This document shows positions 1 through 64,000 of a DNA stretch of 64,000 nt, one piece after another. Origin of the DNA: Candidatus Eremiobacterota bacterium (GTDB lineage Bacteria > Vulcanimicrobiota > Vulcanimicrobiia > Vulcanimicrobiales > Vulcanimicrobiaceae); contig JAFAYE010000001.1 in NCBI GenBank assembly GCA_019240525.1, positions 221,300 to 285,299 on the forward strand, in the 5' to 3' direction. A program made the translations under genes and the position numbers. Position 1 is the first letter of the stretch. Every line of letters begins with the position of its first letter. The notes beneath the pieces are model-generated. The model saw only the letters and a program-made list of their open reading frames with translations. It was not told the origin of the DNA and ran no database searches.

Positions 1-3000
1 TGGCGATAGAGATGATAGTTGATGTAAAAGTCGCGGGGAAAGCCGGTGCCCGTGCACTCCCGCTCGTCCCAGGTCCCGTCTGGCCGCTGCCGTTCGCATA
101 GATAACCAAGACCCCGCTGGACTGCGGGGTGTTGCGCTCGGCCCGCCAGCTGAAGCGCGAGCACGGCCCAGCCGGTTTGGGACGCCGTGCTTTGACCGAT
201 GCCGGCAAACGATTCGTCGGCGTAGGAATGACAACTCTCGCCCCAACCGCCGTCGGAGTTCTGCACGGAGAGCAGCCATTCGGCGGCGCGTTCGATCATA
301 TCGTCACCTGTCTTGAGCGCCGCGAGCGCGGAGATGACGCACCACGTGCCGTAAATGTGGTTGACGCCCCAGCGTCCGTACCACGATCCCCACGGTTTCT
401 GCTCCTTACGTAGATACGCCAACCCACGGGCGACGGAGTGATTCGCCGGGTTGTAACCGAACGCCGCGAGCATCTCGAGCACGTGAGCGGTGACGTCCTC
501 GGTCGGCGGATCGATCATCGCGCCAAAATCGGAAAAGGGCATCTTGTAGAGCAGCTCGCGCGTGTTGTCGCGATCGAATGCCGCCCACGCACCGTTGCGC
601 GAATCCATCGCTAAGGTCCAGCGCCGGGCTCGCTCGACCGACGACGCGACCGCCGCGCGGTCGCCGCCTTCGAGCAGTGCCAGCACGACAATTGTCGTGT
701 CGTCGATGTCGGGATACGCGTCGTTGTCGAACTCAAATGCCCAACCGTTCCCGCGTCCATCCTTGCATTTCACGCGCCAGTCGCCCGGCGCGTCGTCGGG
801 AATCTGCTCGCGCAAGAGCCAATCAACGGCGCGTCGCATTGCCGGGTGCGACGGCTCGAAGCCGGCCAACGCGAGCACTCGTACTGCCCACGCGGTGTCC
901 CACACGGGCGACATGCACGCTAAGAACCGCCAGCCTTGCGCGTCGTCGATCGAAAAGCGTTTCATGCCGTCGATCCCTTTGCGCATCACGGGATGATCGA
1001 GCCCATACCCCATCAGATCGAGAGCGATCAGCGAGTAGACCCAAGGCGGCTGAATGCCCCCCCAACTGCCGTCGGCTTCTTGGTGCTCGACCACCCACTG
1101 CGCAATGCGCCGCATCGCTTTGTCGCGAAACGGCGGCTTCTCAATCCGCCCGTAGAGCTTGAGCATTTTTTCCGCGTAGAGCAGCCAGTGACGGCGCCCT
1201 CTGACGTGGCGCATCTCGCGCTGGGTTCCGGGTGCGATGATTTCACTCACGTCCATGCCGAGTTCGCGAATCGGTTGCTTCGTAAGGACGATCGTTAATG
1301 GGGCCACCGTTCCGCGCGCCCAACAGGCAAAATCGTAAAGATTGAACGGCACCCAAAGCGGAAAGTAGACAATTTCCGGGGGCACCGAGGGCACGCCCGA
1401 CCAGGGGTAGACCCCGAAAAGCGCGAGCCAGATCTTGGTGAAGACGCGCGCGTTCGCGACACCACCCGCCCGCAGAATCACGTCGAGCGCTTTGCGCATT
1501 TCTTCGCGTTGCGAATCGACCCCGAGAACCTTGAGCGCGACGTACGCTTCAATCGTCGTACTCAAGTCCGCAGGCCCATCGTAGTAGAGCGCCCACGACC
1601 CGTCGCTGCGCTGATGATGCATGATGTGAGCGATGGCGCCGGCACGGAACTCTTCGTGGGGAAGGCCGAGAAAACGAAAGAGCAGCACGTGTTCGGCCGT
1701 CATCGTCACGTTCGTCTCGAGCTCACCCGACCACCAGCCTTCAGTCGACTGTTCTTGGAGCAGCCACCCGATCGCGCGGTTAAGGGCTCGATCGACCGGC
1801 GGGTTAGGAGAAGCGCGACGGGCGCCATTGCCGCGCGAGATCGCTGCATGCTGCACGGCGAGGAGCGATTCGGCGGCGAGGGTGCCGCTGCGGACGGCGG
1901 ATTCCATGGTGTCGGCCCAGCCGGTTTGCGTCCACGACCCCGCAATGGCAACTGCAGGATGGAATGTCTGTTGTGCCGTGCGCGTGCAGCCGATGCGCGG
2001 CATCCACGTGGCTTCGGGGTTGCGCGTTACCGCACAGCGCGTCAGTTTCGCATCCTTGAGGGACGGCAGAAAAGTCTGCGTTTCGCGCCAGGCGAGCGAC
2101 TCGAGCTCGGCTGTGGGCATTTGCAGGTATTGATCGGCGGCGCTGATGCTGCAACAGAGATAGCCCGAGGCCTTTTCGAAGATCCATTGCAACGGCGATT
2201 CCAGCGCGGCGGCAAAGTCGAAGCCGATCGCGCCGGCATCGTGCCAAAGATGCACGTCGACAATTGGATAGGGATCGTACGCCTCGAGCCCCTTTACGCC
2301 GTAGCGTGACGGACTGCCCAGAATGCGCGCCGCCTGGCGCGGCGGTACGGCGAGCACGACGGCGTCGAAGTCCGCGACGTCGCCCCTCGAGAGCCTCAAA
2401 GTGACGCGGTCCGCCTCGGCTCCGTTCGGCGCGACGGCGGGTTCGACGGCAAGCACGGCCGTCGTCGTGTGCACCGCATCGAGAACGGCCACCGCCGCGG
2501 CGGCAAAACGTGCCAGCGGAACTTGCGAGAATCCAAATCGCGCCGCGCCGGCGTTGCCCAAAAATGCGGTCTGCAACACGAATATCGCGTCGGCAGCGGC
2601 GACGCGATCGTACGGCGCGTTCAGGGCCGGAATGAAGAAGGGATCCCAAAAGGCGCGACGCTCACCGGCGCCTTGATCGTTCTCTTGCAGCCAATCTTCG
2701 AACGTTGCAATCTCCGGCTTCGCGCTTCGAACGTGCGCTAGCGCTCGAGCCACGCTCAACTTTTCGCGCAGGGTCAGAAACGGATAGGCCGTAAACGACT
2801 CGAGGAGATGGAGCGGCGCGGGGAGCGCGCCGGCGCGCAGGCGACCTCGGCGCCCGTCTCGCGATAAGATTTGTGCGTCGAATCGATCTTGAAGGCGCAG
2901 CTCGCGCTCCATCCCGACGCGTTTGGCGAAATTGACGAACTCCGTGCAGCACGCGAGAAAGACATGCTGGCCATTGTCGACTTCTACGCCGTCGATTTCG

Positions 3001-3134
3001 AACGAGGTCGCCCTACCGCCGAGCAGCCGGCTGCGTTCGAAGAGCTCCACCCGCGCGCCGGCGTCCTTGAGGCGCAGCGCCGCCGCGAGGCCGGCGAGCC
3101 CGCCGCCGACGACCGCTACGCGCTCGAGAGCCAC
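1..3134 (-). CDS. hpnE-shc: HpnE-SHC fusion: hydroxysqualene dehydroxylase joined to squalene-hopene cyclase (3' end cut by window edge)
   Basis: I translated the frame from 3134 to base 3 and found no stop. Residues 1-426 are HpnE, the FAD enzyme that reduces hydroxysqualene to squalene: a Rossmann motif VVGGGLAGL at residues 8-16, then VDNGQHVFL. Residues from about 427 are squalene-hopene cyclase, which folds squalene to hopene at the membrane: QW-type repeats (for example EADGSWGG), the catalytic acid motif DIDD at residues 809-812 (bases 710-699), and the C-terminal motif GTGFPRDFYINYHLYR just before the edge. The cyclase part lacks only about 10-20 residues. The start is GTG at 3134, overlapping the end of hpnD. 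An in-frame GTG at 1856 could start a separate cyclase, but HpnE has no stop before it. Both families are confidently recognised; that the product stays one polypeptide is inference. Confidence 0.9.
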   Translation of the reverse strand, partial: MALERVAVVGGGLAGLAAALRLKDAGARVELFERSRLLGGRATSFEIDGVEVDNGQHVFLACCTEFVNFAKRVGMERELRLQDRFDAQILSRDGRRGRLRAGALPAPLHLLESFTAYPFLTLREKLSVARALAHVRSAKPEIATFEDWLQENDQGAGERRAFWDPFFIPALNAPYDRVAAADAIFVLQTAFLGNAGAARFGFSQVPLARFAAAAVAVLDAVHTTTAVLAVEPAVAPNGAEADRVTLRLSRGDVADFDAVVLAVPPRQAARILGSPSRYGVKGLEAYDPYPIVDVHLWHDAGAIGFDFAAALESPLQWIFEKASGYLCCSISAADQYLQMPTAELESLAWRETQTFLPSLKDAKLTRCAVTRNPEATWMPRIGCTRTAQQTFHPAVAIAGSWTQTGWADTMESAVRSGTLAAESLLAVQHAAISRGNGARRASPNPPVDRALNRAIGWLLQEQSTEGWWSGELETNVTMTAEHVLLFRFLGLPHEEFRAGAIAHIMHHQRSDGSWALYYDGPADLSTTIEAYVALKVLGVDSQREEMRKALDVILRAGGVANARVFTKIWLALFGVYPWSGVPSVPPEIVYFPLWVPFNLYDFACWARGTVAPLTIVLTKQPIRELGMDVSEIIAPGTQREMRHVRGRRHWLLYAEKMLKLYGRIEKPPFRDKAMRRIAQWVVEHQEADGSWGGIQPPWVYSLIALDLMGYGLDHPVMRKGIDGMKRFSIDDAQGWRFLACMSPVWDTAWAVRVLALAGFEPSHPAMRRAVDWLLREQIPDDAPGDWRVKCKDGRGNGWAFEFDNDAYPDIDDTTIVVLALLEGGDRAAVASSVERARRWTLAMDSRNGAWAAFDRDNTRELLYKMPFSDFGAMIDPPTEDVTAHVLEMLAAFGYNPANHSVARGLAYLRKEQKPWGSWYGRWGVNHIYGTWCVISALAALKTGDDMIERAAEWLLSVQNSDGGWGESCHSYADESFAGIGQSTASQTGWAVLALQLAGRAQHPAVQRGLGYLCERQRPDGTWDERECTGTGFPRDFYINYHLYR

Positions 3135-4006
3135 GACCGCACGACGACCCGAAGTTTCTCGGTCTTGGAGAGCGCCGCACGCGCGCGAAGCGGGAGCCCG
3201 GGATCGCGCTCGATCTTCTTGAGCAGTTCTTCGTAGATTCCCGCCATCGTTTGCACGCACGCCGCGGGACGGCGCGGGATATAGCGCAACACTTCGTAAC
3301 CGCTTGCGAAGTAACGGCGTGCCCGCTCGACGTTGAATCTGATCAGCTCCGACCAGCCCGGATAGATCAAGCCGTTGGCCAGCGCAGATTCCGAAATGCC
3401 GAACCGGCGAAGATCCTCCTGCGGAAGGTAGATTCGTTTCATGTCGACCGCGTCTTCGCGGACGTCGCGCAGAATATTGGTCAGCTGCAAGGCGAGGCCA
3501 AGATCGTCGGCGCGTTCGAGCGCGATCGGGTCGCAAAAGCCAAAGATGCGCACGCACATCCGGCCCACGACCGAAGCCACGAGATTGCAGTACGCGCGCA
3601 ACTCGTCGAACGTCTCGTAGCGCGAAGAGTTAAAATCCATCTCGACGCCGTCGATGAGCATCTGCAGCTCGCGCTCGGGAATCCCATATCGCTCAACCGC
3701 TTCGGCGAGGACGCGCAGGATCGGATCGTCGCCATAATCGCCCCGAACGCAGCGCGAGATACGCTCGCGATGGACGACGAGCCGAGAGGGCAGATTGTCG
3801 ATGCCGGCCGTGTCGGCCTCATCGTCAACCTGTCGCGCAAAATTGTAGAGCGCGTAGATGGCCATTCGTTCGTGGTATCCCAGGGAGATGAAGCCCCAGT
3901 AGAAGTTTCCGGCTTCGCGCTTGGCCATATCGCGGTTGAAGCGTTCGGCCCGGTCTTGTTCCGATTTCGGAATCGTCCTTCGTAACGCTCGTTGAAGGTT
4001 GATCAT
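3116..4006 (-). CDS. hpnD: Presqualene diphosphate synthase HpnD
   Basis: Trans-isoprenyl diphosphate synthase of the squalene/phytoene synthase family, 296 aa. In the HpnCDE route HpnD condenses two farnesyl diphosphates to presqualene diphosphate. The two metal-binding aspartate motifs are visible: DDEAD near residue 60 and NILRDVREDA near residue 175, followed by the family motif RIYLP. The ATG directly follows the TAG stop of hpnC (TAGATG), and its own stop lies inside the start region of hpnE-shc, so translation of the three is probably coupled. HpnC and HpnD are told apart here by position and similarity; the assignment follows the usual hpnC-hpnD-hpnE order. Confidence 0.93.
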   Translation of the reverse strand: MINLQRALRRTIPKSEQDRAERFNRDMAKREAGNFYWGFISLGYHERMAIYALYNFARQVDDEADTAGIDNLPSRLVVHRERISRCVRGDYGDDPILRVLAEAVERYGIPERELQMLIDGVEMDFNSSRYETFDELRAYCNLVASVVGRMCVRIFGFCDPIALERADDLGLALQLTNILRDVREDAVDMKRIYLPQEDLRRFGISESALANGLIYPGWSELIRFNVERARRYFASGYEVLRYIPRRPAACVQTMAGIYEELLKKIERDPGLPLRARAALSKTEKLRVVVRSWLSSA

Positions 4007-4837
4007 CTATGCAGTTCGGCCTCGCAAAAAGCTCTGTAATGCGGCACGCACCACCAGAGATACCTTTGTCGAGGCAGAAACGCTTGGCCGCGAACGCTCG
4101 GTCTTGTAGCCGATGGCCTGGATCGCATCGCAAATCGCCAGACCCCCCATCCGATAGAGCGCAAGTTGCAGTCGCAGCGCTCGTGGAACGAGTCGTTCCA
4201 GTTCCTCTCCCGACGCAAGCAGGGTGCGAGCGCGCTCCACCATGACTTGCGCGGCTCCCTCGATTCCCCTGGCATCGACGTCGGTATCCACAAGATATCG
4301 ACGGCCGATTTCGGCGTCGCGGCTGACATCCTGCGCGTGGTTCGCGAGTTGCAGACCGATGCAGACGTCGTCCGATAGCCGATCTGCTCGATCGCCGGTG
4401 ACGCCAAATACTGCCAGAACCATTCTGCCAACAGGCGCGGCTGAGAGACGGCAGTAACCGATGAGTTCCTCCCAATCACGATAGCGCGCGACGCGCTGGT
4501 CTTGAACGTTCGCGGCGATCAAGTCGAGAAAGGGGCGCGCGCTCATGTGGCATCGCTCGAGCGTCGGTTGTAAGGCGACAAGCACCGGATGGATCGGAAG
4601 GCCGCCGTCAAAAAGCGCCGCCACTTCGCTGCGCCAACGCTCCAATCGTTCCAGCGCGTTCGGCGCGCCGCCGCTTTCGTCGCCCAGATCGTCGGTCGTT
4701 CGGCAATAAGCATAAATCCGCATCAAGTCGCGGCGCTTTTCCGCGTCAACGAATCGCGATGCAACGCTAAAGTTCTCGTAGTGCCGGCGCGTCAGGACCG
4801 CGCAATACGCATCGGCGGCGTCGAGGCCGGCGTTCAC
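4007..4837 (-). CDS. hpnC: Hydroxysqualene synthase HpnC
   Basis: Squalene/phytoene synthase family protein of 276 aa, the second paralog in the operon. HpnC converts presqualene diphosphate to hydroxysqualene, the substrate of HpnE. The N-terminal HYENFSVAS stretch is typical of HpnC. The aspartate motifs are TTDDLGDE near residue 67 and NHAQDVSRD near residue 190, with RRYL following. The start is GTG at 4837, sharing four bases with the TGA stop of fni (GTGA). Function follows from family and operon position; the sequence shows no truncation. Confidence 0.92.
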   Translation of the reverse strand: MNAGLDAADAYCAVLTRRHYENFSVASRFVDAEKRRDLMRIYAYCRTTDDLGDESGGAPNALERLERWRSEVAALFDGGLPIHPVLVALQPTLERCHMSARPFLDLIAANVQDQRVARYRDWEELIGYCRLSAAPVGRMVLAVFGVTGDRADRLSDDVCIGLQLANHAQDVSRDAEIGRRYLVDTDVDARGIEGAAQVMVERARTLLASGEELERLVPRALRLQLALYRMGGLAICDAIQAIGYKTERSRPSVSASTKVSLVVRAALQSFLRGRTA

Positions 4838-5868
4838 GAAAGCAGCGTGCCGCGCAAATCGAGCGGTCGCCGCGCGCCGACGCAGAACATTGCGATACGG
4901 AGCGACTCGGCGAGCTCGAGCGCCAAGTCGTGTGCCGCCTTGCGCCCGCGAGCGGCGGCGCGAAGGAACGGGCCAGCGATGCCAACCAGATCGGCGCCGA
5001 GCGCGATCGCCTTGGCAGCGTCGAGGCCATTGCGAATACCACCGCTGGCGAAGAGCATGGCTTGCGGCGCGATCGCACGCGCTGCCACCAGCGCCTCAAC
5101 CGTTGGAATTCCCCAGCCCGCGAACGTGCGCGCAACGCGCGCGCGCCACGGCTCCTGGATGCGGTAACGCTCGACCTCACTCCACGACGTTCCACCCGCG
5201 CCGGCAATGTCGACGGCGGCCACGCCGGCATCGAAGAGCGCCCGTACATCGGCGGCCCCGATTCCCCAACCGACCTCCTTGACGACGATGGGAAAGTCGG
5301 CGCGTGCGCAAAGCTGGGAAATTCGCTCGAGCAAGCCGGCAAAGAGCGTGTCTCCCTCGGGCTGAAGCGCTTCTTGTAGCGGATTGAGATGTAAGACGAG
5401 CGCGTCGGCGCCGAGCATTTCGACCAAACGCCGGCAGTCCGAAACGTCGTATCCCTTGTTGAGTTGCACTGCCCCGAGATTAGCGAAGAGCGCGATGTCG
5501 GGAGCGAACGCGCGCGCTTCGAAGGTCTTTATGGCGTCGGGCGACTCCAGCAACGCACGGCCAGAGCCCAAGCCCATGGCAAATCCGCATTGCTGAGCGA
5601 CGCGCGCGAGGCGGCGGTTGATACGGGCGGCCTGCGGCGTCCCGCCAGTCATGCATGAGATCAGCAATGGTGCGGCGAGATGCCGTCCGAAGATCTCAGT
5701 AGAGCAATCGACATTGGCGAAGTCGATCTCCGGCAGCGCTCGATGACCAAACCGATACGCATCAAAGCCCGCGTGGATGCCTTTGGCCGCGATGTCGCGC
5801 TCGATGTTGATGCGTAGATGTTCCGCCTTGCGCGACGGCGTCGCGTCCTTATTCCGCCGGTCGGCCAA
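4834..5868 (-). CDS. fni: Type 2 isopentenyl-diphosphate delta-isomerase
   Basis: FMN- and NADPH-dependent isomerase (Idi-2) interconverting IPP and DMAPP, the building blocks for farnesyl diphosphate used by hpnC/hpnD. The early stretch RKAEHLRI, CMTGGT, the flavin-phosphate region FASGGIRNG, and AKAIALGADLVGIA near the C-terminus identify the family. The frame stays open upstream to 6012, but family alignment places the N-terminus just before RRNKDATPSRKAEHLRI, so I chose TTG at 5868, giving 344 aa, close to the usual 340-350. That start overlaps the stop of the upstream prenyl-synthase-like gene by 20 bases. The exact start is uncertain. Confidence 0.9.
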   Translation of the reverse strand: MADRRNKDATPSRKAEHLRINIERDIAAKGIHAGFDAYRFGHRALPEIDFANVDCSTEIFGRHLAAPLLISCMTGGTPQAARINRRLARVAQQCGFAMGLGSGRALLESPDAIKTFEARAFAPDIALFANLGAVQLNKGYDVSDCRRLVEMLGADALVLHLNPLQEALQPEGDTLFAGLLERISQLCARADFPIVVKEVGWGIGAADVRALFDAGVAAVDIAGAGGTSWSEVERYRIQEPWRARVARTFAGWGIPTVEALVAARAIAPQAMLFASGGIRNGLDAAKAIALGADLVGIAGPFLRAAARGRKAAHDLALELAESLRIAMFCVGARRPLDLRGTLLS

Positions 5869-6514
5869 CGTAACGAACAACTTCTTCAAAAGCCTGCAGG
5901 TGGTCCGCAGGCGCGTACTCGTGAAGAGGTGCGGCAGCGGTCGTAGGATTGCGAACCAGCCGCTCACCCGCCGTTGCAAACGCGCGTATTGCCGGAGCGG
6001 GCGCCCCAGCAATCACCGCTCCGGCTTCCATCGCCGCCGCGGTCAGCGCGCTCGCCGAGGCAATTTCGTCGTTGCGCTTAACAATCGCATCCAGAACGGC
6101 CTCGGCAACGAGACGCGCGGCCTTCAACCGCGCGCTGGGATTCTCCACATCGCTGGCGAGGCTTCGAAAGGCGAGCGCGTAATATGCGTCGCCGGCGTTG
6201 AGGCTCTGGCCCAAACCCCAACGCGCGACCGTCGGCGCGCATTCATCGGTGAGCTCGTCATGGAGCATCAGGAATCGGTCGAAGAGCTCGAAGGCGGCCG
6301 CAACGGGCAGCGCATCGGCGAGATTTCCGTCAGCCGCATCGCACGCCCACAGGACCAGAGAGGGGCGCACCCGATCGCGCACGTGCCGGTTTGGAAGTCG
6401 CTCTTCAATGATCTTGCCCGCGACCGAGGTCGTCGGAAAAATGATCTGCCGGAGGTATCGCTCGAGCGAAGCACGATGCCCGCTCAACGGCAATCGACAG
6501 CCGATCGAAGTCAT
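5849..6514 (-). CDS. Short polyprenyl-synthetase-like protein, probably catalytically degenerate
   Basis: Resembles the N-terminal two thirds of FPP/GGPP synthases: RPSLVLWACDAADG followed by LMLHDELTDE and a GDAYYALAF helix, which align with the RPxL and DDxxD regions. The first aspartate motif reads DELTD instead of DDxxD, and the basic residues normally following it are missing. The protein is 221 aa against about 300 for active enzymes, and the second aspartate motif (usually QxxDDxxD) is not present. It sits between the STAS gene and fni in the hopanoid operon. It may be a non-catalytic subunit, a regulator or a decayed farnesyl diphosphate synthase. Family membership is fairly clear; activity is doubtful. 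Confidence 0.75.
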   Translation of the reverse strand: MTSIGCRLPLSGHRASLERYLRQIIFPTTSVAGKIIEERLPNRHVRDRVRPSLVLWACDAADGNLADALPVAAAFELFDRFLMLHDELTDECAPTVARWGLGQSLNAGDAYYALAFRSLASDVENPSARLKAARLVAEAVLDAIVKRNDEIASASALTAAAMEAGAVIAGAPAPAIRAFATAGERLVRNPTTAAAPLHEYAPADHLQAFEEVVRYVGRPAE

Positions 6515-6518
6515 GCCG

Positions 6519-6923
6519 TCAGGTCCTTCGACCGTTCTCCGCCTCGTCGCCTTGTGGACCGGGCCATTCCGTCCGTGGAAGACGCTCCACCAAGTAGCGT
6601 TCGCGTTCCCGGGAAACCCCGAGCAACCCGTCGAGACTCGTCAACTCCAGTAATCGCCGCATATTACTCTCGCCGACGAGCGCTTCCAAGCGGCGCCCTG
6701 CGCCGTTGAGTCGTTTGTAAAGTCCAATTAGTTCGGCCAGAGCGGTCGAATCAAAGAAGCTCGCGTCGCGAAGGTCGACCAACACGTCGGATTCGGATCC
6801 CAGCGAGCTCAACGCGCTTCGCAATTGTTCGCGCGTTGCCACATCCCATTCGCCACGCAACGTGGCCACGCGCATTCCCTCAAAGCTGGAGGTGAGAATG
6901 CATTGCTCCTCTTCGCCGTACAC
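6519..6923 (-). CDS. STAS-domain protein (anti-sigma factor antagonist-like)
   Basis: A 134-aa single-domain STAS protein. The typical core is visible: VDLRDASFFDSTALAELIGL, with Ser59 at the position phosphorylated by anti-sigma kinases in SpoIIAA/RsbV-like proteins. No anti-sigma kinase or sigma factor is next to it. It is the first gene of the hopanoid cluster, four bases upstream of the prenyl-synthase-like gene, so it is probably cotranscribed. Start is GTG at 6923; an in-frame ATG lies near 6875. A stress or envelope regulatory role is inference; it could also be a STAS protein working with lipid transport. Confidence 0.85.
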   Translation of the reverse strand: MYGEEEQCILTSSFEGMRVATLRGEWDVATREQLRSALSSLGSESDVLVDLRDASFFDSTALAELIGLYKRLNGAGRRLEALVGESNMRRLLELTSLDGLLGVSRERERYLVERLPRTEWPGPQGDEAENGRRT

Positions 6924-6947
6924 TCCCGATAGTGTATCTCCCTATTT

Positions 6948-9584
6948 CTAGAATTTAAAGTAGATGAACGTGGGCGAGAGCCCAGGCCATGTGAGCATTT
7001 GGAGCGCTACAAGCAGCCCGGCGAGTGCTCCCGCCTGTCCGAACGGGCGAAGCTGCGACCATCCCAGCGCGACGCCGCGCCGATCGAGGAACCAGCGCAG
7101 TATGCCGAACGCCACGATGCCGACGCTCAAGACCGCTTGCCATCCTCCGAGCAACGGCGCGCCGGCGCCCCCGGCAAAGAGCTGCCGATAGACCTGTACC
7201 GCTATACCGAAGCTGGGCGAGCGAAAGAGCACCCATCCCAGCGAGACGGCTGCAAAGGTCAATGCGATGCGCACGAGTGCCATCGCGCCCGTTGGCGCGC
7301 TGTACTCACGCCCGATGCCGCAGACCCGCTCGAGGCATAACATGACGCCGTGAAATCCGCCCCAGACGACGAACGTCCACTGCGCGCCATGCCAAAGGCC
7401 TCCCAAGAGCATCGTCACCATCAGATTGAGCAATGTGGAAACCGCGCCGCGCCGATTTCCTCCCAATGGAATGTACAAATAGTCACGCAGCCAGGTGGAG
7501 AGCGTCACGTGCCAGCGATGCCAGAAATCGGTCACGCTCGTCGCCAGGTACGGCATGCGAAAGTTCTCAGGAAAAACGAAGCCGAAGAGTCGCGCGCAAC
7601 CAATGGCAATGTCGCTGTATCCGGAAAAGTCGAAATAGATTTGCATCGAAAACGCGAACAGCGCGCTCCAGGCAGCAGCGCTTCCGGGATGGGCCGCGAT
7701 CGATCCCCAATAGCTGTTAGCCACGTCGGCGAATTGATCGGCGATCCCCATCTTCTTGAAGAGGCCGAATCCCGCGCGCGCGAGTCCGTAACTAACGTCA
7801 TCAGGTCCCGGCGGGCGCCAGGCGAAGAGCTCGCCGAAAAAGAGTCCCGCGCGTACGATCGGGCCGGCGAGCAACTGTGGAAAAAACGCGAGATAGAGCG
7901 CGTAGTCGAGGGGAATCCGGATCGCGGTTATCCGTCCGCGATAGACGTCAACGAGATACGAAATGCTTTGAAACGTATGAAAGCTAATGCCGATCGGCAC
8001 AAAAAGATTCACCAGCCACGGATTTTCGTGCAGGCCTAGCAACGCCGCGACCGTGCCGCTGGCGAAATTCGTATATTTGAAGCTGGCCAGAAAGGCGAGA
8101 TTGGCCGCAATGCCGAGCGCCAGCAGCGCGCGGGGATTCCCTTCTCGCCGCTCCTGCCGGCGTTCCAATAGGAGGGCAATCGCAAAGTCGCTCGCTGTCA
8201 ATATCCACAAGAAAAGGACGTACCAAGCGTTCCAGCGCGCGTAGAAGTAGTAGCTCGCGATCAGCAGCACATAGCGTCGTGCGCGACGCGGAAGGCCGTA
8301 AAAGAGCGCGGCGACGATTGCCACAAAGAGCCAGAACTCATACTCCTGAAACCGAAGCGGGATCCCGATACCAACCGCTGCGGCAAACCACGAGAGCGAG
8401 TGATGCCGGTGCGCCGCCGGAGTAGCCGAGGCGGCTGCGGGCGCGACGCCGCGTGACGATACTGCATGCGGGGTCGTGCCGGGCGGATCGTTCAGCATGT
8501 GCGCAACGTCGCTGCCAAGCAGCGCGCTAAAGCGCAGACTGCCCTCACGATTGAGGTGATCTTCGTCGGCAAAGAGCTGTGGCTGCTCGAGCGCCATATA
8601 GGGCGCAGCGGGCAGCAAGCGTGCATGCTGATTGGCGGCGATTTCGACGAGCGAGCCACTCGGCGTTTGCGAAGCTTCGCGGTGTGCGGGTCGCGTCGGT
8701 ATGCGCACGAAAAAAACGGGCACACCGGCCGCTTCGTAGCGCGCCGCGATGGGCTCTAGCCATTGCCGACGGTATGTCGCATACGAGGGGCTGGGTTGCG
8801 CGACGGCGAGAACCTGGCGCGCAATGGCGGCACGTTCGTCGCTGGAAACGCCGGGCGGATATTCGATCGTGTTCTTTTCGAAATCGACGCGCAGACCGGC
8901 AAGCGTTTCGCTTCGGGGATGTGATGAGAGCGGATCGTAGGCGGGGGCGCGAGCCGCATTCTGCAAGGCCTTCACCCGGCCGAGCGGATCGGCCGCGAGT
9001 GCTTGAAAATCGTCTCGCAGTTCCGTGCCGCGCCAGAAGAGATCGATGCCGTACTCCACACGCTCGCGCGGATCGGAGAACGAGCCGGCTAGCTTGGGAA
9101 GATCGAGTAAGCGCGTTTGAAAGACGACGTATCGCAAATCCATCGGCCGGTCGTCGCCGTCGAGGCTGCCGATGGCGCTGTCGTCGTCGGCATACGTATC
9201 GACCGGAATGACGACCGCACGCAGTCGGTTCGAATCCGGATCGACTGCACGCACGAAAAACGGCCAACAGCGCGGCGTCGTTCCCGGCACGCCGCCATTG
9301 AGAAATCGCAAGCGACCGCTGGCGGCGCTCGCGACGCGTGGATCGAGACCCGAATAAATCCGCGAATCGCCGAGGACGAGCACATCGGTGCGCGGGTCGA
9401 CGGAGGCGGCGCGGAACTGCTCGATCGCCGCTTCGAAACTGCCCGTGCTCGAGGATGGATCGAGGATGTCGCGATAGAGGTTGGTTCGAAACGCGATGGC
9501 ATCGGCAAGCGCGAAGATTGCAAAGGCGGCCGCAATGAGTAAAGCGGCCGTCTTCCTTTCAGATCCGCGCAACCGTGCAAGCAC
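6948..9584 (-). CDS. SGNH-like domain fused to MBOAT O-acyltransferase (AlgI-like)
   Basis: An 878-aa two-domain membrane protein. Residues 11-31 form a membrane anchor. Residues about 65-360 form an SGNH/AlgX-AlgJ-like extracytoplasmic domain with block I GDS at 72-74 and a DEDH catalytic-type motif at 340-343. From about residue 390 there is a multi-pass MBOAT domain with FDFSGYSDIAIG, DFWHRWHVTLS and GGLWHGAQWTF, the last carrying the MBOAT active-site histidine. By family the MBOAT half moves acyl groups across the membrane and the SGNH half places them on a cell-surface polysaccharide. In alginate-type systems these halves are separate proteins. The gene stands alone, divergent from the exporter at 9670; the acceptor glycan is unknown. 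Confidence 0.88.
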   Translation of the reverse strand: MLARLRGSERKTAALLIAAAFAIFALADAIAFRTNLYRDILDPSSSTGSFEAAIEQFRAASVDPRTDVLVLGDSRIYSGLDPRVASAASGRLRFLNGGVPGTTPRCWPFFVRAVDPDSNRLRAVVIPVDTYADDDSAIGSLDGDDRPMDLRYVVFQTRLLDLPKLAGSFSDPRERVEYGIDLFWRGTELRDDFQALAADPLGRVKALQNAARAPAYDPLSSHPRSETLAGLRVDFEKNTIEYPPGVSSDERAAIARQVLAVAQPSPSYATYRRQWLEPIAARYEAAGVPVFFVRIPTRPAHREASQTPSGSLVEIAANQHARLLPAAPYMALEQPQLFADEDHLNREGSLRFSALLGSDVAHMLNDPPGTTPHAVSSRGVAPAAASATPAAHRHHSLSWFAAAVGIGIPLRFQEYEFWLFVAIVAALFYGLPRRARRYVLLIASYYFYARWNAWYVLFLWILTASDFAIALLLERRQERREGNPRALLALGIAANLAFLASFKYTNFASGTVAALLGLHENPWLVNLFVPIGISFHTFQSISYLVDVYRGRITAIRIPLDYALYLAFFPQLLAGPIVRAGLFFGELFAWRPPGPDDVSYGLARAGFGLFKKMGIADQFADVANSYWGSIAAHPGSAAAWSALFAFSMQIYFDFSGYSDIAIGCARLFGFVFPENFRMPYLATSVTDFWHRWHVTLSTWLRDYLYIPLGGNRRGAVSTLLNLMVTMLLGGLWHGAQWTFVVWGGFHGVMLCLERVCGIGREYSAPTGAMALVRIALTFAAVSLGWVLFRSPSFGIAVQVYRQLFAGGAGAPLLGGWQAVLSVGIVAFGILRWFLDRRGVALGWSQLRPFGQAGALAGLLVALQMLTWPGLSPTFIYFKF

Positions 9585-9669
9585 CGCCGCGTCCCTTGCT
9601 CGAAAACGGGCGTGAGGCCTTTCGCGGTCGGGCCGGGTTATGGCGTTGGGGTATGCTGCTCACCTAGCC

Positions 9670-11169
9670 ATGCAGAGTTCGTTTCATCACCGACCAGGCG
9701 CTCCGGTCGCGCTGATTACCTTGACGGTCATGCTCGGCCTGATTATGGCGATCATCGACACGACCATCGTCAACGTCGCATTGACGACGATCGGCGGCAA
9801 TCTCGGCGCGACGGTCGACGAGGTTGCTTGGGTGGCGACGGGTTACATTCTCGCTAACGTCGTCATCATGCCGCTCAACGGCTGGCTGACCGCACTGATG
9901 GGCCGCAAGGCCTTTTACGCAACGTCTCTGGCGCTCTTTACGGTGGCGTCGTTTTTTTGCGGAACGGCGCGTTCGATCTGGGTGCTCGTGATTTACCGCG
10001 TCATTCAGGGCATCGGCGGCGGCGCACTTCAGCCGACCGCACAAGCCATTCTTTTTGAGACCTTCCCGGCCGAACGACGCGGCGCGGCAATGGCGATCTT
10101 CGGGATGGGCGCAATGGTGGGTCCGGCCATCGGCCCGACCTTGGGCGGTTGGATCGTCGATAATGCCAGTTGGCCCCTCATCTTCTACATCAACGTCCCC
10201 ATCGGCATCGCCGCCTGCTTAATGACGCTCGCCTTCATTCCAAATCCGAAGTATATCGCCAAACCCAAGGGCGGAATCGATTGGATCGGACTCGGTCTGC
10301 TGACCGCCGGCCTCGCATCGTTGCAGTTCGTCCTCGAGCAAGGCGAGCGTGACGACTGGTTCCAATCGCAGACGATTCTGCTCTTCAGCACGATCGCTAT
10401 CGTTTCGCTCGTGGTCTTCGTGATCAAGACGTTGCGCGACCGATACCCATTGGTCGACTTGAACGTTTTTCGCTTTCGCTCGTTCTCGGTCGGTTCGTTC
10501 TTGGGGATCATCATGGGCTTCGGTCTCTTTGGAACGGCCCTCGTTCTTCCGCTCTTCTTTCAAAATACGTTGGGTTTTACCGCGTTCGACACCGGTATGG
10601 CGCTGATGCCTGGCGCCTTCTCAACCGCCATTTCGATGATGATTATCGGGCGCATGCTCAACCGCATCGATGGTCGCTGGTCGATTGTCTTCGGGACCCT
10701 GCTGTTTGCATGGTCGACCTGGCTTTTGGGAGGCCTCACGGTACAGGCCGGATATTGGGACGTCTTTTGGCCGCGCGTCGTGCAGGGATTCGCGCTCGGC
10801 TTTCTTTTCGTGCCGCTCACCACCATTGCGCTCAGCGACGTGCCGGTGCCCAAGCTCGCCGGTGCGACCGGCGTTCTGACGCTCTTACGCCAGCTCGGCG
10901 GCAGCCTCGGCATCGCGATCTTGACGACACTGCTCACGCACCAGACCGCAATAGCGTGGAATGTGCTGGCGTCGGGCGTTACGCAGACCCACGGTTATTC
11001 CGTCGGCCAGCTGACCGGTATGGTCGCCCAGCAATCGACGATGATCGCCTACAACTACGTCTTCCGCGTAACCGCCGTCGTCTTCGTTCTTTCAACACCA
11101 CTGGTCTTTTTGATTCGACGCCGCCCGCGGGCGGCAGCAGTCGCCGCGCCCGAACAACAAGCGGCCTGA
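9670..11169 (+). CDS. DHA2-family (EmrB/QacA-like) MFS drug exporter
   Basis: Proton-driven multidrug efflux permease with 14 predicted membrane segments. The DHA2 hallmark DTTIVNVAL near residue 28, the motif-A region with GWLTALMGRKAF, and VIQGIGGGALQPTAQAI in TM4-5 are clear. I set the start at ATG 9670, which gives a normal N-terminus (499 aa); an in-frame ATG at 9640 would add ten residues, and neither start has a clear Shine-Dalgarno sequence. No EmrA-type membrane fusion protein or TolC is adjacent, so substrate and partner are unknown. Divergent from the SGNH-MBOAT gene with a short shared intergenic region. Confidence 0.92.
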   Translation: MQSSFHHRPGAPVALITLTVMLGLIMAIIDTTIVNVALTTIGGNLGATVDEVAWVATGYILANVVIMPLNGWLTALMGRKAFYATSLALFTVASFFCGTARSIWVLVIYRVIQGIGGGALQPTAQAILFETFPAERRGAAMAIFGMGAMVGPAIGPTLGGWIVDNASWPLIFYINVPIGIAACLMTLAFIPNPKYIAKPKGGIDWIGLGLLTAGLASLQFVLEQGERDDWFQSQTILLFSTIAIVSLVVFVIKTLRDRYPLVDLNVFRFRSFSVGSFLGIIMGFGLFGTALVLPLFFQNTLGFTAFDTGMALMPGAFSTAISMMIIGRMLNRIDGRWSIVFGTLLFAWSTWLLGGLTVQAGYWDVFWPRVVQGFALGFLFVPLTTIALSDVPVPKLAGATGVLTLLRQLGGSLGIAILTTLLTHQTAIAWNVLASGVTQTHGYSVGQLTGMVAQQSTMIAYNYVFRVTAVVFVLSTPLVFLIRRRPRAAAVAAPEQQAA

Positions 11170-11362
11170 TTCTGGCATATCGAGTTGGTTCAGTGACGGA
11201 TCTGTGCGGACGCCATCAAGGCCTACGTTGATCTATCTGTGCACACGCTATCGCGATCCTGGGCTTCGGGTTTGCACGGCAAACAGCTCGCATCTAAGAG
11301 ATGCCGCAAGCTACGGAGCTAGCGCGGCTATTGGTAGCGTTTGCCATTCGTACACTAACCTC
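11170..11362. other. Convergent intergenic region, nothing recognised
   Basis: 193 bases between the converging exporter and GT87-like genes. I see no tRNA, no convincing open frame and no clear T-tailed hairpin. Base composition appears to shift here towards the less GC-rich patch that continues to about 15470. Confidence 0.4.
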
Positions 11363-12472
11363 TCATATCGCAGCTTCGCCACGCGGGTCTTCACGGAGCC
11401 GGTTGACCACCCACGCAGCAGTAAAACCTATCACTGGCAGCGCCAGGGGATCGAAATGTATGACGCGCGAGAAGACGTACATTGGAGCAACGATAAACGC
11501 CGCAACCGCCACAGCGATCCTTTTTGGGGTCGCGCTCGTGACCAATAGCCAAAGGACTGGTAACATCAGCAGCGCGTCGTAGCCATATGCGTGGGGCGCC
11601 GTTGCTAAAGCAATTGCTGGCAACATCGTCGCCGCCTCTATGCGCGATGTTCGCGTTAGGAGCATGGCGCAGGAGACCAATGACACAATGGCCAGAACCC
11701 AGCCTTCAATCGGCGAAAGTCCGACATGGATCAAGATGCCTGGAATGCCGATGGCGTAATCGCCATCAACAGCACGATCGTAGTTATATAAACTCGACAG
11801 CATGTGGATGTACGGTCGTGGCCATAACGCATCATGGACAGCGGCCGCGCTCAAGGCGTACCAGATCACCAAAGTGACCGCGACGATGCATGTTGCTTTC
11901 CGTTGTTGAAAGACAACAAGTAACACGAAAAGTGGTATGCCAACTGTGGGCTTATAAAAACTGAGTCCCACGGCAAGACCCAAGAGCGTCTCGTCGCGCC
12001 TGACGAATGCATAGATCGCCAGCATGACAAGCAAAAGTCCGAACGGCGTATTCTGCCCTAGGCAAACTGCAATAGTCAGTGGAAACCACGCTACGAGCAT
12101 TGCGCTCGTTACGAGCACAGGCAATCGATAAACCCTTGAAGCCAGAAAAGAGGCCAGAAATGCGCAACACAGCATGAATGCTGAATAAATGAAATAACTG
12201 GCGGTTCGACTGAACCCGCCAATGAGCCACAGAGCCCATGCCACGCCGGGTGTGTAGGCGAAACGCGCGCGACTCAATAGCTCTGGTGTACCAACATAAT
12301 GCGCCGCGTTCCAAAAGATCTTCCAGTCGTCGCCCGCGCCTTTGACCGTAAGGGCTCCCTGTATTACCCATAGAATCCCGAGAATTAAGAACGACAACGC
12401 TATGAGGCGGCGCCTGTCATCCATATAACGGTAACCGGGTTGTTCCAGCGGCGCGTTTGGAAATGGTTTCAA
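11363..12472 (-). CDS. DUF2029/GT87-like multi-pass membrane glycosyltransferase
   Basis: A 369-aa, mostly hydrophobic protein with about nine membrane segments. It has the GT87 layout: an early loop with DDWKIFWNAA, then FAYTPGVAWALW, a GQNTPFGLLL segment and a SFYKPTVGIPLF segment, matching the family pattern of an acidic residue after TM1, a YxP loop, GQ and a KP helix. GT87 enzymes use polyprenyl-phosphate sugars to glycosylate outer-leaflet lipids or glycans. No donor synthase is directly adjacent. Codon use (ATA, TTA, AGA) looks more relaxed than in the flanking hopanoid and Tad genes, as in the next two genes, which hints at separate ancestry. Confidence 0.8.
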   Translation of the reverse strand: MKPFPNAPLEQPGYRYMDDRRRLIALSFLILGILWVIQGALTVKGAGDDWKIFWNAAHYVGTPELLSRARFAYTPGVAWALWLIGGFSRTASYFIYSAFMLCCAFLASFLASRVYRLPVLVTSAMLVAWFPLTIAVCLGQNTPFGLLLVMLAIYAFVRRDETLLGLAVGLSFYKPTVGIPLFVLLVVFQQRKATCIVAVTLVIWYALSAAAVHDALWPRPYIHMLSSLYNYDRAVDGDYAIGIPGILIHVGLSPIEGWVLAIVSLVSCAMLLTRTSRIEAATMLPAIALATAPHAYGYDALLMLPVLWLLVTSATPKRIAVAVAAFIVAPMYVFSRVIHFDPLALPVIGFTAAWVVNRLREDPRGEAAI

Positions 12473-12822
12473 AAGCTATAGGGTTTTCGGTTTGACGACG
12501 TCATTATGTTTAGCGAGACGGCATCGTCAACGCCCCACCGGCATCGACTTTCCAAGAAACGCAACTGGTGAGTGCCTTACGGCATGGCGATGATCGCCGG
12601 AAGGCAATAGGCTAGCTCTCAAATAGCGCATTCCGGCCGTTAGGATGCCTTCATAAGTGGCGGTTGGCGCGAATGTAACGTACGCGCGTCGCCAGCCAGA
12701 AGGTAAACAGACGAGCGAGCTCCACGTTGAATCAATTTACCCGGTGAGCCAAGCAGGGGCCTGCCCTTGGCAGGAGCAAGACCGGCTAAGCTGGTCCAGC
12801 CAGTCAGCCGGAGGTAACCTGT
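12473..12822. other. 350-base divergent region with structured leader for the lipoprotein gene
   Basis: Lies between the divergent GT87-like gene (minus) and the lipoprotein gene (plus). No coding frame here is credible. The last 75 bases hold two strong hairpins described separately. I found no confident -35/-10 pair. Confidence 0.5.
12749..12814 (+). promoter_or_regulatory. Structured 5' leader with two hairpins and a partly sequestered Shine-Dalgarno
   Basis: Hairpin 1 (12749-12770) has outer arms CCAAG/CTTGG with a GC-rich inner stem. Hairpin 2 (12782-12811) has arms CCGGCT/AGCCGG enclosing GCTG/CAGC. The sequence GGAGG at 12810-12814, eight bases before GTG 12823, begins inside the 3' arm of hairpin 2, so folding would hide part of the ribosome binding site. 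This is the geometry of a riboswitch or RNA thermosensor. Short stretches recall the 3' half of GEMM (cyclic-di-GMP-I) aptamers, but I cannot confirm the conserved core. Confidence 0.45.
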
Positions 12823-14688
12823 GTGAATAGCCGTCCGGACCACGATAGCGGCTGTCGGAAGACCGTCATGCGAGGCAATCGAACGCTGAACCGCTATTTT
12901 GTGGTGCTTGGGGCTGCTGCTGTTGCGACAGCCTGTTCCGGCGGGAACGGCTACTTCACGGCCCCGTCGCCGCGAATGTCCGTCGCATCGCATCCTTACG
13001 ACTCTACCGGTGTATTTCAGCAAGCTCCCTTCGGCAGGCGTCGTCACGGGCGCTCTTCGCGGATACATAAGGCCGCTGAATACCCGCCGACGGAGGTCGT
13101 ATACTCATCGTCTCATGATTCCATGTGTGAAATGACGCATTTCCCTACTGGGCCAGGGGATTGGCCTGTTTGGCAATGTTGGATGAAGAGTGGCGAGTCG
13201 ATAACGTTTCCGACTTCGTGGCAGGTTCCGACAACAAATCCTTACTATGGAGAACTCTGCGGGCCTACGACGATTTCGGTGATGCCGTTCGCCGGTAACC
13301 CCGGAGTCGCTACGCCGGCGCCTGTTTTGGTCGGCACCTGGGCCAGCTGCACGAGGCTCGACGTGTCTCCAGGTGTGACCTTCACGGACAACGTACCGCC
13401 CAGCGAAAACTTTTCTTTTAATGGCGACTGGGAAGGCCTTTATACAAACTGTAATACGCCCGCTATCCCGCCTGTGACTTGCACCGCCGGTAATGACGAA
13501 AACTTTTTCGAATTTGGGATAGAGCCCGGGCCACCACCAAGTCCGAGCCCCGCGCCCACCCCTACCGGTGGCGGCAGCCCATGGCCGACAGCACCTCCAA
13601 CACCGTACCTGGAGATTTATGATAGCAGGCTAAACCAGGTCGTAAGCACCGGGGTTTCGCCCTATCCAAGCTCGGTGATTGGTCTGCGAAATGATCTCAC
13701 CGCGAAACAGACTGATGGCGGTACGCCTACGGACGTCTCTTGGATCCAAGTGGAGCTACCTACGATCGCGAGTCAGAATCCGATAACGGCGATGCCTTCC
13801 GTGTCAAGCGTTCCGCTCGTGATTCCGACTTCCGCCAATCCTATAAACTACTATTGGACTGGCGGCGGGAACTTAGCGGTGGTTCGGGTTACGGCTTCCG
13901 TAGATGGCCTACCCATGACGGCGTTGGCGCTTTATACCGTCGAGGCGCCGACCTTCGGTAGTATGACCGCGACTTTTGCCACCCCCGGTATTTACGGCCA
14001 GAGTGTCGTACTCGGCTTACAGAGCCCGTATCCAAACTCCGGCATCATCTCCAAATACACCGCTACAGCCCCCAACGATTTCGCTGGTTATTTTGCCGAG
14101 AATCAGCAGGAGATGACAAACCCTTATGCTTCACCGTCGTCGAGCCCAGGCTTGCCACAAACGGGAACCGCAAGTTGGTTAGACGCGTGCTGGATCTACG
14201 ACGTTCAGGCCAACGGGCTCAACAGCCCGGCGCCACTTGCTTCTGCTGCGGCCACTGTAACGTATGGACCAAGTTACGACGCTCCGGCTTACGGACTCGC
14301 ACGCCTCGACGAACTAAATTTCGATGATACGTATGTGGATCACTTCATGTTTACCCCAGACGTGCCTGGTTGGCATCATCGCGTCTGGGTAAACTTCGGG
14401 GTACTTCAATGGAGTTGGGGCGGAGACGTCGTGGCTGATCGTTTTCTCAACACGGCGCCCGTAGGGTGGAAGTTTAATAGCGAGATCGCTCCAGGACCAA
14501 CGCAAACAGGTGTCCCGAATACGGACTTGGTCGGCTGGCCGAATACCCTCGCCGTCGAGGGGTCATCTTGTCCGGCGCCCCCCGCAGAAAACAGTCAAAG
14601 TCGCACACCAAGAAAAGGGCACGGTGCGACGCCGACTCTTCGAGCGCCAAGATCGAAGCTCAAGCCTCCATGGGGTCAGAAGAAGTGA
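12823..14688 (+). CDS. Large predicted lipoprotein of unknown function
   Basis: Not recognised. A hydrophobic segment ends in the lipobox-like ATAC (VVLGAAAVATACSGG), so the protein is probably exported and lipidated. Around residues 235-265 there is a Pro/Ser/Gly/Thr-rich linker, then a beta-rich region with Ig-like character. The C-terminal 40 residues turn strongly basic and Pro/Ser-rich, and this end overlaps the next gene. GTG 12823 has a good GGAGG at eight bases; ATG 12868 would give a more typical short lipoprotein leader, so the start is ambiguous. Several Cys and Trp residues are spread through the exported part. An envelope or secreted-structure role is inference. Confidence 0.72.
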   Translation: MNSRPDHDSGCRKTVMRGNRTLNRYFVVLGAAAVATACSGGNGYFTAPSPRMSVASHPYDSTGVFQQAPFGRRRHGRSSRIHKAAEYPPTEVVYSSSHDSMCEMTHFPTGPGDWPVWQCWMKSGESITFPTSWQVPTTNPYYGELCGPTTISVMPFAGNPGVATPAPVLVGTWASCTRLDVSPGVTFTDNVPPSENFSFNGDWEGLYTNCNTPAIPPVTCTAGNDENFFEFGIEPGPPPSPSPAPTPTGGGSPWPTAPPTPYLEIYDSRLNQVVSTGVSPYPSSVIGLRNDLTAKQTDGGTPTDVSWIQVELPTIASQNPITAMPSVSSVPLVIPTSANPINYYWTGGGNLAVVRVTASVDGLPMTALALYTVEAPTFGSMTATFATPGIYGQSVVLGLQSPYPNSGIISKYTATAPNDFAGYFAENQQEMTNPYASPSSSPGLPQTGTASWLDACWIYDVQANGLNSPAPLASAAATVTYGPSYDAPAYGLARLDELNFDDTYVDHFMFTPDVPGWHHRVWVNFGVLQWSWGGDVVADRFLNTAPVGWKFNSEIAPGPTQTGVPNTDLVGWPNTLAVEGSSCPAPPAENSQSRTPRKGHGATPTLRAPRSKLKPPWGQKK

Positions 14689-15272
14689 GCACGTTTACAC
14701 CCTTGCGTTTTAATGCAACTTTGGGAATGGCCTTCGTGGTTTGCAGCGTAATCGCACTGGGGACATATGCTTCCGACGCGCTTGCGCAGGAGATTCCCGT
14801 CCGCAGTGGCGTCTTTAGTATTCGGTTGGATACAACCAAGAGAATATATCGGTTGGGTGAGCGAATCGAGGTTCGGATTTCCGTCCACAATAACACAAGG
14901 GAAGTATATGAGGCGGATTCCGTGCCGCCCTGGGGGCTCTGCGACCTCGCCATTTCAAACAGCAGCGGACAAGCGCTTCTACCCGCTCCGGCTGTCAACC
15001 GCGCCGTCCGGCGAAGCTCCATAGCGATAAGAGAGTATTTACCGGGAAGCACGCTCGTCGGCGGGTTCGATTATCCTGATGCGCCAGGCATCTTTCACTT
15101 TTGGGTGGACATATCACACTGGGGCTATGAGATTAATGCGCCAGGCAAATATACAATAAAAGCGATACCCGAGGTGCGCGGCTTTGCTAGAACAGGCCCT
15201 GAGAAAGGCATGCATTTCGTTTCCTCCCCTAGCGACAAATCCAACGCGGTATCCATCGAAGTCATACGGTAA
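14670..15272 (+). CDS. Exported protein with Ig-like fold, unknown function
   Basis: Not recognised. From ATG 14670 the product is 200 aa with a signal peptide (MAFVVCSVIALGTYASDALAQ, cleavage after Ala-Gln region) and a beta-rich body; the stretch YRLGERIEVRISVHNNT resembles bacterial Ig-like or BsuPI-type domains. The frame is open further upstream to 14568, but that extension is basic and lies over the end of the previous gene. ATG 14670 overlaps the stop of the lipoprotein gene by 19 bases, so the two are probably translated together and may work together at the cell surface. Confidence 0.62.
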   Translation: MGSEEVSTFTPLRFNATLGMAFVVCSVIALGTYASDALAQEIPVRSGVFSIRLDTTKRIYRLGERIEVRISVHNNTREVYEADSVPPWGLCDLAISNSSGQALLPAPAVNRAVRRSSIAIREYLPGSTLVGGFDYPDAPGIFHFWVDISHWGYEINAPGKYTIKAIPEVRGFARTGPEKGMHFVSSPSDKSNAVSIEVIR

Positions 15273-15443
15273 CGCTCCTCGGGGCGCCGATAAGCGATTC
15301 CCCGGCTGCGGGCGGAACAAGCCAAACGTGCTTCGGCGAATCCCAAGGATAACCGCGCTCGGTGTAGGCGAGCCGGACTTGTGACGTCATCGACCAATAA
15401 ATCGAGCGAGTACACATTACATCGTCCTAACCGAACATCGATC

Positions 15444-15458
15444 CCGCGGCCCTCGCGG
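15444..15458. terminator. Possible small hairpin between converging genes
   Basis: Arms CCGCG/CGCGG with a five-base loop lie in the 205-base gap between the exported protein gene (plus) and the Tad-arm gene (minus). On the plus strand it is followed by the T-rich ATTTATT. The stem is short, so this is a weak terminator candidate. Nothing else is seen in 15273-15477. Confidence 0.25.
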
Positions 15459-15477
15459 CGATTTATTGTGCTATCAC

Positions 15478-16869
15478 CTAAGGCGAGATGGTTACGGGCG
15501 CGACCACGCTTTCTTGGCCGAAACCATCGGTGAAACTAGCCACGACGGTATAGCGTGTCGCCTCGGTCACGACGGGTGCGCGTAAGGAAACCGCGCTGGT
15601 TTCGGGACCGATGTCGACGCCCGAGATCTCATGCGATTGCAAATCGGTCAGCGCAACCCGCATGCCGCTGCGCGGCGAAATGATGCGCACGCGAATCGAT
15701 CCGCCGCTCTGCACGTTTGGCGTCAGCACTTCAAACGTCCCGTTCTCGTCGGCGTTGGCGGCGCCCGATGACGCCGGATTATCGTCGCCTGCAATCGGTG
15801 ACGACGCACCGATTGCGCTATCTTGATCGGCGAGCACGGCGAGCCCGGCCATCGACTCGGCGGCGGTGCGCCCCTTGGTAACGTGCAGCACGACGCGCAT
15901 TTCCCCAAGGCTTTTGAGCGGCGGAATGACGAAAGCGGTGTGACCTGCGTGTGAAAACGGCCGCTGTTGCCAAATCGTCCCGTCGGTTCCCTGCAACCGT
16001 ACGTAGCCCGAGTCGCCCGCGGCAGCGTAGTCAACGGCAACCGTCTCGCCGGGCTTGGCGACGGCGGGGGTGACCGCTATCGAATCGATTTGCGCCGCCG
16101 CCGGGATCTTGGCCGCGATCGTATTGAGAACGCGCGTTTCCGTCGCGGCGCCCAACGGACCGGTTATCGTCATCCGCAAGGTGTAGGCGCCGGGATCGTT
16201 CGACGACGCAATGGCCACGGGAATGGATCCGGAGAAATTGCCGAGCGATCCGCCCTGGACGCGCCGGCCATCCGGAGCGATAACCGAGTAGGATAGCTTT
16301 CCGGCGCCCGCGGCGTCATATTCGGCGCGAACCGTCGTCCCCGCGATCGCCTCGGGCGGCACCGCAAAGGCGGAGATCCGCGGCATCGTTGCGTGGATCA
16401 GCGCCACTGCACCGGCAGAAAAGATCAGTGCTGCTGCAGCGATCGACGCCGCAGCACCGTAGACGCCCTTGCGGTTGCGCCGCGCGGGCGCGGGCGCTTC
16501 GACAATGCATCGCACGCCGTCACCGACCACTTCCGTGATGGCGCGGTCGAACGAGCCGAAATCGCGTAGCCACAGGGGCACGCGTGTCGCACCGCTGGAG
16601 AGCGGTGCGACCTCGAAGAGTGCGGGGTATGCCAAGAGCGCATCGCCGCTCCGGGTAACGACCCAGGTACGGCAAATGACCGCGCAGCTCGTTCGATTCA
16701 CCACCCGCAACGCGTAGGTCGCAACGCCGCGGCGCCGATCGAACTCCGCCAGCGCGAAGAACGCGGAGACGCTGCCGGCCAGCGTTTGCACCGCACTTCC
16801 CGAGCCGAATTGCGCGGACGACACAATCTCGCCGGCCGGGACGGTCGCCAACGCCGTGGCATGGGTCAC
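15478..16869 (-). CDS. Tad-locus membrane protein of unknown function
   Basis: Not recognised. From GTG 16869 the product is 463 aa. One membrane segment near residues 150-170 (GAAASIAAAALIFSAGAVALI) separates a cytoplasmic N-terminal half containing a CxxxCRTW motif from a long beta-rich extracytoplasmic half that looks like three or four Ig-like repeats. The GTG shares four bases (GTGA) with the stop of the TadE-like gene, so it belongs to the minus arm of the Tad operon and is its last gene. A role in pilus assembly, anchoring or regulation is inferred from position only. Confidence 0.75.
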   Translation of the reverse strand: MTHATALATVPAGEIVSSAQFGSGSAVQTLAGSVSAFFALAEFDRRRGVATYALRVVNRTSCAVICRTWVVTRSGDALLAYPALFEVAPLSSGATRVPLWLRDFGSFDRAITEVVGDGVRCIVEAPAPARRNRKGVYGAAASIAAAALIFSAGAVALIHATMPRISAFAVPPEAIAGTTVRAEYDAAGAGKLSYSVIAPDGRRVQGGSLGNFSGSIPVAIASSNDPGAYTLRMTITGPLGAATETRVLNTIAAKIPAAAQIDSIAVTPAVAKPGETVAVDYAAAGDSGYVRLQGTDGTIWQQRPFSHAGHTAFVIPPLKSLGEMRVVLHVTKGRTAAESMAGLAVLADQDSAIGASSPIAGDDNPASSGAANADENGTFEVLTPNVQSGGSIRVRIISPRSGMRVALTDLQSHEISGVDIGPETSAVSLRAPVVTEATRYTVVASFTDGFGQESVVAPVTISP

Positions 16870-17324
16870 TGCGAGATCACCATCTGCGACGTGCTCGCCA
16901 TATTCATCACCAGCGGCGCGCCTTGGCTTCGCGGCAAATACGGAAGCATAAATGAAAACGGGTAGTTCACCGTTACCGAAACGACGCATCCCGGCGCGTT
17001 GCCGGATTGACCCGACGCGCACTGATTTGGCGGCCAACTCGCGGTCACGGTGATGTTATTGGCATTGGTTGCGCCTTCTGAAAGGGTTCGGACGTACGTT
17101 TGAATGTCGGCTTGGGTGGCGTTGCAATGATCGAGCAACGTACACTGCGAGCCGCGCACAATCGCCCAACGAGCGCCTTGGCGCGCCAGCTGGGCAACAA
17201 ATGCATACGTGTACATCGCACGCCCAAAGTCGATGATGCTAAAAAGCAGCGCGAGAATGACTGCCATGACGATCGCCGTCTCGGGCATGCTCGCCCCGCG
17301 CTGATGGGCTCCGACGAATCTCAC
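16866..17324 (-). CDS. TadE-like pseudopilin
   Basis: A 152-aa protein with the TadE pattern: a short N-terminus, the motif GASMPETAIVMAVILALLF (processing-type Gly plus Glu at the sixth position after it) and a membrane helix ending in DFGRAMYTYA, followed by a small exported domain with two or three Cys. The start is GTG 17324, overlapping the stop of the upstream TadE gene (GTGA). The frame is open much further upstream, but that part runs antisense to no family and over the other TadE gene, so I rejected it. TadE/TadF pseudopilins are cleaved by the Tad prepilin peptidase and join the Flp pilus base. Confidence 0.87.
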   Translation of the reverse strand: MRFVGAHQRGASMPETAIVMAVILALLFSIIDFGRAMYTYAFVAQLARQGARWAIVRGSQCTLLDHCNATQADIQTYVRTLSEGATNANNITVTASWPPNQCASGQSGNAPGCVVSVTVNYPFSFMLPYLPRSQGAPLVMNMASTSQMVISQ

Positions 17325-17788
17325 TGATTTCCCACCGGCATCGTGGCGGCGCCGCTGACCGGAATGTTGTTTGGAATGCCTGGATAGTGCAAGAGCGAGG
17401 CGAACGTGCCGTTCACTTGCACCTTGACATAGTAGACCAGACTGGTAGAGACGGCGTTGGTATTGTTGGCGGGACAGGGCGAGAGCGTGCCGTTGAGCGT
17501 ACAGACGATCGACGACGTCACGGTCCAGTTGGCCAGGTTCTGCGCGTCCTGCAACGAGGCACTTCGCGTTCCCGAACCATTCACCGATGCGTCGGCGGCC
17601 GTTTGCAGGTTCTGAGCCGCGTACTGAACGCCGGCTCGAGCCGCGTGGCTGGCAAGAATTGCGAAATATGTGTATCGCCCGACTTCGATCAGCCCGATGA
17701 GCATGAAGACGAGTACCGGCGCGACGATGGCGAACTCGATGAGGCTCGTGCCGCGATCGCACCGAAGCTTCGTTGCAGTTTCTGTCAT
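17321..17788 (-). CDS. TadE-like pseudopilin
   Basis: A 155-aa TadE family protein, with RGTSLIEFAIVAPVLVFMLI near residues 12-31 and IEVGRYTYFAILASHAARAG after it. The Gly-x4-Glu arrangement fits prepilin peptidase processing. The exported part is small and contains two Cys. Its ATG shares four bases with the stop of the upstream TadG-like gene (ATGA), and its TGA is shared with the GTG of the downstream TadE. Together they provide two minor pilins of the Tad apparatus. Confidence 0.9.
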   Translation of the reverse strand: MTETATKLRCDRGTSLIEFAIVAPVLVFMLIGLIEVGRYTYFAILASHAARAGVQYAAQNLQTAADASVNGSGTRSASLQDAQNLANWTVTSSIVCTLNGTLSPCPANNTNAVSTSLVYYVKVQVNGTFASLLHYPGIPNNIPVSGAATMPVGNQ

Positions 17789-18993
17789 TCCGATACCACC
17801 GCTTGCTTGATGAGTGCCTGATTTGGCGAGGGCGTGGCGAAATCGTAGGCGCTATTCTGGTTGAAGTTCATCGAGCCGAAGACTAGGATCACGTAGTTGC
17901 CGTTCTGATCGTCGAAGTTGGCGCCTGTCGAGCCCGGCGCATAGATCAAGCCGGTCATGTTGACGTTCGGTCCATTGAAATTAATGCTCGACGTATTGCT
18001 GGGAACCTGATAGTAGAGCACGCCGGCCTCGTTTCCCGATGTCGGCGGCGAAAGCGAGACGCTCTGGTTATCGAAGTTCGGCCCGTTGGCCCCGGCGGGA
18101 ACGTAGAGCGTCACCCCCGTGCCGGTAATGACGGCTTGGTTGTCGTTGAAGTTTCCGTCGAGGACATAGAGCCCGGGCGCAAACGTGATCGTGCCGCCGT
18201 CAAGATTCAAGCCGCTATAACAGCCCGGATAAATGGTCCCGCTGTGACCGTTTGAATTGTAGGACTGACAGTTGGAAATCGAGGGCGGGTTGGCCGCGAG
18301 ATAGGCACAACCGGGTATCTCCGGGCACGGATCGGCAACGGGCATCGCGGGGCCCGGTGTCGCCTCGGTAAAGGTGGTCCCACCCATGTTAGGACTCGGC
18401 CCGGCGATGCCGATGCTTGGCGAAGAGATGGTTCCCCCGTTGAAGTCGGCGCTGTAGTTGATTGCAATCGCGCAACCCGCCGCGTTCACCGTGGCATTAT
18501 TAAAGCTCGACCACGAGCTATTGCTAAGAAGATAAATACAAGCACCCTTTTGCGCGGGGATCACGCTCGCCGCCGCTTGGGTCGTCTCCGTTGCCGTGGC
18601 GTAACCGAAAAGGCGCTCGAAGAACGTCGGCACGTTTTGTGAGGTGACCTGAACGAAGACCGAGCAAGGATTACCCGAGTAGGGGCCGTTCGCGGGCGGA
18701 TTGTGCACGGCGACCGCAACGCTGCCGCCGTTAATGAATCCGTTGTTCGCCGCATTCGTGTAAGCGGCGCTTTGAGCCGCACTTTGATTCGGGCAGCCGG
18801 CATGCAAGAGGGCCTCGGCGCCGCCGGCGGCGGCCGCGTCAGTAGCGCTCTGTTGCGCCTGCTGGCGATACTCGAGAAATCCGACGTCCACGCCAACGCC
18901 GCCGAAGCCGAGGAGCGTCATGAGACAGAGCCCAACCAGCGGCAAAACCTGTCCAGCTTCGCTTCTGCGGCGGTACAATCGTGAGGTGCTCAT
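17785..18993 (-). CDS. TadG-like Flp pilus assembly protein with diverged NFNG-type repeats
   Basis: A 402-aa protein with the TadG N-terminus: a basic start, RRSEAGQVLPLVGLCLMTLL, then GVGVDVGFLEYRQQAQQSATDAAAAGGA, typical of membrane-anchored TadG-like proteins. The exported part carries repeated Asn-Phe-Asn/Asp motifs (DFNGG, NFNDN, NFDNQ, NFNGP, NFDDQ, NFNQN), a weaker version of the repeat in the neighbouring paralog. It is paralogous to the gene at 18990, sharing the N-terminus, the PCPEIPGCAYLAANP segment and the end sequence IKQAVVSE. Overlaps both neighbours by four bases. Repeats of this spacing suggest a beta-helix exposed near the pilus, which is inference. Confidence 0.88.
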   Translation of the reverse strand: MSTSRLYRRRSEAGQVLPLVGLCLMTLLGFGGVGVDVGFLEYRQQAQQSATDAAAAGGAEALLHAGCPNQSAAQSAAYTNAANNGFINGGSVAVAVHNPPANGPYSGNPCSVFVQVTSQNVPTFFERLFGYATATETTQAAASVIPAQKGACIYLLSNSSWSSFNNATVNAAGCAIAINYSADFNGGTISSPSIGIAGPSPNMGGTTFTEATPGPAMPVADPCPEIPGCAYLAANPPSISNCQSYNSNGHSGTIYPGCYSGLNLDGGTITFAPGLYVLDGNFNDNQAVITGTGVTLYVPAGANGPNFDNQSVSLSPPTSGNEAGVLYYQVPSNTSSINFNGPNVNMTGLIYAPGSTGANFDDQNGNYVILVFGSMNFNQNSAYDFATPSPNQALIKQAVVSE

Positions 18994-20177
18994 TCGGCGA
19001 CAACGGCCTGTTTGACGAGCGAGGAGTTTGGCGGCGGCGTCGCCAGATCGACGGCGTTGCCGCCGTTGAAGTTGCCCGAGCCGAAGACCATGACCAAATA
19101 GCCGCCGGCAGTCCCGTTGAAATTTGCATTAATCGCCCCCGGCGCGTAGATCAGCCCACTGTAGTGACTGTTGGCCCCGTTGAAATTTGGCGCGCTCGTA
19201 TTGGTCGGAACCTGATAGTAGAGAACGCCCGCGTTGGTTCCGGTGGTTGGCGGGGAGAGCGTCGCAGTGGCGCCGTTGAAATTCGGAGCAGTGCCGCTAC
19301 TCGTGACGTACATCGTCACCCCGGTCCCACTAATGGTTGCGCCGTTGAAGTTCTGAGTGCCGGTGAATACGTAGTTTCCCGACATCGTGACGTTCGCGCC
19401 GTTGAGATTCAAATAACTGTAGCAGCCCGCCGGCACGTTGCCGGTGTAGCCGTTGTAATTCGCCGACTGGCAGCCCGTTGCGGAGAGCGGATTCGCGGCC
19501 AGATAGGCGCAGCCGGTGATTTCCGGACACGGATCGGCAACCGGAAGCATCGTCTGCGGCGTGGCCCCGAGAAAGGTCGCGCCGTTTTCATTTGGCGCCG
19601 CGCCGGCGTAGCCGATGCTCATGGCATTAATGGTCGCCCCGTTGAAATTCGCCGTATCGTTGATCAGGGCGCCGCATCTGGTTGCGGTAACGTTCGCGCC
19701 GTTGAAGTTCGACTGGACCGTCGGGCTCAGCAGATAGATGCACCCGCCGCCGGTCTGCGTGACGACCGCAACCGCATGCGTCGTTTCTGTCATCCCGGTT
19801 TGATAACCGAAGACCCGCGCAAAGAACGTGGCGACGTGGACGGTGCTTATGGTCACCGAAACCCCGCAGACGTTCCCGCTAAAAGGCCCGCTCGACGGCG
19901 GGTTGGCAACGCTGACGCTGACCGGAGCCGCGTTTGCAAAACCGTTGTTCGACGCGTTGAGATAGGCGGCGTTCTGCGCCGCCGATGAGTTTGGACAGCC
20001 GGCTTTGATCAGAGCGTCGGCACCGCCGGCGGCGGCCGCGTCGGTCGCGCTTTGCTGCGCCTGCTGGCGATACTCGAGGTAGCCGACGTCAACCCCGACA
20101 CCGGCAAAGCCCATCAAGGCCGTGAGAGCAAGCGCAATCAGCGGCAAGACCTGCCCGGCTTCCCGGGCGCGTCTCAT
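18990..20177 (-). CDS. TadG-like Flp pilus assembly protein with Asn-Phe-Asn-Gly repeats
   Basis: A 395-aa paralog of the next gene downstream. It has the TadG-type leader (REAGQVLPLIALALTALMGF), GVGVDVGYLEYRQQAQQSATDAAAAGGAD, then an exported region with seven close copies of NFNG (often NFNGAT/NFNGAN) plus one NLNGAN, spaced about 15-30 residues. Between them lies PCPEITGCAYLAANP, shared with the paralog. The first gene after the secretin in the minus Tad arm; ATG overlaps the secretin stop (ATGA). The two paralogs arose by tandem duplication; this copy keeps the more regular repeats. Confidence 0.88.
   Translation of the reverse strand: MRRAREAGQVLPLIALALTALMGFAGVGVDVGYLEYRQQAQQSATDAAAAGGADALIKAGCPNSSAAQNAAYLNASNNGFANAAPVSVSVANPPSSGPFSGNVCGVSVTISTVHVATFFARVFGYQTGMTETTHAVAVVTQTGGGCIYLLSPTVQSNFNGANVTATRCGALINDTANFNGATINAMSIGYAGAAPNENGATFLGATPQTMLPVADPCPEITGCAYLAANPLSATGCQSANYNGYTGNVPAGCYSYLNLNGANVTMSGNYVFTGTQNFNGATISGTGVTMYVTSSGTAPNFNGATATLSPPTTGTNAGVLYYQVPTNTSAPNFNGANSHYSGLIYAPGAINANFNGTAGGYLVMVFGSGNFNGGNAVDLATPPPNSSLVKQAVVAE
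19062..19709 (-). repeat. DNA repeat encoding NFNG rungs in the TadG-like gene
   Basis: On the plus strand the sequence GCGCCGTTGAARTT, or a one- to three-base variant, recurs about ten times (for example near 19062, 19117, 19178, 19273, 19339, 19396, 19638 and 19696). It encodes Asn-Phe-Asn-Gly-Ala on the minus strand. Copies are in frame but unevenly spaced, so this is a dispersed intragenic repeat, not a tandem array. Repeats this similar in DNA could recombine. Confidence 0.8.
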
Positions 20178-21601
20178 CGCGTAACGATCTCCGGCGTCAT
20201 GACGAACACGACGTCGGATTGCTGATTCTGATACGCCGTCGACGTAAACAGCTTGCCGAGGATCGGAATCGACGAGAGCAATGGAATCTTGGAGATTGTT
20301 TTCATCTCGAGACGGTTCACCAAGCCACCGAGAATGATGCTCTCGCCGGGCCGAGTGATGACGTCGGTGGAGAGTTTGCTCACCAGCAACGCCGGTATCG
20401 TGAAACCGGAGACGATGACGGCATTGGCATAATCGAGGCGCGAGACTTCGGGCGCAACGACGGCGTGTACCGATCCGTTGCCGAGAATCTCGGGCGTCAC
20501 GTTGAGCTGAACGCCGTAAGGCTGATACTGAACGTTGACCGCGCCAAGGCCAGTCGAGGTGACCACCGGTATCTCACCTCCGACTAAGAACGTCGCTTTC
20601 TGCCCCGGGGTGGTGACGAGGCTCGGGCTCGAGAGAACCTTCGCGTGCCCCTCCTGCATCAGCAAATTAAGCGTTGGCGCCAAAGTGACGGTCCGGAAGA
20701 ACGGCTGAACCGTGAAGCCGAGCCCCGAGCCCAGCAACGTCGGGTTCTCAATGACCGGGAACGACGCGCCGCCCAACTGATAGTTGGTTGGATTCGTCGC
20801 CGAGTTGAAGGTGGCCGATTGGAGCGAGAGGCCGAGGTTCGATTGCGCCGTTTTGTCGACTTCGAGCACGTACACTTTGATATCGATCTGACTGTTGCTC
20901 AAGGCGTTGAGCCGATCGATGAGCTCACCGTTGCTCGCGAGATATGGACCGGCGAGACCGCGCGCCCGGTCTAAAATGGCTTGCGCCGTGACCGCATCGG
21001 CCGCGTTGCCGCTGACAATCACGTTGCCCCGGCCGTCGGGATCCACCCGAATGTCGGTGGCTCCGGGAATGTTCGAAATGGCGCGCTGCAGCATGCCGAG
21101 ATTTTGCGAAATCGTCACCGCGTTCACGAGCACGGAGTTTTGAGCTTTGACGACGGGTTCGAAGCGCGAGACGATGTCGCTGAGCTGCTGGAACTGGGCG
21201 CCGTCGCTGACGGTTCCGCGCACCACGATCGAATGGTCGAAACTGACGACTTGCACGCCGGGCGCACCGATCGCACTTCGCAGCATCTGCGCGAGGTCGT
21301 CGAGTTGCTGCTCGGTGACCGTAACCTCGTAGGTCTCGCGCCGGCCGCCGGCCCAGATGAAGACGGTGGTATGTCCCGGGTCTTTTCCGTTGACCACGAC
21401 CTGGGACGTTCCGACGGGGACGACGCCGGCGATGCGGCCATCACCGACCGCGACCCGCGTCAGACCCTCGGCCTTCAATAGCACCGAATGACCGGATTGA
21501 ATCGAAAGCAGCATCACCTGATCGGCCCGGACGGGAGCCGTGTAGGCTGCGATCCCCGCGGCTGCGAGAAACGCAAAAGTCCGACGAGTGATCAAATTCA
21601 T
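20174..21601 (-). CDS. cpaC: Tad secretin CpaC/RcpA
   Basis: A 475-aa outer-membrane secretin of the type II/III family. It has a signal peptide ending near PVRADQ, then the pilus-specific N-terminal domain (LLSIQSGHSVLLKAEGLTRVAVGD, with VVVNGKDPGHTTVFIW), two BON-like stretches around ISQNLGMLQRAISNIPG, and the secretin core with VLSSPSLVTTPGQKATFLVGGEIPV and the end GESIILGGLV. It forms the pore through which the Flp pilus leaves. It is the first gene of the minus arm, starting with ATG 21601; its stop overlaps the TadG-like gene. No RcpB/CpaD is visible in the window. Confidence 0.93.
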   Translation of the reverse strand: MNLITRRTFAFLAAAGIAAYTAPVRADQVMLLSIQSGHSVLLKAEGLTRVAVGDGRIAGVVPVGTSQVVVNGKDPGHTTVFIWAGGRRETYEVTVTEQQLDDLAQMLRSAIGAPGVQVVSFDHSIVVRGTVSDGAQFQQLSDIVSRFEPVVKAQNSVLVNAVTISQNLGMLQRAISNIPGATDIRVDPDGRGNVIVSGNAADAVTAQAILDRARGLAGPYLASNGELIDRLNALSNSQIDIKVYVLEVDKTAQSNLGLSLQSATFNSATNPTNYQLGGASFPVIENPTLLGSGLGFTVQPFFRTVTLAPTLNLLMQEGHAKVLSSPSLVTTPGQKATFLVGGEIPVVTSTGLGAVNVQYQPYGVQLNVTPEILGNGSVHAVVAPEVSRLDYANAVIVSGFTIPALLVSKLSTDVITRPGESIILGGLVNRLEMKTISKIPLLSSIPILGKLFTSTAYQNQQSDVVFVMTPEIVTR

Positions 21602-21748
21602 CTTTTGGATTATGCCACGGATCCGCGCGTTAACGCGTGAACGCAGCGCCGACGTTGAGTTAGAATCCCGTCGTTTGGGGCGGTGCTTTATTGCATCGAA
21701 GCCGCCGGGATGTCATGATTCACGGCACCAGGAGCCAAGGAGGTTTCC
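21602..21748. promoter_or_regulatory. Divergent Tad promoter region with perfect 12-bp palindrome
   Basis: The two Tad arms are transcribed away from this 147-base gap. CGCGTTAACGCG at 21626-21637 is a perfect palindrome, a plausible operator. A possible -10 for the minus arm is CATAAT on the minus strand (21614-21609), and for the plus arm TAGAAT at 21661-21666; neither has a good -35. The plus arm's first gene has an excellent Shine-Dalgarno (AAGGAGG) before ATG 21749. Confidence 0.5.
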
Positions 21749-22489
21749 ATGCGGCTTTATCGTCAGGTGGTTTTTCCTATATTCTGCTCACTGCTTTCGA
21801 CGCTGGGCGTTGCGGCAGCGGCGCAGCAGGAAGTTCCGCTTGCAACCGTCGCCCGTCAGGCTCATCTTGAGTACACGTGGTTGGCGGCGACGCGTGCCGT
21901 ACAACTGAGCGGCCCAGGTCTCGTGCTCGTTGTTCGCCCTGGCGACAGCTTGTACGAAGTCGACGATCGTGTCGAGGTAACAACGGTCACGCCACGCTAC
22001 ATCTCCAACGACATCTACGTCTCAACGACGCTTGCCACACATATCATCCACTTAGCACGGCAAGCCGAACTCGCCCGCGAGCAGGAAGCAGAAGCGGCGA
22101 GCCGAGTGAGCGAAGAGCAGCAGCAGCAACCCGGCGCGGCGGGACTCCTCGGCACGATCGTCCTCAATGCAACGCCGCTTCAAGGGGCAGAAGCAGTACT
22201 CGTAACGGGACAGGCGCCTGCGTCTGCTCCGATTCGGATCACGCTTCTGGCTACGCTCTCCTCCGAGCTGCCCAACGTTCTGCTCAGCCGTCACGATCTG
22301 ACGGCAGGGCCGGATGGGAAGTTCCAAGCGATCGTCCCGATTGCGCCCGACTACATGCGCGACTCATTCATCCACGTCCTGGCGACATCGTCGCCGGGTG
22401 TTATCTCGGCAAGCGCGCAGCTCTTGGTCCATCAACCAAACGCCGGAGTTACCGTTCCAACGGACGCGTTCCCCGGCGGCATTTGGTGA
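21749..22489 (+). CDS. Exported Tad-arm protein of unknown function
   Basis: A 246-aa protein with a signal peptide (cleavage near VAAAAQQ). Residues about 28-100 resemble the copper-amine-oxidase N-terminal-like domain found in many exported proteins (VARQAHLEYTWLAATRAVQL, then a conserved PGDSLYEVDDRV region). A short Glu/Gln-rich coiled segment (SRVSEEQQQQ) leads to a beta-rich C-terminal domain. It is the first gene of the plus arm, with a strong AAGGAGG ribosome site, and directly precedes the Flp pilin genes. Envelope localisation is likely; a role in pilus assembly or as a cell-wall anchor is inferred from position. Confidence 0.75.
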   Translation: MRLYRQVVFPIFCSLLSTLGVAAAAQQEVPLATVARQAHLEYTWLAATRAVQLSGPGLVLVVRPGDSLYEVDDRVEVTTVTPRYISNDIYVSTTLATHIIHLARQAELAREQEAEAASRVSEEQQQQPGAAGLLGTIVLNATPLQGAEAVLVTGQAPASAPIRITLLATLSSELPNVLLSRHDLTAGPDGKFQAIVPIAPDYMRDSFIHVLATSSPGVISASAQLLVHQPNAGVTVPTDAFPGGIW

Positions 22490-22499
22490 AAGGGGAATC

Positions 22500-22661
22500 A
22501 TGCATCGCATACTTAGTTCTCTTATCCGCGACGAAGAGGGCGCATCGATGGTCGAGTACGGCCTACTCGTAGCGCTGATCGCTCTCGTGGCTCTGGGCGC
22601 CGTCCAAACCTTGGGCGTCAACCTGGGCACGCTGTTCGGTCAAGTCGCAACTTCGCTATAA
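22500..22661 (+). CDS. flp: Flp family type IVb pilin (copy 1)
   Basis: 53-aa Flp prepilin. The basic/acidic leader ends at Gly14 (RDEEG), followed by ASMVEYGLLVALIALVALGAV with the processing glutamate at +5 (Glu19) and the Glu-Tyr pair typical of Flp. The Tad prepilin peptidase is expected to cut after Gly14. The Shine-Dalgarno AGGGGA lies six bases before ATG 22500. The neighbouring copy at 22725 is very similar but differs in the leader and C-terminus, so the fibre may contain two pilin types. Confidence 0.95.
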   Translation: MHRILSSLIRDEEGASMVEYGLLVALIALVALGAVQTLGVNLGTLFGQVATSL

Positions 22662-22724
22662 AACGCGAACCTTCAATCGCATACATCTAGCAACACTAAG
22701 CACACCACCAAATAAGGAGAAAAC

Positions 22725-22886
22725 ATGCTATCCACTCTTAATTCGATGATTCGCGACGAAGAAGGCGCAACGATGGTCGAGTATGGCCTGCTCGTTGCCC
22801 TCATCGCCCTGGTTGCGCTGGGCGCGGTCAAGACGATCGGTACCGGCCTGAGCACGCTCTTCGGCCAAGTCTCAAACTCGCTCTAA
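22725..22886 (+). CDS. flp: Flp family type IVb pilin (copy 2)
   Basis: 53-aa Flp prepilin paralogous to the one 64 bases upstream: leader MLSTLNSMIRDEEG, then ATMVEYGLLVALIALVALGAV with Glu19 and a short C-terminus ending SNSL. It has a stronger ribosome site (AAGGAG at seven bases) than copy 1 and is followed at once by the hairpin at 22901, as expected for a major subunit made in excess over the assembly proteins. Which copy is the major pilin cannot be read from sequence. Confidence 0.95.
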   Translation: MLSTLNSMIRDEEGATMVEYGLLVALIALVALGAVKTIGTGLSTLFGQVSNSL

Positions 22887-22900
22887 GGTCAACGCACGTA

Positions 22901-22956
22901 GGGTTGTGGGGCGCGAACGGCCGATGCGTTCGCGCCTCCCAACCCTTCCACTTTTT
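22901..22956 (+). terminator. Long hairpin plus T-run between pilin genes and assembly genes
   Basis: Arms 22901-22919 and 22927-22945 pair over 19 positions with one mismatch and one G-T, with a seven-base loop (GCCGATG), followed after a short spacer by TTTTT at 22952-22956. This is a strong intrinsic terminator shape. Because cpaA begins only six bases later and has no promoter of its own that I can see, it probably acts as a partial terminator (attenuator) that lets pilin mRNA exceed machinery mRNA, or as a 3' stabiliser. Confidence 0.82.
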
Positions 22957-22961
22957 CTGAC

Positions 22962-23471
22962 ATGACGATTGCAATTGCACTAACCCTGGCCGCCTGCGTG
23001 GCCGCAAGCTATACCGACGTGAGGGCGCGGCGCATTCCGAACGCGCTAACGGGTTCGCTTGCCGCCGCCGCGGCGATCGTTCACGCCTTCGGCGGGTGGC
23101 AGCAGCTGGTCGTCAGTCTCGGCGTCATGGCCCTGCTGACGATCGGCGGCGCGCTCATTTACTCTCGCGGCGGGATCGGCGGCGGCGACATCAAGTTGGC
23201 AATCGCCGCGTCCGGCATGCTGAGCTATCCGCTCTGCGTGCCCTTCCTACTCTATACCGCTCTTGCCGGCGGCGCACTAGCGGTGCTCTTTATCGCGCTG
23301 CGTCCCAACGAGCGACCCTCATTTTCACGCATCGCACTCACGACAATCGGCGCAACCAACGGCATCACGGCGCAGCGCGTTACGTTGCCCTACGCGGTGG
23401 CTTTTGCCGCCGGCGCGATCGTCGTCGCCCTATCGCAAAGCCTCCTCCCATTCTTGAGGATCAACCTGTAA
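22962..23471 (+). CDS. cpaA: Tad prepilin peptidase CpaA/TadV
   Basis: A 169-aa A24-family aspartic protease with about five or six membrane helices, the size of TadV-type peptidases lacking the methylase domain. The two catalytic aspartates are in YTDVRARRIPN (Asp19) and GGGDIKL (Asp76). It removes the leader from Flp and the TadE-like pseudopilins at the inner membrane. Starts at ATG 22962 directly after the T-run of the hairpin, so its translation may depend on readthrough. Confidence 0.92.
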   Translation: MTIAIALTLAACVAASYTDVRARRIPNALTGSLAAAAAIVHAFGGWQQLVVSLGVMALLTIGGALIYSRGGIGGGDIKLAIAASGMLSYPLCVPFLLYTALAGGALAVLFIALRPNERPSFSRIALTTIGATNGITAQRVTLPYAVAFAAGAIVVALSQSLLPFLRINL

Positions 23472-23481
23472 GGATAACTTC

Positions 23482-24345
23482 ATGAACGTTCGTCGCACTA
23501 CGTTTCTTATCGCGATGATCTTAGCAGTCGGTACCGGCTGGCTGACGTTAACCTATCTTTCCTCGCTTCGGCCGGTCGGCACCGCGCAGCGCCCCGTTTT
23601 GATCACAACTCAAGAGATTTCGGCTCGCGAGCGCATCAGCGAAGGAATGTTCAGCAAAGAGATGCGCCCGGCCGACACGTTGCAACCCGACGCCGTCGCC
23701 GACCCGAGCCAAGCCGTCGGCTCGCTCGCGCTCATCACGATTCCCGCCGGATCCCAGTTGACCGCGTCATCGATTGGAACGAACGTTTCGCTGGCATTGC
23801 CGGTGCGCCTCGAACCCGGAATGCGCGCGGTCAGTATTCCCGTCGACCGCGTCAAGGATGTTTCGGGCCTCGTTCAACCGGGTGACCGCGTTGACGTCAT
23901 TGCCATCCCGCCTTCGCGCAACAATGGTCCGCCGCCGCACGCAGTGACGATTTTCCGCGGCATACGCGTGCTCTCCGTCGGCGCGGCGCTCGAAAATCCG
24001 TCGGCGACGCCATCGCCGCAGGAGCAAGAAGCAACGACGGTCACCCTCGAAGTGACGCCGCACCAAGCCGACATGCTGGCGTGGGCCGATAGCAATACGA
24101 CGCTTCGGCTGGCGTTGCGCTCGCCGCGCGAAGCAATCCACACCGAACAAGCGGAAGATCTCACCTTCGAAATGGCGCCGCCGATGTCGCCGCCGGCGCC
24201 GCCGCCCGCTTTGCCGCCCGCCCCGATGGTTGCGATCGCCGCGACCCCGGCGCCGCGCATGCCGGCGGCGGCGACCGCACTCACCACGCCCGTCGAGTTA
24301 ATCGTCGGCGACCAGATTGTAGATCCCGGCAGTTCGAGCCGATGA
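23482..24345 (+). CDS. cpaB: Flp pilus assembly protein CpaB/RcpC
   Basis: A 287-aa protein with one N-terminal membrane helix (FLIAMILAVGTGWLTLTYL), a SAF domain (residues about 40-100, TQEISARERISEGMF), and the CpaB region with MRAVSIPVDRVKDVSGLVQPGDRVDVI near 115-140. A Pro-rich linker (PPMSPPAPPPALPP) precedes the C-terminus. CpaB spans the periplasm and links to the secretin. Stop overlaps the next gene's ATG (ATGA). Confidence 0.92.
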   Translation: MNVRRTTFLIAMILAVGTGWLTLTYLSSLRPVGTAQRPVLITTQEISARERISEGMFSKEMRPADTLQPDAVADPSQAVGSLALITIPAGSQLTASSIGTNVSLALPVRLEPGMRAVSIPVDRVKDVSGLVQPGDRVDVIAIPPSRNNGPPPHAVTIFRGIRVLSVGAALENPSATPSPQEQEATTVTLEVTPHQADMLAWADSNTTLRLALRSPREAIHTEQAEDLTFEMAPPMSPPAPPPALPPAPMVAIAATPAPRMPAAATALTTPVELIVGDQIVDPGSSSR

Positions 24346-26408
24346 ACGGCTCGCTCGTCGCGCTCTTCATCGGTTCGAAAGGGGGCGCCGGCGCGACGAC
24401 GCTCTGTTCGGAGCTGGCGCGCGCGATTCGCGGAAAACGCAACGTTGCGCTCGTCGATGCCGACCTCACCGGACGCCGCAGCGTGGCGGTCCTCTTCGAG
24501 GCGGTGCGCAATCTCGACGCGCAGCGCGTCAGCTCCCCCATTTCGCAGACCGCCGTCGACGGCGTTACTCTTTTCGAGCTTACCGACCGTTACGATTCCG
24601 TTTTTACCCTTGCCGTGGAAACGGTCGAAGCGTGCGCCAACGAGGCGACGCGATTCGACGCCGTGTTGGTCGACGCACCGCAGCCGTTTTCGGCGGCAGT
24701 CCGACCGTTCGTCGTGCGCACCACGCGCTTCTTCATCGTACTCGAACCCACATTGCTCGGCGTCGCCGGAGCCCAGGCAATGCTCGCCGACTTGCAGCGC
24801 TTCGGCGTGCCGCTGAGCCGGATCGCGCTGGTAAGCAACACGCGCAACGAACATGGCGGCGGCACGCGCAGCGAGATCGAGCGGGCGCTCGGAATGAAAA
24901 TCGTCGGCGAAGTGCCGCTTGCATCGTCACGCGGCTACTCCAAAGCGATCGCCGAGCTGAGCCGCCACGTTGAATCGCTTCATTCCGAAGAAGAGATTGC
25001 GACGCTGCAACCATCGACCTCATCGCCCATGGGCGACGCGCGTGTACCGCTGCGGCGCACCACGACGATGCGAACCAACGGACATAGCTCTGCACAGGCC
25101 GACCCCCGCGACTTACGCCGCGACGCGTTTAAGCAAGAAGTTCATCAGGCGCTTCTGCGCGAGCTCGACTTTGCTTCGGCCAGCATCTCGCAGAGCGACG
25201 CCGCGAAACTCGCCGAGCTCCGTTCCAAGATCGAAAGCATTACGGCGTCGCTCGTTTCGGCCCGGCGTTTCGACGGATCGGCCGAAGAGGTGGCGGAACT
25301 CCGTCAAGAGATCGTTGACGAAGCCCTCGGTCTCGGCCCGCTCGAAAGCCTCATGAAAGATCCCGACGTGTCGGAAATTATGGTCAACGGCTTCGATAAA
25401 ATTTACGTGGAGCGGCACGGCGTCATCGAGCGCACCCCCAAACGCTTCAGCGAAGAACGCCAGCTCCGGCTGATCATCGAACGGATCATTACGCCGCTCG
25501 GCCGGCGAATCGACGAGTCGTCGCCGATGGTCGACGCGCGCTTATCGGACGGATCTCGCGTGAACGCGATCATCGAGCCGGTCGCGATCGACGGCACGAC
25601 CTTGACGATTCGCCGGTTTGGACAACGCCGGCTGACCGCCGAAGATCTCATCAACATTGGCGCCGCCCCCCGGGCCGTCATCGATTTTCTCAGCGCCGCG
25701 GTGCAAGCCCGGCTCAACTGCGTGGTCAGCGGCGGCACCGGCTCGGGTAAAACGACCTTTCTCAACGTGCTTTCGTCGTTTTTGCCCGAGCGCGAGCGAA
25801 TCGTGACGATCGAAGATGCCGCTGAGCTCTTATTAAATCAGCCGCACGTCGTTCGGCTTGAATCGCGTCCGCCCAACGTCGAGGGGAGCGGTGAAATCCG
25901 CATTCGCGATCTCTTCCGCAACGCGCTGCGTATGCGGCCCGACCGGATTATTATCGGTGAGTGCCGCGGTGCCGAAGCGCTCGACATGCTCCAAGCCATG
26001 AACACCGGCCACGACGGCTCGCTCACGACGATTCATGCGAACAGCCAACGCGACGCGCTCTCCCGCATCGAGACGATGGTGTTGATGGCCGGCTTTGACT
26101 TGCCGGTGCGCGCCATTCGCGAGCAGATCGCCAGCGCACTGGATCTAGTCGTCCATACGGCTCGCCTTCGCGATGGCTCCCGAAAAGTTATCGGCGTGAG
26201 CGAAGTCGTCGGCATGGAAGGCGAGATCGTGACGATGCAGGAGATCATTCGATTCGCGCAGCGTGGCGTTGACAAAGAGGACCACGTTCTCGGAGACTTT
26301 TGTTACAGTGGCGTGCAGCCCGTCTGCCTGAAGCGTTTCCAAGAATACGGCATCGCCTACGATGCGCGTGAGTTGAGCCAGCTTTCTTCGATCGGGGCGC
26401 TATGGTAA
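24342..26408 (+). CDS. cpaEF: TadZ-TadA (CpaE-CpaF) fusion: localisation ATPase joined to pilus motor ATPase
   Basis: One 688-aa frame holds two proteins normally separate. Residues 1-230 are a MinD/ParA-like TadZ domain: deviant Walker [10 protein letters not shown] at 13-21, [12 protein letters not shown], and [10 protein letters not shown]. No receiver domain precedes it. A linker rich in Arg/Thr (about 230-255) leads to the TadA/CpaF type II/IV secretion ATPase: [21 protein letters not shown], Walker A GGTGSGKT at 464-471, [22 protein letters not shown] with Walker B, and [14 protein letters not shown]. TadA drives pilus extension at the inner membrane while TadZ places the machine at the pole. 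The reading frame is open across the junction with no internal start of note. Overlaps cpaB and tadB. Confidence 0.93.
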
Positions 26409-27265
26409 CGGCGTTCGTTCCATTGGCCATCTTTGCGGGAGTCTCCGCGACGGCGTTCTTCACGTTCTTTTCGTTTTGGGGCTCCGTCAATCAGCGCGCC
26501 ACGGCGCGCGTGCAGAGTCTGGCGGAACGACTGGATCGCGCCGGCGTCACGGTCGGGTCGCAGGAGCTCGTGCTGACGCTCGTTGCCGGTGTCACGATCG
26601 TCTGGATTTCGCTACTCTTGATGTTGCATACGGCGCCTCTGACGTCGATCGTGTTGCTGCCAATCGTGGCGGGCACCGCGACGTTTGGCTTCTACGGTTT
26701 TATCCAGTTTCGCATTGCCCGGCGCCTTGGCGCGTTCATCAACCAGCTCGAGCCCGCGACTCGCCTGATCGCCGGCGGTTTGCGGGTGGGCCTGGGCGTA
26801 CGCCAGTCGATGGCGGTCGTCATCGACGAGCTCTCGGAGCCGGCCCGGCACGAGTTTCGCCGCGTCATCGGCCACACCAATCTGGGAGCGAGCATTTTCG
26901 ATGCCGTCGATCACTTGGCGACGCGTATGCCGAGTCACGAAGCGTTGATGCTGGCGCGCGTCTTTCGCGTTCAATCCGAGACCGGCGGCGACCTCGCCCG
27001 CATCCTGGATCAACTAGCAGATACGATTAAAGACCGGCGGCAGGTGGGACGAAAGATTTCGTCGCTCACCGCTGAAGGCCGGATGAGCGCCTACGTGCTG
27101 ATGGCGATACCGCTGGCGCTCGGGCTATTCATCGTGACCACACAAGAAAACATGAGCACGGCGCTGCTCCACACGATGATCGGCCACATCGTAATTTTGA
27201 TCGTCCTCGCGCTCGAAGTCTTGGCGTATCTCTGGCTCAAAGCGCTCTTACGGATGGATGTATAG
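26402..27265 (+). CDS. tadB: Flp pilus inner-membrane platform protein TadB
   Basis: A 287-aa T2SSF-domain membrane protein. Two or three N-terminal helices precede the cytoplasmic platform domain with LEPATRLIAGGLRVGLGVRQSM, FRRVIGHTNLGASIFDAVDHLATRM and LARVFRVQSETGGDLARILDQLADTI, and a helix pair closes the C-terminus. TadB and TadC form the base that the TadA ATPase pushes on. Starts seven bases inside the fusion ATPase gene and its TAG shares one base with the GTG of tadC. Confidence 0.92.
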   Translation: MVTAFVPLAIFAGVSATAFFTFFSFWGSVNQRATARVQSLAERLDRAGVTVGSQELVLTLVAGVTIVWISLLLMLHTAPLTSIVLLPIVAGTATFGFYGFIQFRIARRLGAFINQLEPATRLIAGGLRVGLGVRQSMAVVIDELSEPARHEFRRVIGHTNLGASIFDAVDHLATRMPSHEALMLARVFRVQSETGGDLARILDQLADTIKDRRQVGRKISSLTAEGRMSAYVLMAIPLALGLFIVTTQENMSTALLHTMIGHIVILIVLALEVLAYLWLKALLRMDV

Positions 27266-28149
27266 TGCACTCGCTTATCGGAACCGCGTTCGGCTATCTG
27301 ATCGCCATGCTCGCCGGAGCGGCAGCCTTCTTCTTGACGTTCTCAATCATTCCGACGAAGAGTCCGCTCGCGGAACAACTCGAAGAGCTCAAGGCGCGCG
27401 ACCCTTTGAAACGCGACGAGGAGCGACTCTCGCTGATCGAACACGTTGTTTCCGGCGAGCGCCGCGCCGCGCTGGCCCGGCGTCTGGCCGAGGCCGGCTG
27501 GTACACGACCACGCCGGCAAAGTTTGGATTGCGCGTGGCCGGCGGTCTCTGTTTCGGAGTCGTCCTCGCGCTGCTCTGCTGGAAGTTTTTCGACCTGGGC
27601 AGCGGCTGGCTCATACCACTTTTGGGCGGCATGGGTTTTTGCGGCGCTTACGCGCCCTTCTTCTCGCTCAATCGGGCAGCGGATAAACGCAAAGCCGGCA
27701 TTCAAAAGAGTCTGCCGGAGTTTTTAGACATGGTCGCGTCGACCGTTCAAGCCGGTCTCGCCCTAAACTCGGCACTCGGCTATGCGGTGGAGGCCGTGCC
27801 CGGGCCGCTCGGTGATGAGGTCAAGGAAGCCCTCTCGCAAATTCGGCTGGGGAGAGCGCGCGCCGACGCCTTGCGCGCCGTGGGAGAACGCACGAATCAG
27901 CCCGCGTTGCGTAATGCGCTTCGGGTGATGATTCAAGCCGAGCGCCTCGGCGCCAACATTGCAAAGATGTTGAACGATTTAGCTGCCGATGCGCGCCACC
28001 AGCGCTTGATGCTCGTCGAAGAACTCGCTGCGAAGTTGCCGGTAAAGATGGTCTTCCCGATGGTCTTCTTCATGATTCCGGCGATCGTAACGATCATCTT
28101 CGGTGCAGTAGCGGCCAACTATTTCGCAGGTACAGCGGCAAACCCATGA
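27265..28149 (+). CDS. tadC: Flp pilus inner-membrane platform protein TadC
   Basis: A 294-aa T2SSF-domain protein. The cytoplasmic domain has QKSLPEFLDMVASTVQAGL and VMIQAERLGANIAKMLNDLAAD, and the C-terminus is KLPVKMVFPMVFFMIPAIV, all typical of TadC. It pairs with TadB. Start is GTG 27265 (one base shared with the tadB stop); the stop overlaps the next gene (ATGA). Confidence 0.92.
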   Translation: MHSLIGTAFGYLIAMLAGAAAFFLTFSIIPTKSPLAEQLEELKARDPLKRDEERLSLIEHVVSGERRAALARRLAEAGWYTTTPAKFGLRVAGGLCFGVVLALLCWKFFDLGSGWLIPLLGGMGFCGAYAPFFSLNRAADKRKAGIQKSLPEFLDMVASTVQAGLALNSALGYAVEAVPGPLGDEVKEALSQIRLGRARADALRAVGERTNQPALRNALRVMIQAERLGANIAKMLNDLAADARHQRLMLVEELAAKLPVKMVFPMVFFMIPAIVTIIFGAVAANYFAGTAANP

Positions 28150-28754
28150 TCGTCACGGCGGCCGCCGCCATTTTTTTTGGCGCGCTCGCGATCATGGGCG
28201 CGCTCGCCGGCCGCGCCATCTGCGCGGGCGTCGAACCGGCCGCTGACGGGCCCGCCACGGGGACGCCTCCGTACGCCGTGCTCGTTGTCGGCAGTGCGCT
28301 CATCGGTGGATTTTTGCTGGCGGCCAAGTTCACGCCGCTTGAAATCGGCATCGCGGCCATCGTGCTCTTCGCTTTGGTGGCGTGCTGGTGTACCGACGTC
28401 ATTTGCGGGATGGTTCCCGATGCGTTCACCTTGGTTCCGCTGGCTGCGTTGCTGCTCTTCTCCTTCGCTCAGCACGACTGGTGGATCGCGTTCTCGGCAG
28501 CGATTGCGTTCGCCCCCTTCGCCGTTGCAGCGTTGTTCACGCGCGGTTACGGCATGGGCTGGGGTGACGCCAAACTGGTCGCACTCTGCGGTGCCGCCTT
28601 GGGCGCGCCGGTTGCGGCCATGGCGCTCGCCGTCGCTTGCGCGGCGGCGGTGGTCGGCTACCGCCTGGCGGGGGCGGCACGATCGCCAATCGCCTTCGCA
28701 CCGTACATAGCGGCGGCGACCGCGGTCGCGTTACCACTCGGACTCGCGCACTGA
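28146..28754 (+). CDS. Second A24 prepilin peptidase in the Tad arm
   Basis: A 202-aa multi-pass membrane protein with both catalytic motifs of A24 peptidases: CTDVICGMVPD (Asp84) and GMGWGDAKLV (Asp141). It is more like the C-terminal peptidase part of PilD/TadV than like the CpaA at 22962, from which it is strongly diverged. There is no N-methylase domain with CxxC motifs. A second peptidase in one Tad locus may divide labour between Flp pilins and the TadE/TadG-like proteins; this is inference. Confidence 0.87.
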   Translation: MIVTAAAAIFFGALAIMGALAGRAICAGVEPAADGPATGTPPYAVLVVGSALIGGFLLAAKFTPLEIGIAAIVLFALVACWCTDVICGMVPDAFTLVPLAALLLFSFAQHDWWIAFSAAIAFAPFAVAALFTRGYGMGWGDAKLVALCGAALGAPVAAMALAVACAAAVVGYRLAGAARSPIAFAPYIAAATAVALPLGLAH

Positions 28755-28762
28755 CCGTTGCG

Positions 28763-31105
28763 ATGGCCAGGATCGCCGCGCTGACCGTCATTCTCCTGAG
28801 CGGCGCGCTGAGCACGATTTGGGTCTTTCGCGTTCCGATTTTTCAAGCGCCCGACGAGCCGGCGCATTTCGACTACGCGATCTCGCTCGCGAGCGCCGGC
28901 CGGCTCATCGGCTTGGGCGACGGTAAACCGGCGTGGATTGTCAGTCCGTACACGAAATATCTCATGCGCGCTTCCGATTTCGATCGCATCGTCTGGCGAA
29001 CGTCGATGCACGTCGCGCCCGATTACGGCACGCGGGCGTATTTCGCTCGCGCCGATGCGGCGGCGCCCAATGTGCGATCGTACGAATCGCCCAAAGGACG
29101 AATCAGCTACATTACCGCGCTCTATCCGTTCGGGTTCTATGGCCTCGAAGCGATTTGGATGCGCACCGTCGCGGCTTTGACCGGGTCGTTGACGGCAGTC
29201 TTCTTCTCGGCGCGAATACTCTGCGTTCTGCTAACGACGATCGGGCTCTATTTCAACTATCGCACCGCAATCAATCTCGGAGTTCCGCGGTGGACCAGCG
29301 TCGCGCTGACCGGCGCGATCGGTTTCTTTCCGCTGACCTCGTTCGTTGCATCGTACGTGCAGCCCGACAATCTCTCGTACGCACTGGTTTCGGCTGCGCT
29401 CTTCTTCACGACCGAACTCGGTCGCAGGGCTCGACTCTCCATTGTCACCGTGCTCGGTCTAGTGCTTGGCCTGCTCGCGGTGACGAAGGTTCAATTCTTC
29501 TTGAGCGCCGCGTTGCCGATCGCACTCTTCGTCCTGGTCCGACTGAAGCGGCTTGCGACGAATCTACGACAGCGCGTCCTTCTCTTTTCGCTCCTGCTGG
29601 CGCCGTCCGTTATTCTGCGGGTGGTACAGCACTCGATGGTCGACCGTGCCGGCGCGGCACTCGGCGCGGCAGCCCCGACGACGGTGAACCTCGAGTATTT
29701 CCGCAACGTCATGACCGGCGGTTTCGCGGCCACCTTAGGATACGCCGCATCCGAAACATTGCGCGCGCTCACCGACTTCCTTATTACCGGCGGCTCGGCC
29801 GCAACGTTCTGGCAGACGATCGGCTGGGTCGATACTCCGATCGTGATCGTCAATCCCGGCGTGGAGTTTTGGCTGCGCGCGGCCATCGGGCTGATCGGGC
29901 TCGCGGTCCTCGTTACGATCTGCGTGCGTCTGGCTCGAAACGGCGTCGCGCTACTCGCGCTGAGCTGGCGGGGCTACGCGCGATCGGCAATGCGCATCGC
30001 AACCGCCGATCCCGTGCTGAACAGCTACTTGTGCTTTGCCGCGCTCATGCTTGTCCTCTACGTCCTCTCGCACAACGTTTTTGGCGCAGAAGGCCGCCAC
30101 TGGTATCCGTACATTTTCCCGACGATGCTCTGCTTCGTTTGGTACGCGCCGCGCGCGTTGCGCAAGCGCCACCTTCGCATGAGCGCCGCGCTCGCGTGCG
30201 TTTTGCTGGCCTATTCACTCGTTGCGGCGGGCTACGCCCTGGCCGATCTCAACGCCCGTTACTACGGTCCGCAAACGGCGCGGTACGTGACGACCCTGCC
30301 CGAGCCATCGCGCGTTTCTGCAGATCCCGACGGAATTCTCTGGCCGATCCTCAGCGCCGATTATCACGTGAGCGACGGTTCGCCGCAGTTTGCTTATGTG
30401 CGCGGCTCAAGGCTGCTCGCCGACGGCTCGGCTCTGATGTTGGGGCTGAAAACCGTACCGTCGACGGTCGCGGTCGTGGTTGACTCGCGGATGCCCATGC
30501 CCGTCCTGGCCAACCAGTATCTCTATCCAATTGCCGAGGCGACGCACAGTTTGGCCTCCGGCTACAGCGGGTTTTACGCGCCGATTGACACGACGAACTT
30601 GAGCGAAGGCGCGCACAGCGTCCGAGCATACGCACTTATTCCAAATCAGCAACGATACGCGATCGTTCCGCCGACGCGCCTTTTCTTCATCACCGGGGAC
30701 GCCGGCAGATTCTCCCACGCCACGCTCCGTCAACTTCTCACCGCACGCTCCGTGCCGGGAAGCCTGAGAAACGACGGCAAGTGCCGCGGCGACGTCGCGC
30801 TCGTGGCCGGCCGGCTGGCGCGCCCGTCACCGCGCGTCTCGGCGATCTGGATTCTCGCCCAAGACCGGCCCTTTCCGGCGCGATATCGCCGATCCGACGG
30901 CTCGTTTACGGCAACGATTCCAAGCTCCGGCTTGAGCGGGGGCGTCGCGCGAATAACCGCATTTGCCATGCTCTCAGATTCGCTCAATTCACTTCGAATA
31001 GCTCAAAGCGCCGTTCTAGCTATCAACGAGTCCGATCGAGAGGCGCATGTTCTGCCACAGCGTCCGGCCGAATGCGACGATCCGTTGGCGGAGATGGCAC
31101 AATGA
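28763..31105 (+). CDS. DUF2142-family membrane protein, probable GT-C glycosyltransferase
   Basis: A 780-aa protein with about eleven membrane helices and a long exported C-terminal domain. The motif FQAPDEPAHFDYAI after the first helix is the DUF2142 signature, the acidic pair serving as the GT-C catalytic loop. LVMHVAPDYG and NNPFGAEGRHWYP-like segments follow (as seen: VFGAEGRHWYPY). The last 250 residues are beta-rich and extracytoplasmic. I chose ATG 28763; the frame is open further upstream, over the peptidase gene. DUF2142 proteins usually act in cell-surface polysaccharide assembly. It overlaps the next gene by four bases. Confidence 0.82.
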   Translation: MARIAALTVILLSGALSTIWVFRVPIFQAPDEPAHFDYAISLASAGRLIGLGDGKPAWIVSPYTKYLMRASDFDRIVWRTSMHVAPDYGTRAYFARADAAAPNVRSYESPKGRISYITALYPFGFYGLEAIWMRTVAALTGSLTAVFFSARILCVLLTTIGLYFNYRTAINLGVPRWTSVALTGAIGFFPLTSFVASYVQPDNLSYALVSAALFFTTELGRRARLSIVTVLGLVLGLLAVTKVQFFLSAALPIALFVLVRLKRLATNLRQRVLLFSLLLAPSVILRVVQHSMVDRAGAALGAAAPTTVNLEYFRNVMTGGFAATLGYAASETLRALTDFLITGGSAATFWQTIGWVDTPIVIVNPGVEFWLRAAIGLIGLAVLVTICVRLARNGVALLALSWRGYARSAMRIATADPVLNSYLCFAALMLVLYVLSHNVFGAEGRHWYPYIFPTMLCFVWYAPRALRKRHLRMSAALACVLLAYSLVAAGYALADLNARYYGPQTARYVTTLPEPSRVSADPDGILWPILSADYHVSDGSPQFAYVRGSRLLADGSALMLGLKTVPSTVAVVVDSRMPMPVLANQYLYPIAEATHSLASGYSGFYAPIDTTNLSEGAHSVRAYALIPNQQRYAIVPPTRLFFITGDAGRFSHATLRQLLTARSVPGSLRNDGKCRGDVALVAGRLARPSPRVSAIWILAQDRPFPARYRRSDGSFTATIPSSGLSGGVARITAFAMLSDSLNSLRIAQSAVLAINESDREAHVLPQRPAECDDPLAEMAQ

Positions 31106-31683
31106 AGCGGCCGGGTTTCTTGCGCGCGCTTGCGGGGGCCGCGCTCGCCGGGATGTCGCCTCGTGCTATCGCCGCCGCCGTGCCACGGAATAAATCCCGA
31201 ATGTTGTGGCTTCGCCATCAAGATGGCGACGAGGTCGTCGCACCATTCTGCGTTGACGGCCGAACCGTCTATCTTCCCGGCTACCAACGGATCTGCTGGC
31301 TATTGCGCGATCGACACGTGGACAGCTCGCAGGGATACGTTCGCTTTGACATCGTCGAAATCGAAGTGCTGTGGGAAGTCCAGCACGCGCTGGCGTTGCT
31401 CGGGGTGCTCAAACCACTGGTGATTACCAGCGGCTATCGCACCTTGCAGACAAATGAGGCGACCGAAGGCGCGGCTCGCAACAGCATGCATCTCTATGCA
31501 AAAGCCGCCGATATGTATGTGGACGGCGTTTCGACGCGCGACCTCTTCGACGTTTGCTGGTCGCGAGCGCTCGCCGGCGGCATGGGATACTACGACGATC
31601 ACGTCCACGTCGATTCTGGGACGCGGCGATGGTGGGTCGGCGAGGTCCCGATTCCGTCCTTCGAACCAAGCGAGCAAGGGTAG
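31102..31683 (+). CDS. YcbK/DUF882-like M15-type peptidase, exported
   Basis: A 193-aa protein with an N-terminal hydrophobic leader (ending near RAIAAAV) and a DUF882 peptidase fold related to D,D-carboxypeptidases. The zinc-site pattern is present: ITSGYRTLQTNE, then His130-x6-Asp137 (HLYAKAAD) and HVHVD (His167, His169). It probably trims peptidoglycan peptides in the periplasm. ATG 31102 overlaps the DUF2142 gene stop. Peptidoglycan opening near a pilus or glycan export locus would make sense, though that link is inference. Confidence 0.85.
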   Translation: MKRPGFLRALAGAALAGMSPRAIAAAVPRNKSRMLWLRHQDGDEVVAPFCVDGRTVYLPGYQRICWLLRDRHVDSSQGYVRFDIVEIEVLWEVQHALALLGVLKPLVITSGYRTLQTNEATEGAARNSMHLYAKAADMYVDGVSTRDLFDVCWSRALAGGMGYYDDHVHVDSGTRRWWVGEVPIPSFEPSEQG

Positions 31684-31746
31684 GCTCGCTGGGCATGCTT
31701 CGGCAGGTGTATCCGCGGGGGGTCAGTATGGGTAGAACCCGTTGTG

Positions 31747-31938
31747 ATGCAGCTGATAGCCCGCCCCCTCAACCGGTTCACGTCGCGCCTCGCTTACGGT
31801 GCGGTAGCCTATTGGGGATTGAACGTCGCCTTGGTCGCGGCCGAGGCGCGCTGGCACCTCTTGTACCGGTTAACGGTATGGGACATCGTTCAGCTCAAAT
31901 CGCTCGCATCGATCTTCGGCCCGCACGGGCAACTCTAA
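31747..31938 (+). CDS. Possible small protein of 63 aa, not recognised
   Basis: An open frame from ATG 31747 (GTG 31744 just before it) in the gap between the peptidase gene and a GT2 gene. It has a moderately hydrophobic centre (YGAVAYWGLNVALVAAEA) and a mixed C-terminus. There is no clear Shine-Dalgarno and no recognised family. It could be a small membrane protein or chance coding; without it the 280-base gap 31684-31963 would be empty. Confidence 0.33.
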   Translation: MQLIARPLNRFTSRLAYGAVAYWGLNVALVAAEARWHLLYRLTVWDIVQLKSLASIFGPHGQL

Positions 31939-31963
31939 GCCCAAGCCGCGTTTCGGGGAATCG

Positions 31964-32785
31964 ATGAACGACGCTCCGTTGAGCGTCGTGCTCCCGGTAT
32001 TCAACGGCGAGCGCTACGTCGCCAAGACGATCGATAGCATCCTCGCGCAGTCGTACGCGAACTTCGAATTCCTGATTCTCGACGATGGCTCGTACGATTG
32101 TACGCCGGCCATTTTGGCCGCCTACGCCCAACGCGACCCTCGAATCCGGCTTCTACGCCATGAGAATCGAGGCGTCGGCCTCACGCTCAACCGGGCACTC
32201 ACGGAGGCACGCGGGCGTTTTATCGGGCTCATCGGCGCCGACGACATCGCTACGCCCGACCGATTTGCCAAGCAAATCCAGTATTTGGAAGAGCATCCGC
32301 AATGCGTTTTGGTCGGCAGCTACTTACGCATCATCGATGCCGATGACCGCCCGATCGGCTTGCGGAAGTACCCCACGACCGACCGAGAGATTCGAAAACG
32401 AATGCTGCTTTACAACCCGGTCGGCGGCCCGTGTATGGCGTATCGGCGGGATGATGCCATTGCAGCCGGCGGCTACACATCGCGTTTTTGGACGTGCGAG
32501 GACTACGACTTCTTCTTACGTCTGGCCAAGCGTGGAAAGATCGCGAATCTTCCCGAACCGCTGGTTTCGTACCGTCTGCACCAAGGCGCTACGAAGGCGA
32601 CCTCGACCTTGCGGCAATTGCGCGACACGCTGGCCACGAAACGAGCCGCCTACCATGAATATGGCTACCGGCAATCGTTATCGGCGCGCGCGGTGGGAGT
32701 CGCACAGCAAGCCATGACCTATGCGCCGCCGCGCATGATCTATTGGCTCTTCGCTAAGCTCGCCGTCGGCCGCGAGCACGAATAG
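31964..32785 (+). CDS. Family 2 glycosyltransferase
   Basis: A 273-aa GT-A fold enzyme: VVLPVFNGERYVAKTIDSILAQ at the start, DDGS near residue 45, the metal-binding region LIGADDIA near 89, and GYTSRFWTCEDYDFFLRLAKRG, the pattern of GT2 enzymes that extend O-antigen-like or capsular glycans. No membrane segment. It is followed by a DUF2304 gene after 11 bases. The sugar specificity cannot be read. Confidence 0.88.
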   Translation: MNDAPLSVVLPVFNGERYVAKTIDSILAQSYANFEFLILDDGSYDCTPAILAAYAQRDPRIRLLRHENRGVGLTLNRALTEARGRFIGLIGADDIATPDRFAKQIQYLEEHPQCVLVGSYLRIIDADDRPIGLRKYPTTDREIRKRMLLYNPVGGPCMAYRRDDAIAAGGYTSRFWTCEDYDFFLRLAKRGKIANLPEPLVSYRLHQGATKATSTLRQLRDTLATKRAAYHEYGYRQSLSARAVGVAQQAMTYAPPRMIYWLFAKLAVGREHE

Positions 32786-32796
32786 AGGGAGTGCGC

Positions 32797-33180
32797 TTGG
32801 CACCAATCATCATCGTCTGCCTCATCCTCACGGCCGTCTATGCCGGCACGAAGCGGCTTTCGGGTCTGCAAAGCCTGATCGTGCTTGCGGTCACCGCGCT
32901 TGGTATTCTGCTCGTCGTCTTTCCCAACGTCTCGACGCGAATCGCCAACATCTTCGGCGTGGGTCGCGGCGCCGATTTGGTACTCTACGTGGCGCTGGTC
33001 GGCGGCCTATTCGTTGCGTCGAATTTCTATTTTCGTTTCAAGCGCCATGAGTCGGTCTTGATTGCCTTAGCGCGGCAAAGCGCGATCGACCACGCGCACG
33101 ACCCGGGCACGACGTCGCCGGCGCGATCAGCGCCTGACGGCAAGCGAACCGTAGAGCAAATCGAGAAGGATTCTCACTGA
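32797..33180 (+). CDS. DUF2304 small membrane protein
   Basis: A 127-aa protein with three hydrophobic helices (APIIIVCLILTAVYAG; LIVLAVTALGILLVVFP; LVLYVALVGGLFVASNFYFRF) and a polar tail. DUF2304 proteins are frequently found beside GT2 enzymes and are thought to assist in lipid-linked sugar handling. TTG 32797 has AGAGGGA six bases upstream and is my choice; GTG 32791 would sit directly on that site. The 3' end overlaps the converging GT2 gene by 54 bases. Confidence 0.78.
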   Translation: MAPIIIVCLILTAVYAGTKRLSGLQSLIVLAVTALGILLVVFPNVSTRIANIFGVGRGADLVLYVALVGGLFVASNFYFRFKRHESVLIALARQSAIDHAHDPGTTSPARSAPDGKRTVEQIEKDSH

Positions 33181-33816
33181 CTCAAATCCCGATTGGCCTT
33201 TGCGCTTCGAATACTCCGTATAAGCAACGGTAACCGGAACTTCGACCAGCGTAAGCTTACGGTTGCCGATCTTTTGCAGTATCTCGGAGGCATGGGCCAT
33301 ACCGGGTTGCTCGATCTCGATCGCTTCCGCGGCGCGCCGTGTCAGCAGACGCAGACCGTTGTGAGTGTCGGTGATTTTGACGCGAGCATGCACGCGGGTA
33401 AAGATCAATGCGGCTTTGAGAAGCAGCCGTCGCGCCAACGGCATGGAGGCGTTCGCGTACAAAAACCGCGAGCCGACGGCAATGTCGGCACCGCTGCGCT
33501 GCAACTCGATGAGCAGATCGTCGATCGATCCGGCCGCGTGCTGCCCGTCGGCATCGAACGTGCAAATGTAATCTGCTCCGCGTGCCAGTGCGTAGCTGAT
33601 GCCCGTCTGAAGCGCCGCGCCCTGGCCGAGGTTGGTCACGTGATCGAGGACGTGCGCACCGCCGGCCCGCGCCAGTTGCGCGGTTTGGTCGGTCGACCCA
33701 TCGTTGACCACGCAGACCGTATCGTAGCCGAACCCGCGCAGCGAAGCGAGAACCGCAGAAATCGACGCGGCCTCATTGTACGCGGGAACGACGACCCACA
33801 GCTCGCGATTCTTCAC
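33127..33816 (-). CDS. DPM1-like family 2 glycosyltransferase (polyprenyl-phosphate sugar synthase type)
   Basis: A 229-aa GT2 enzyme: LWVVVPAYNEAASISAVLASL, VVNDGSTDQT, FDADGQHAAGSIDDL (DxD-like), and GSRF near 125. This is the dolichol-phosphate mannose synthase-like subgroup, which loads a sugar onto polyprenyl phosphate. It follows the doubled GT-C gene with a GTGA overlap (start GTG 33816), so it probably makes the lipid-linked donor used by that GT-C protein. The frame is open far upstream, but that part is the reverse side of the GT-C gene and was rejected. Confidence 0.9.
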   Translation of the reverse strand: MKNRELWVVVPAYNEAASISAVLASLRGFGYDTVCVVNDGSTDQTAQLARAGGAHVLDHVTNLGQGAALQTGISYALARGADYICTFDADGQHAAGSIDDLLIELQRSGADIAVGSRFLYANASMPLARRLLLKAALIFTRVHARVKITDTHNGLRLLTRRAAEAIEIEQPGMAHASEILQKIGNRKLTLVEVPVTVAYTEYSKRKGQSGFESVRILLDLLYGSLAVRR

Positions 33817-36623
33817 GCGCGTAACCCCGTTAACCGCAGTTGCGTCTCCGAGCGGGGTACCCGTTTGTGTCCGGCCAGCGCCACCGCCGGTACGACGAGC
33901 ATCAAAAGCCCAATCCAGGTCGGCAAGCGCAGAAGCCACATCGCCGGCCGGTTTGTCGAATTTCCTAGGACGAATTCGCGCCAGCCGGCCTCCGCCAGCC
34001 GCGGATCGATGGCAGGATAGACGTGCGCCATAACATGATGCGGCCACGGGACCGCCGCTGCGGCAAAGAGCGCTAGGATCGTGGCAAACGACGCGACCGC
34101 GGCGGCAAGCGCGATACCTCGCTCGCGGCGCCACAGCGTATAGGCGAGATACGCGGTCGGAAAAACGGGTGCGAGAAAGAGCGCCGCCGATGTCGCCATC
34201 ATCCAGGGAACCGCGAGCAGTACGACCGCGGCAAAGATCCAGGCACGGTATTCTCGCGCATACGCGAAGAGCAGGAGTGCGGCGGGAACCGCCGCGGCGA
34301 TCTCTCCCGTGTGCACGAACGAGCCTCCTATCAATGCAAACGCCGGTGGAACGAGCGCGATCATCGCGGGGGCGGCGAACTGCCGGGCGAGCCGCACGGC
34401 CACGACCACGCCCAGCACGGTCATGAGAGCATAGGAAAGACCGCCGAAAAATGCGGCGGAAGCGTCGGGAACGCCGAACGCGGCGACGACGCTCGACAGA
34501 CTGTATTGATTGTCGCGTGAAACCTCGGAAAGCGCGTGAGCCGGAATCACGTCGAAGAGGTATTCCACCGTCTGGGCAACGCCGGCGCTTGCAATGCAAA
34601 CGATACCGAGGAGCCCAAAACCGGCGAGCAGCGGCGTGCGTATCGGCGGATAACCCGCGAAAAGCGCGACGGCCGCCGGTAACGCGAGATGCGGCTCGAC
34701 CATCGCCATGACCATGGCGGCGGTGGCGAGCGCAACGCGGTTGTTCGCAACGGCATACGCCGCAAGCACGAGGGCGGCCACCGCGAGCGGCGCGACATTG
34801 CCCGCCGAGAACGACGTCAATCCGGCCGAGAGCGCAACGCCGGCCCAAGCGACGAGCCACGACTGTTTCGTTAGGCGCGCAAGCAACGACACCGCGATCG
34901 CGAGCGCTCCCAAAAGTACGGCCCACCAGGCGACCGCCGCCGCTTCGAACGGTAAGAACGTGAATGGCCTGAAAAATGCGAGGGCGTACGGCGGATAGGG
35001 TGACGGAACGGCCACGCCGGGCGGAGGACGGTAGTAGGGCGCCGCAGTGCGACTTTCACAGGCCGCCATCGGCCGGGCAAAATATGGATTGAGTCCGTCG
35101 CGCTGCGCCGACGCCGCGCAATAATATGCGCGCACGTCAATACCAAGGCGATCGCCGGCCGCGTCAGCATAAAATTGCGCGCCGATCGGTAGGAGCGTGC
35201 AGGCTATGCCTAGCGCAACCGCCGGAGAGATTGTAAGGCGAAAACGAAGCACATCGGCTTGCCGAAGCAACAATCCGAGCAAAAGCGCCAGGCCGCCCCA
35301 CGTCGGCAATCGCAGAAGCCATGCGGCCAGCGAGTCGGTGGAACTGCGCTGCGTAAAGCGGCTCCACGAGGCCTCGGCGAGACGCGCATCGATGGCTGCA
35401 GCGACGGTGTGGGCGCCGCCGTGCGGCACGACGATTGCGAGATCGCTAAGACCAAAGAGCAGCGCCGCGGTCGCAATCGCGGCAATCAGCAAGGCAACGC
35501 TACTGTGATTCCAATAGCGCCACGCCAGATATCCGACGGGCACGAGTGGCGCAACGATGAGCGCCGGCGAAATCGCCCAGACCCATGGTACGACGAGCAG
35601 GAGCAGGGCGATGATCGCAGCGACTCCCGTGGCCGGAGCTGCCGATCCGACGACTAACATCGCGGCCGGAACCGCGGCAGCGATCTGGGTGACGTGGATG
35701 AACGTGCCACCGAAAACGGCGAAGGCCGGCGGCACGCAGATCAAAAAAGCGTCGTTGCGCTTCTTCTTCGCGAGCGTTCCGGCGCACGCCACGCCGAGTG
35801 CTAGCATCGCGACGTACCACAAGGCTCCCGCGCGCATTGCGATCGATTGGGCCACGCCGAAGTGCGCAAGCACGGCTGTCAAACTCAGCTGCGTGTCTCT
35901 GCTCACTTCCGAGAGGGCGTGCGCGGGGAGCACGCCCGCGAAATATTCCGCGTTCACCGCCGGGCCCAATGCCGCGAGCGAAAGAGCGCTCAGGACCGCG
36001 GCGACGATTGCAAGCGGCCAGCGTGCCGCTGGTTGCCAAACCGCGAGCGCCAAACAGACCGGCAAACCGAGATGGGGCTCGATCATGGCGCCGCCCGCAA
36101 AGAGCGCGGCAAAGCGAAAATCGCCACGCCACGCAGAATAGGCGGCCGCACAAATGCAGCCAATTGCAAGCGGCACAATCTCTCCGAACGGAACGGAGAT
36201 TACGCCGAGGCAGAGTCCTAAAGCCGCGACCGTCACTTCCCACCGTTGACCGGCAAACCGCGCCAGCGCGCCGACGCAAATCAACCATGCCAGCACGAGC
36301 AATGCGGTCCAGAGCGTAGCGGCGACCGCGAACGGAAAGACTGCCAACGGCTCCAGGAGCGCAATCGCATAGCCGGGTAACGGCGCGGGAATCGCGACAC
36401 CGGGGTTTTTGTCGAAGAATGGCGTGGGGCCGATTGCGATTTCACATGAGTGCAGCGGCTCGACGCGATACGGGTCCGCGCCCGCGGCGGCGACCCGCGC
36501 CGCGCAATAGAACGCGCGAAAGTCGCCCATCAAAAAACCGGTGCGCGCAACAACACCGGTTTGTAAGACGAACGTCAACAGAGTTGCCGTAACGATGGCC
36601 GCACCGATCCAGCGGCTCCTCAC
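33813..36623 (-). CDS. Duplicated GT-C (GT87/DUF2029-like) membrane glycosyltransferase
   Basis: A 936-aa protein made of two homologous halves of about 460 residues. Both halves carry the acidic loop with DxRAxYCAA (GDFRAFYCAA; DVRAYYCAA), a PGVAxPxPxPxYA loop, an EPHLxLP segment, HALSEVSRD (seen twice, about 1390 bases apart), and a terminal AWLLRLPTW/MWLLRLPTW. Each half has nine or ten membrane helices. The halves have diverged strongly in DNA but keep these motifs, so the duplication is old. GT87 enzymes transfer sugars from polyprenyl-phosphate donors outside the membrane. Start GTG 36623 lies four bases after the regulator's stop; the DPM1-like gene follows with overlap. Confidence 0.85.
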   Translation of the reverse strand: MRSRWIGAAIVTATLLTFVLQTGVVARTGFLMGDFRAFYCAARVAAAGADPYRVEPLHSCEIAIGPTPFFDKNPGVAIPAPLPGYAIALLEPLAVFPFAVAATLWTALLVLAWLICVGALARFAGQRWEVTVAALGLCLGVISVPFGEIVPLAIGCICAAAYSAWRGDFRFAALFAGGAMIEPHLGLPVCLALAVWQPAARWPLAIVAAVLSALSLAALGPAVNAEYFAGVLPAHALSEVSRDTQLSLTAVLAHFGVAQSIAMRAGALWYVAMLALGVACAGTLAKKKRNDAFLICVPPAFAVFGGTFIHVTQIAAAVPAAMLVVGSAAPATGVAAIIALLLLVVPWVWAISPALIVAPLVPVGYLAWRYWNHSSVALLIAAIATAALLFGLSDLAIVVPHGGAHTVAAAIDARLAEASWSRFTQRSSTDSLAAWLLRLPTWGGLALLLGLLLRQADVLRFRLTISPAVALGIACTLLPIGAQFYADAAGDRLGIDVRAYYCAASAQRDGLNPYFARPMAACESRTAAPYYRPPPGVAVPSPYPPYALAFFRPFTFLPFEAAAVAWWAVLLGALAIAVSLLARLTKQSWLVAWAGVALSAGLTSFSAGNVAPLAVAALVLAAYAVANNRVALATAAMVMAMVEPHLALPAAVALFAGYPPIRTPLLAGFGLLGIVCIASAGVAQTVEYLFDVIPAHALSEVSRDNQYSLSSVVAAFGVPDASAAFFGGLSYALMTVLGVVVAVRLARQFAAPAMIALVPPAFALIGGSFVHTGEIAAAVPAALLLFAYAREYRAWIFAAVVLLAVPWMMATSAALFLAPVFPTAYLAYTLWRRERGIALAAAVASFATILALFAAAAVPWPHHVMAHVYPAIDPRLAEAGWREFVLGNSTNRPAMWLLRLPTWIGLLMLVVPAVALAGHKRVPRSETQLRLTGLRA

Positions 36624-36627
36624 GGGA

Positions 36628-38109
36628 TTACGTTCCCGAGACGAGGCGCAGGTTCGGCTTTTCGCCGGATTGACAATCGAGCGTCGACACGATTTCGGCG
36701 ATGCGATCGAGCACCATGACGTGGCGTTGCTTGAGTGCCACGTCGAGCGAAGCAACCCACGGTTCGTGGGCATCTCCGATGAGAAGATCGCCGCGATAAA
36801 CGCGAGCGGCGCTGCGGTAGTGGGCGTAAGCGGCCCGCAACTCGCCGCGATTGTACTGCTCGTCGGCATCGTTCGCGTGCGAAACGAAGCGATTGACGTC
36901 GACGATGACGTTATCGAGATCGATGGTCAGTTCGTCGCCGGCGCGAAAATACGCCTCAACGTCGTTAAAGCCGACGATATGCGCTATCGCTTTGCGAATG
37001 TTCGAGCAGGCGGTGCGCAAGCTCTGGGCGACAAGATGGCGTTCGGCGCCCGGCCAAAAGACTTGGCCGATCTCCGCGCGGGAAGCCGTGCCGTTGGGTT
37101 GCAGTGCGACATATTTGAAGATCTGCCGATCCCGCCGGCGCACCCATTCAATCGTTTGACGGTCGATTTCGGTGAGAAACCAGCCGAAGAGGCGTACCTG
37201 CATCGGCGTGACCGGCGCGACGCGCCGGCCATAGCGATCGTAGAGCCGGCTGCGGGAGAGCGCGCGCAACGGGCGATAGCCATCGGCAGTGTGGACGACG
37301 AAGAGTCCTTGTTCCTCGAGCGCCTGAAGCTGCGCGCGATCGTCCAGATACGATCCGCTCATCAGCTTGAGCACGAGATCGGCTTCGGGCTCGGCGACGT
37401 GCTTGAGCGATTCAGCGATAAATTCGTTGAACAAGTGCCCGTGGCGCGTGCGCCAGTGTTCGAAGGCTTGTGCGAGATTGCAGTTGTCTTCGGCTGCTTT
37501 ACGAAGCGCGCCGCTGACAACTTGCGGCCACCCGTCCGTCGCCTCGAGCATTCGAAGCACGTCCGTATGCGTGAACGGCACGCCGCACGTTTCCGCAACG
37601 TGCCGAATCCCGGCTGCGTCGAAGGCGAGCCGTTCGGCATCGCAGAGCACGGCCGTGCCGTCGGAAACGTAGTGACCGACGTGAAAAGCCGCGCGCGAAC
37701 GGCAGGCCAGCAAGAGCGAGACGTCTTCGGGCAGATCGTCGATGAGCGCCAGGATGCACTCGATGCCTCCGACATCGGGCGTATCCTCGCAGTCGAGCGC
37801 GAGCTCGAGGGGAGCGCGCGCGGAGAGTGTCTCGATGAGCTCGTCGTGCGTATTGAATTGAACTTCGAGCCCTAAAGCGCGCGCGATTGCGCCCCAAACG
37901 TTCTCGGATTTCGCCCCAGCGGAAACGACGCAATACGTGCCGTTCGTAGCGGAATGGCGCAAGTACCCAAGCAGCGCCATCGTCTTACCAAAACCGGGAG
38001 GAGCGACCAAAAACCGAACTGGAACGCTCTTAAAGCGTCCCAACCATTCTTCGAGGCCTTGGCGTCGAACGATCGACGGCCCAAGGCGGGGCATCATCCC
38101 TGAGCTCAT
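36628..38109 (-). CDS. ATPase regulator with winged-helix and BTAD domains (SARP-like)
   Basis: A 493-aa regulator. N-terminal STAND/MalT-like ATPase with P-loop APPGFGKT at 36-43 and a Walker B-type LALDCEDTPD region. Residues about 300-400 form an OmpR-type winged helix (APVTPMQVRLFGWFL; AEIGQVFWPGAERHLVAQSL), followed by a BTAD-like helical region (DVNRFVSHANDADEQYNRGELRAAYAHY). Such proteins activate the operon next to them in response to an unknown signal. It is the first gene of an operon with the doubled GT-C and DPM1-like genes, has the Shine-Dalgarno AGGA and lies downstream of a good promoter, so it likely controls its own operon. Confidence 0.85.
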   Translation of the reverse strand: MSSGMMPRLGPSIVRRQGLEEWLGRFKSVPVRFLVAPPGFGKTMALLGYLRHSATNGTYCVVSAGAKSENVWGAIARALGLEVQFNTHDELIETLSARAPLELALDCEDTPDVGGIECILALIDDLPEDVSLLLACRSRAAFHVGHYVSDGTAVLCDAERLAFDAAGIRHVAETCGVPFTHTDVLRMLEATDGWPQVVSGALRKAAEDNCNLAQAFEHWRTRHGHLFNEFIAESLKHVAEPEADLVLKLMSGSYLDDRAQLQALEEQGLFVVHTADGYRPLRALSRSRLYDRYGRRVAPVTPMQVRLFGWFLTEIDRQTIEWVRRRDRQIFKYVALQPNGTASRAEIGQVFWPGAERHLVAQSLRTACSNIRKAIAHIVGFNDVEAYFRAGDELTIDLDNVIVDVNRFVSHANDADEQYNRGELRAAYAHYRSAARVYRGDLLIGDAHEPWVASLDVALKQRHVMVLDRIAEIVSTLDCQSGEKPNLRLVSGT

Positions 38110-38157
38110 AAATTCCTGAGGGCGGTTAAGAAGTAGTGGTTCCCCCCTCTGCTCCTT

Positions 38158-38186
38158 AGTATAACCGATTGTTCATACTTTCGCAA
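38158..38186 (-). promoter_or_regulatory. Sigma-70-type promoter for the BTAD/GT-C operon
   Basis: On the minus strand TTGCGA (38186-38181) is followed by a 17-base spacer and TATACT (38163-38158), matching four of six and five of six consensus bases. Transcription would start near 38151, giving a leader of about 42 bases before ATG 38109. The remaining 38187-38329 holds nothing I recognise. Confidence 0.72.
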
Positions 38187-38329
38187 TACATTCACGCTCG
38201 CTACGATAACAAGTATTCGACGGAACACGGTAAGAAATACGCTCGGGGCGCATTTTATTCGGTCAACGCGTCAGCCTGCCTTATGAACCGCGGCAATGCG
38301 GCGCGTGGAGGAATGAACTCCGACGGCCG

Positions 38330-39160
38330 TCACGGTAACACGAGTGCGCGGGCCAGCGGGTTGAGCATTCTCGATCGCCAGCGCAGCTCGTAGTTCAGCC
38401 GGCGCACCGCATTAATTGCCTTGACTTGCGCGGGTTGTGCGCGCTCGATGCGTTCGGTCAATTTATGATGTTCGACCAAGCTCGGGCGCAGGCGCGCCAA
38501 CGCCGGCCGTGCCGCCAATGGGTGCCGGCCCACAAAGCGCAGCAACCGCGGATAGACCGGCGCAAAATAGCGAGCCACGTCGAAACGATCGAGCTGCGCT
38601 TCGGTCAACACCTCACCCGGCGCGCCGAGCGAGGAGTAGTGGCGCCCTTTTTCGGCATGCCGGCGCGGCTCGAGCGTATGTCCGTAGTGCGCGTACACAT
38701 ACGGAACGGCGACGCGCTTGCCGCGCGAACCGACGAGCTTCTCGTGGACCGCACCTTCCCAGCGCAACGCCGGGTGATAGCGAAAGAAGATCATCCGACG
38801 CTCGATCGACGTATAGTAATCGAACGATGCAAAAAAATGCCACGTATAGCCGTCGACGAAGTCGAACTCGTCGCCAACGCGATCGAGGTGGTTGGCGACG
38901 CGGCGGACGGTCGCGCCGTGCACTTCGTCGGCGTCGATAAATGCGATCCATCGAGCACCGCTGTGCTCGGCGTGCAACCGCAGGCAATGGTTGCGGGCAG
39001 CGGCAAAACCCGAAAACGGAGCCCGGTCAACGATAAGGCGATTGGCGAGGCCAAAGCTACTCTGAGCTAGTGCGGCCGAATGAGGCGACGGTTCGGGCGC
39101 ATTATCGTTTACGATGAGTTGGCCGGCAACATCTGCGATGGAGTCGAGCATCGCCGGCAA
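38330..39160 (-). CDS. Family 2 glycosyltransferase with unclear start
   Basis: A GT2-type protein: FAAARNHCLRLHAEHSGARWIAFIDADE is the TIGR-style domain with the DxD motif (Asp105-Ala-Asp107), then DFVDGYTWHFFASFDYYTSIERRMIFFRYH. It resembles SPBc2/WaaE-type glycosyltransferases of LPS core and capsule synthesis. From ATG 39160 it lacks the usual first beta strand. That strand is encoded just upstream in frame (SIAAHLILGPREEPFLPAM), but there is no ATG, GTG or TTG before it; only ATT or CTG near 39215 could start it. The real N-terminus is therefore probably upstream of 39160, and the divergent gene at 39242 limits it. Confidence 0.78.
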   Translation of the reverse strand: MPAMLDSIADVAGQLIVNDNAPEPSPHSAALAQSSFGLANRLIVDRAPFSGFAAARNHCLRLHAEHSGARWIAFIDADEVHGATVRRVANHLDRVGDEFDFVDGYTWHFFASFDYYTSIERRMIFFRYHPALRWEGAVHEKLVGSRGKRVAVPYVYAHYGHTLEPRRHAEKGRHYSSLGAPGEVLTEAQLDRFDVARYFAPVYPRLLRFVGRHPLAARPALARLRPSLVEHHKLTERIERAQPAQVKAINAVRRLNYELRWRSRMLNPLARALVLP

Positions 39161-39241
39161 AAACGGCTCCTCACGCGGGCCGAGGATCAGGTGAGCGGCG
39201 ATCGAGGATGACAGAATAGCTGCAGCTTCGAAGTCGGCGCG

Positions 39242-40297
39242 ATGCCGCCTCTGCGCTTGGCCGTCGACGCGCGCGTCATCGCCGAAGATACGCGCGGCAT
39301 CGGCCGTTATGCGCGGGCGGTCATGCGACGTTTAATCCTTTGCGACGACGTCGAGCTGACGTTGCTCGCGGCGGGCCCATTTCCTGGTCGCAGCGCGGCC
39401 GCCTACACGATGGCACTGGGAAGCGATAGGTTTGTAGTGCGCAGTCGTGTGGGGCGCAACCTCGATGCGATCTGGCATCCCGCCAACGGTACGTTTTTTA
39501 CCTCGAAACTCCCCAGCATCGCAACGATTCACGACGCGGTTCCCTTTCGCTATCCGAACCCGGATTCAAAGCGCCGACGTCACGCTCAGCTTCCGTTTCT
39601 TCGTTCGGCTCGCACGGCTACGCGGGTCATCGCGGTCTCACGCTTCGGCCGCAGCGAAGTCCATTCGTTGCTGGCGATCCCGCTACAAAGCATCGAGGTG
39701 ATCGAACATGGCGTCGACTCCACGTTTGCGCCCGGCGATGCGCGACCGCTTCCGGCTCCCTTGCACGGGCGTCCGTTCTTACTCTTCGTCGGCGATCCGC
39801 TCGGGGAGCCGCGCAAAAATTTTGCCCTGCTCTACGATGCTTATCGGCGCGCATGGCCTGAGGGCGACGGGCCGTCGCTGGCGATTGCCGGTCCGCGCGC
39901 GCCTGCGCTGCCCGGCGTCGTCCATGCGGGAAACCTCGCCGACGACCTGGTCGCCGGGAGCAACGATTCCTTGCGCGCGTGCTACCGCGGCGCGGTCGCG
40001 CTCGTTCTCGCGTCGTATCACGAGACCTTCGGCATGCCGATGCTCGAAGCAATGGCCTGCGGAACGCCGGTCGTCGCCTCGAGCGCAAGCGCTCTGCCCG
40101 AGATTGCGGGTGATGCCGCCCTTTTCGCTCCGGCCGACGATGCCCAGGCTTGGGCGTCGGCGCTGCGGCGGATAATCGCCGACGCGCTACTGCGCGAGAA
40201 TCTTCGATCCGCTGGGTTGCGCCGCGCACGGCATTTTAGCTGGGATGAGAGCGCGCGCCGGCATCTTCTGCTCTTTCGTGAGGTAGCCCAACGATGA
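39242..40297 (+). CDS. Family 4 glycosyltransferase
   Basis: A 351-aa GT-B enzyme: the N-terminal domain starts LAVDARVIAEDTRGIGRYAR, typical of mannosyltransferases of this type; the C-terminal domain has PFLLFVGDPLGEPRKNFALLYDAY and the donor motif SYHETFGMPMLEAMACGTPVVAS (ExFGxxxxE). No membrane segment. It shares four bases with the next GT4 gene (ATGA). The two are similar in layout and probably add successive sugars to the same surface glycan. Confidence 0.9.
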   Translation: MPPLRLAVDARVIAEDTRGIGRYARAVMRRLILCDDVELTLLAAGPFPGRSAAAYTMALGSDRFVVRSRVGRNLDAIWHPANGTFFTSKLPSIATIHDAVPFRYPNPDSKRRRHAQLPFLRSARTATRVIAVSRFGRSEVHSLLAIPLQSIEVIEHGVDSTFAPGDARPLPAPLHGRPFLLFVGDPLGEPRKNFALLYDAYRRAWPEGDGPSLAIAGPRAPALPGVVHAGNLADDLVAGSNDSLRACYRGAVALVLASYHETFGMPMLEAMACGTPVVASSASALPEIAGDAALFAPADDAQAWASALRRIIADALLRENLRSAGLRRARHFSWDESARRHLLLFREVAQR

Positions 40298-41319
40298 TCC
40301 GCGTCGGCGTAGACGCGTGGAATCTTCCCGGCGATCGACGCGGCATCGGCCGTTATCTGCGCGAAATCTTGCGCGTTTGGTGGGAGAACGGCCGCGCCGA
40401 GGTGACCCTTATCGTTCCGGAATGGCAGACGTGGACGGCGCGCGCTCGGTATCGGCGCGAAGTCGAGGGACGACCCTACGCGGTCGTTTCGCGTCGGTTT
40501 CATTCGCGAAGAAGACTCGATGCGCTTTGGTTTCCCTTTAACGGATGCAGTTGGACGAACTTTTCACTTCCCGCAACCGCAACGCTGCACGACGCGTCGA
40601 ACTTCGTCGTCCCAGAATACTCGCCGCAGACCCAGCGCATTTTTCAAGTCGCGGCGGAGCGATGCCGCGCGCTGATCACCGATTCGCTGTTCGCGCAAGA
40701 CGAGCTCGCGCGCGAGCTGCACGTTGAGCGCGACCGCATCGTGGCGATCCCGCTGGGTGTCGTCTCGCCGCGTCCGCCGGCACCGGTTGCACTCGACGTC
40801 GCCGCGCTTGCGCCTTTCGTGCTCTACGTGGGCAACGCGGAACGTCGCAAGGGATTCGACACGTTGCTTGCGGCGATGGCGACGGTCAGCGAAAAGCGGC
40901 GCGACCTTGCGTTGGTCGTGACGACACGCCTGAACGGCTGGCACGTTCCCGCCGGCGTCCGCGTCGTGGAGTTGGGACACGTCAGCGACGCGCTGCTGAG
41001 CGCGCTCTATCGCGGTTGTGAACTCTTGGCGTTTCCGTCACGCTACGAGGGCTTTGGCTTGCCGGTCCTCGAGGCGATGAGTTATGGGGCTGCGGTGGTC
41101 GCTTCGAATAGCTCGGCCATCCCTGAAGTGGGCGGCGATGCGGTTTGCTACGTGCCGCCGGGCGACGACGCGCAACTGGCGGCGGCAATCCTTCGGGTCG
41201 CCGGCGACGGCGCCTATGCCCGGGAGCTGCGTCGGCGCGGCCCGGGCCGCGCAGCAACCTTTACCTGGGAAGCAACGGCATCGCGTACGCTCGCGGTCAT
41301 CGAGGCGACCGTTGGCTAA
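40294..41319 (+). CDS. Family 4 glycosyltransferase
   Basis: A 341-aa GT-B enzyme with VDAWNLPGDRRGIGRYLREIL at the N-terminus, LYVGNAERRKGFDTLLAAM and SRYEGFGLPVLEAMSYGAAVVAS (ExFGxxxxE-type donor motif) in the C-terminal domain. It is paralogous to the gene just upstream. It overlaps that gene by four bases and the Nudix gene by eight, so the three form an operon. Confidence 0.9.
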   Translation: MIRVGVDAWNLPGDRRGIGRYLREILRVWWENGRAEVTLIVPEWQTWTARARYRREVEGRPYAVVSRRFHSRRRLDALWFPFNGCSWTNFSLPATATLHDASNFVVPEYSPQTQRIFQVAAERCRALITDSLFAQDELARELHVERDRIVAIPLGVVSPRPPAPVALDVAALAPFVLYVGNAERRKGFDTLLAAMATVSEKRRDLALVVTTRLNGWHVPAGVRVVELGHVSDALLSALYRGCELLAFPSRYEGFGLPVLEAMSYGAAVVASNSSAIPEVGGDAVCYVPPGDDAQLAAAILRVAGDGAYARELRRRGPGRAATFTWEATASRTLAVIEATVG

Positions 41320-41803
41320 AGCGGCATCGTTTCGTCTGGCGACGGGGATTGTAATCCACGACGGACGCGTGCTGATGGTTGCGTCGCGCTATCCCAACCA
41401 GCCGCTCCCGCTCTGGAATCTTCCGGGCGGGCGGCAACTGCCCGGCGAGCTGCTCGCCGAGACGGTCGCCCGGGAGATGCTTGAAGAGACGGGGCTCCAC
41501 GCGCGAGCGCGCGAGCTGGCGTACGTCAGCGAAAGCTACGATGGCGACACGCACTTTCTGAATCTGACGTTTCTGCTCACTCTGGATTCCGCGCACGCCA
41601 AACTTCCTTCCCTCACGCCGGACGACAGCGAAGATCACGTGGTCGAGGTTGCCTGGGTTCCGCTGAGCCAGGTTGGCGAGCGGATCGCCGTTGCGATTGT
41701 ACGCGAGCCTTTGCTCGCATACTTGACCGGCGGACTTGCGACTCGATACGCGGGAGTTCATGACGCGGGAATTACGATCGCCTGGCCGCGCGATTCTCGG
41801 TGA
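41312..41803 (+). CDS. Nudix hydrolase
   Basis: A 163-aa protein with the full Nudix box: GGRQLPGELLAETVAREMLEETGL (GX5EX7REUXEEXGU). The start is TTG 41312, inside the end of the GT4 gene; the frame is open further upstream, but that is the reverse of no gene and was rejected. It may hydrolyse a nucleoside diphosphate derivative such as a nucleotide sugar, fitting the operon, though specificity cannot be predicted from the box. Its 3' end overlaps the converging GNAT gene by 32 bases. Confidence 0.87.
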   Translation: MAKAASFRLATGIVIHDGRVLMVASRYPNQPLPLWNLPGGRQLPGELLAETVAREMLEETGLHARARELAYVSESYDGDTHFLNLTFLLTLDSAHAKLPSLTPDDSEDHVVEVAWVPLSQVGERIAVAIVREPLLAYLTGGLATRYAGVHDAGITIAWPRDSR

Positions 41804-42341
41804 GCGATGTTTCCCAGCGTTCGCGACCCAGCGAATGCGCAATGACGTCGACGGTCTTACCGGCGACGGTCGCCCCGTGCGCCAACGTTCCCTCCTCTTC
41901 GAAACCGTTATGACGTAAGACCGCGCGCGACGATTGATTTTCCGGAAGACAGTAGGCGCGAACCTCACGCAGGCGAGCGCGGCGGAAGCCTTCATCGATC
42001 AGCGCCGCCACCGCTTCCGTAGCAATCCCCCGCCGGCGGTGCGCGCGCACGACACTGTAACCGACCTCGCCGGTTGCGCGGCCTTGGGCAATGCGCAGCG
42101 AAACCCAACCCAGCGGTTCGCTACCCTCGAGATACTGAAGGAGCCACTCGAAGCGTCCGACAACGCCTGGCCCGAAACGCAACGGCCGCGCCGCAACCAG
42201 TCGTAAGAACTGCGCCCGATCGACGTCCGGAAGGTCTTGATAGTCGCGAAGGTCGGGTTCCTGAAGCAGCCGCCATAGCGCGTCGCCGTTTGCCGAGGTC
42301 ACGGGCACGAGCCTCAAGCGTGCCGTTTGTATCGTCCTCAC
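41772..42341 (-). CDS. GNAT N-acetyltransferase, RimJ/RimL type
   Basis: A 189-aa acetyltransferase of the RimJ/RimL subgroup: TARLRLVPVTSANGDALWRLL at the start, VGYSVVRAHRRRGIATEAVAALIDEGF with the acetyl-CoA loop (RRRGIA), and CLPENQSSRAVLRHNGFEEEG. Substrate unknown; these enzymes modify amino groups of proteins or small molecules. Convergent with and overlapping the Nudix gene. Confidence 0.88.
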   Translation of the reverse strand: MRTIQTARLRLVPVTSANGDALWRLLQEPDLRDYQDLPDVDRAQFLRLVAARPLRFGPGVVGRFEWLLQYLEGSEPLGWVSLRIAQGRATGEVGYSVVRAHRRRGIATEAVAALIDEGFRRARLREVRAYCLPENQSSRAVLRHNGFEEEGTLAHGATVAGKTVDVIAHSLGRERWETSLTENRAARRS

Positions 42342-42409
42342 CGCGCGGAGAGTTCCTCGGCAGCGGCGGGCCCCTTGTCAAGCGAGCGAATCCGAGGGAT
42401 GAGAGCGGC

Positions 42410-42739
42410 ATGGACCTGGCTGCCGCCTACGCCGGAACCGCGCCGGCATGGGTCGACTTTACGGCGATTGTCTCGTCGGCACCGCGCTTCTTTTATAGCT
42501 CGCGCTCGCACGCGATGCACGAAGCCTTCAATGCGGAGAGCAGCGCCGGAAAGCTCGAGGTCGTCGACAACGTTAGCATCGCTCCGCGCTGTCCGGTCCA
42601 GACCGGCGACAGCGTCGAAGTTCGCGGTGAGCTCGTACACGATCCCGGGCGCTTACCGGTCGTTCATTGGACGCATCACGATCCCGCGCATCACCACGCC
42701 GACGGCTTCATTCGCCTGCACGGGGCGCTGTACGCATAA
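42410..42739 (+). CDS. DUF3465 small protein
   Basis: A 109-aa protein without a clear signal peptide. The C-terminal half carries the DUF3465 pattern: VDNVSIAPRCPVQTGDSVEVRGEL, then VHWTHHDPAHHHADGFIRLHG. ATG 42410 follows a purine-rich stretch and matches the family's typical size; the frame is open further upstream but that part is not conserved. Function of the family is unknown; it resembles small OB-fold modules. The 3' end overlaps the converging deacetylase gene by 32 bases. Confidence 0.78.
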   Translation: MDLAAAYAGTAPAWVDFTAIVSSAPRFFYSSRSHAMHEAFNAESSAGKLEVVDNVSIAPRCPVQTGDSVEVRGELVHDPGRLPVVHWTHHDPAHHHADGFIRLHGALYA

Positions 42740-43502
42740 TCGCGTGCGTCTGCATTCGCAGCAACTCCGGTATCGTCACGAAACGATAACCCTCGCGTTT
42801 TAGCGCGTCGACGATTAAACGAGTCGCCCCTACGTCGGCGCTGCGGTCGCAAAGACGTGCGGCCGCGCGCATCCGCGCGCAAACGATCCCTTGGTTTCCG
42901 TCGTGCAGCGCGATAATCGCGCCGTCGCCCACATAACGCAGCACGCGAGCCGCAATGATTCGCGAAGGCGGATACTCCCAGTCGTTGGCGAGCGGCACCG
43001 ACCACATGACCGGCGTGTAACCCAGCTTGCGCGCCTCGGCAAGCACGAGCCAATCCCTCGCCCCGAAAGGCGGCCGCATGATTTTGGTGTGCAATCCCGT
43101 CGCCGCAAAGATTGCCTGATCGGTGCGGACGAGCGTTCGGCGTAAATTTTTCCCGTCGTAGAGCAGCAAGTGCTCGTGACTCCACGTGTGATTACCGATC
43201 GCGTTCCCACCGGCGGCTTCGCGACGGACGACCGAGGGATAGGCCGCCACCGCGCGCCCGACGACAAAAAACGTCGCGCGCACGCGTTCGGCTTTCAACA
43301 CCGCGAGGATTTCGTCGGTGTACGGGGGATTCGGGCCGTCGTCATAGGTGAGCGCGACGACCCGCTGATCCTTCGGCCCGCTAACGAGGGTTTTTCCAAA
43401 TAGTTGATTTGCCGGATTTTCGACGAGCTTATACGCCTCGAAGGCGACGGCGACGAGCAGCGCGAGGGCGACGAGCGCCCGAACCGTCCAGCGTCGCTTC
43501 AC
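42708..43502 (-). CDS. NodB-type polysaccharide deacetylase
   Basis: A 264-aa carbohydrate esterase 4 protein, membrane anchored by an N-terminal helix (residues 8-22). The metal and catalytic motifs are intact: TYDDGPN (Asp54, Asp55), NHTWSHEHL (His105, His109), RPPFGARD and ALHDGN near 205. It removes N-acetyl groups from surface polysaccharide or peptidoglycan. It is the first or only gene of a short minus operon, ending inside the DUF3465 gene. Confidence 0.92.
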   Translation of the reverse strand: MKRRWTVRALVALALLVAVAFEAYKLVENPANQLFGKTLVSGPKDQRVVALTYDDGPNPPYTDEILAVLKAERVRATFFVVGRAVAAYPSVVRREAAGGNAIGNHTWSHEHLLLYDGKNLRRTLVRTDQAIFAATGLHTKIMRPPFGARDWLVLAEARKLGYTPVMWSVPLANDWEYPPSRIIAARVLRYVGDGAIIALHDGNQGIVCARMRAAARLCDRSADVGATRLIVDALKREGYRFVTIPELLRMQTHAIMRTAPRAGE

Positions 43503-43509
43503 CGGGCCT

Positions 43510-44160
43510 TTATCCGCGCATGCTGCGAATGCGCGCCTGCGCGGCCGCGACGTTGCGCCGAAACTCGTCGGGTCCGAATTGTCGAAAGTCGGTAACGATT
43601 TGTTCGTAGCGCGGATCCGCTACTTGAGTGCTCTGCATGTGCACTAAATCGTGCGGCACTCCCTTGGAGAGATCGATTTCGTACTGGCGCCCCGCCTTGA
43701 TCGCCCAGTATTGAGGATTCGTAAAGGTCACCGTGCGTTGGCCATGCTGATAATCGGCGAACTGGCGGATGAAGACGGTGTAGCGGGCGTCGGCGTCGGA
43801 TGTTGGCGGTTTGTCGACGAGCTCCCAGATTCCGTCCTGGACGAGTCTTCCGAAGAAAAAACTGACATCGTAGATGCGCGCCGCGGGAGCGCTCACGGTG
43901 ATTTCGTGTCCCTTGTAGCCGCGAACTCGATAGTTGAATGTCGAAATTCCTTCAACGTCCGACATGCGATACTCTTCCTGATCGATTGGCGGCTTGGTGT
44001 AATGCACGACCATTCGCGCGTAGAGTTCGGTCGGCGCCTTCTGAGCGTGGATCGCGGGGCCGAATCGTCCCATCTCGCCGGCGCCATAGATGCGCCATCC
44101 CATGACGAGCATCACGATGCACACCACGACGATCAAAATTTCAATGGGAAATCGACGCAC
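43510..44160 (-). CDS. Membrane-anchored protein of unknown function
   Basis: Not recognised. A 216-aa protein with one N-terminal helix (IEILIVVVCIVMLVMGW) and an exported body with FNYRVRGYKGHEITVSAPAARIYDVSFFFG near 75-105 and a polar C-terminal helix. Lies seven bases downstream of the RNase H gene's stop region and seven bases upstream of the deacetylase, so it may be cotranscribed with both. Envelope localisation is likely; the rest is unknown. Confidence 0.72.
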   Translation of the reverse strand: MRRFPIEILIVVVCIVMLVMGWRIYGAGEMGRFGPAIHAQKAPTELYARMVVHYTKPPIDQEEYRMSDVEGISTFNYRVRGYKGHEITVSAPAARIYDVSFFFGRLVQDGIWELVDKPPTSDADARYTVFIRQFADYQHGQRTVTFTNPQYWAIKAGRQYEIDLSKGVPHDLVHMQSTQVADPRYEQIVTDFRQFGPDEFRRNVAAAQARIRSMRG

Positions 44161-44169
44161 TCCAAACGC

Positions 44170-44586
44170 CTACTTTACTTGCGCTTGCGCTTCCTGGTCG
44201 AGCACATCGTTCACCAGACGATCTGCCACTTTATTCTGCGCGCGGGGGACGTGCTGGATCTCGACCTCGGCGAACCCGCGCAAGAGCTGTCGTGCTCGCT
44301 GATAGAACGGCTGCAAGCCGGCGTTCTTCACACGATACTCGCCGCGCAACTGTTTAACGACCAGCTCGGAGTCGAGTCGCACCCCCAACCGGCGAATGCC
44401 TCGCTTCGCTGCTGCCTCCAGTCCAAGCACCAACGCGGTCCACTCAGCCACGTTGTTTGTCGCGACGCCGAGATAGGCACCGATCTCTTCGATCAGACCC
44501 CCCGCGGGATCGACCAGCACCGCCGCACTCGCCGCTGGTCCTGGATTTCCGCGCGACCCCCCGTCGGCGAAGAGCATCGCCTCCAC
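44170..44586 (-). CDS. Ribonuclease HI-type protein
   Basis: A 138-aa RNase H fold protein with the four acidic residues in place: FADGGSRGNPGPA (Asp8), NNVAEWTALVLGLEAA (Glu48), VRLDSELVVKQ (Asp72) and NKVADRLVNDVLD (Asp122). It lacks the basic handle and C-terminal extension of E. coli RNase HI, as do the YpdQ/YpeP-like and plant-type domain proteins. It degrades the RNA strand of RNA-DNA hybrids. Position among envelope genes looks incidental. Confidence 0.88.
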   Translation of the reverse strand: MEAMLFADGGSRGNPGPAASAAVLVDPAGGLIEEIGAYLGVATNNVAEWTALVLGLEAAAKRGIRRLGVRLDSELVVKQLRGEYRVKNAGLQPFYQRARQLLRGFAEVEIQHVPRAQNKVADRLVNDVLDQEAQAQVK

Positions 44587-44645
44587 GGGGGCGCCTTCGC
44601 CGCCTTCGCGGCATAGACCGCTCCCGCGGTGGGTACACGCTTGCT

Positions 44646-44999
44646 ATGAATCATCCGTCGTTTCTGCGAGTTCCGGCTTTGGCGCTGGTCGCAGCAATTC
44701 TCGCGCTTCCCCAACCCGCGCCGGCGGCCGGCACGTCGACATTCTACGGGATCACCGTTCACATTTCCACGAACAATATCAAAGTCGAGGATCCCAAGAC
44801 GCAACAGGTACTCAGCTTCGTGCTGCTGCCAAAGTTCGATCAAGTCTTCTCGGCCAATGGGAAGACGACGTATCAGATGAGCAAGATCAAAGCCGGCCAG
44901 TACGTAGGCATCATCTACGACCAGAAGGCACTCGGCGTGCGCCACGCCGACAAGATTTACATTCTAACCAGCAGCAACCAGCGAATCGGCGCGCAGTAG
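44646..44999 (+). CDS. Small exported protein of unknown function
   Basis: A 117-aa protein with a signal peptide (VPALALVAAILALPQPAPAAG, cleavage near PAAG) and a small beta domain: TFYGITVHISTNNIKVEDPKTQQ, DQVFSANGKTTYQMSKIKAGQYVGIIYDQ, LTSSNQRI. The body resembles a small periplasmic OB-like fold. Divergent from the RNase H gene with a 59-base gap and convergent with the phosphoesterase array. Confidence 0.72.
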   Translation: MNHPSFLRVPALALVAAILALPQPAPAAGTSTFYGITVHISTNNIKVEDPKTQQVLSFVLLPKFDQVFSANGKTTYQMSKIKAGQYVGIIYDQKALGVRHADKIYILTSSNQRIGAQ

Positions 45000-45021
45000 C
45001 CGTGCGCGATAGACCGCTGCG

Positions 45022-46503
45022 CTAGTATTCGTCAATGGGCTCGCGCGACGGGATATAATGGTGCGCGAAGTAGCTCATGGGATGCTGCGAGTAGCTGATC
45101 GGAATGAAGGGCCGAGGCGCCTGCGTGAAATCGAAGGAATCGATGATGCTGTTCGCGCGCACGTCTGACGTCCCCAGGCTTCCCAAACCCCAATTTTGTT
45201 CGATGAACTTGAGGACGCTGCCATCCTCGTATTGGGTATGTGAAATGTACCCCGGCTGGCTTGGAGTCGTTTCTTTGTCGTAGGCGGAAACGATCAGCAT
45301 CGGAATCCGTGGGCCGAGTCCCTGGCCATCGAGCTGCGGCGGAGGAACGTTGTCGTACTCCCCGCCCCACTCGTCCCAAACGACGATAATGACGGTTGAA
45401 GGCCAATAGGCGCTCTCGCCGATTGCATTAACGACCGACGCAACCCAATCGGGGCCATTATCGTGAGCCGGCCCCGGGTGATCCGACGTTCCCGCGTCGG
45501 GAATCACGTAGGTGACGCCGGGCAGCTGCGCGTTGGAAACGTACTGGAAAATATCGGTTTCGGGAACGATGATGTTGCTGGTCCATTCGGGCCCGTTGCG
45601 TACGGCATTGATCGCGTCGAACGCGTCCCAAACGTAACTCCGAGATGGATTGGTGAAATAGAGCCACGAGATTCCCTTGGCGTCCAGGAGATCGCGGATC
45701 GTTGAATAGCTAAAGCACGGATACGGCCCCTTGTCGCGCAAATAATTGCCGCTTTGGGTGACGAGGCTCGTCACTGTTCCGGGCGGCGCCGTGCATCCCC
45801 AATTCGATGGCGACGGAAAATCGATAACGTTATCGTTGCCGATCGGCGTGCCGCCGGCGATGAAGTCCTGGTGGGCGGTGAAACTGCTGCTGCCCTGAGT
45901 GGAAAACATGTGATCGGCCAAGACCCAGTCCTGTGCTATCTGCCAATAGGGCGCGATGTATTTCGGATCGACATACCGATACGGATACGTACCGGCCGGA
46001 ACTTTTTCGCCTTTGCGAAGCGCCCGCTCCACCTCGTTGAAACCGTCCATCCTTCCATTGTCGTACTCTTTGATAAACGAGAAGCGCTCGTGCCCCAGAC
46101 TATTCGAATCGAGTCCTGCTTCAGTGAGCGGCACGACCGTGTCGCCGGAGGGACATTGCGAACCCGACGGGCGGCGGCCACGTGCCGCGGGGCCTCCCGA
46201 TTTCATGCAGCCGTAGGTCGCCCCGACCGCACCGGGAAACGTCGCAAAAAAATCGTCAAACGAGCGATTCTCCTGTAAGACGATGACCACGTGTTGGATG
46301 TATGCCGAGCTGCTGCCCGAGCCGGTGTCGGAGCCGACGCCGGTTTTCAAACCGAGCGGGCCGGCGCCAGGCAGCGAGCCGACGCCAGGCGGCATGCCGG
46401 GGCCGTTCGATCCCGGCGAACCATTCGTGCCGGCGCACCCCGCGGCCAGTAGACCTGCGAACGCCGTGACGGCAAGAAGGTTCGTACGCGTTGCTCCAAC
46501 CAT
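45022..46503 (-). CDS. Phosphoesterase (PF04185) lipoprotein, array copy 5
   Basis: A 493-aa lipoprotein (lipobox LLAAGC, then Gly/Pro/Ser-rich linker) of the phospholipase C/acid phosphatase family. Motifs seen in all five array members: VVIVLQENRSFDDFF (Glu-Asn metal ligands), TQGSSSFTAHQDFI (candidate Ser nucleophile), VVWDEWGGEYDNVPPP and RIPMLIVSAYD, HTQYEDGSVLKFIEQ. WDE is exactly the AcpA form; the other copies have WDD. ATG 46503 has GAGGGAG upstream; the frame is open further to 46686 but that extension is unlike a signal peptide. Likely substrates are extracellular phosphomonoesters or phospholipids. Last gene of the array. Confidence 0.9.
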   Translation of the reverse strand: MVGATRTNLLAVTAFAGLLAAGCAGTNGSPGSNGPGMPPGVGSLPGAGPLGLKTGVGSDTGSGSSSAYIQHVVIVLQENRSFDDFFATFPGAVGATYGCMKSGGPAARGRRPSGSQCPSGDTVVPLTEAGLDSNSLGHERFSFIKEYDNGRMDGFNEVERALRKGEKVPAGTYPYRYVDPKYIAPYWQIAQDWVLADHMFSTQGSSSFTAHQDFIAGGTPIGNDNVIDFPSPSNWGCTAPPGTVTSLVTQSGNYLRDKGPYPCFSYSTIRDLLDAKGISWLYFTNPSRSYVWDAFDAINAVRNGPEWTSNIIVPETDIFQYVSNAQLPGVTYVIPDAGTSDHPGPAHDNGPDWVASVVNAIGESAYWPSTVIIVVWDEWGGEYDNVPPPQLDGQGLGPRIPMLIVSAYDKETTPSQPGYISHTQYEDGSVLKFIEQNWGLGSLGTSDVRANSIIDSFDFTQAPRPFIPISYSQHPMSYFAHHYIPSREPIDEY

Positions 46504-46574
46504 GTTCCACGCTCCCTCGTAACCAAATGCAACGCAGATATTAGGCTTGGTCCTCACGGAACCCCGCTCGCCGG

Positions 46575-47927
46575 CTACTGGTAGTCGGGCGCCTCGTACT
46601 CCGAGCTTTGGTGCATGAAGAAGCTCGGTGGTTTCGGCGCCTTGATCTTCACGAACGCGCGCGGCGATTGGGAGAAATCGAAGCAATCCCCAGCGGGAGA
46701 GTTCGCGCGGGCGTCGGCGGCTGCCAGTTGACCCAGCCCGAACAAATCTTCGGCGAACCGTAGGACGCTTGCCGTTTCGTATTGAGTGTGCGAAACGTAA
46801 TTCTGCTTTGCATACGGTGAGATCACGAGCAGGGGAACGCGAAAGCCGAGGCCGTCGTAGTCTTCAAAAGGCGGGGGTACCGGATCGTAAAGGCCGCCCC
46901 AATCGTCCCACTGCACGAAAATTGCCGTCGAGTTCCAAAACTTGCTCTGCCCAACCGTATTGACCAGCGCGGCGACCCATGACGGGCCGAAGCCGCCTGG
47001 GCAGTTGACGTGGTCGGAGTCGGAGCAGACTGGCGTGATCCAGGTAAAGTTCGAGAGCTTGCCCGCGCGCACGTCCGTGATGAACTTCCAGTTTGGCGAG
47101 ATCACCTTTTTCCAGTCGGGGCCGTTGTAAATGTGGTTGATGGCTTGATAGCTCGACCAATAGGCCCCATCGCCGCTCGATGCGCTTCCGTAGGCGCTCG
47201 CGTAGAAGCGCCAGGAGAGGTGCGCTTTGTCGAGCTCGTCCCCCAGCGTCTGGTAGTCATAGCATGGGACGATGTTTTTGCCGTAGGTTCGCTGTTGGGT
47301 GATCGTCGGAACGCTGTCGCCCGATTTTTGCGAGCACCCCCAGGCGCCGTACGGAAGATCCACGCTCGACGCCGCCTGCGCGGCGATGACGTACTGGTGG
47401 CTGACGAAACTCTCGTCGAGATGGGATTGGAACATTCGATCGCCGAGCACCCACTCGTGGGCCATGTCGAAATACGGCTTGGAATCCTTGTGCGGAACGT
47501 AGACGTATTCGGGATTAGTCACTGGGCCGCCGAAATTCTCTTCATTGTTGAAGCCGTCGTTGCGGCAGTCGGTTCCGGGGAGGCTGCCGGTTCCGCGGCA
47601 TGCTGCAAACATCGCCGCCGCCGAATGATCGATGACGTATTGATCCGACAACGGCACCGGGCGCAGTATGATGGTCTTACCGTGCGAATCTTTGCCCCTT
47701 TTCACCGTGAAAGCGCCCGGATACCCGTAAAACATGTCGTTGAAGCTGCGGTTTTCTTGAACGATGTAAACGACGTGCGTAATTTTGCCGGCACCGCTTC
47801 CGCTGAGCGATCGCAGCGGCGCGCCGTTCTGCATATACGGCAATGAAGACGAGGCGCCGGCCGAACATCCGGCCAGCGCAACGACGATCGCTGCGAAAGA
47901 CATGCAGCGGACGAGCGAAAGATTCAC
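46575..47927 (-). CDS. Phosphoesterase (PF04185) lipoprotein, array copy 4 (most diverged)
   Basis: A 450-aa lipoprotein with lipobox VALAGC. Family motifs: [26 protein letters not shown] in place of the usual GSFTAHQ, FVQWDDWGGLYDPVPPP, RVPLLVISPYAKQ and HTQYETASVLRFAED. It also has its own insertions (NNEENFGGP and PHKDSKPYFDMAHE). The active-site residues appear intact despite divergence, so a different substrate is likely. It lies between copies 3 and 5 in the same orientation. Confidence 0.9.
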   Translation of the reverse strand: MNLSLVRCMSFAAIVVALAGCSAGASSSLPYMQNGAPLRSLSGSGAGKITHVVYIVQENRSFNDMFYGYPGAFTVKRGKDSHGKTIILRPVPLSDQYVIDHSAAAMFAACRGTGSLPGTDCRNDGFNNEENFGGPVTNPEYVYVPHKDSKPYFDMAHEWVLGDRMFQSHLDESFVSHQYVIAAQAASSVDLPYGAWGCSQKSGDSVPTITQQRTYGKNIVPCYDYQTLGDELDKAHLSWRFYASAYGSASSGDGAYWSSYQAINHIYNGPDWKKVISPNWKFITDVRAGKLSNFTWITPVCSDSDHVNCPGGFGPSWVAALVNTVGQSKFWNSTAIFVQWDDWGGLYDPVPPPFEDYDGLGFRVPLLVISPYAKQNYVSHTQYETASVLRFAEDLFGLGQLAAADARANSPAGDCFDFSQSPRAFVKIKAPKPPSFFMHQSSEYEAPDYQ

Positions 47928-47969
47928 GAGAATAGCCTCACTTTTAAGGGGACGATGATGATTCGGCGT

Positions 47970-49481
47970 TCATTGCGGATCGCCTTGCTGGACGATATGG
48001 GAACGTTGCATGAAGAACTTTCTTGAGCGCGCCGATGGAATCTCCGTGAACGCGCGCGGAGTCTGGGCGTAATCGAAAACGTCGCTGATGGGCCTTGCTC
48101 GAACGTCGGTCGTACCAAGCGAGCCGAGTTTCCAGTTTTGTTCGATATACGCCAAAATGCTGCCGAATTCGTATTGCGTATGTGAAATAAATCCACCCTT
48201 GCTGCCCGAGCCCGCTATCGCATACGGTGAAAGAACCAGCATTGGAACGCGGAAACCCAGGCCGCCGTACACGTCTTGAAACGGCGGCGCGACGTGATCG
48301 TAGAATCCGCCCCAGTCGTCCCAGACAACGACGATGGCCGTTGAGTTCCAATACGGACTTTCGCCGACGGCATCGACGACGCTGGCTACCCACGAGGGTC
48401 CGTCGTCGCACTTACAGGATTCGTCGGGGTGGTCGGAGTTGGCGTCTTCGGGAATCACCCACGAAACGGCTGGAAGTTTTTGGTTCGTAATATCGCCGAA
48501 GATATTCGTCTCCGGCCACGACACCTTGGTCCCCCACTCTGGGCCATAGCGAACCGGATAGATCAGATCGAACGCATTTAACTCGCCGCCGTCGCAGTTG
48601 AAGCTGCCGACGCAATCCGAACTCGGCGTACAGCCGGGCTGATCCTTGGCGCTAAAGCACGGCGTGTAATACTTCCAGGAAACTCCCTTCGCGTCGAGCA
48701 GGTCGCGCATCGTGCTGTAGCCGGGCAGGGAATTATAGTCGGGAAATTTATTGCTGCACGGAAACGGACCGTTGTCGCCGACTTGGCCAAGGATATCGAT
48801 GGTGTGAGTCTTGATGGTGTCGCTAGTAGCGTCACAGCCCCACGGGAAGCCGGTGGGGTTATCGACCAGGCTCAAGGTCGACGACGACGGCGACGCGAGA
48901 TCGCAAGAAGGATTTGCGGTGAAGCAGGTGCCGCCACGAATCAAATCTTGATGGGCGGTGAAGCTGCCGCTGCCCTGTGTCTGAAACATCTGGTCGGCCA
49001 AAACCCACTGTTCGGCGATATCCCAATACGGCGCGATGTCGGATTCGGTGACGTACTGATACGGCAATGTCCCAGCCGGCGGCGCGTTGGGACATGCGCC
49101 CTGGCCTTCGAGGTTAAAGCCGTCCATATTGCCGCCGTTGAAATCGGTCTCGAAGGCGCTATGACAATGCTGCAAGTCCGTTCGCAATAGCAGCGTGTGC
49201 GCCTTAAGGCGAATCCAATGGTCGACGTAGCCGCTTCCTTTGGGGATCTGCTCTTTGCCGCGGCTCGCCCCGTCGGCCCCGGGAAAGTGAGCGAAGAGAT
49301 TGTCGAAGCTTCGATTCTCTTGAACGATGATCACGACGTGCTTGATCGGCGACTTCCCACCGCCGTCGTGCCTGGCAAGTGGGGTAACGCCGGAAGCCGA
49401 TGGTCCGCCGCCGCTACAAGCGAGCAGTGCGAGGTTCAGCCCGAGCCCGGCAACTAACCGATACAACGCTCGAGGCGCCAC
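47970..49481 (-). CDS. Phosphoesterase (PF04185) lipoprotein, array copy 3
   Basis: A 503-aa lipoprotein (lipobox ALLAC, Gly/Ser-rich linker). Motifs: [71 protein letters not shown] and [17 protein letters not shown]. Nine or ten Cys in the exported domain may form disulfides. Eight bases upstream of the next array gene's stop; cotranscription is likely. Confidence 0.92.
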
Positions 49482-49489
49482 CGCCGCTC

Positions 49490-50992
49490 TTACTCGCTAT
49501 CCGGCGCGATGCCCGAAGGAGGTTGGCGCAAAAAATACGCCCGCGAATACTGCGATGGAATCTTCTGAAACGTGCGCGGCGACATGGTGAAGTCGAATGC
49601 GTTGCCGATGCTGGTGGAATGCGCATCGTTGTTGCCGAGGGAGCCGAGGTCCCATGTCTCTTCGACGAAGCGAAGGATGCTGCCGAATTCGTAAATGGTG
49701 TGGTCGACGTGCGGCTTGACGTACGGTGAAACGATCAGCATCGGAACGCGGAAGCCCGGACCTCCCGCCCAGTTAAAGGGCCGCGGCGGCGCCACGTGAT
49801 CGTAGAAGCCGCCCCAATCGTCCCAGAGCACGACCACTGCCGTTGATTTCCAATACGAGCTGGTACCAACGGCATTCACAACCTGAGCTATCCACGACGG
49901 ACCGGTATCTGCGGGCGGTCCGCTCTGACCGCAGGGCGGATGCTTGTATTCGGCAGGATGGTCGGAGTTGAGTGCGTCCGGGGTAATCCAGGAGACGGCC
50001 GGGAGCTCTTTCTTTGAAATGTCGCTAAAGAAAACGTTGCTGCTGCGCGTCACGTTCTTGCGCCACTCCGGACTGTAACGCACCGCTTTGATCGCGTCGT
50101 AGGCACTCCAAATGCCCGCGGTGTCGCCGTTTTGGCAGCCGCTCTCCTTTTGCACCGGCATGGCGTAAAATTTCCACGAGACGCTTTTGGCGTCGAGCAG
50201 ATCGCGCATCGTCGCGTACGATAGGCACGGGAACGGTCCGGCGTATCGATAGACTTCTTGGCTACCCTTTTTGATGATCGCTGTTCTTACACTCGAATTA
50301 GCGTCACATCCCCACGGAAAGAACGTTGGGTTGTCGATGAGCGCCTCGTTCGAAGATATCTGCGTCCCACCGGCGATCAAATCTTGGTGGGCCGTAAAGC
50401 TTCCGCTTCCTTGCGTTTGAAAGGTGTGATCCGCGAGAACGTATTGCTTAGCAATATCCCAGTACGGTGCGATCTCGGCCGGATTGACGTATTGATAGGT
50501 GTACGTGCAAGAAGGCGTACCGCTTCCGTCGGCCTCGAAACCGGTTAGGTCGAAACCGTCCATCTTCTGTTGGTCGCGCTCGAGTTCGAAACCGCTATGA
50601 ATATGGTCGAGGTCGTTGTCGGCTCCGAAGTTCTTCGGGAAACCTTTGCCGGTGAGCGAGACTTTGGTTAGCGGGATGCTCGTCGGTTGGGTGACGACCT
50701 GCTGACCGGCTTGCGCACAGGCCTGCGCGACGTCAGCCGGCATCGCGGCCGCTTTACCGGTCGTCGTGCCATCGGCCCCGGGAAACGTTGAAAAGAGGTT
50801 ATCGAAACTGCGATTTTCCTGAATCACAATGACAACGTGCTTGATGGGTGACGGACTCGATGCATCGCGCGTTTGCGCGCCAGGCGGCAGCGGCGCGCCT
50901 GCGGGCGATCCGCCACCGCTACAGGCGACGATGCCGGCAGCGATAGCGAAGGCAAAGAGTATTACACTGACGTGAATGCGCATGGATCTCAT
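49490..50992 (-). CDS. Phosphoesterase (PF04185) lipoprotein, array copy 2
   Basis: A 500-aa lipoprotein (lipobox GIVAC). Motifs: [73 protein letters not shown] and [20 protein letters not shown] 50992 overlaps the stop of copy 1 by four bases (ATGA), showing that at least these two are translated together. A second in-frame ATG a few codons in may be the true start. Confidence 0.92.
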
Positions 50993-52521
50993 TCTGAATC
51001 GGGCGGTACGCCCGAGGGCTTTTGATCGAGGAAGAACCGGCGCGAGTACTTTGCCGGTATCGTCTGAAACGGCCGCGGCGACTGACTAAAATTGAAGGCC
51101 GTGCCGATGCTCGTCGCGCGCTTGTCTTCTTGCCCGAGCGTTCCAAGCCCCCAGTTGTTTTCGATGAAACGAAGCACGCTGGTCGTTTCGTATTGCGTGT
51201 GCTCGACGTGCGGCTGGACGTACGGAGAGATGATGATCATCGGAAAGCGGAACCCGAGGCCGCCCTGATCGTCGTAGAACGGCGGCGTTACGTGATCGTA
51301 GTAGCCGCCCCAGTCGTCCCAGAGCACGACGATGGCGCAGCTCTTCCAGTATTTGCTCGTGCCGACGGCATTGACAATCGACGCCACCCAGGACGGACCG
51401 GTATCCTTCCCTTCGGCGGGATGATCGGAGTTCGCGGCGTCGGGCGTAACCCACGACACGGCGGGCAATCGCCCGTCTTGAATGTCGGCAAAAATTTTCG
51501 TGTCTTTGAACGTCACCTTCGTTCCCCACTCTTTACTGTAGCGAACGTTTTGAATCGCGTCGAAAGCGCTCCAAATCCCCGGGCCATCGTTCCCTTTCGA
51601 ATACCACGGATAAACCTTATCGGCATAGAACTTCCAAGAAACGCCGGCCCCGTCGAGTTTATCGCGGATCGTGCCGTTCGGGTAGGTAAGGCATGGGAAC
51701 GGCCCTTTGAAGCCTTCGTACTGACCGTAAATCGTGAGCAGATTCGTTACCGTGCCTTCGTTGGTCGGCCCGGGTGACCGGGCATCGCATCCCCACGGGA
51801 AGTAGCTGGGATCGTCGATGATGCTCGACGTCGCGTTGATTTGGGTGCCCCCGGCGATCAATGCCTGGTGAGCGGTAAAGCTTTCGCTGCCCTGCGTCTG
51901 AAAGGCGTTGTCCGCAAGCACGTACTGCTGCGCCAATGTCCAATACGGTTGGATGTCGGACGGATTGACGTACTGATAGGTATACGTGCAGGTCGGGTGA
52001 CCCGAGCCGCTGCCCGAGCCGTTTGCGCCGGAATACGAAAGATCGAATCCGTCGTTGCGGCAGGGATTGGACGCGTTCGGCTGATTCGCAGCCGAATCGC
52101 AGTCTAAAAGATAGCCGTGCCGGTAATCGTGCGCGAGATCTTGATTGTGATCGAAGTTGCCAGGAAAGCCGTTGCCTTGCAAATCCACTTCGGTTAGCGG
52201 AACGGTCGTCGGATACGTAATGACGGGTTGCGGAGGCGATTGGTTCGCGCAGAAGCTGGCGACGGGCGAAGACATCGGCTCGGCACCACCGACGGTCGTG
52301 CCGTTCGCGCCGTTAAACGTCGAAAAAAGATTGTCGAAACTGCGATTCTCTTGAATGACAACGATGACGTGAGAGATCGGCGTGCTTGCCGCGCCGCGGG
52401 TGACTCGGACCGCGGGAAGTGTGCTGCTAACTGAACTCGTGCTACCCGTGCATGCGACCACGCCCCCGGCCGCGACGAGCAAAAAAAATATGAATCCAGC
52501 CGCTCGATACTGCAAGCCCAT
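50989..52521 (-). CDS. Phosphoesterase (PF04185) lipoprotein, array copy 1
   Basis: A 510-aa lipoprotein (lipobox GVVAC), first of five tandem paralogs. Motifs: [73 protein letters not shown] and HTQYETTSVLRFIENNW. By analogy with Francisella AcpA the Glu-Asn and Asp-Asp pairs bind metal and the Ser in SFTAHQ is the nucleophile. The 93-base gap upstream (52522-52614) probably holds the promoter of the array, though I see no clear boxes. Confidence 0.92.
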   Translation of the reverse strand: MGLQYRAAGFIFFLLVAAGGVVACTGSTSSVSSTLPAVRVTRGAASTPISHVIVVIQENRSFDNLFSTFNGANGTTVGGAEPMSSPVASFCANQSPPQPVITYPTTVPLTEVDLQGNGFPGNFDHNQDLAHDYRHGYLLDCDSAANQPNASNPCRNDGFDLSYSGANGSGSGSGHPTCTYTYQYVNPSDIQPYWTLAQQYVLADNAFQTQGSESFTAHQALIAGGTQINATSSIIDDPSYFPWGCDARSPGPTNEGTVTNLLTIYGQYEGFKGPFPCLTYPNGTIRDKLDGAGVSWKFYADKVYPWYSKGNDGPGIWSAFDAIQNVRYSKEWGTKVTFKDTKIFADIQDGRLPAVSWVTPDAANSDHPAEGKDTGPSWVASIVNAVGTSKYWKSCAIVVLWDDWGGYYDHVTPPFYDDQGGLGFRFPMIIISPYVQPHVEHTQYETTSVLRFIENNWGLGTLGQEDKRATSIGTAFNFSQSPRPFQTIPAKYSRRFFLDQKPSGVPPDSE

Positions 52522-52614
52522 CCCTCCGTTCAGGCGTTCCTACTTGGCGGGGTGCCCGCAACGACTCCTCTTAACGACGAAAGTTAACTTTCGCACAGCG
52601 CATGCGACGCGTTC

Positions 52615-52893
52615 TCAATCGTAGCTTTCGCGCACGGTCTCCAGCAGCGTTTGTCCAAACTCGACGATCTCGCCGTCGCCGTCGAGCACGTCGACGCTGA
52701 ATCCGGGATAGAGACTAATAAAGCGTTCTTGCTTCCATCGCGCAACCGACCATCGATCGCGCGCACCTTTCTCGTAGGGCCAGGGTGGCATCCCGTCTCG
52801 ATCCGAACGAATGTCGCGCCCTTCGGACGTCCGAATACGGACTTGAAATCCTTCGACGCGAGCGACCTTCATTTCCAGCGTTCCGATTTTCAT
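52615..52893 (-). CDS. Small protein of unknown function
   Basis: Not recognised. A 92-aa, charged, cytoplasmic-looking protein (GTLEMKVARVEGFQVRIRTSEGRD; ARDRWSVARWKQERFISLYPGF). The balanced composition and position in a 400-base gap between the phosphoesterase array and tRNA-Pro suggest it is real. Transcribed in the same direction as both neighbours. Confidence 0.6.
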   Translation of the reverse strand: MKIGTLEMKVARVEGFQVRIRTSEGRDIRSDRDGMPPWPYEKGARDRWSVARWKQERFISLYPGFSVDVLDGDGEIVEFGQTLLETVRESYD

Positions 52894-52923
52894 GGACGTT
52901 TGTCGAACATTTTCATTTTGAAG

Positions 52924-53001
52924 TGGTCGGGCTGACTGGATTCGAACCAGCGATCTCTAGTCCCCCAGACTAGCGCGATAACCAAGCTTCGCTACAGCCC
53001 G
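52924..53001 (-). tRNA. tRNA-Pro (anticodon GGG)
   Basis: Read on the minus strand: acceptor arms CGGGCTG (53001-52995) and CAGCCCG, discriminator A, encoded CCA (52926-52924). The anticodon stem CTAGT/ACTAG encloses the loop CTGGGGG with anticodon GGG. The T arm has the conserved GGTTCGAATCC. All arms pair. It is transcribed in the same direction as the HU gene upstream of it, 17 bases away. Confidence 0.95.
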
Positions 53002-53017
53002 CACGCCCTTATGAGGC

Positions 53018-53341
53018 TCACGGTGACACGGCCGATACACTCTTGCGTGTCTTCTTCTTTCTCGATACGCCTGCAACGGCTTCTTTAAGCGACCGGCCGG
53101 CGACGAACGTCGGCACGTTACGCGCGGCGATGGAGATTTTTTCGCCCGTCTTTGGATTGCGTCCCTCGCGTGCTTGACGCGCTCGAACCACGAAGCTGCC
53201 AAAAGGATTGAGCGCGACGCGATCGCCTTTCTGTAAAGCGACTTTGATTTCGTTCAAAATACAATCGACAATCTGACCTGCTTGACGCCTGGAAACCGCC
53301 GCTCGGTCGGCGACGGCATCGATAACATCGGCTTTTGTCAA
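53018..53341 (-). CDS. HU-family DNA-binding protein
   Basis: A 107-aa HU/IHF protein: MTKADVIDAVADRAAVSRRQAG, KGDRVALNPFGSFVVRARQAREGRNPKTGE with the DNA-binding arm, and an extra basic C-terminal tail (SRKKKTRKS) beyond the usual 90 residues. It bends and compacts DNA. The start is TTG 53341, with AGGAG nine bases upstream; the nearest ATG is followed by a stop in its own frame. The basic tail may give extra DNA contacts, as seen in other bacteria with tailed HU. Confidence 0.93.
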   Translation of the reverse strand: MTKADVIDAVADRAAVSRRQAGQIVDCILNEIKVALQKGDRVALNPFGSFVVRARQAREGRNPKTGEKISIAARNVPTFVAGRSLKEAVAGVSRKKKTRKSVSAVSP

Positions 53342-53447
53342 CGTCGCATGCTCCTATCGGCGGCGCGATGCGGCGCATCGCTCAACGGGAAGCCGCCGAT
53401 GTCAGGTATACGCAAGCAGCGTGTGCCCTCCTTCCCGAGCGCCGGCC

Positions 53448-53882
53448 TCAGCGCTCGACCATATCGCGCAACGCGCGCAAAGCGAGCGCGTAGCCCGTCG
53501 CCCCCAATCCGCTCACAACGCCGCGGCAAGCGGACGCCGTGACGCTAACGCGGCGAAAAGGTTCCCGCGCGGCCACATTCGAGAGATGGACCTCGATCGT
53601 TGGAATGCCGATCGCGGCGATGGCGTCGGCAATTGCATACGAATAATGCGCGTATGCGCCCGGATTGATCACGACGCCGGAATACGTGGTTCGCGCAACC
53701 TGCAACGCGTCGACGATCGCCCCTTCCGCATTATACTGCTCGCAACGAATCTCCAGACCGAGTTCCTCGGCGGCGGCAGCGATTGCATCGTTGAGCTGCG
53801 CGAGCGTTTGCGTGCCATAAATCTCGGGCTCACGTTCGCCGAGAAGATTGAGGTTTGGCCCGTGAAGCACCAAAACGCGCAT
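53448..53882 (-). CDS. aroQ: Type II 3-dehydroquinate dehydratase
   Basis: A 144-aa type II dehydroquinase of the shikimate pathway, converting 3-dehydroquinate to 3-dehydroshikimate. The hallmark regions are there: LVLHGPNLNLLGEREPEIYG, EQYNAEGAIVDAL, INPGAYAHYSYAIADA and EVHLSNVAAREPFR with the catalytic histidine, then GVVSGLGATGY. Start ATG 53882; divergent from hslO with a 51-base gap. No other aro gene is nearby. Confidence 0.95.
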   Translation of the reverse strand: MRVLVLHGPNLNLLGEREPEIYGTQTLAQLNDAIAAAAEELGLEIRCEQYNAEGAIVDALQVARTTYSGVVINPGAYAHYSYAIADAIAAIGIPTIEVHLSNVAAREPFRRVSVTASACRGVVSGLGATGYALALRALRDMVER

Positions 53883-53933
53883 CGTAGCGCTTTCTTTGAA
53901 GGAAAAGCGCCGGCCTCCGAACCAGTCGCGCTT

Positions 53934-54815
53934 ATGCCCGACACCCTGCTTGCGGCCTCGAATCTGGACTCGGGTATCGCACTCGTCGCCGCAATTACGA
54001 CCGATCTCGTTGCGGAACTCCGGGATCGGCACGACCTGTGGCCGACGGCGACTGCCGCCGTGGGGAGGTTGACGACGGGCGCCGCTCTCTTTGGCGTGGG
54101 TCTCAAAGGAAACGAACGCGTTTCGCTGCAGATCTCCGGCAACGGGCCACTCGGAACCATTGCCGCCGATGCGTGGCTTTTAGACGAACGCACCGTCGGC
54201 GCGCGCGGTTACGCGCACAATCCTCGCGTCGAACTTCCGGTCGACTCGCGTGGCAAGTTCAACGTGGCCGGTGCGATCGGCACCGGGTCGCTGCAAGTGA
54301 CGCGGTCGAGCGAGGTCGGGCAGCCGTATGTTGGCGTGGTGCCGATTCAAACGGGTGAAATCGGCGAAGATCTCGCCGTCTATCTGGCGCAGTCCGAACA
54401 AATCCCCAGCATCGTCGCGCTTGGCGTACTCGCCGCTCCCAGCGGCGTCGTCGCGGCCGGCGGAGTGATGGCGCGCGCGTTCCCGGGAGCCGACGAACGC
54501 GCGATCGCGATGCTCGAAACGCGCGCCGCGAGTATGCCCCCGGTGACGCAGCTTATCGCGGCGGGCGCCGACGCGCAGACGCTCTTGCGCGAGCTGGCGG
54601 GCGAGCTGGAACTGCGCTCTCATCATACGATGGACGTTCGTTTCGCGTGTCGTTGTGACCGCGCCAAAGTTGAAGCCGTCTTGCTCGGCCTCGGCTCCGA
54701 CGACCTCTTGCAGCTTACCCGCGAGCGCGACGGCACGGACGCGACCTGTGAGTACTGCAAAACCCGCTATGACTTCAGCGCGCAGCAGCTTCGGGAGTTA
54801 GCAGAGCGATTTTAG
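53934..54815 (+). CDS. hslO: Redox-regulated chaperone Hsp33
   Basis: A 293-aa Hsp33 holdase. The N-terminal domain has TAAVGRLTTGAALFGVGLKGNERVSLQISG; the central GYAHNPRVELP region and YLAQSEQIPS follow; the C-terminal redox switch has CRC and CEYC zinc ligands (CxC...CxxC). It binds unfolding proteins under oxidative stress. Start ATG 53934; the frame is open further upstream but that is the reverse of aroQ. Convergent with tyrS and overlapping it by four bases. Confidence 0.93.
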   Translation: MPDTLLAASNLDSGIALVAAITTDLVAELRDRHDLWPTATAAVGRLTTGAALFGVGLKGNERVSLQISGNGPLGTIAADAWLLDERTVGARGYAHNPRVELPVDSRGKFNVAGAIGTGSLQVTRSSEVGQPYVGVVPIQTGEIGEDLAVYLAQSEQIPSIVALGVLAAPSGVVAAGGVMARAFPGADERAIAMLETRAASMPPVTQLIAAGADAQTLLRELAGELELRSHHTMDVRFACRCDRAKVEAVLLGLGSDDLLQLTRERDGTDATCEYCKTRYDFSAQQLRELAERF

Positions 54816-56005
54816 CCGCCGTGCGGCAATACTCGAAGGAAACGCCGCGAGCCGACCGAGAGCACCGCGGGTACGGTCGCGCTCCACGCCGCGTTGCTGT
54901 CGCGGACCGGTTCGCCGTCGATTCTTACCGCATTGCCGGCGATCAGACGCTCGGCAGCGCGACGACTTTCCGCCAAGCCCGCCTTGACGAGCACATCGCT
55001 CACCCGCTTGCACTCGCCCACAGCGATTTCGTCGAGATCGCCGGAAGGCAGTTCGCGGCGCTGGACCGTGGCTTCGAAATGCTCGCGCGCCTTCTTCGCG
55101 GACGCTTGGCCGTGGTAGCGAGCAACGATGTCTTGCGCGAGCCGCTTCTTCTCCTCCATCGGATTGCTGCGGCCCGCAGCTAAATCGGAGGCCAGGCGTT
55201 CGCATTCCGTTGCCGCACGAAACGCGGCGTAACGCGCATAGATCGGGATCAGGTCATCGGGAATCTTCATCAGCTTTCCGAATTGTTCGTTCGCCGGCTC
55301 GGCGACGCCGACGTAGTTGCCCAACGATTTGCTCATCTTCTTCACGCCATCGAGTCCGACGAGCAATGGCACCGTTGCACAGATTTGCGGAAGCTGCCCG
55401 AACTCGCGCTGGTACTGGCGCCCAAGCAATAGATTGAAGAGTTGATCGGTGCCGCCTAGTTCCACGTCGGCCTCAATCGCGACCGAATCGTAGGCTTGCG
55501 CGACCGGGTAAAGAAATTCGTGCAGTGAAATCGCCACACCGGAGTCGTAACGTTCGCGAAAGTCGTTGCGCTCGAGCATCTGCGCGACCGTCGTCTTGGC
55601 AAGCAATTTCACCAGATCCGCGAGCGTGAGCGAGTCGAGCCACTCGGAGTTGTAACGGACCTCGATGCGCTCTAAGTCCAACACTTTGCCGGCCTGCTCG
55701 CGATAGGCGCGCATGTTTGCTTCGATTTCCTCGCGCGAAAGCTGCGGTCGCGTGACGTTGCGTCCGCTCGGATCGCCGATGCGAGCCGTGAAGTCGCCAA
55801 TGATCAAGGTCACGCGATGTCCGGCTTGCGCGAAACGCTCGAGCTGGGCGAGAACGACCATGAATCCGAGATGGAGATCGGGGCTCGTTGGATCGATCCC
55901 GAGTTTGACGCGCAGCGGACGCCCCAGAGCCAGCCGTTTCTCGAACTCCGCCACCGTCTCGACGTGATCGAATCCATCGAGGAGGTCGAGTGCCGTCGCG
56001 CTCAC
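54812..56005 (-). CDS. tyrS: Tyrosyl-tRNA synthetase
   Basis: A 397-aa class I tRNA synthetase charging tRNA-Tyr. HLGF at 45-48 is the HIGH motif, KKMSKS near 232 the KMSKS loop, and LGGTDQLFN is the tyrosine-specific region. The C-terminal S4 domain is present (VSDVLVKAGLAESRRAAERLI). Layout matches the TyrRZ form with a C-terminal S4 domain. Start GTG 56005 shares four bases with the mutS2 stop (GTGA). Confidence 0.95.
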   Translation of the reverse strand: MSATALDLLDGFDHVETVAEFEKRLALGRPLRVKLGIDPTSPDLHLGFMVVLAQLERFAQAGHRVTLIIGDFTARIGDPSGRNVTRPQLSREEIEANMRAYREQAGKVLDLERIEVRYNSEWLDSLTLADLVKLLAKTTVAQMLERNDFRERYDSGVAISLHEFLYPVAQAYDSVAIEADVELGGTDQLFNLLLGRQYQREFGQLPQICATVPLLVGLDGVKKMSKSLGNYVGVAEPANEQFGKLMKIPDDLIPIYARYAAFRAATECERLASDLAAGRSNPMEEKKRLAQDIVARYHGQASAKKAREHFEATVQRRELPSGDLDEIAVGECKRVSDVLVKAGLAESRRAAERLIAGNAVRIDGEPVRDSNAAWSATVPAVLSVGSRRFLRVLPHGG

Positions 56006-58305
56006 GCCTGCAACTCGATGACGGTGACGCCGGTCGAACCTTCCTCTTCGTTGCCGTAGCGGAAACTCTTGACGCCGGTATGGCCACGCAGATACTCGTG
56101 CAAACCGCGTCCCAACATGCCCGTACCTTTGCCGTGAATGAGCCGTAGCGAGGTGCTCCCGGCGAGGATCGCATCGTCGATCCAGCGATCGATCAGCGGC
56201 TCCGCCTCGGCGTAGCGTTTTCCGCGCACGTCGAATTCGGCGGAAGAGCGTCGCGCGGCATTCATTCGAGTCTCCGCGCCGGCGGTGGAGCGTTGCGAAC
56301 GCGTCTGCACGCGACCCAGGGGCCGTACGTCGTTCTTCTCCACCATCATCTTCATTGAACCGATAGAAACGAGCAACCTTTCACCCCAATCCTCGACAAC
56401 GGCGCCCTCTTGATCGAGCGAAACGATGCGTACGGCGTCGCCCGGCTCATACGCGCCAGCCTCGGCTGGGGCCGGCGCGCGCGAACCGATGCCCAAATCA
56501 CGACGCATCTTCTCAACCGTCTGTGCGAGCAGCGACGCCTGGGAGCGCGTGATCTTGCGCCGGTCCAGCTCGCGAACGAATTCGCGCAGCGCGCGTTGCA
56601 TTCGTTCTTCGGCGCGCGCTGCAAACTGGCGTCGCTCGTCGTCGAGCTCGCCTCGCGCTCTGGCCGCGGTTTCGAGCTCGTGCGCCACCTCACGTCGCGC
56701 GGCGGCAAGCTGCATCCGCTCTTCGCGCAGCTCGCTATTGCGTTGCGCGAGCTGCGCCAGTGCGTTTTCATAGTCGCGTTCGCGACGCTCGAGCAACGCC
56801 TCCGCGCGCTGGACGATCTGCGGATCGATGCCCAGGCGCGTCGCCAAGGGAAAGGCCAAGGACTGGCCTGGCGTGCCCACGTCGAGCTCGAACGTCGGAG
56901 CGAACGTTTTCGGATCGAATCGCACGCTGGCGTTGACGACGCCCGGCACCGCGTGCGCGAAGAGCTTGAGTTCGACCGAATGGGTGGAGACGACCCCACG
57001 TGCGCCGCAGGCAAGGAGTCGCTCGAGCATTGCGATTGCCAGCGCCGCTCCGGCCGACGGCTCGGTTCCGCCGCCAATCTCGTCAACCACCACCAGCGTC
57101 CGCGAATCGGCGCCATCGAGCATCTCCCGCATTCGTTCGAGATGCGCCGAGAACGTCGAAGTATTGGCGACGACGGATTGCTCGTCGCCGATATCGGCGA
57201 GGACGCGCTCGAATCGGCCGACGCAGGCGCGCGCGGCGGGAACCTGCATTCCGCAGTAGGCCATGATCACGAAAAGACCGGCCGTCTTGAGCGCAACGGT
57301 CTTCCCACCCATATTCGGACCACTGATGACGAGCAAACGCGTCGTGCCATCCAGACGTAACGATTGCGGAACCGCGCGTTCCCCTAAGAGGGGATGGCGC
57401 CCGCTCTCGATGATCAGCAGCGGTTCGTCGTGCAATTCCGGCGGCGCACTCTGCGACCGAATCGCGTGCTCCGCCTTGGCCGCCAGCAGATCGAGACGCG
57501 CGAGCATCTCGACGTTCGCATCGATCGCGGCGGCGTGCGAGCCTATGTCGCGCGAGAAGGCGTCGAGAATTCGTCGAACCTCCCGCTCCTCCTCAATCTG
57601 CAAGGTTCGTATCCGGTTATTTGTTTCCAATGCCGAGAGTGGCTCGACGAAGAGCGTCTGTCCGCTTGCGCTGGTATCGTGGACGATGCTCGGCAGGCCG
57701 GCCGCAAACTCGGCTTTGATCGGAATCACAAAACGGCCATTGCGAATAGTGACGATGCGGTCTTGAATTGCTTTGGCATACTTCGCCGAGTTCAGAATCG
57801 CGCCGAGACGGTCGCGTGCGTCGGCTTGGGCTTGCGCGAGGTTGCGGCGAACGCGAGCGAGGGCCGGCGAGGCCCGATCGAGGACCATGCCGCGTTCGTC
57901 GATGCCATCGACGATCGAGCGCGCTAGAGCACCGAGATCGTGATACGCCGCGAGGATCTCGGCGAGCTCGGCTCGATGGGCCGCCGCGCGTGCAGCTGCG
58001 CCGGCGGCAGCGATCGCTACGCCGACGGCGCGCAAGTCGGCGGCGGCGAGCGTTTGTCCCAACTGGGCAGCCTGCGTCAACGCGTTCGTCTCGATCGCAG
58101 GCATGACGTGGAAATCGGATTCGGCGATCAAAGCGCGCACGGCTTGCGTACGAAGCTGTTCGCTGCGCACCGAATCGAAGTCATCTGAGGGCGCCAGTTC
58201 GATTGCGTAGTTCTTGCCGCGCTGCGTGTGGGTCGCGTCGACGACGCGGGCTCGCACGGCGGCAAAATCGAGCGCTACGAGCGTGCGGTTATCGGTTAGA
58301 GTCAG
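56002..58305 (-). CDS. mutS2: Endonuclease MutS2
   Basis: A MutS2 ATPase/endonuclease of about 767 aa. Visible parts: N-terminal core with VIPIKAEFAAGLPSIVHDTSASG-type clamp region, Walker A SGPNMGGKTVALK, VVDEIGGGTEPSAGAALAIA (Walker B) and GARGVVSTHS, a long coiled coil, a KOW-like stretch (YEPGDAVRIVS), and a C-terminal Smr nuclease domain with HGKGTGMLGRGLHEYLRGH. It acts on recombination intermediates or collided ribosomes. No ATG, GTG or TTG lies in frame between 58545 and the conserved ALDFAAV start region, so CTG 58305, sharing CTGA with the gatB stop, is my best guess. Confidence 0.9.
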   Translation of the reverse strand: MTLTDNRTLVALDFAAVRARVVDATHTQRGKNYAIELAPSDDFDSVRSEQLRTQAVRALIAESDFHVMPAIETNALTQAAQLGQTLAAADLRAVGVAIAAAGAAARAAAHRAELAEILAAYHDLGALARSIVDGIDERGMVLDRASPALARVRRNLAQAQADARDRLGAILNSAKYAKAIQDRIVTIRNGRFVIPIKAEFAAGLPSIVHDTSASGQTLFVEPLSALETNNRIRTLQIEEEREVRRILDAFSRDIGSHAAAIDANVEMLARLDLLAAKAEHAIRSQSAPPELHDEPLLIIESGRHPLLGERAVPQSLRLDGTTRLLVISGPNMGGKTVALKTAGLFVIMAYCGMQVPAARACVGRFERVLADIGDEQSVVANTSTFSAHLERMREMLDGADSRTLVVVDEIGGGTEPSAGAALAIAMLERLLACGARGVVSTHSVELKLFAHAVPGVVNASVRFDPKTFAPTFELDVGTPGQSLAFPLATRLGIDPQIVQRAEALLERRERDYENALAQLAQRNSELREERMQLAAARREVAHELETAARARGELDDERRQFAARAEERMQRALREFVRELDRRKITRSQASLLAQTVEKMRRDLGIGSRAPAPAEAGAYEPGDAVRIVSLDQEGAVVEDWGERLLVSIGSMKMMVEKNDVRPLGRVQTRSQRSTAGAETRMNAARRSSAEFDVRGKRYAEAEPLIDRWIDDAILAGSTSLRLIHGKGTGMLGRGLHEYLRGHTGVKSFRYGNEEEGSTGVTVIELQA

Positions 58306-59759
58306 CAGAGTTTTTTGCGTACTAGCTCGTTGACGAGCGCTGGATCGGCCTTTCCACGCGAGGTCTTCATGACTTGGCCCACCAGGAAGCCGAGCACGTT
58401 GGTTTTGCCCGCTCGATACTCGGCGACGACGGCCGCATGCGCGGCAATGACGTCGTCGACGAAACGCTCGATGGTTGCCGGATCGCTCGTCTGCGCGAGT
58501 CCCTCTTGCTCGACCAGCGCCCTGGGAGATCCGGCGCCCGCCCACATCCGGCCCAACAGTTCCTTGGCAATCTTCGAGTTGATGCGCTTGGATTCAACCA
58601 AACCAACGAGCTCGCCAAGATGCTCGGGAAGGACCTTCGATTCGGCAATAGCAACGCCGGTCTCGTTTGCGAGCCGCGAAAGATCGCCCAGAACGAAGTT
58701 GCTCGACTGATGCGCGTTGCCGCAGCAGGCGACGACTCGATCGAAGTATTCCGCTAACGCGACGTTATCCACGAGCTGAGTCGCTTGTTTGGGGGCAATC
58801 CCGTACTCGCGCGTGTAGCGCTCGAAGCGCTGCCAGGGAAGCGCAGGCAGGGCATCGCGCAGCCGCGCGACGTCGTCGCGCGACATTTCCAGCGGCACGA
58901 GATCGGGATCGGGAAAATAGCGATAATCGTGCGCCTCTTCTTTGCTGCGCATTGAGTGGGTGATGCCGTTGACTTCGTCCCAGCCGCGTGTCTCTTGAAC
59001 GATCCGGCCTCCGGAAGCAACGATCTCGCGCTGGCGGGCGATTTCGCTCTCAATCGCGCGCTCGACGGAACGAAACGAGTTCATATTCTTGATTTCGGTC
59101 TTCGTTCCGAGCTCCGTGGATCCGGCCGGTCGAATCGAAACGTTAGCGTCGCAGCGGAGCGACCCTTCCTCCATTTTAACGTCGCTCACGCCCAGGGTTA
59201 GAAACGTGCGCCGCAACGATTCGAGATATCCGACCGCCTCGGCCGCACTGCGCAGCTCCGGTTCGGATACGCACTCCATCAGCGGCACGCCCGCGCGGTT
59301 GAAATCGACGAGGGAGTACGAGCTTCCGGCGATCCGGCCGTCTCCCGAGCCCGCGTGCGTCGATTTGCCGGTGTCTTCTTCGAGGTGAATTCGCGTTAAG
59401 CGACAGTGCTTGACCGTACCGTCCTCGAGCCAGTACGTTACCATCCCGCCGACGGAGAGCGGCATATCGTACTGCGAGATCTGATAATCTTTGGGCATGT
59501 CGGGATAGAAATAATTCTTCCGATCGAACTTCGAGAACGACGGAATTTCGGCTCCGAAGGCCAGTCCCGCGGTCACGATTTGCTCGATCGCCTTCGCGTT
59601 GGGAACCGGCAGCGCACCCGGCATCCCTAGGCAAACCGGGCAGATTTTGGTGTTCGGCTCGCCTCCGAACTCGTTGGCGCAGCCGCAGAACATTTTCGTC
59701 TGCGTCTTGAGCTCGACGTGACACTCGATGCCGATAACCGCCTCATAGGCAACGCTCAC
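58302..59759 (-). CDS. gatB: Asp-tRNA(Asn)/Glu-tRNA(Gln) amidotransferase subunit B
   Basis: A 485-aa GatB subunit, which binds tRNA and phosphorylates the mischarged amino acid: EAVIGIECHVELKTQTKMFC, CxCANEF and CPVCLGMPG with the zinc cysteines, FDRKNYFYPDMPKDYQISQYD, and the helical GatB/Yqey tail. Start GTG 59759 overlaps the gatA stop (GTGA). The frame is open to 60998, but that is the reverse of gatA. Part of gatC-gatA-gatB, followed by mutS2. Confidence 0.95.
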   Translation of the reverse strand: MSVAYEAVIGIECHVELKTQTKMFCGCANEFGGEPNTKICPVCLGMPGALPVPNAKAIEQIVTAGLAFGAEIPSFSKFDRKNYFYPDMPKDYQISQYDMPLSVGGMVTYWLEDGTVKHCRLTRIHLEEDTGKSTHAGSGDGRIAGSSYSLVDFNRAGVPLMECVSEPELRSAAEAVGYLESLRRTFLTLGVSDVKMEEGSLRCDANVSIRPAGSTELGTKTEIKNMNSFRSVERAIESEIARQREIVASGGRIVQETRGWDEVNGITHSMRSKEEAHDYRYFPDPDLVPLEMSRDDVARLRDALPALPWQRFERYTREYGIAPKQATQLVDNVALAEYFDRVVACCGNAHQSSNFVLGDLSRLANETGVAIAESKVLPEHLGELVGLVESKRINSKIAKELLGRMWAGAGSPRALVEQEGLAQTSDPATIERFVDDVIAAHAAVVAEYRAGKTNVLGFLVGQVMKTSRGKADPALVNELVRKKLC

Positions 59760-61243
59760 GTATGCACACCGTCGAGCGCAGGGCGGCGTACCGCCGCATG
59801 ACGCGTTGCGCCCTCGTACGCATGCGCGGCTCCCAGCAGGAGCCGCTCGCCGAAGAGCGGCGCACTCAATTGCAGTCCGATCGGCATCGGCACGCTTCCG
59901 TCTTGCGGGGTTATCCAGCCGCACGGCACTGAGAGCGCCGGCAGCCCCGCGAGGGACATTGGAATGGTGTAGTAGTCCATCAAGTACATGCTGTAAGGAT
60001 CGCTCTTTGCGCCAAACACGAACGCGGGGCAGCTTGCGGCCGGGCACGCGATGAGATCGCAATCGGCAAAGGCGCGCTCGAAATCGCGCGCGATCAACGT
60101 GCGAGCCTTCTGCGCGCGGACGTAGTATGCGTCGTAGTATCCGCTGGAAAGAGCGTGGGTGCCGATCAGAATTCGGCGCTTGACTTCCGGCCCGAAACCG
60201 GCGGCGCGCGTCCGATCGTACATCGCGCGCACGTCGCCGCCCTCGACGCGCAAACCGTAACGCACGCCGTCGAAACGCGCCAGATTCGACGAACATTCCG
60301 CCGGCGCGATCAAATAGTAGGTCGCGACGCCGTAGTCGGCGGTCGGCAGGGCTACCTCGACGAGCTGCGCGCCGAGCGCTTCCAAATCGCGGTACGCGCG
60401 CTGGTAGACGGCGTCGAGGCCGTCGCCGAGCGCCTTCGTGTCGAACTCGCGCACGATGCCGACCCGCAGACCGCGTAGGTCCGTGCGAAGCTCGCCGGCG
60501 GTCGCATCGACCGGACGATCGATCGAGGTCGCGTCCATCGGGTCGTACCCGGCCATCGCGTCGTAGGCGAGCGCCGCATCCTCGACCGTGCGCGCGAGTG
60601 GCCCGATCTGGTCGAGGCTGGAAGCGAAGGCAATCAGACCGTAGCGAGAGACTCGCCCGTACGTTGGTTTGAATGCAACGAGATTGCAAAAAGCGCCGGG
60701 CTCTCGAATCGAACCGCCCGTGTCGCTGCCTAATCCGATCGCCGCTTCGTAGGCAGCCACCGCCGCGGCGGATCCGCCGCTCGAGCCCCCCGGAACGCGT
60801 GTGAGATCGTATGGATTGCGCGTCACTCCCAACGCAGAGTTCTCGCAAGAACTGCCCATTGCGAACTCGTCGCAATTTGCTTTTCCGATCGCGACCGCAC
60901 CGGCCTGAAGCATTCGTTCGACCGCAGTGGCCGTATATGGCGCGACCCAACTCTTCAAGATCTTGCTGCCGCACGACGTCACCGTGCCGTCGAGGCACAT
61001 GTTATCCTTCACGGCGATCGGTACGCCCGCGAGTGGGAGCCGTTCACCGTTTCGCAGACGATCGTCGACGCGAGCAGCCTGTGCGCGTGCCAAATCGGCG
61101 GTCACTGCTAAGTAGGCGCCGATCGAGCCGTCGACGGCACCGACGTGCGAGAGTGTCGCGTCAACCACTTCGGCGGCGCTCATCTGCCGCGATTGGACGA
61201 TCGCCGCGATTTCTGCGGCGCTGCGTGCGATGGAATCGCTCAT
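59756..61243 (-). CDS. gatA: Asp-tRNA(Asn)/Glu-tRNA(Gln) amidotransferase subunit A
   Basis: A 495-aa amidase-signature protein that frees ammonia from glutamine for the transamidation. Catalytic residues: Lys in VKDNMCL, the cis-Ser in GSDTGGSIREP and the nucleophile in PGGSSGGSAAAVAA. ATG 61243 is preceded by an in-frame GTG (61246); either could be the start. Gene order gatC-gatA-gatB is complete, so Gln-tRNA and/or Asn-tRNA are probably made indirectly. Confidence 0.95.
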   Translation of the reverse strand: MSDSIARSAAEIAAIVQSRQMSAAEVVDATLSHVGAVDGSIGAYLAVTADLARAQAARVDDRLRNGERLPLAGVPIAVKDNMCLDGTVTSCGSKILKSWVAPYTATAVERMLQAGAVAIGKANCDEFAMGSSCENSALGVTRNPYDLTRVPGGSSGGSAAAVAAYEAAIGLGSDTGGSIREPGAFCNLVAFKPTYGRVSRYGLIAFASSLDQIGPLARTVEDAALAYDAMAGYDPMDATSIDRPVDATAGELRTDLRGLRVGIVREFDTKALGDGLDAVYQRAYRDLEALGAQLVEVALPTADYGVATYYLIAPAECSSNLARFDGVRYGLRVEGGDVRAMYDRTRAAGFGPEVKRRILIGTHALSSGYYDAYYVRAQKARTLIARDFERAFADCDLIACPAASCPAFVFGAKSDPYSMYLMDYYTIPMSLAGLPALSVPCGWITPQDGSVPMPIGLQLSAPLFGERLLLGAAHAYEGATRHAAVRRPALDGVHT

Positions 61244-61250
61244 CACGGCG

Positions 61251-61541
61251 CTATTCGGCGATGATTCTCGGCACGCGGAAGAACGCGCCTTGCCGCTGCG
61301 GCGCCTCCGACAAGACCCGTTCGCGATCGAGGCAAGGCCGCCTGACGTCGTCGCGCAACACGTTGCGGGATTCGACGACTTGAGCCGTCGCTGGGACGCT
61401 TGCCGTGTCGAGTTCTGAGAGGCGCTTCACGTGACCGAGCAGATCGCCGAGCTGCTGCTCGAATACTTCGATCTCGTCGTCGCGCAAGGCGAGTTGCGCG
61501 AGTCGCGCGACGTAGCGGATATCAATTGAATCGGACGCCAA
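61251..61541 (-). CDS. gatC: Asp-tRNA(Asn)/Glu-tRNA(Gln) amidotransferase subunit C
   Basis: A 96-aa GatC subunit: IDIRYVARLAQLALRDDEIE, FEQQLGDLLGHVKRLSELDT, NVLRDDVRRPCL and VPRIIAE at the end, matching the family over its whole length. Start TTG 61541, five bases from the end of rlmD; the frame is open further upstream over rlmD. It wraps around GatA to hold the complex together. Confidence 0.92.
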   Translation of the reverse strand: MASDSIDIRYVARLAQLALRDDEIEVFEQQLGDLLGHVKRLSELDTASVPATAQVVESRNVLRDDVRRPCLDRERVLSEAPQRQGAFFRVPRIIAE

Positions 61542-61545
61542 GATT

Positions 61546-62922
61546 TTAAGAACACTCCAGTTGGACGAGGCACTCAACGTGGCCGGTCTGGGGAAACATA
61601 TCAAACGGTTGGACCGCGCCGAGGCGGTAGCCCTTGGCCACGAGGAACTTCGAATCCCGTGCGAGGGTTGCCGGATCGCACGACAGGTACCATATCCTTC
61701 GAATGCCGGAGCCGGCAATCGCGCCAAGCGTTACCTCGTCGGAACCCTTGCGCGGAGGATCCAAGAAAACGACGTCCGTGTTGTGCAATATCTTTTGCAT
61801 CGCATGGCCGGCCGCCAACTGCTCGACGCGGCCGGGGGTAAAACATACGCGCTCGGTACAATCGTTGAACCCGGCGTTATTGACGGCTTCCTCGATCGCT
61901 TGCGCGCTCTCCTCAATGCCGTGAACGCGCCAGCCGTGCTTGGCGAAGAAGAGCGAGAACGTGCCTACCCCGCAATAGAGATCGAGCATTCGGCCCGGCG
62001 GCTCGAGCCACGGTATCATGTGCGTGAAGATACGCCCCACCATCTCGACGTTGACCTGAAAGAACGATCCGGGCGAGATGCGGTAGCGAATGCCGGCGAT
62101 CGACTCCTCGATCTCAGCGTTGCCGGCGAGCACTCGATGACGTCGCCCCAGGATCGCGTTCTCGTTCGAGAGATCGAACGAGTTTGTAACGCCGGCTAGG
62201 GGACGCAAATCGCGCATCAGTGCCGTCGCGCCGCTCTCTGCGCTCTCGGCACGTCGCGCGGTCGTGATCGTAACGACGCTGGACCCGGTTTGCGCCGAAC
62301 TGCGGGATACGAGATGGCGCGTTTCGCGCAACAGCGCGCCGACGGGACCGCTGCGGCGGAGCCGGTCGAGCTCGTGCAGATCCGCGTCGAGTTTGGGCGT
62401 GACGATCGGACATGCGTCAATGGGCACGATCTGGTGCGAGCGTTGCTTGTAAAATCCCAAAACCGCTGGATCTTCGCGGCCGTCGACGACCAGCGACATC
62501 TTATTGCGATACGAGCGTGGTTGCTCCATTCCGATTGTCTCGCTCACGTTCGCGTTGGTAAGGCCACCGATGCGCTGCAGCGCATCGCGCACGAGGCCGC
62601 GCTTCCAGACGAGCTGCGCGGTATAGGTGAGGTGCTGAATCTGACAACCGCCGCAAACTCCGAAGACGGGGCAGAAGGGCTTCGCGCGCTGCGCCGACTC
62701 GCGCAGAATCTCGAGCATCGTTGCGACGGCGTATCGTTGCTTAACGTCGGTAATTCGCACGCGAGCGAGCTCGCCGGGCAGTGGGCCAAAACAAAAAACG
62801 ACAAGCCCTCCGGCCCTGCCGACGCCTTGGCCATTTGCGAGAAGATCCGTGAAGTCGAGGTCGAGTTCGACCCCTTTGCGCAGGCGAGCGCCGGAGTTAG
62901 GCGCTGTGTCGTTGGTCGTCAA
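61546..62922 (-). CDS. rlmD: 23S rRNA (uracil-C5)-methyltransferase RlmD/RumA type
   Basis: A 458-aa TrmA/RumA family enzyme. It has an N-terminal TRAM domain (FCFGPLPGELARVRITDVKQ), the iron-sulfur cysteines CPVFGVCGGCQIQHL, the SAM-binding LDLYCGVGTFSLFFAKHG, VFLDPPRKGSDE and the catalytic YLSCDPATLARD. It probably methylates U1939 or U747 of 23S rRNA; these cannot be told apart from motifs alone. Its 5' end overlaps the small membrane protein gene by 26 bases. Confidence 0.92.
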   Translation of the reverse strand: MTTNDTAPNSGARLRKGVELDLDFTDLLANGQGVGRAGGLVVFCFGPLPGELARVRITDVKQRYAVATMLEILRESAQRAKPFCPVFGVCGGCQIQHLTYTAQLVWKRGLVRDALQRIGGLTNANVSETIGMEQPRSYRNKMSLVVDGREDPAVLGFYKQRSHQIVPIDACPIVTPKLDADLHELDRLRRSGPVGALLRETRHLVSRSSAQTGSSVVTITTARRAESAESGATALMRDLRPLAGVTNSFDLSNENAILGRRHRVLAGNAEIEESIAGIRYRISPGSFFQVNVEMVGRIFTHMIPWLEPPGRMLDLYCGVGTFSLFFAKHGWRVHGIEESAQAIEEAVNNAGFNDCTERVCFTPGRVEQLAAGHAMQKILHNTDVVFLDPPRKGSDEVTLGAIAGSGIRRIWYLSCDPATLARDSKFLVAKGYRLGAVQPFDMFPQTGHVECLVQLECS

Positions 62923-63148
62923 GCGCCTTGAGCAGCGAATTTGCCTCGTCGATGAGCTGCTGAATGCGCTGCGTCGTTGGATCTTCGCGCCGCTCGCCGG
63001 CGGCGAGACGGAAAGAGATGTATGCTAGGGTCGCGCCGAGCGCTGCAACTCCGACTCCGATACCGACCCACATGAGCGCGCGCGCGACGTGGCGTTGCTC
63101 ACGGTCGTCGAGCCGATCGGGATCGGTTCGTGATTCCGGCGACTGCAT
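62897..63148 (-). CDS. Small single-helix membrane protein
   Basis: Not recognised. An 83-aa protein with a basic N-terminus, one membrane helix (ALMWVGIGVGVAALGATLAYI) and a polar amphipathic C-terminal helix (RREDPTTQRIQQLIDEANSLLKAL). ATG 63148 is the best start; a longer frame to 63304 has an unlikely composition. It overlaps the start of rlmD. Confidence 0.65.
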   Translation of the reverse strand: MQSPESRTDPDRLDDREQRHVARALMWVGIGVGVAALGATLAYISFRLAAGERREDPTTQRIQQLIDEANSLLKALDDQRHSA

Positions 63149-63182
63149 GGAGTGCTTGTTCGCGCCCAGGGTAGCTGCGTCC

Positions 63183-63785
63183 CTATTTCGGCCCATGCGG
63201 AGCCACGCTTGCCAAGAAAACGTCGTCGACGAACTGTTGGGTTGAAAGCTTTGGATAGCCGTCGCCGTGCACCCCGAAATAGAGCCAAAAACTGCGGCCG
63301 GCATACGGCGAGAGATTCCACTGACTGAGAATCCAAGCGGCCTTGTTGTTGACGGATCGGTACAGATTCAAGACGACCTCGCCTCGATCGTCGAGCAGAT
63401 CGGCCTCCTGATACGCGAGAACCGCATTGCCCTCATTCGAAAGCTGATAGAGGCGGGCGCTTAACATAGCGGCCGGTGGAATCGTTACGCGCTGACAGAT
63501 GCCCGAGTTGCCGCGAGGCTCACCGGCTCCGGTCGCCGTGCCGGCATACGCGTCGTACGACCCCCTGTATGGATGCTCTTTGGTCACGTACGCGCCGACG
63601 TCGCCGCATTGAAACCATCCGTTGTTTACGCCGCCACTTTCAAAACTTGGATTCGCGATCGCATTGGTCGACGTGCCGGCGGCCGGCTTCCAAAGCCAAG
63701 GTTGGGGCACGTTATAGTGGCCCGGCACCGCATGACGTTGCGCACTGGACGCGCCCACGCCAACGAGGACAAGCAGTGCACTCAT
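63183..63785 (-). CDS. Exported jelly-roll-like protein of unknown function
   Basis: A 200-aa protein with a signal peptide (MSALLVLVGVGASSAQ) and a carbohydrate-binding-module-like domain: NPSFESGGVNNGWFQCGDVG, HPYRGSYDAYAG and FVDDVFLASV. These are the strands of a CBM jelly roll. ATG 63785 is the start; the upstream frame runs antisense to tRNA-Ser. It may bind a polysaccharide at the cell surface; this is inference from the fold. Confidence 0.68.
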   Translation of the reverse strand: MSALLVLVGVGASSAQRHAVPGHYNVPQPWLWKPAAGTSTNAIANPSFESGGVNNGWFQCGDVGAYVTKEHPYRGSYDAYAGTATGAGEPRGNSGICQRVTIPPAAMLSARLYQLSNEGNAVLAYQEADLLDDRGEVVLNLYRSVNNKAAWILSQWNLSPYAGRSFWLYFGVHGDGYPKLSTQQFVDDVFLASVAPHGPK

Positions 63786-63831
63786 CGCAAGTATGCGCCG
63801 AGTCGACCCGATTGGTTGCGGATTCGGCTGA

Positions 63832-63922
63832 GGAGAGGTGGTCGAGCGGTTGAAGGCACTCGCTTGGAAAGCGAGCAGAGGTGTTGAGCCTCTCGAGGGT
63901 TCGAATCCCTCCCTCTCCGCCA
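63832..63922 (+). tRNA. tRNA-Ser (anticodon GGA)
   Basis: Class II tRNA: acceptor arms GGAGAGG (63832-63838) and CCTCTCC, discriminator G, encoded CCA (63920-63922). The anticodon stem CTCGC/GCGAG encloses TTGGAAA with anticodon GGA. A long variable arm and the T arm GGGTTCGAATCCC follow. All stems pair. Confidence 0.95.
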
Positions 63923-63927
63923 TCGCG

Positions 63928-63949
63928 GGCCGGCGAATCATCCGCCGGC
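63928..63949. terminator. GC-rich hairpin after tRNA-Ser
   Basis: Arms GCCGGCG/CGCCGGC with a seven-base loop (AATCATC) immediately downstream of tRNA-Ser. There is no T-run, so it is a weak terminator candidate; it may also serve the partial gene on the other strand, whose end lies inside it. Confidence 0.4.
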
Positions 63950-64000
63950 GACGTTGTCCAGATGTGCGAGCCAAAAGTCGAAGCTCGCTCGAGCCTGGGC
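63938..64000 (-). CDS. Possible 3' end of a gene entering from the right edge
   Basis: On the minus strand a frame enters at base 64000 and reads 20 codons (AQARASFDFWLAHLDNVAGG) to TGA at 63940-63938. Composition is protein-like, but the fragment is too short to recognise. It may equally be chance. Confidence 0.3.
   Translation of the reverse strand, partial: AQARASFDFWLAHLDNVAGG

Follow-up and report, generated by a model that had tools for sequence, protein, structure and literature searches.

The gene at 33813-36623 (minus strand) of the window, i.e. the whole stretch of 64,000 nucleotides analysed here, encodes a doubled GT87 (GT-C) glycosyltransferase of 936 residues. It arose when two paralogous genes lying in tandem were fused, a point missed by an earlier, sequence-only reading of the same DNA; of the two events, the duplication is ancient and the fusion recent. 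The host belongs to Eremiobacterota, an uncultured phylum, and the carriers of the gene are some soil bacteria. The GT87 family itself was already known; what is new is the fused pair. The same two membrane glycosyltransferases have been both joined and separated by nature within one genus, and their two active sites differ, in a fixed manner, at sites that matter in PimE.

The doubled gene and its two halves

The gene starts with a GTG at 36623 and stops with a TGA at 33813-33815. A 1018-residue frame returned by the ORF finder was rejected: its start is unlikely, and it overruns the upstream gene, whose TAA is 4 nt ahead of the GTG. The N half (residues 1-460; 35244-36623, minus strand) was recognized as a GT87 unit using AF2 and Foldseek, and the C half (residues 461-936; 33816-35243, minus strand) by its identity to the N half and its match to PF09594. 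At the junction, around RQADVLRFRLTISP (35215-35280, minus strand), the last helix of the N half leads into the first helix of the C half. In split relatives, a stop and a start are found at the matching site.

The internal duplication that had been claimed from the letters was borne out, and it spans the full length of the halves. Comparison of the halves with BLASTP gave a single alignment of 417 residues (42% identity, 54% positives, 3 gap positions, E = 7e-70). Their Smith-Waterman score was 780, and 200 shuffles fell far below it (mean 73, SD 13, maximum 123). The shared motifs were also located: HALSEVSRD starts at residue 235 in the N half and 696 in the C half, and (A/M)WLLRLPTW lies near residues 435 and 896. 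The resulting offset of 461-462 residues agrees with the spacing of about 460 given earlier. At the DNA level, the halves share only short stretches of similarity, and the duplication is thus considered ancient.

Assignment to GT87 and the GT-C class was likewise upheld: the N-half model has the GT-C fold (see below), and both halves exceed the curated Pfam cut-off of 25 bits for GT87 (PF09594, formerly DUF2029), with 37.5 bits for the N half and 42.8 bits for the C half. The whole protein scores 52.8 bits. Both halves thus qualify for the family, and the window protein differs from it in having two units per chain. Six GT87 matches were found in the 2.8-Mb host genome, two of which are the halves of the doubled protein. 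A further, single GT87 gene at 11363-12472 (minus strand) of the window lacks the DFRAFYC motif seen in the subfamily of the pair.

Fused and split pairs in Eremiobacterota

Orthologs were sought in 60 relatives and then in 149 genomes of the phylum. The pair was found in 13 genomes, 12 from one genus and one (G029) from another genus of the same family. It forms one open frame in seven of these (G000, G016, G006, G008, G002, G013, and G005; the G006 contig stops inside the C half) and two adjacent genes in the other six. The junctions of the latter were as follows: in G007, a TAA is directly followed by an in-frame ATG; in G009, TAA and GTG are separated by one base; in G003, G014, and G010 (the last an assembly with gaps), TAG and GTG are separated by two bases; and in G029 the two genes are in different frames. 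With the genes still separate in 6/13 genomes, function cannot depend on their being one chain.

When fused, N-only, and C-only sequences were aligned together, the C-only rows fell on the N half; the halves were therefore aligned separately. In a tree of 62 units that included the 13 genomes, the N halves and the C halves formed two clades with 100/100 support. The gene was thus duplicated before any fusion, and its copies were passed on as a tandem pair. A second tree, built from the N half, the C half, the regulator, and a neighbouring GT2, was used for the constraint analysis. Forcing the fused genomes into one clade was rejected (p-AU 0.014; lnL 32.8 lower); support within the nine-genome clade was 87-100, i.e. 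partly moderate. As the fused genomes are not one clade and the outgroups are split, either at least two fusions or one fusion with a later split must have occurred.

The same search of 149 genomes revealed no doubled GT87 elsewhere in the phylum, and no plasmid-borne relative of the pair was found. Unfused tandem GT87 pairs (same strand, within about 160 bases) occur in the phylum tables at more than 20 further places, e.g. G000:C1:18346-21029, G037:C49:10242-12949, and G035:C14:34251-36928. According to the tree, these derive from several separate duplications; among the tandem GT87 pairs in the phylum, only the window-type pair was found fused. A literature search on doubled or fused GT-C proteins yielded nothing relevant.

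The coexistence of fused and split states points to the two units being partners, either physically or within a pathway, and the species concerned offer a ready system for asking what covalent linkage does for GT-C enzymes.

Fold and comparison with PimE

GT-C enzymes such as PimE take up their donors, polyprenyl-phosphate sugars, at the membrane's outer face, and an acidic base serves in the transfer. To our knowledge, few members of GT87 besides PimE have been characterised.

The AF2 model of the N half, computed from 17 sequences, has a GT-C fold (pLDDT 86.5, pTM 0.90). Its top match in the PDB was PimE, the mycobacterial PPM-dependent alpha-1,2-mannosyltransferase (PDB 9dm5 and 9dm7), with a Foldseek E-value of 5.8e-6, a probability of 1.00, and TM-scores of 0.54/0.64. 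Other GT-C or GT-C-like folds, namely ArnT, PIGU, ALG9, PglB, EmbB, and Pmt, followed with weak E-values, amid unrelated transporters of low probability. At the sequence level, phmmer with the whole protein found no match among PDB sequences, nor did the canonical GT87 of G008 when tried as an intermediate on the way to PimE. A profile built from the halves was required, for which PimE was the sole significant match (E = 5e-4). Membership of the C half in the GT-C class would follow from its 42% identity to the N half. A full-length AF2 model from six rows was poor (pLDDT 56, pTM 0.46) and was left unused for the packing of the halves.

PimE and the halves have in common the GT-C-A fold and an acidic base on the first outer loop, and their P-x-P and G-x-x-x-P regions align. 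They differ in that PimE is one unit of 415 residues whereas the window protein has two, in sequence (14-17% identity), and in the conserved cysteine pair (C40 and C60) of the units compared here.

Active-site residues of the two halves

The N half carries D34 (in GDFRAFYC), E148, E182, H235, Q245, and H310; the C half carries D496 (in IDVRAYYC), N609, E643, H696, Q706, and H771. Among rows with sequence at the position, the catalytic aspartate is present in 13/13 of the N clade (D34) and 12/12 of the C clade (D496). Comparison of the catalytic acids thus found the aspartate kept on both sides, and neither half lacks the catalytic loop. Just past this aspartate comes a cysteine pair (C40/C60 and C502/C522) that essentially all of the 62 units share; it may be bridged by a disulphide within the first outer loop. 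In close species, dN/dS (NG86) was 0.14-0.19 for the N half and 0.11-0.20 for the C half; by this codon-level measure, both halves are under purifying selection, and neither shows decay.

The base of PimE is D58, and replacing D58, Y62, Y92, Q163, K195, or W319 with alanine abolishes its activity (PMC12041525). In the profile alignment, Y92 corresponds to L82 (N) and Y543 (C), and Q163 to E148 (N) and N609 (C). This alignment begins at PimE residue 79; hence, Y62 was placed on F38 (N) and Y500 (C) by its spacing from D58 only. The equivalents of Y62/Y92/Q163 are therefore F/L/E in the N half and Y/Y/N in the C half. Only twelve columns discriminate N from C, each clade being at least 90% fixed there for its own residue, and three of them are these very equivalents. 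The overlap with PimE-inactivating positions has a hypergeometric P of 3e-4, a post hoc value in which Y62 is placed by spacing only. Unfused members of the family mostly have F, L, and Q/E at the three positions, which makes the C half the one that has changed: F38 and L82 match the wider family, and Y500, Y543, and N609 are derived states. In GT87, these three positions may determine which donor or acceptor is used.

The lysine that binds the donor phosphate in PimE (K195; K195A is inactive, PMC12041525) has no equivalent in either half in the profile alignment, in which the region (M180/E182) reads M-I/V-E-P-H/Q. The donor site must therefore differ from that of PimE. Our guess is that R201/R662, invariant in both clades, could stand in for the lysine.

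Gene neighbourhood

The upstream gene (36628-38109, minus strand) encodes a BTAD/SARP-type regulator, which probably forms one transcription unit with the doubled GT87 gene and is kept beside the pair in 13/13 genomes. In G003, G014, and G010, the regulator and the pair are separated by an oppositely oriented peptidase M15 gene (L059 5166-5768, L060 7821-8438, and L063 2567-3091, respectively); the M15 gene of the window is elsewhere, at 30781-31683.

Downstream of the pair, a GT2 gene of the polyprenyl-phosphate-sugar synthase type (33127-33816, minus strand) starts with a GTG at 33816 that overlaps the GT87 stop (GTGA). Its best NCBIfam model is PpgS (NF058614), at 214.9 bits, which is below the equivalog cut-off of 370. 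A GT2 of this kind follows the pair in G000, G016, and G013. In G005, G009, and G008, the GT2 is of a different subtype, weakly related to polyprenyl-phosphate-sugar synthases (AglJ/PpgS models), and in G008 it comes after a third GT87. In G014, the gene next downstream of the pair is a convergent acyltransferase and not a GT2; in G029, an acyltransferase, identified by sequence likeness only, takes the place of the GT2. Convergent with the GT2 of the window is a gene for a small DUF2304 protein (32791-33180, plus strand), and DUF2304 and a related GT2 are also adjacent in G031 (L066). Past the regulator are two GT4 genes and another GT2. This region of the window is a glycan-assembly locus.

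The arrangement resembles the mycobacterial galactosamine pathway of PpgS, Rv3632, and Rv3779 (PMC9671496) in that a GT2 closest to PpgS has a small-protein gene and a GT-C enzyme beside it, which together are the parts for polyprenyl-phosphate-sugar transfer. It differs from that pathway in the sub-equivalog score of the GT2, and arabinogalactan is not expected in the window host.

Also next to glycosyltransferases is an 822-residue protein with many hydrophobic stretches (28637-31105, plus strand), for which no Pfam or NCBIfam match was found. An ortholog is near the pair in G016, and a partial one in G013.

Proposed function and alternatives

With moderate confidence, we regard the product as a covalently joined, outward-facing pair of polyprenyl-phosphate-sugar-dependent transferases that have different specificities and serve one glycan. 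An old duplication gave a unit of two adjacent genes, which later became a single gene in some members of one Eremiobacterota genus. Each half would bind a polyprenyl-phosphate sugar at the outer face of the inner membrane, a donor suggested by the GT2 neighbour and the fold and probably supplied by the co-encoded GT2, and the conserved aspartate of each would act as the base for sugar transfer. The N half may keep the usual specificity of the family, and donor or acceptor specificity may be altered in the C half (Y500/Y543/N609). As an obligate pair, the halves would act in turn on one glycan, either secreted or of the cell envelope, the split genes giving a heterodimer and the fused gene a pseudo-heterodimer.

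The sequence-only reading had suggested that two donors or two acceptors could be used in one step. As judged from the residues, fixed N/C differences in two intact sites fit two donors or acceptors; the concerted action is unsupported. A more specific version, which we put forward tentatively as possible but doubtful, is that one polypeptide with two complete GT-C active sites of differing specificity adds two different sugars successively to a single acceptor, lipid-linked or polymeric, that it does not release in between, i.e. that it is a membrane-embedded bifunctional transferase derived from a fused obligate heterodimer. Yeast Pmt1 and Pmt2 are paralogous GT-C units that function together, and a Pmt structure (6p25) was among the structural matches of the N-half model. 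The likeness lies in the pairing of paralogous GT-C units; Pmt1-Pmt2, however, are separate chains of GT39, and the pairing proposed here derives from the tandem genes and the fusion only.

Only one half might be catalytic, the other being a partner that positions the acceptor or holds a complex together, as PIGU does in the GPI transamidase. GT-C folds are known as non-catalytic subunits (PMC12041525), PIGU is among the structural matches, and the C half departs from the family type at three positions on which PimE activity depends (Y500 for F, Y543 for L, and N609 for Q/E). We nevertheless consider this unlikely: the C half retains the aspartate, E643, R662, H696, Q706, H771, and W881, the two halves have equally low dN/dS values, and Y500 and Y543 are PimE's own residues. 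A duplication for dosage, or for a homodimer-like assembly in which both halves catalyse the same reaction, would suit halves that are 42% identical and share a neighbourhood. It is quite improbable, given that the N and C clades are old and separate, with fixed differences in the presumed active site. Moreover, no N unit falls among the C units of the tree or vice versa, and gene conversion between the halves is thus not visible.

That the fusion, as distinct from the pair, is evolutionary noise, a stop having been lost between tightly packed genes, is a serious possibility that falls somewhat short of probable, and it is compatible with the joined transferase pair preferred above. Stop and start are only 0-2 nt apart in four split relatives whose junction is clean, so that small changes suffice to fuse the genes, and fused and split genomes are intermingled in the tree. 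Against it, the fused state is retained with open frames in seven species, and it arose at least two times or was lost once. The joining of two genes by an assembly error or frameshift has a negligible probability. The relatives are mostly metagenome assemblies, but the linker is in frame in all fused genomes, and the halves of the other fused proteins are 51-65% identical to those of the window, without stops. Since the fusion is common to seven genomes of different species, an artefact was rejected.

Other features of the window

Four neighbouring paralogues of an acid phosphatase/phospholipase C phosphoesterase family are encoded on the minus strand (45022-46686, 47970-49481, 49490-50992, and 50989-52521); their scores against NCBIfam TIGR03397 and TIGR03396 are below the cut-offs. 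A Tad/Flp pilus locus (17785-28754) comprises genes for a secretin, RcpC, a T2SSE ATPase, two T2SSF proteins, and TadE/G-like proteins, and it includes two prepilin peptidase genes. Two adjacent squalene/phytoene synthase genes are located at 3116-4837 (minus strand), an arrangement known from hopanoid precursor synthesis.
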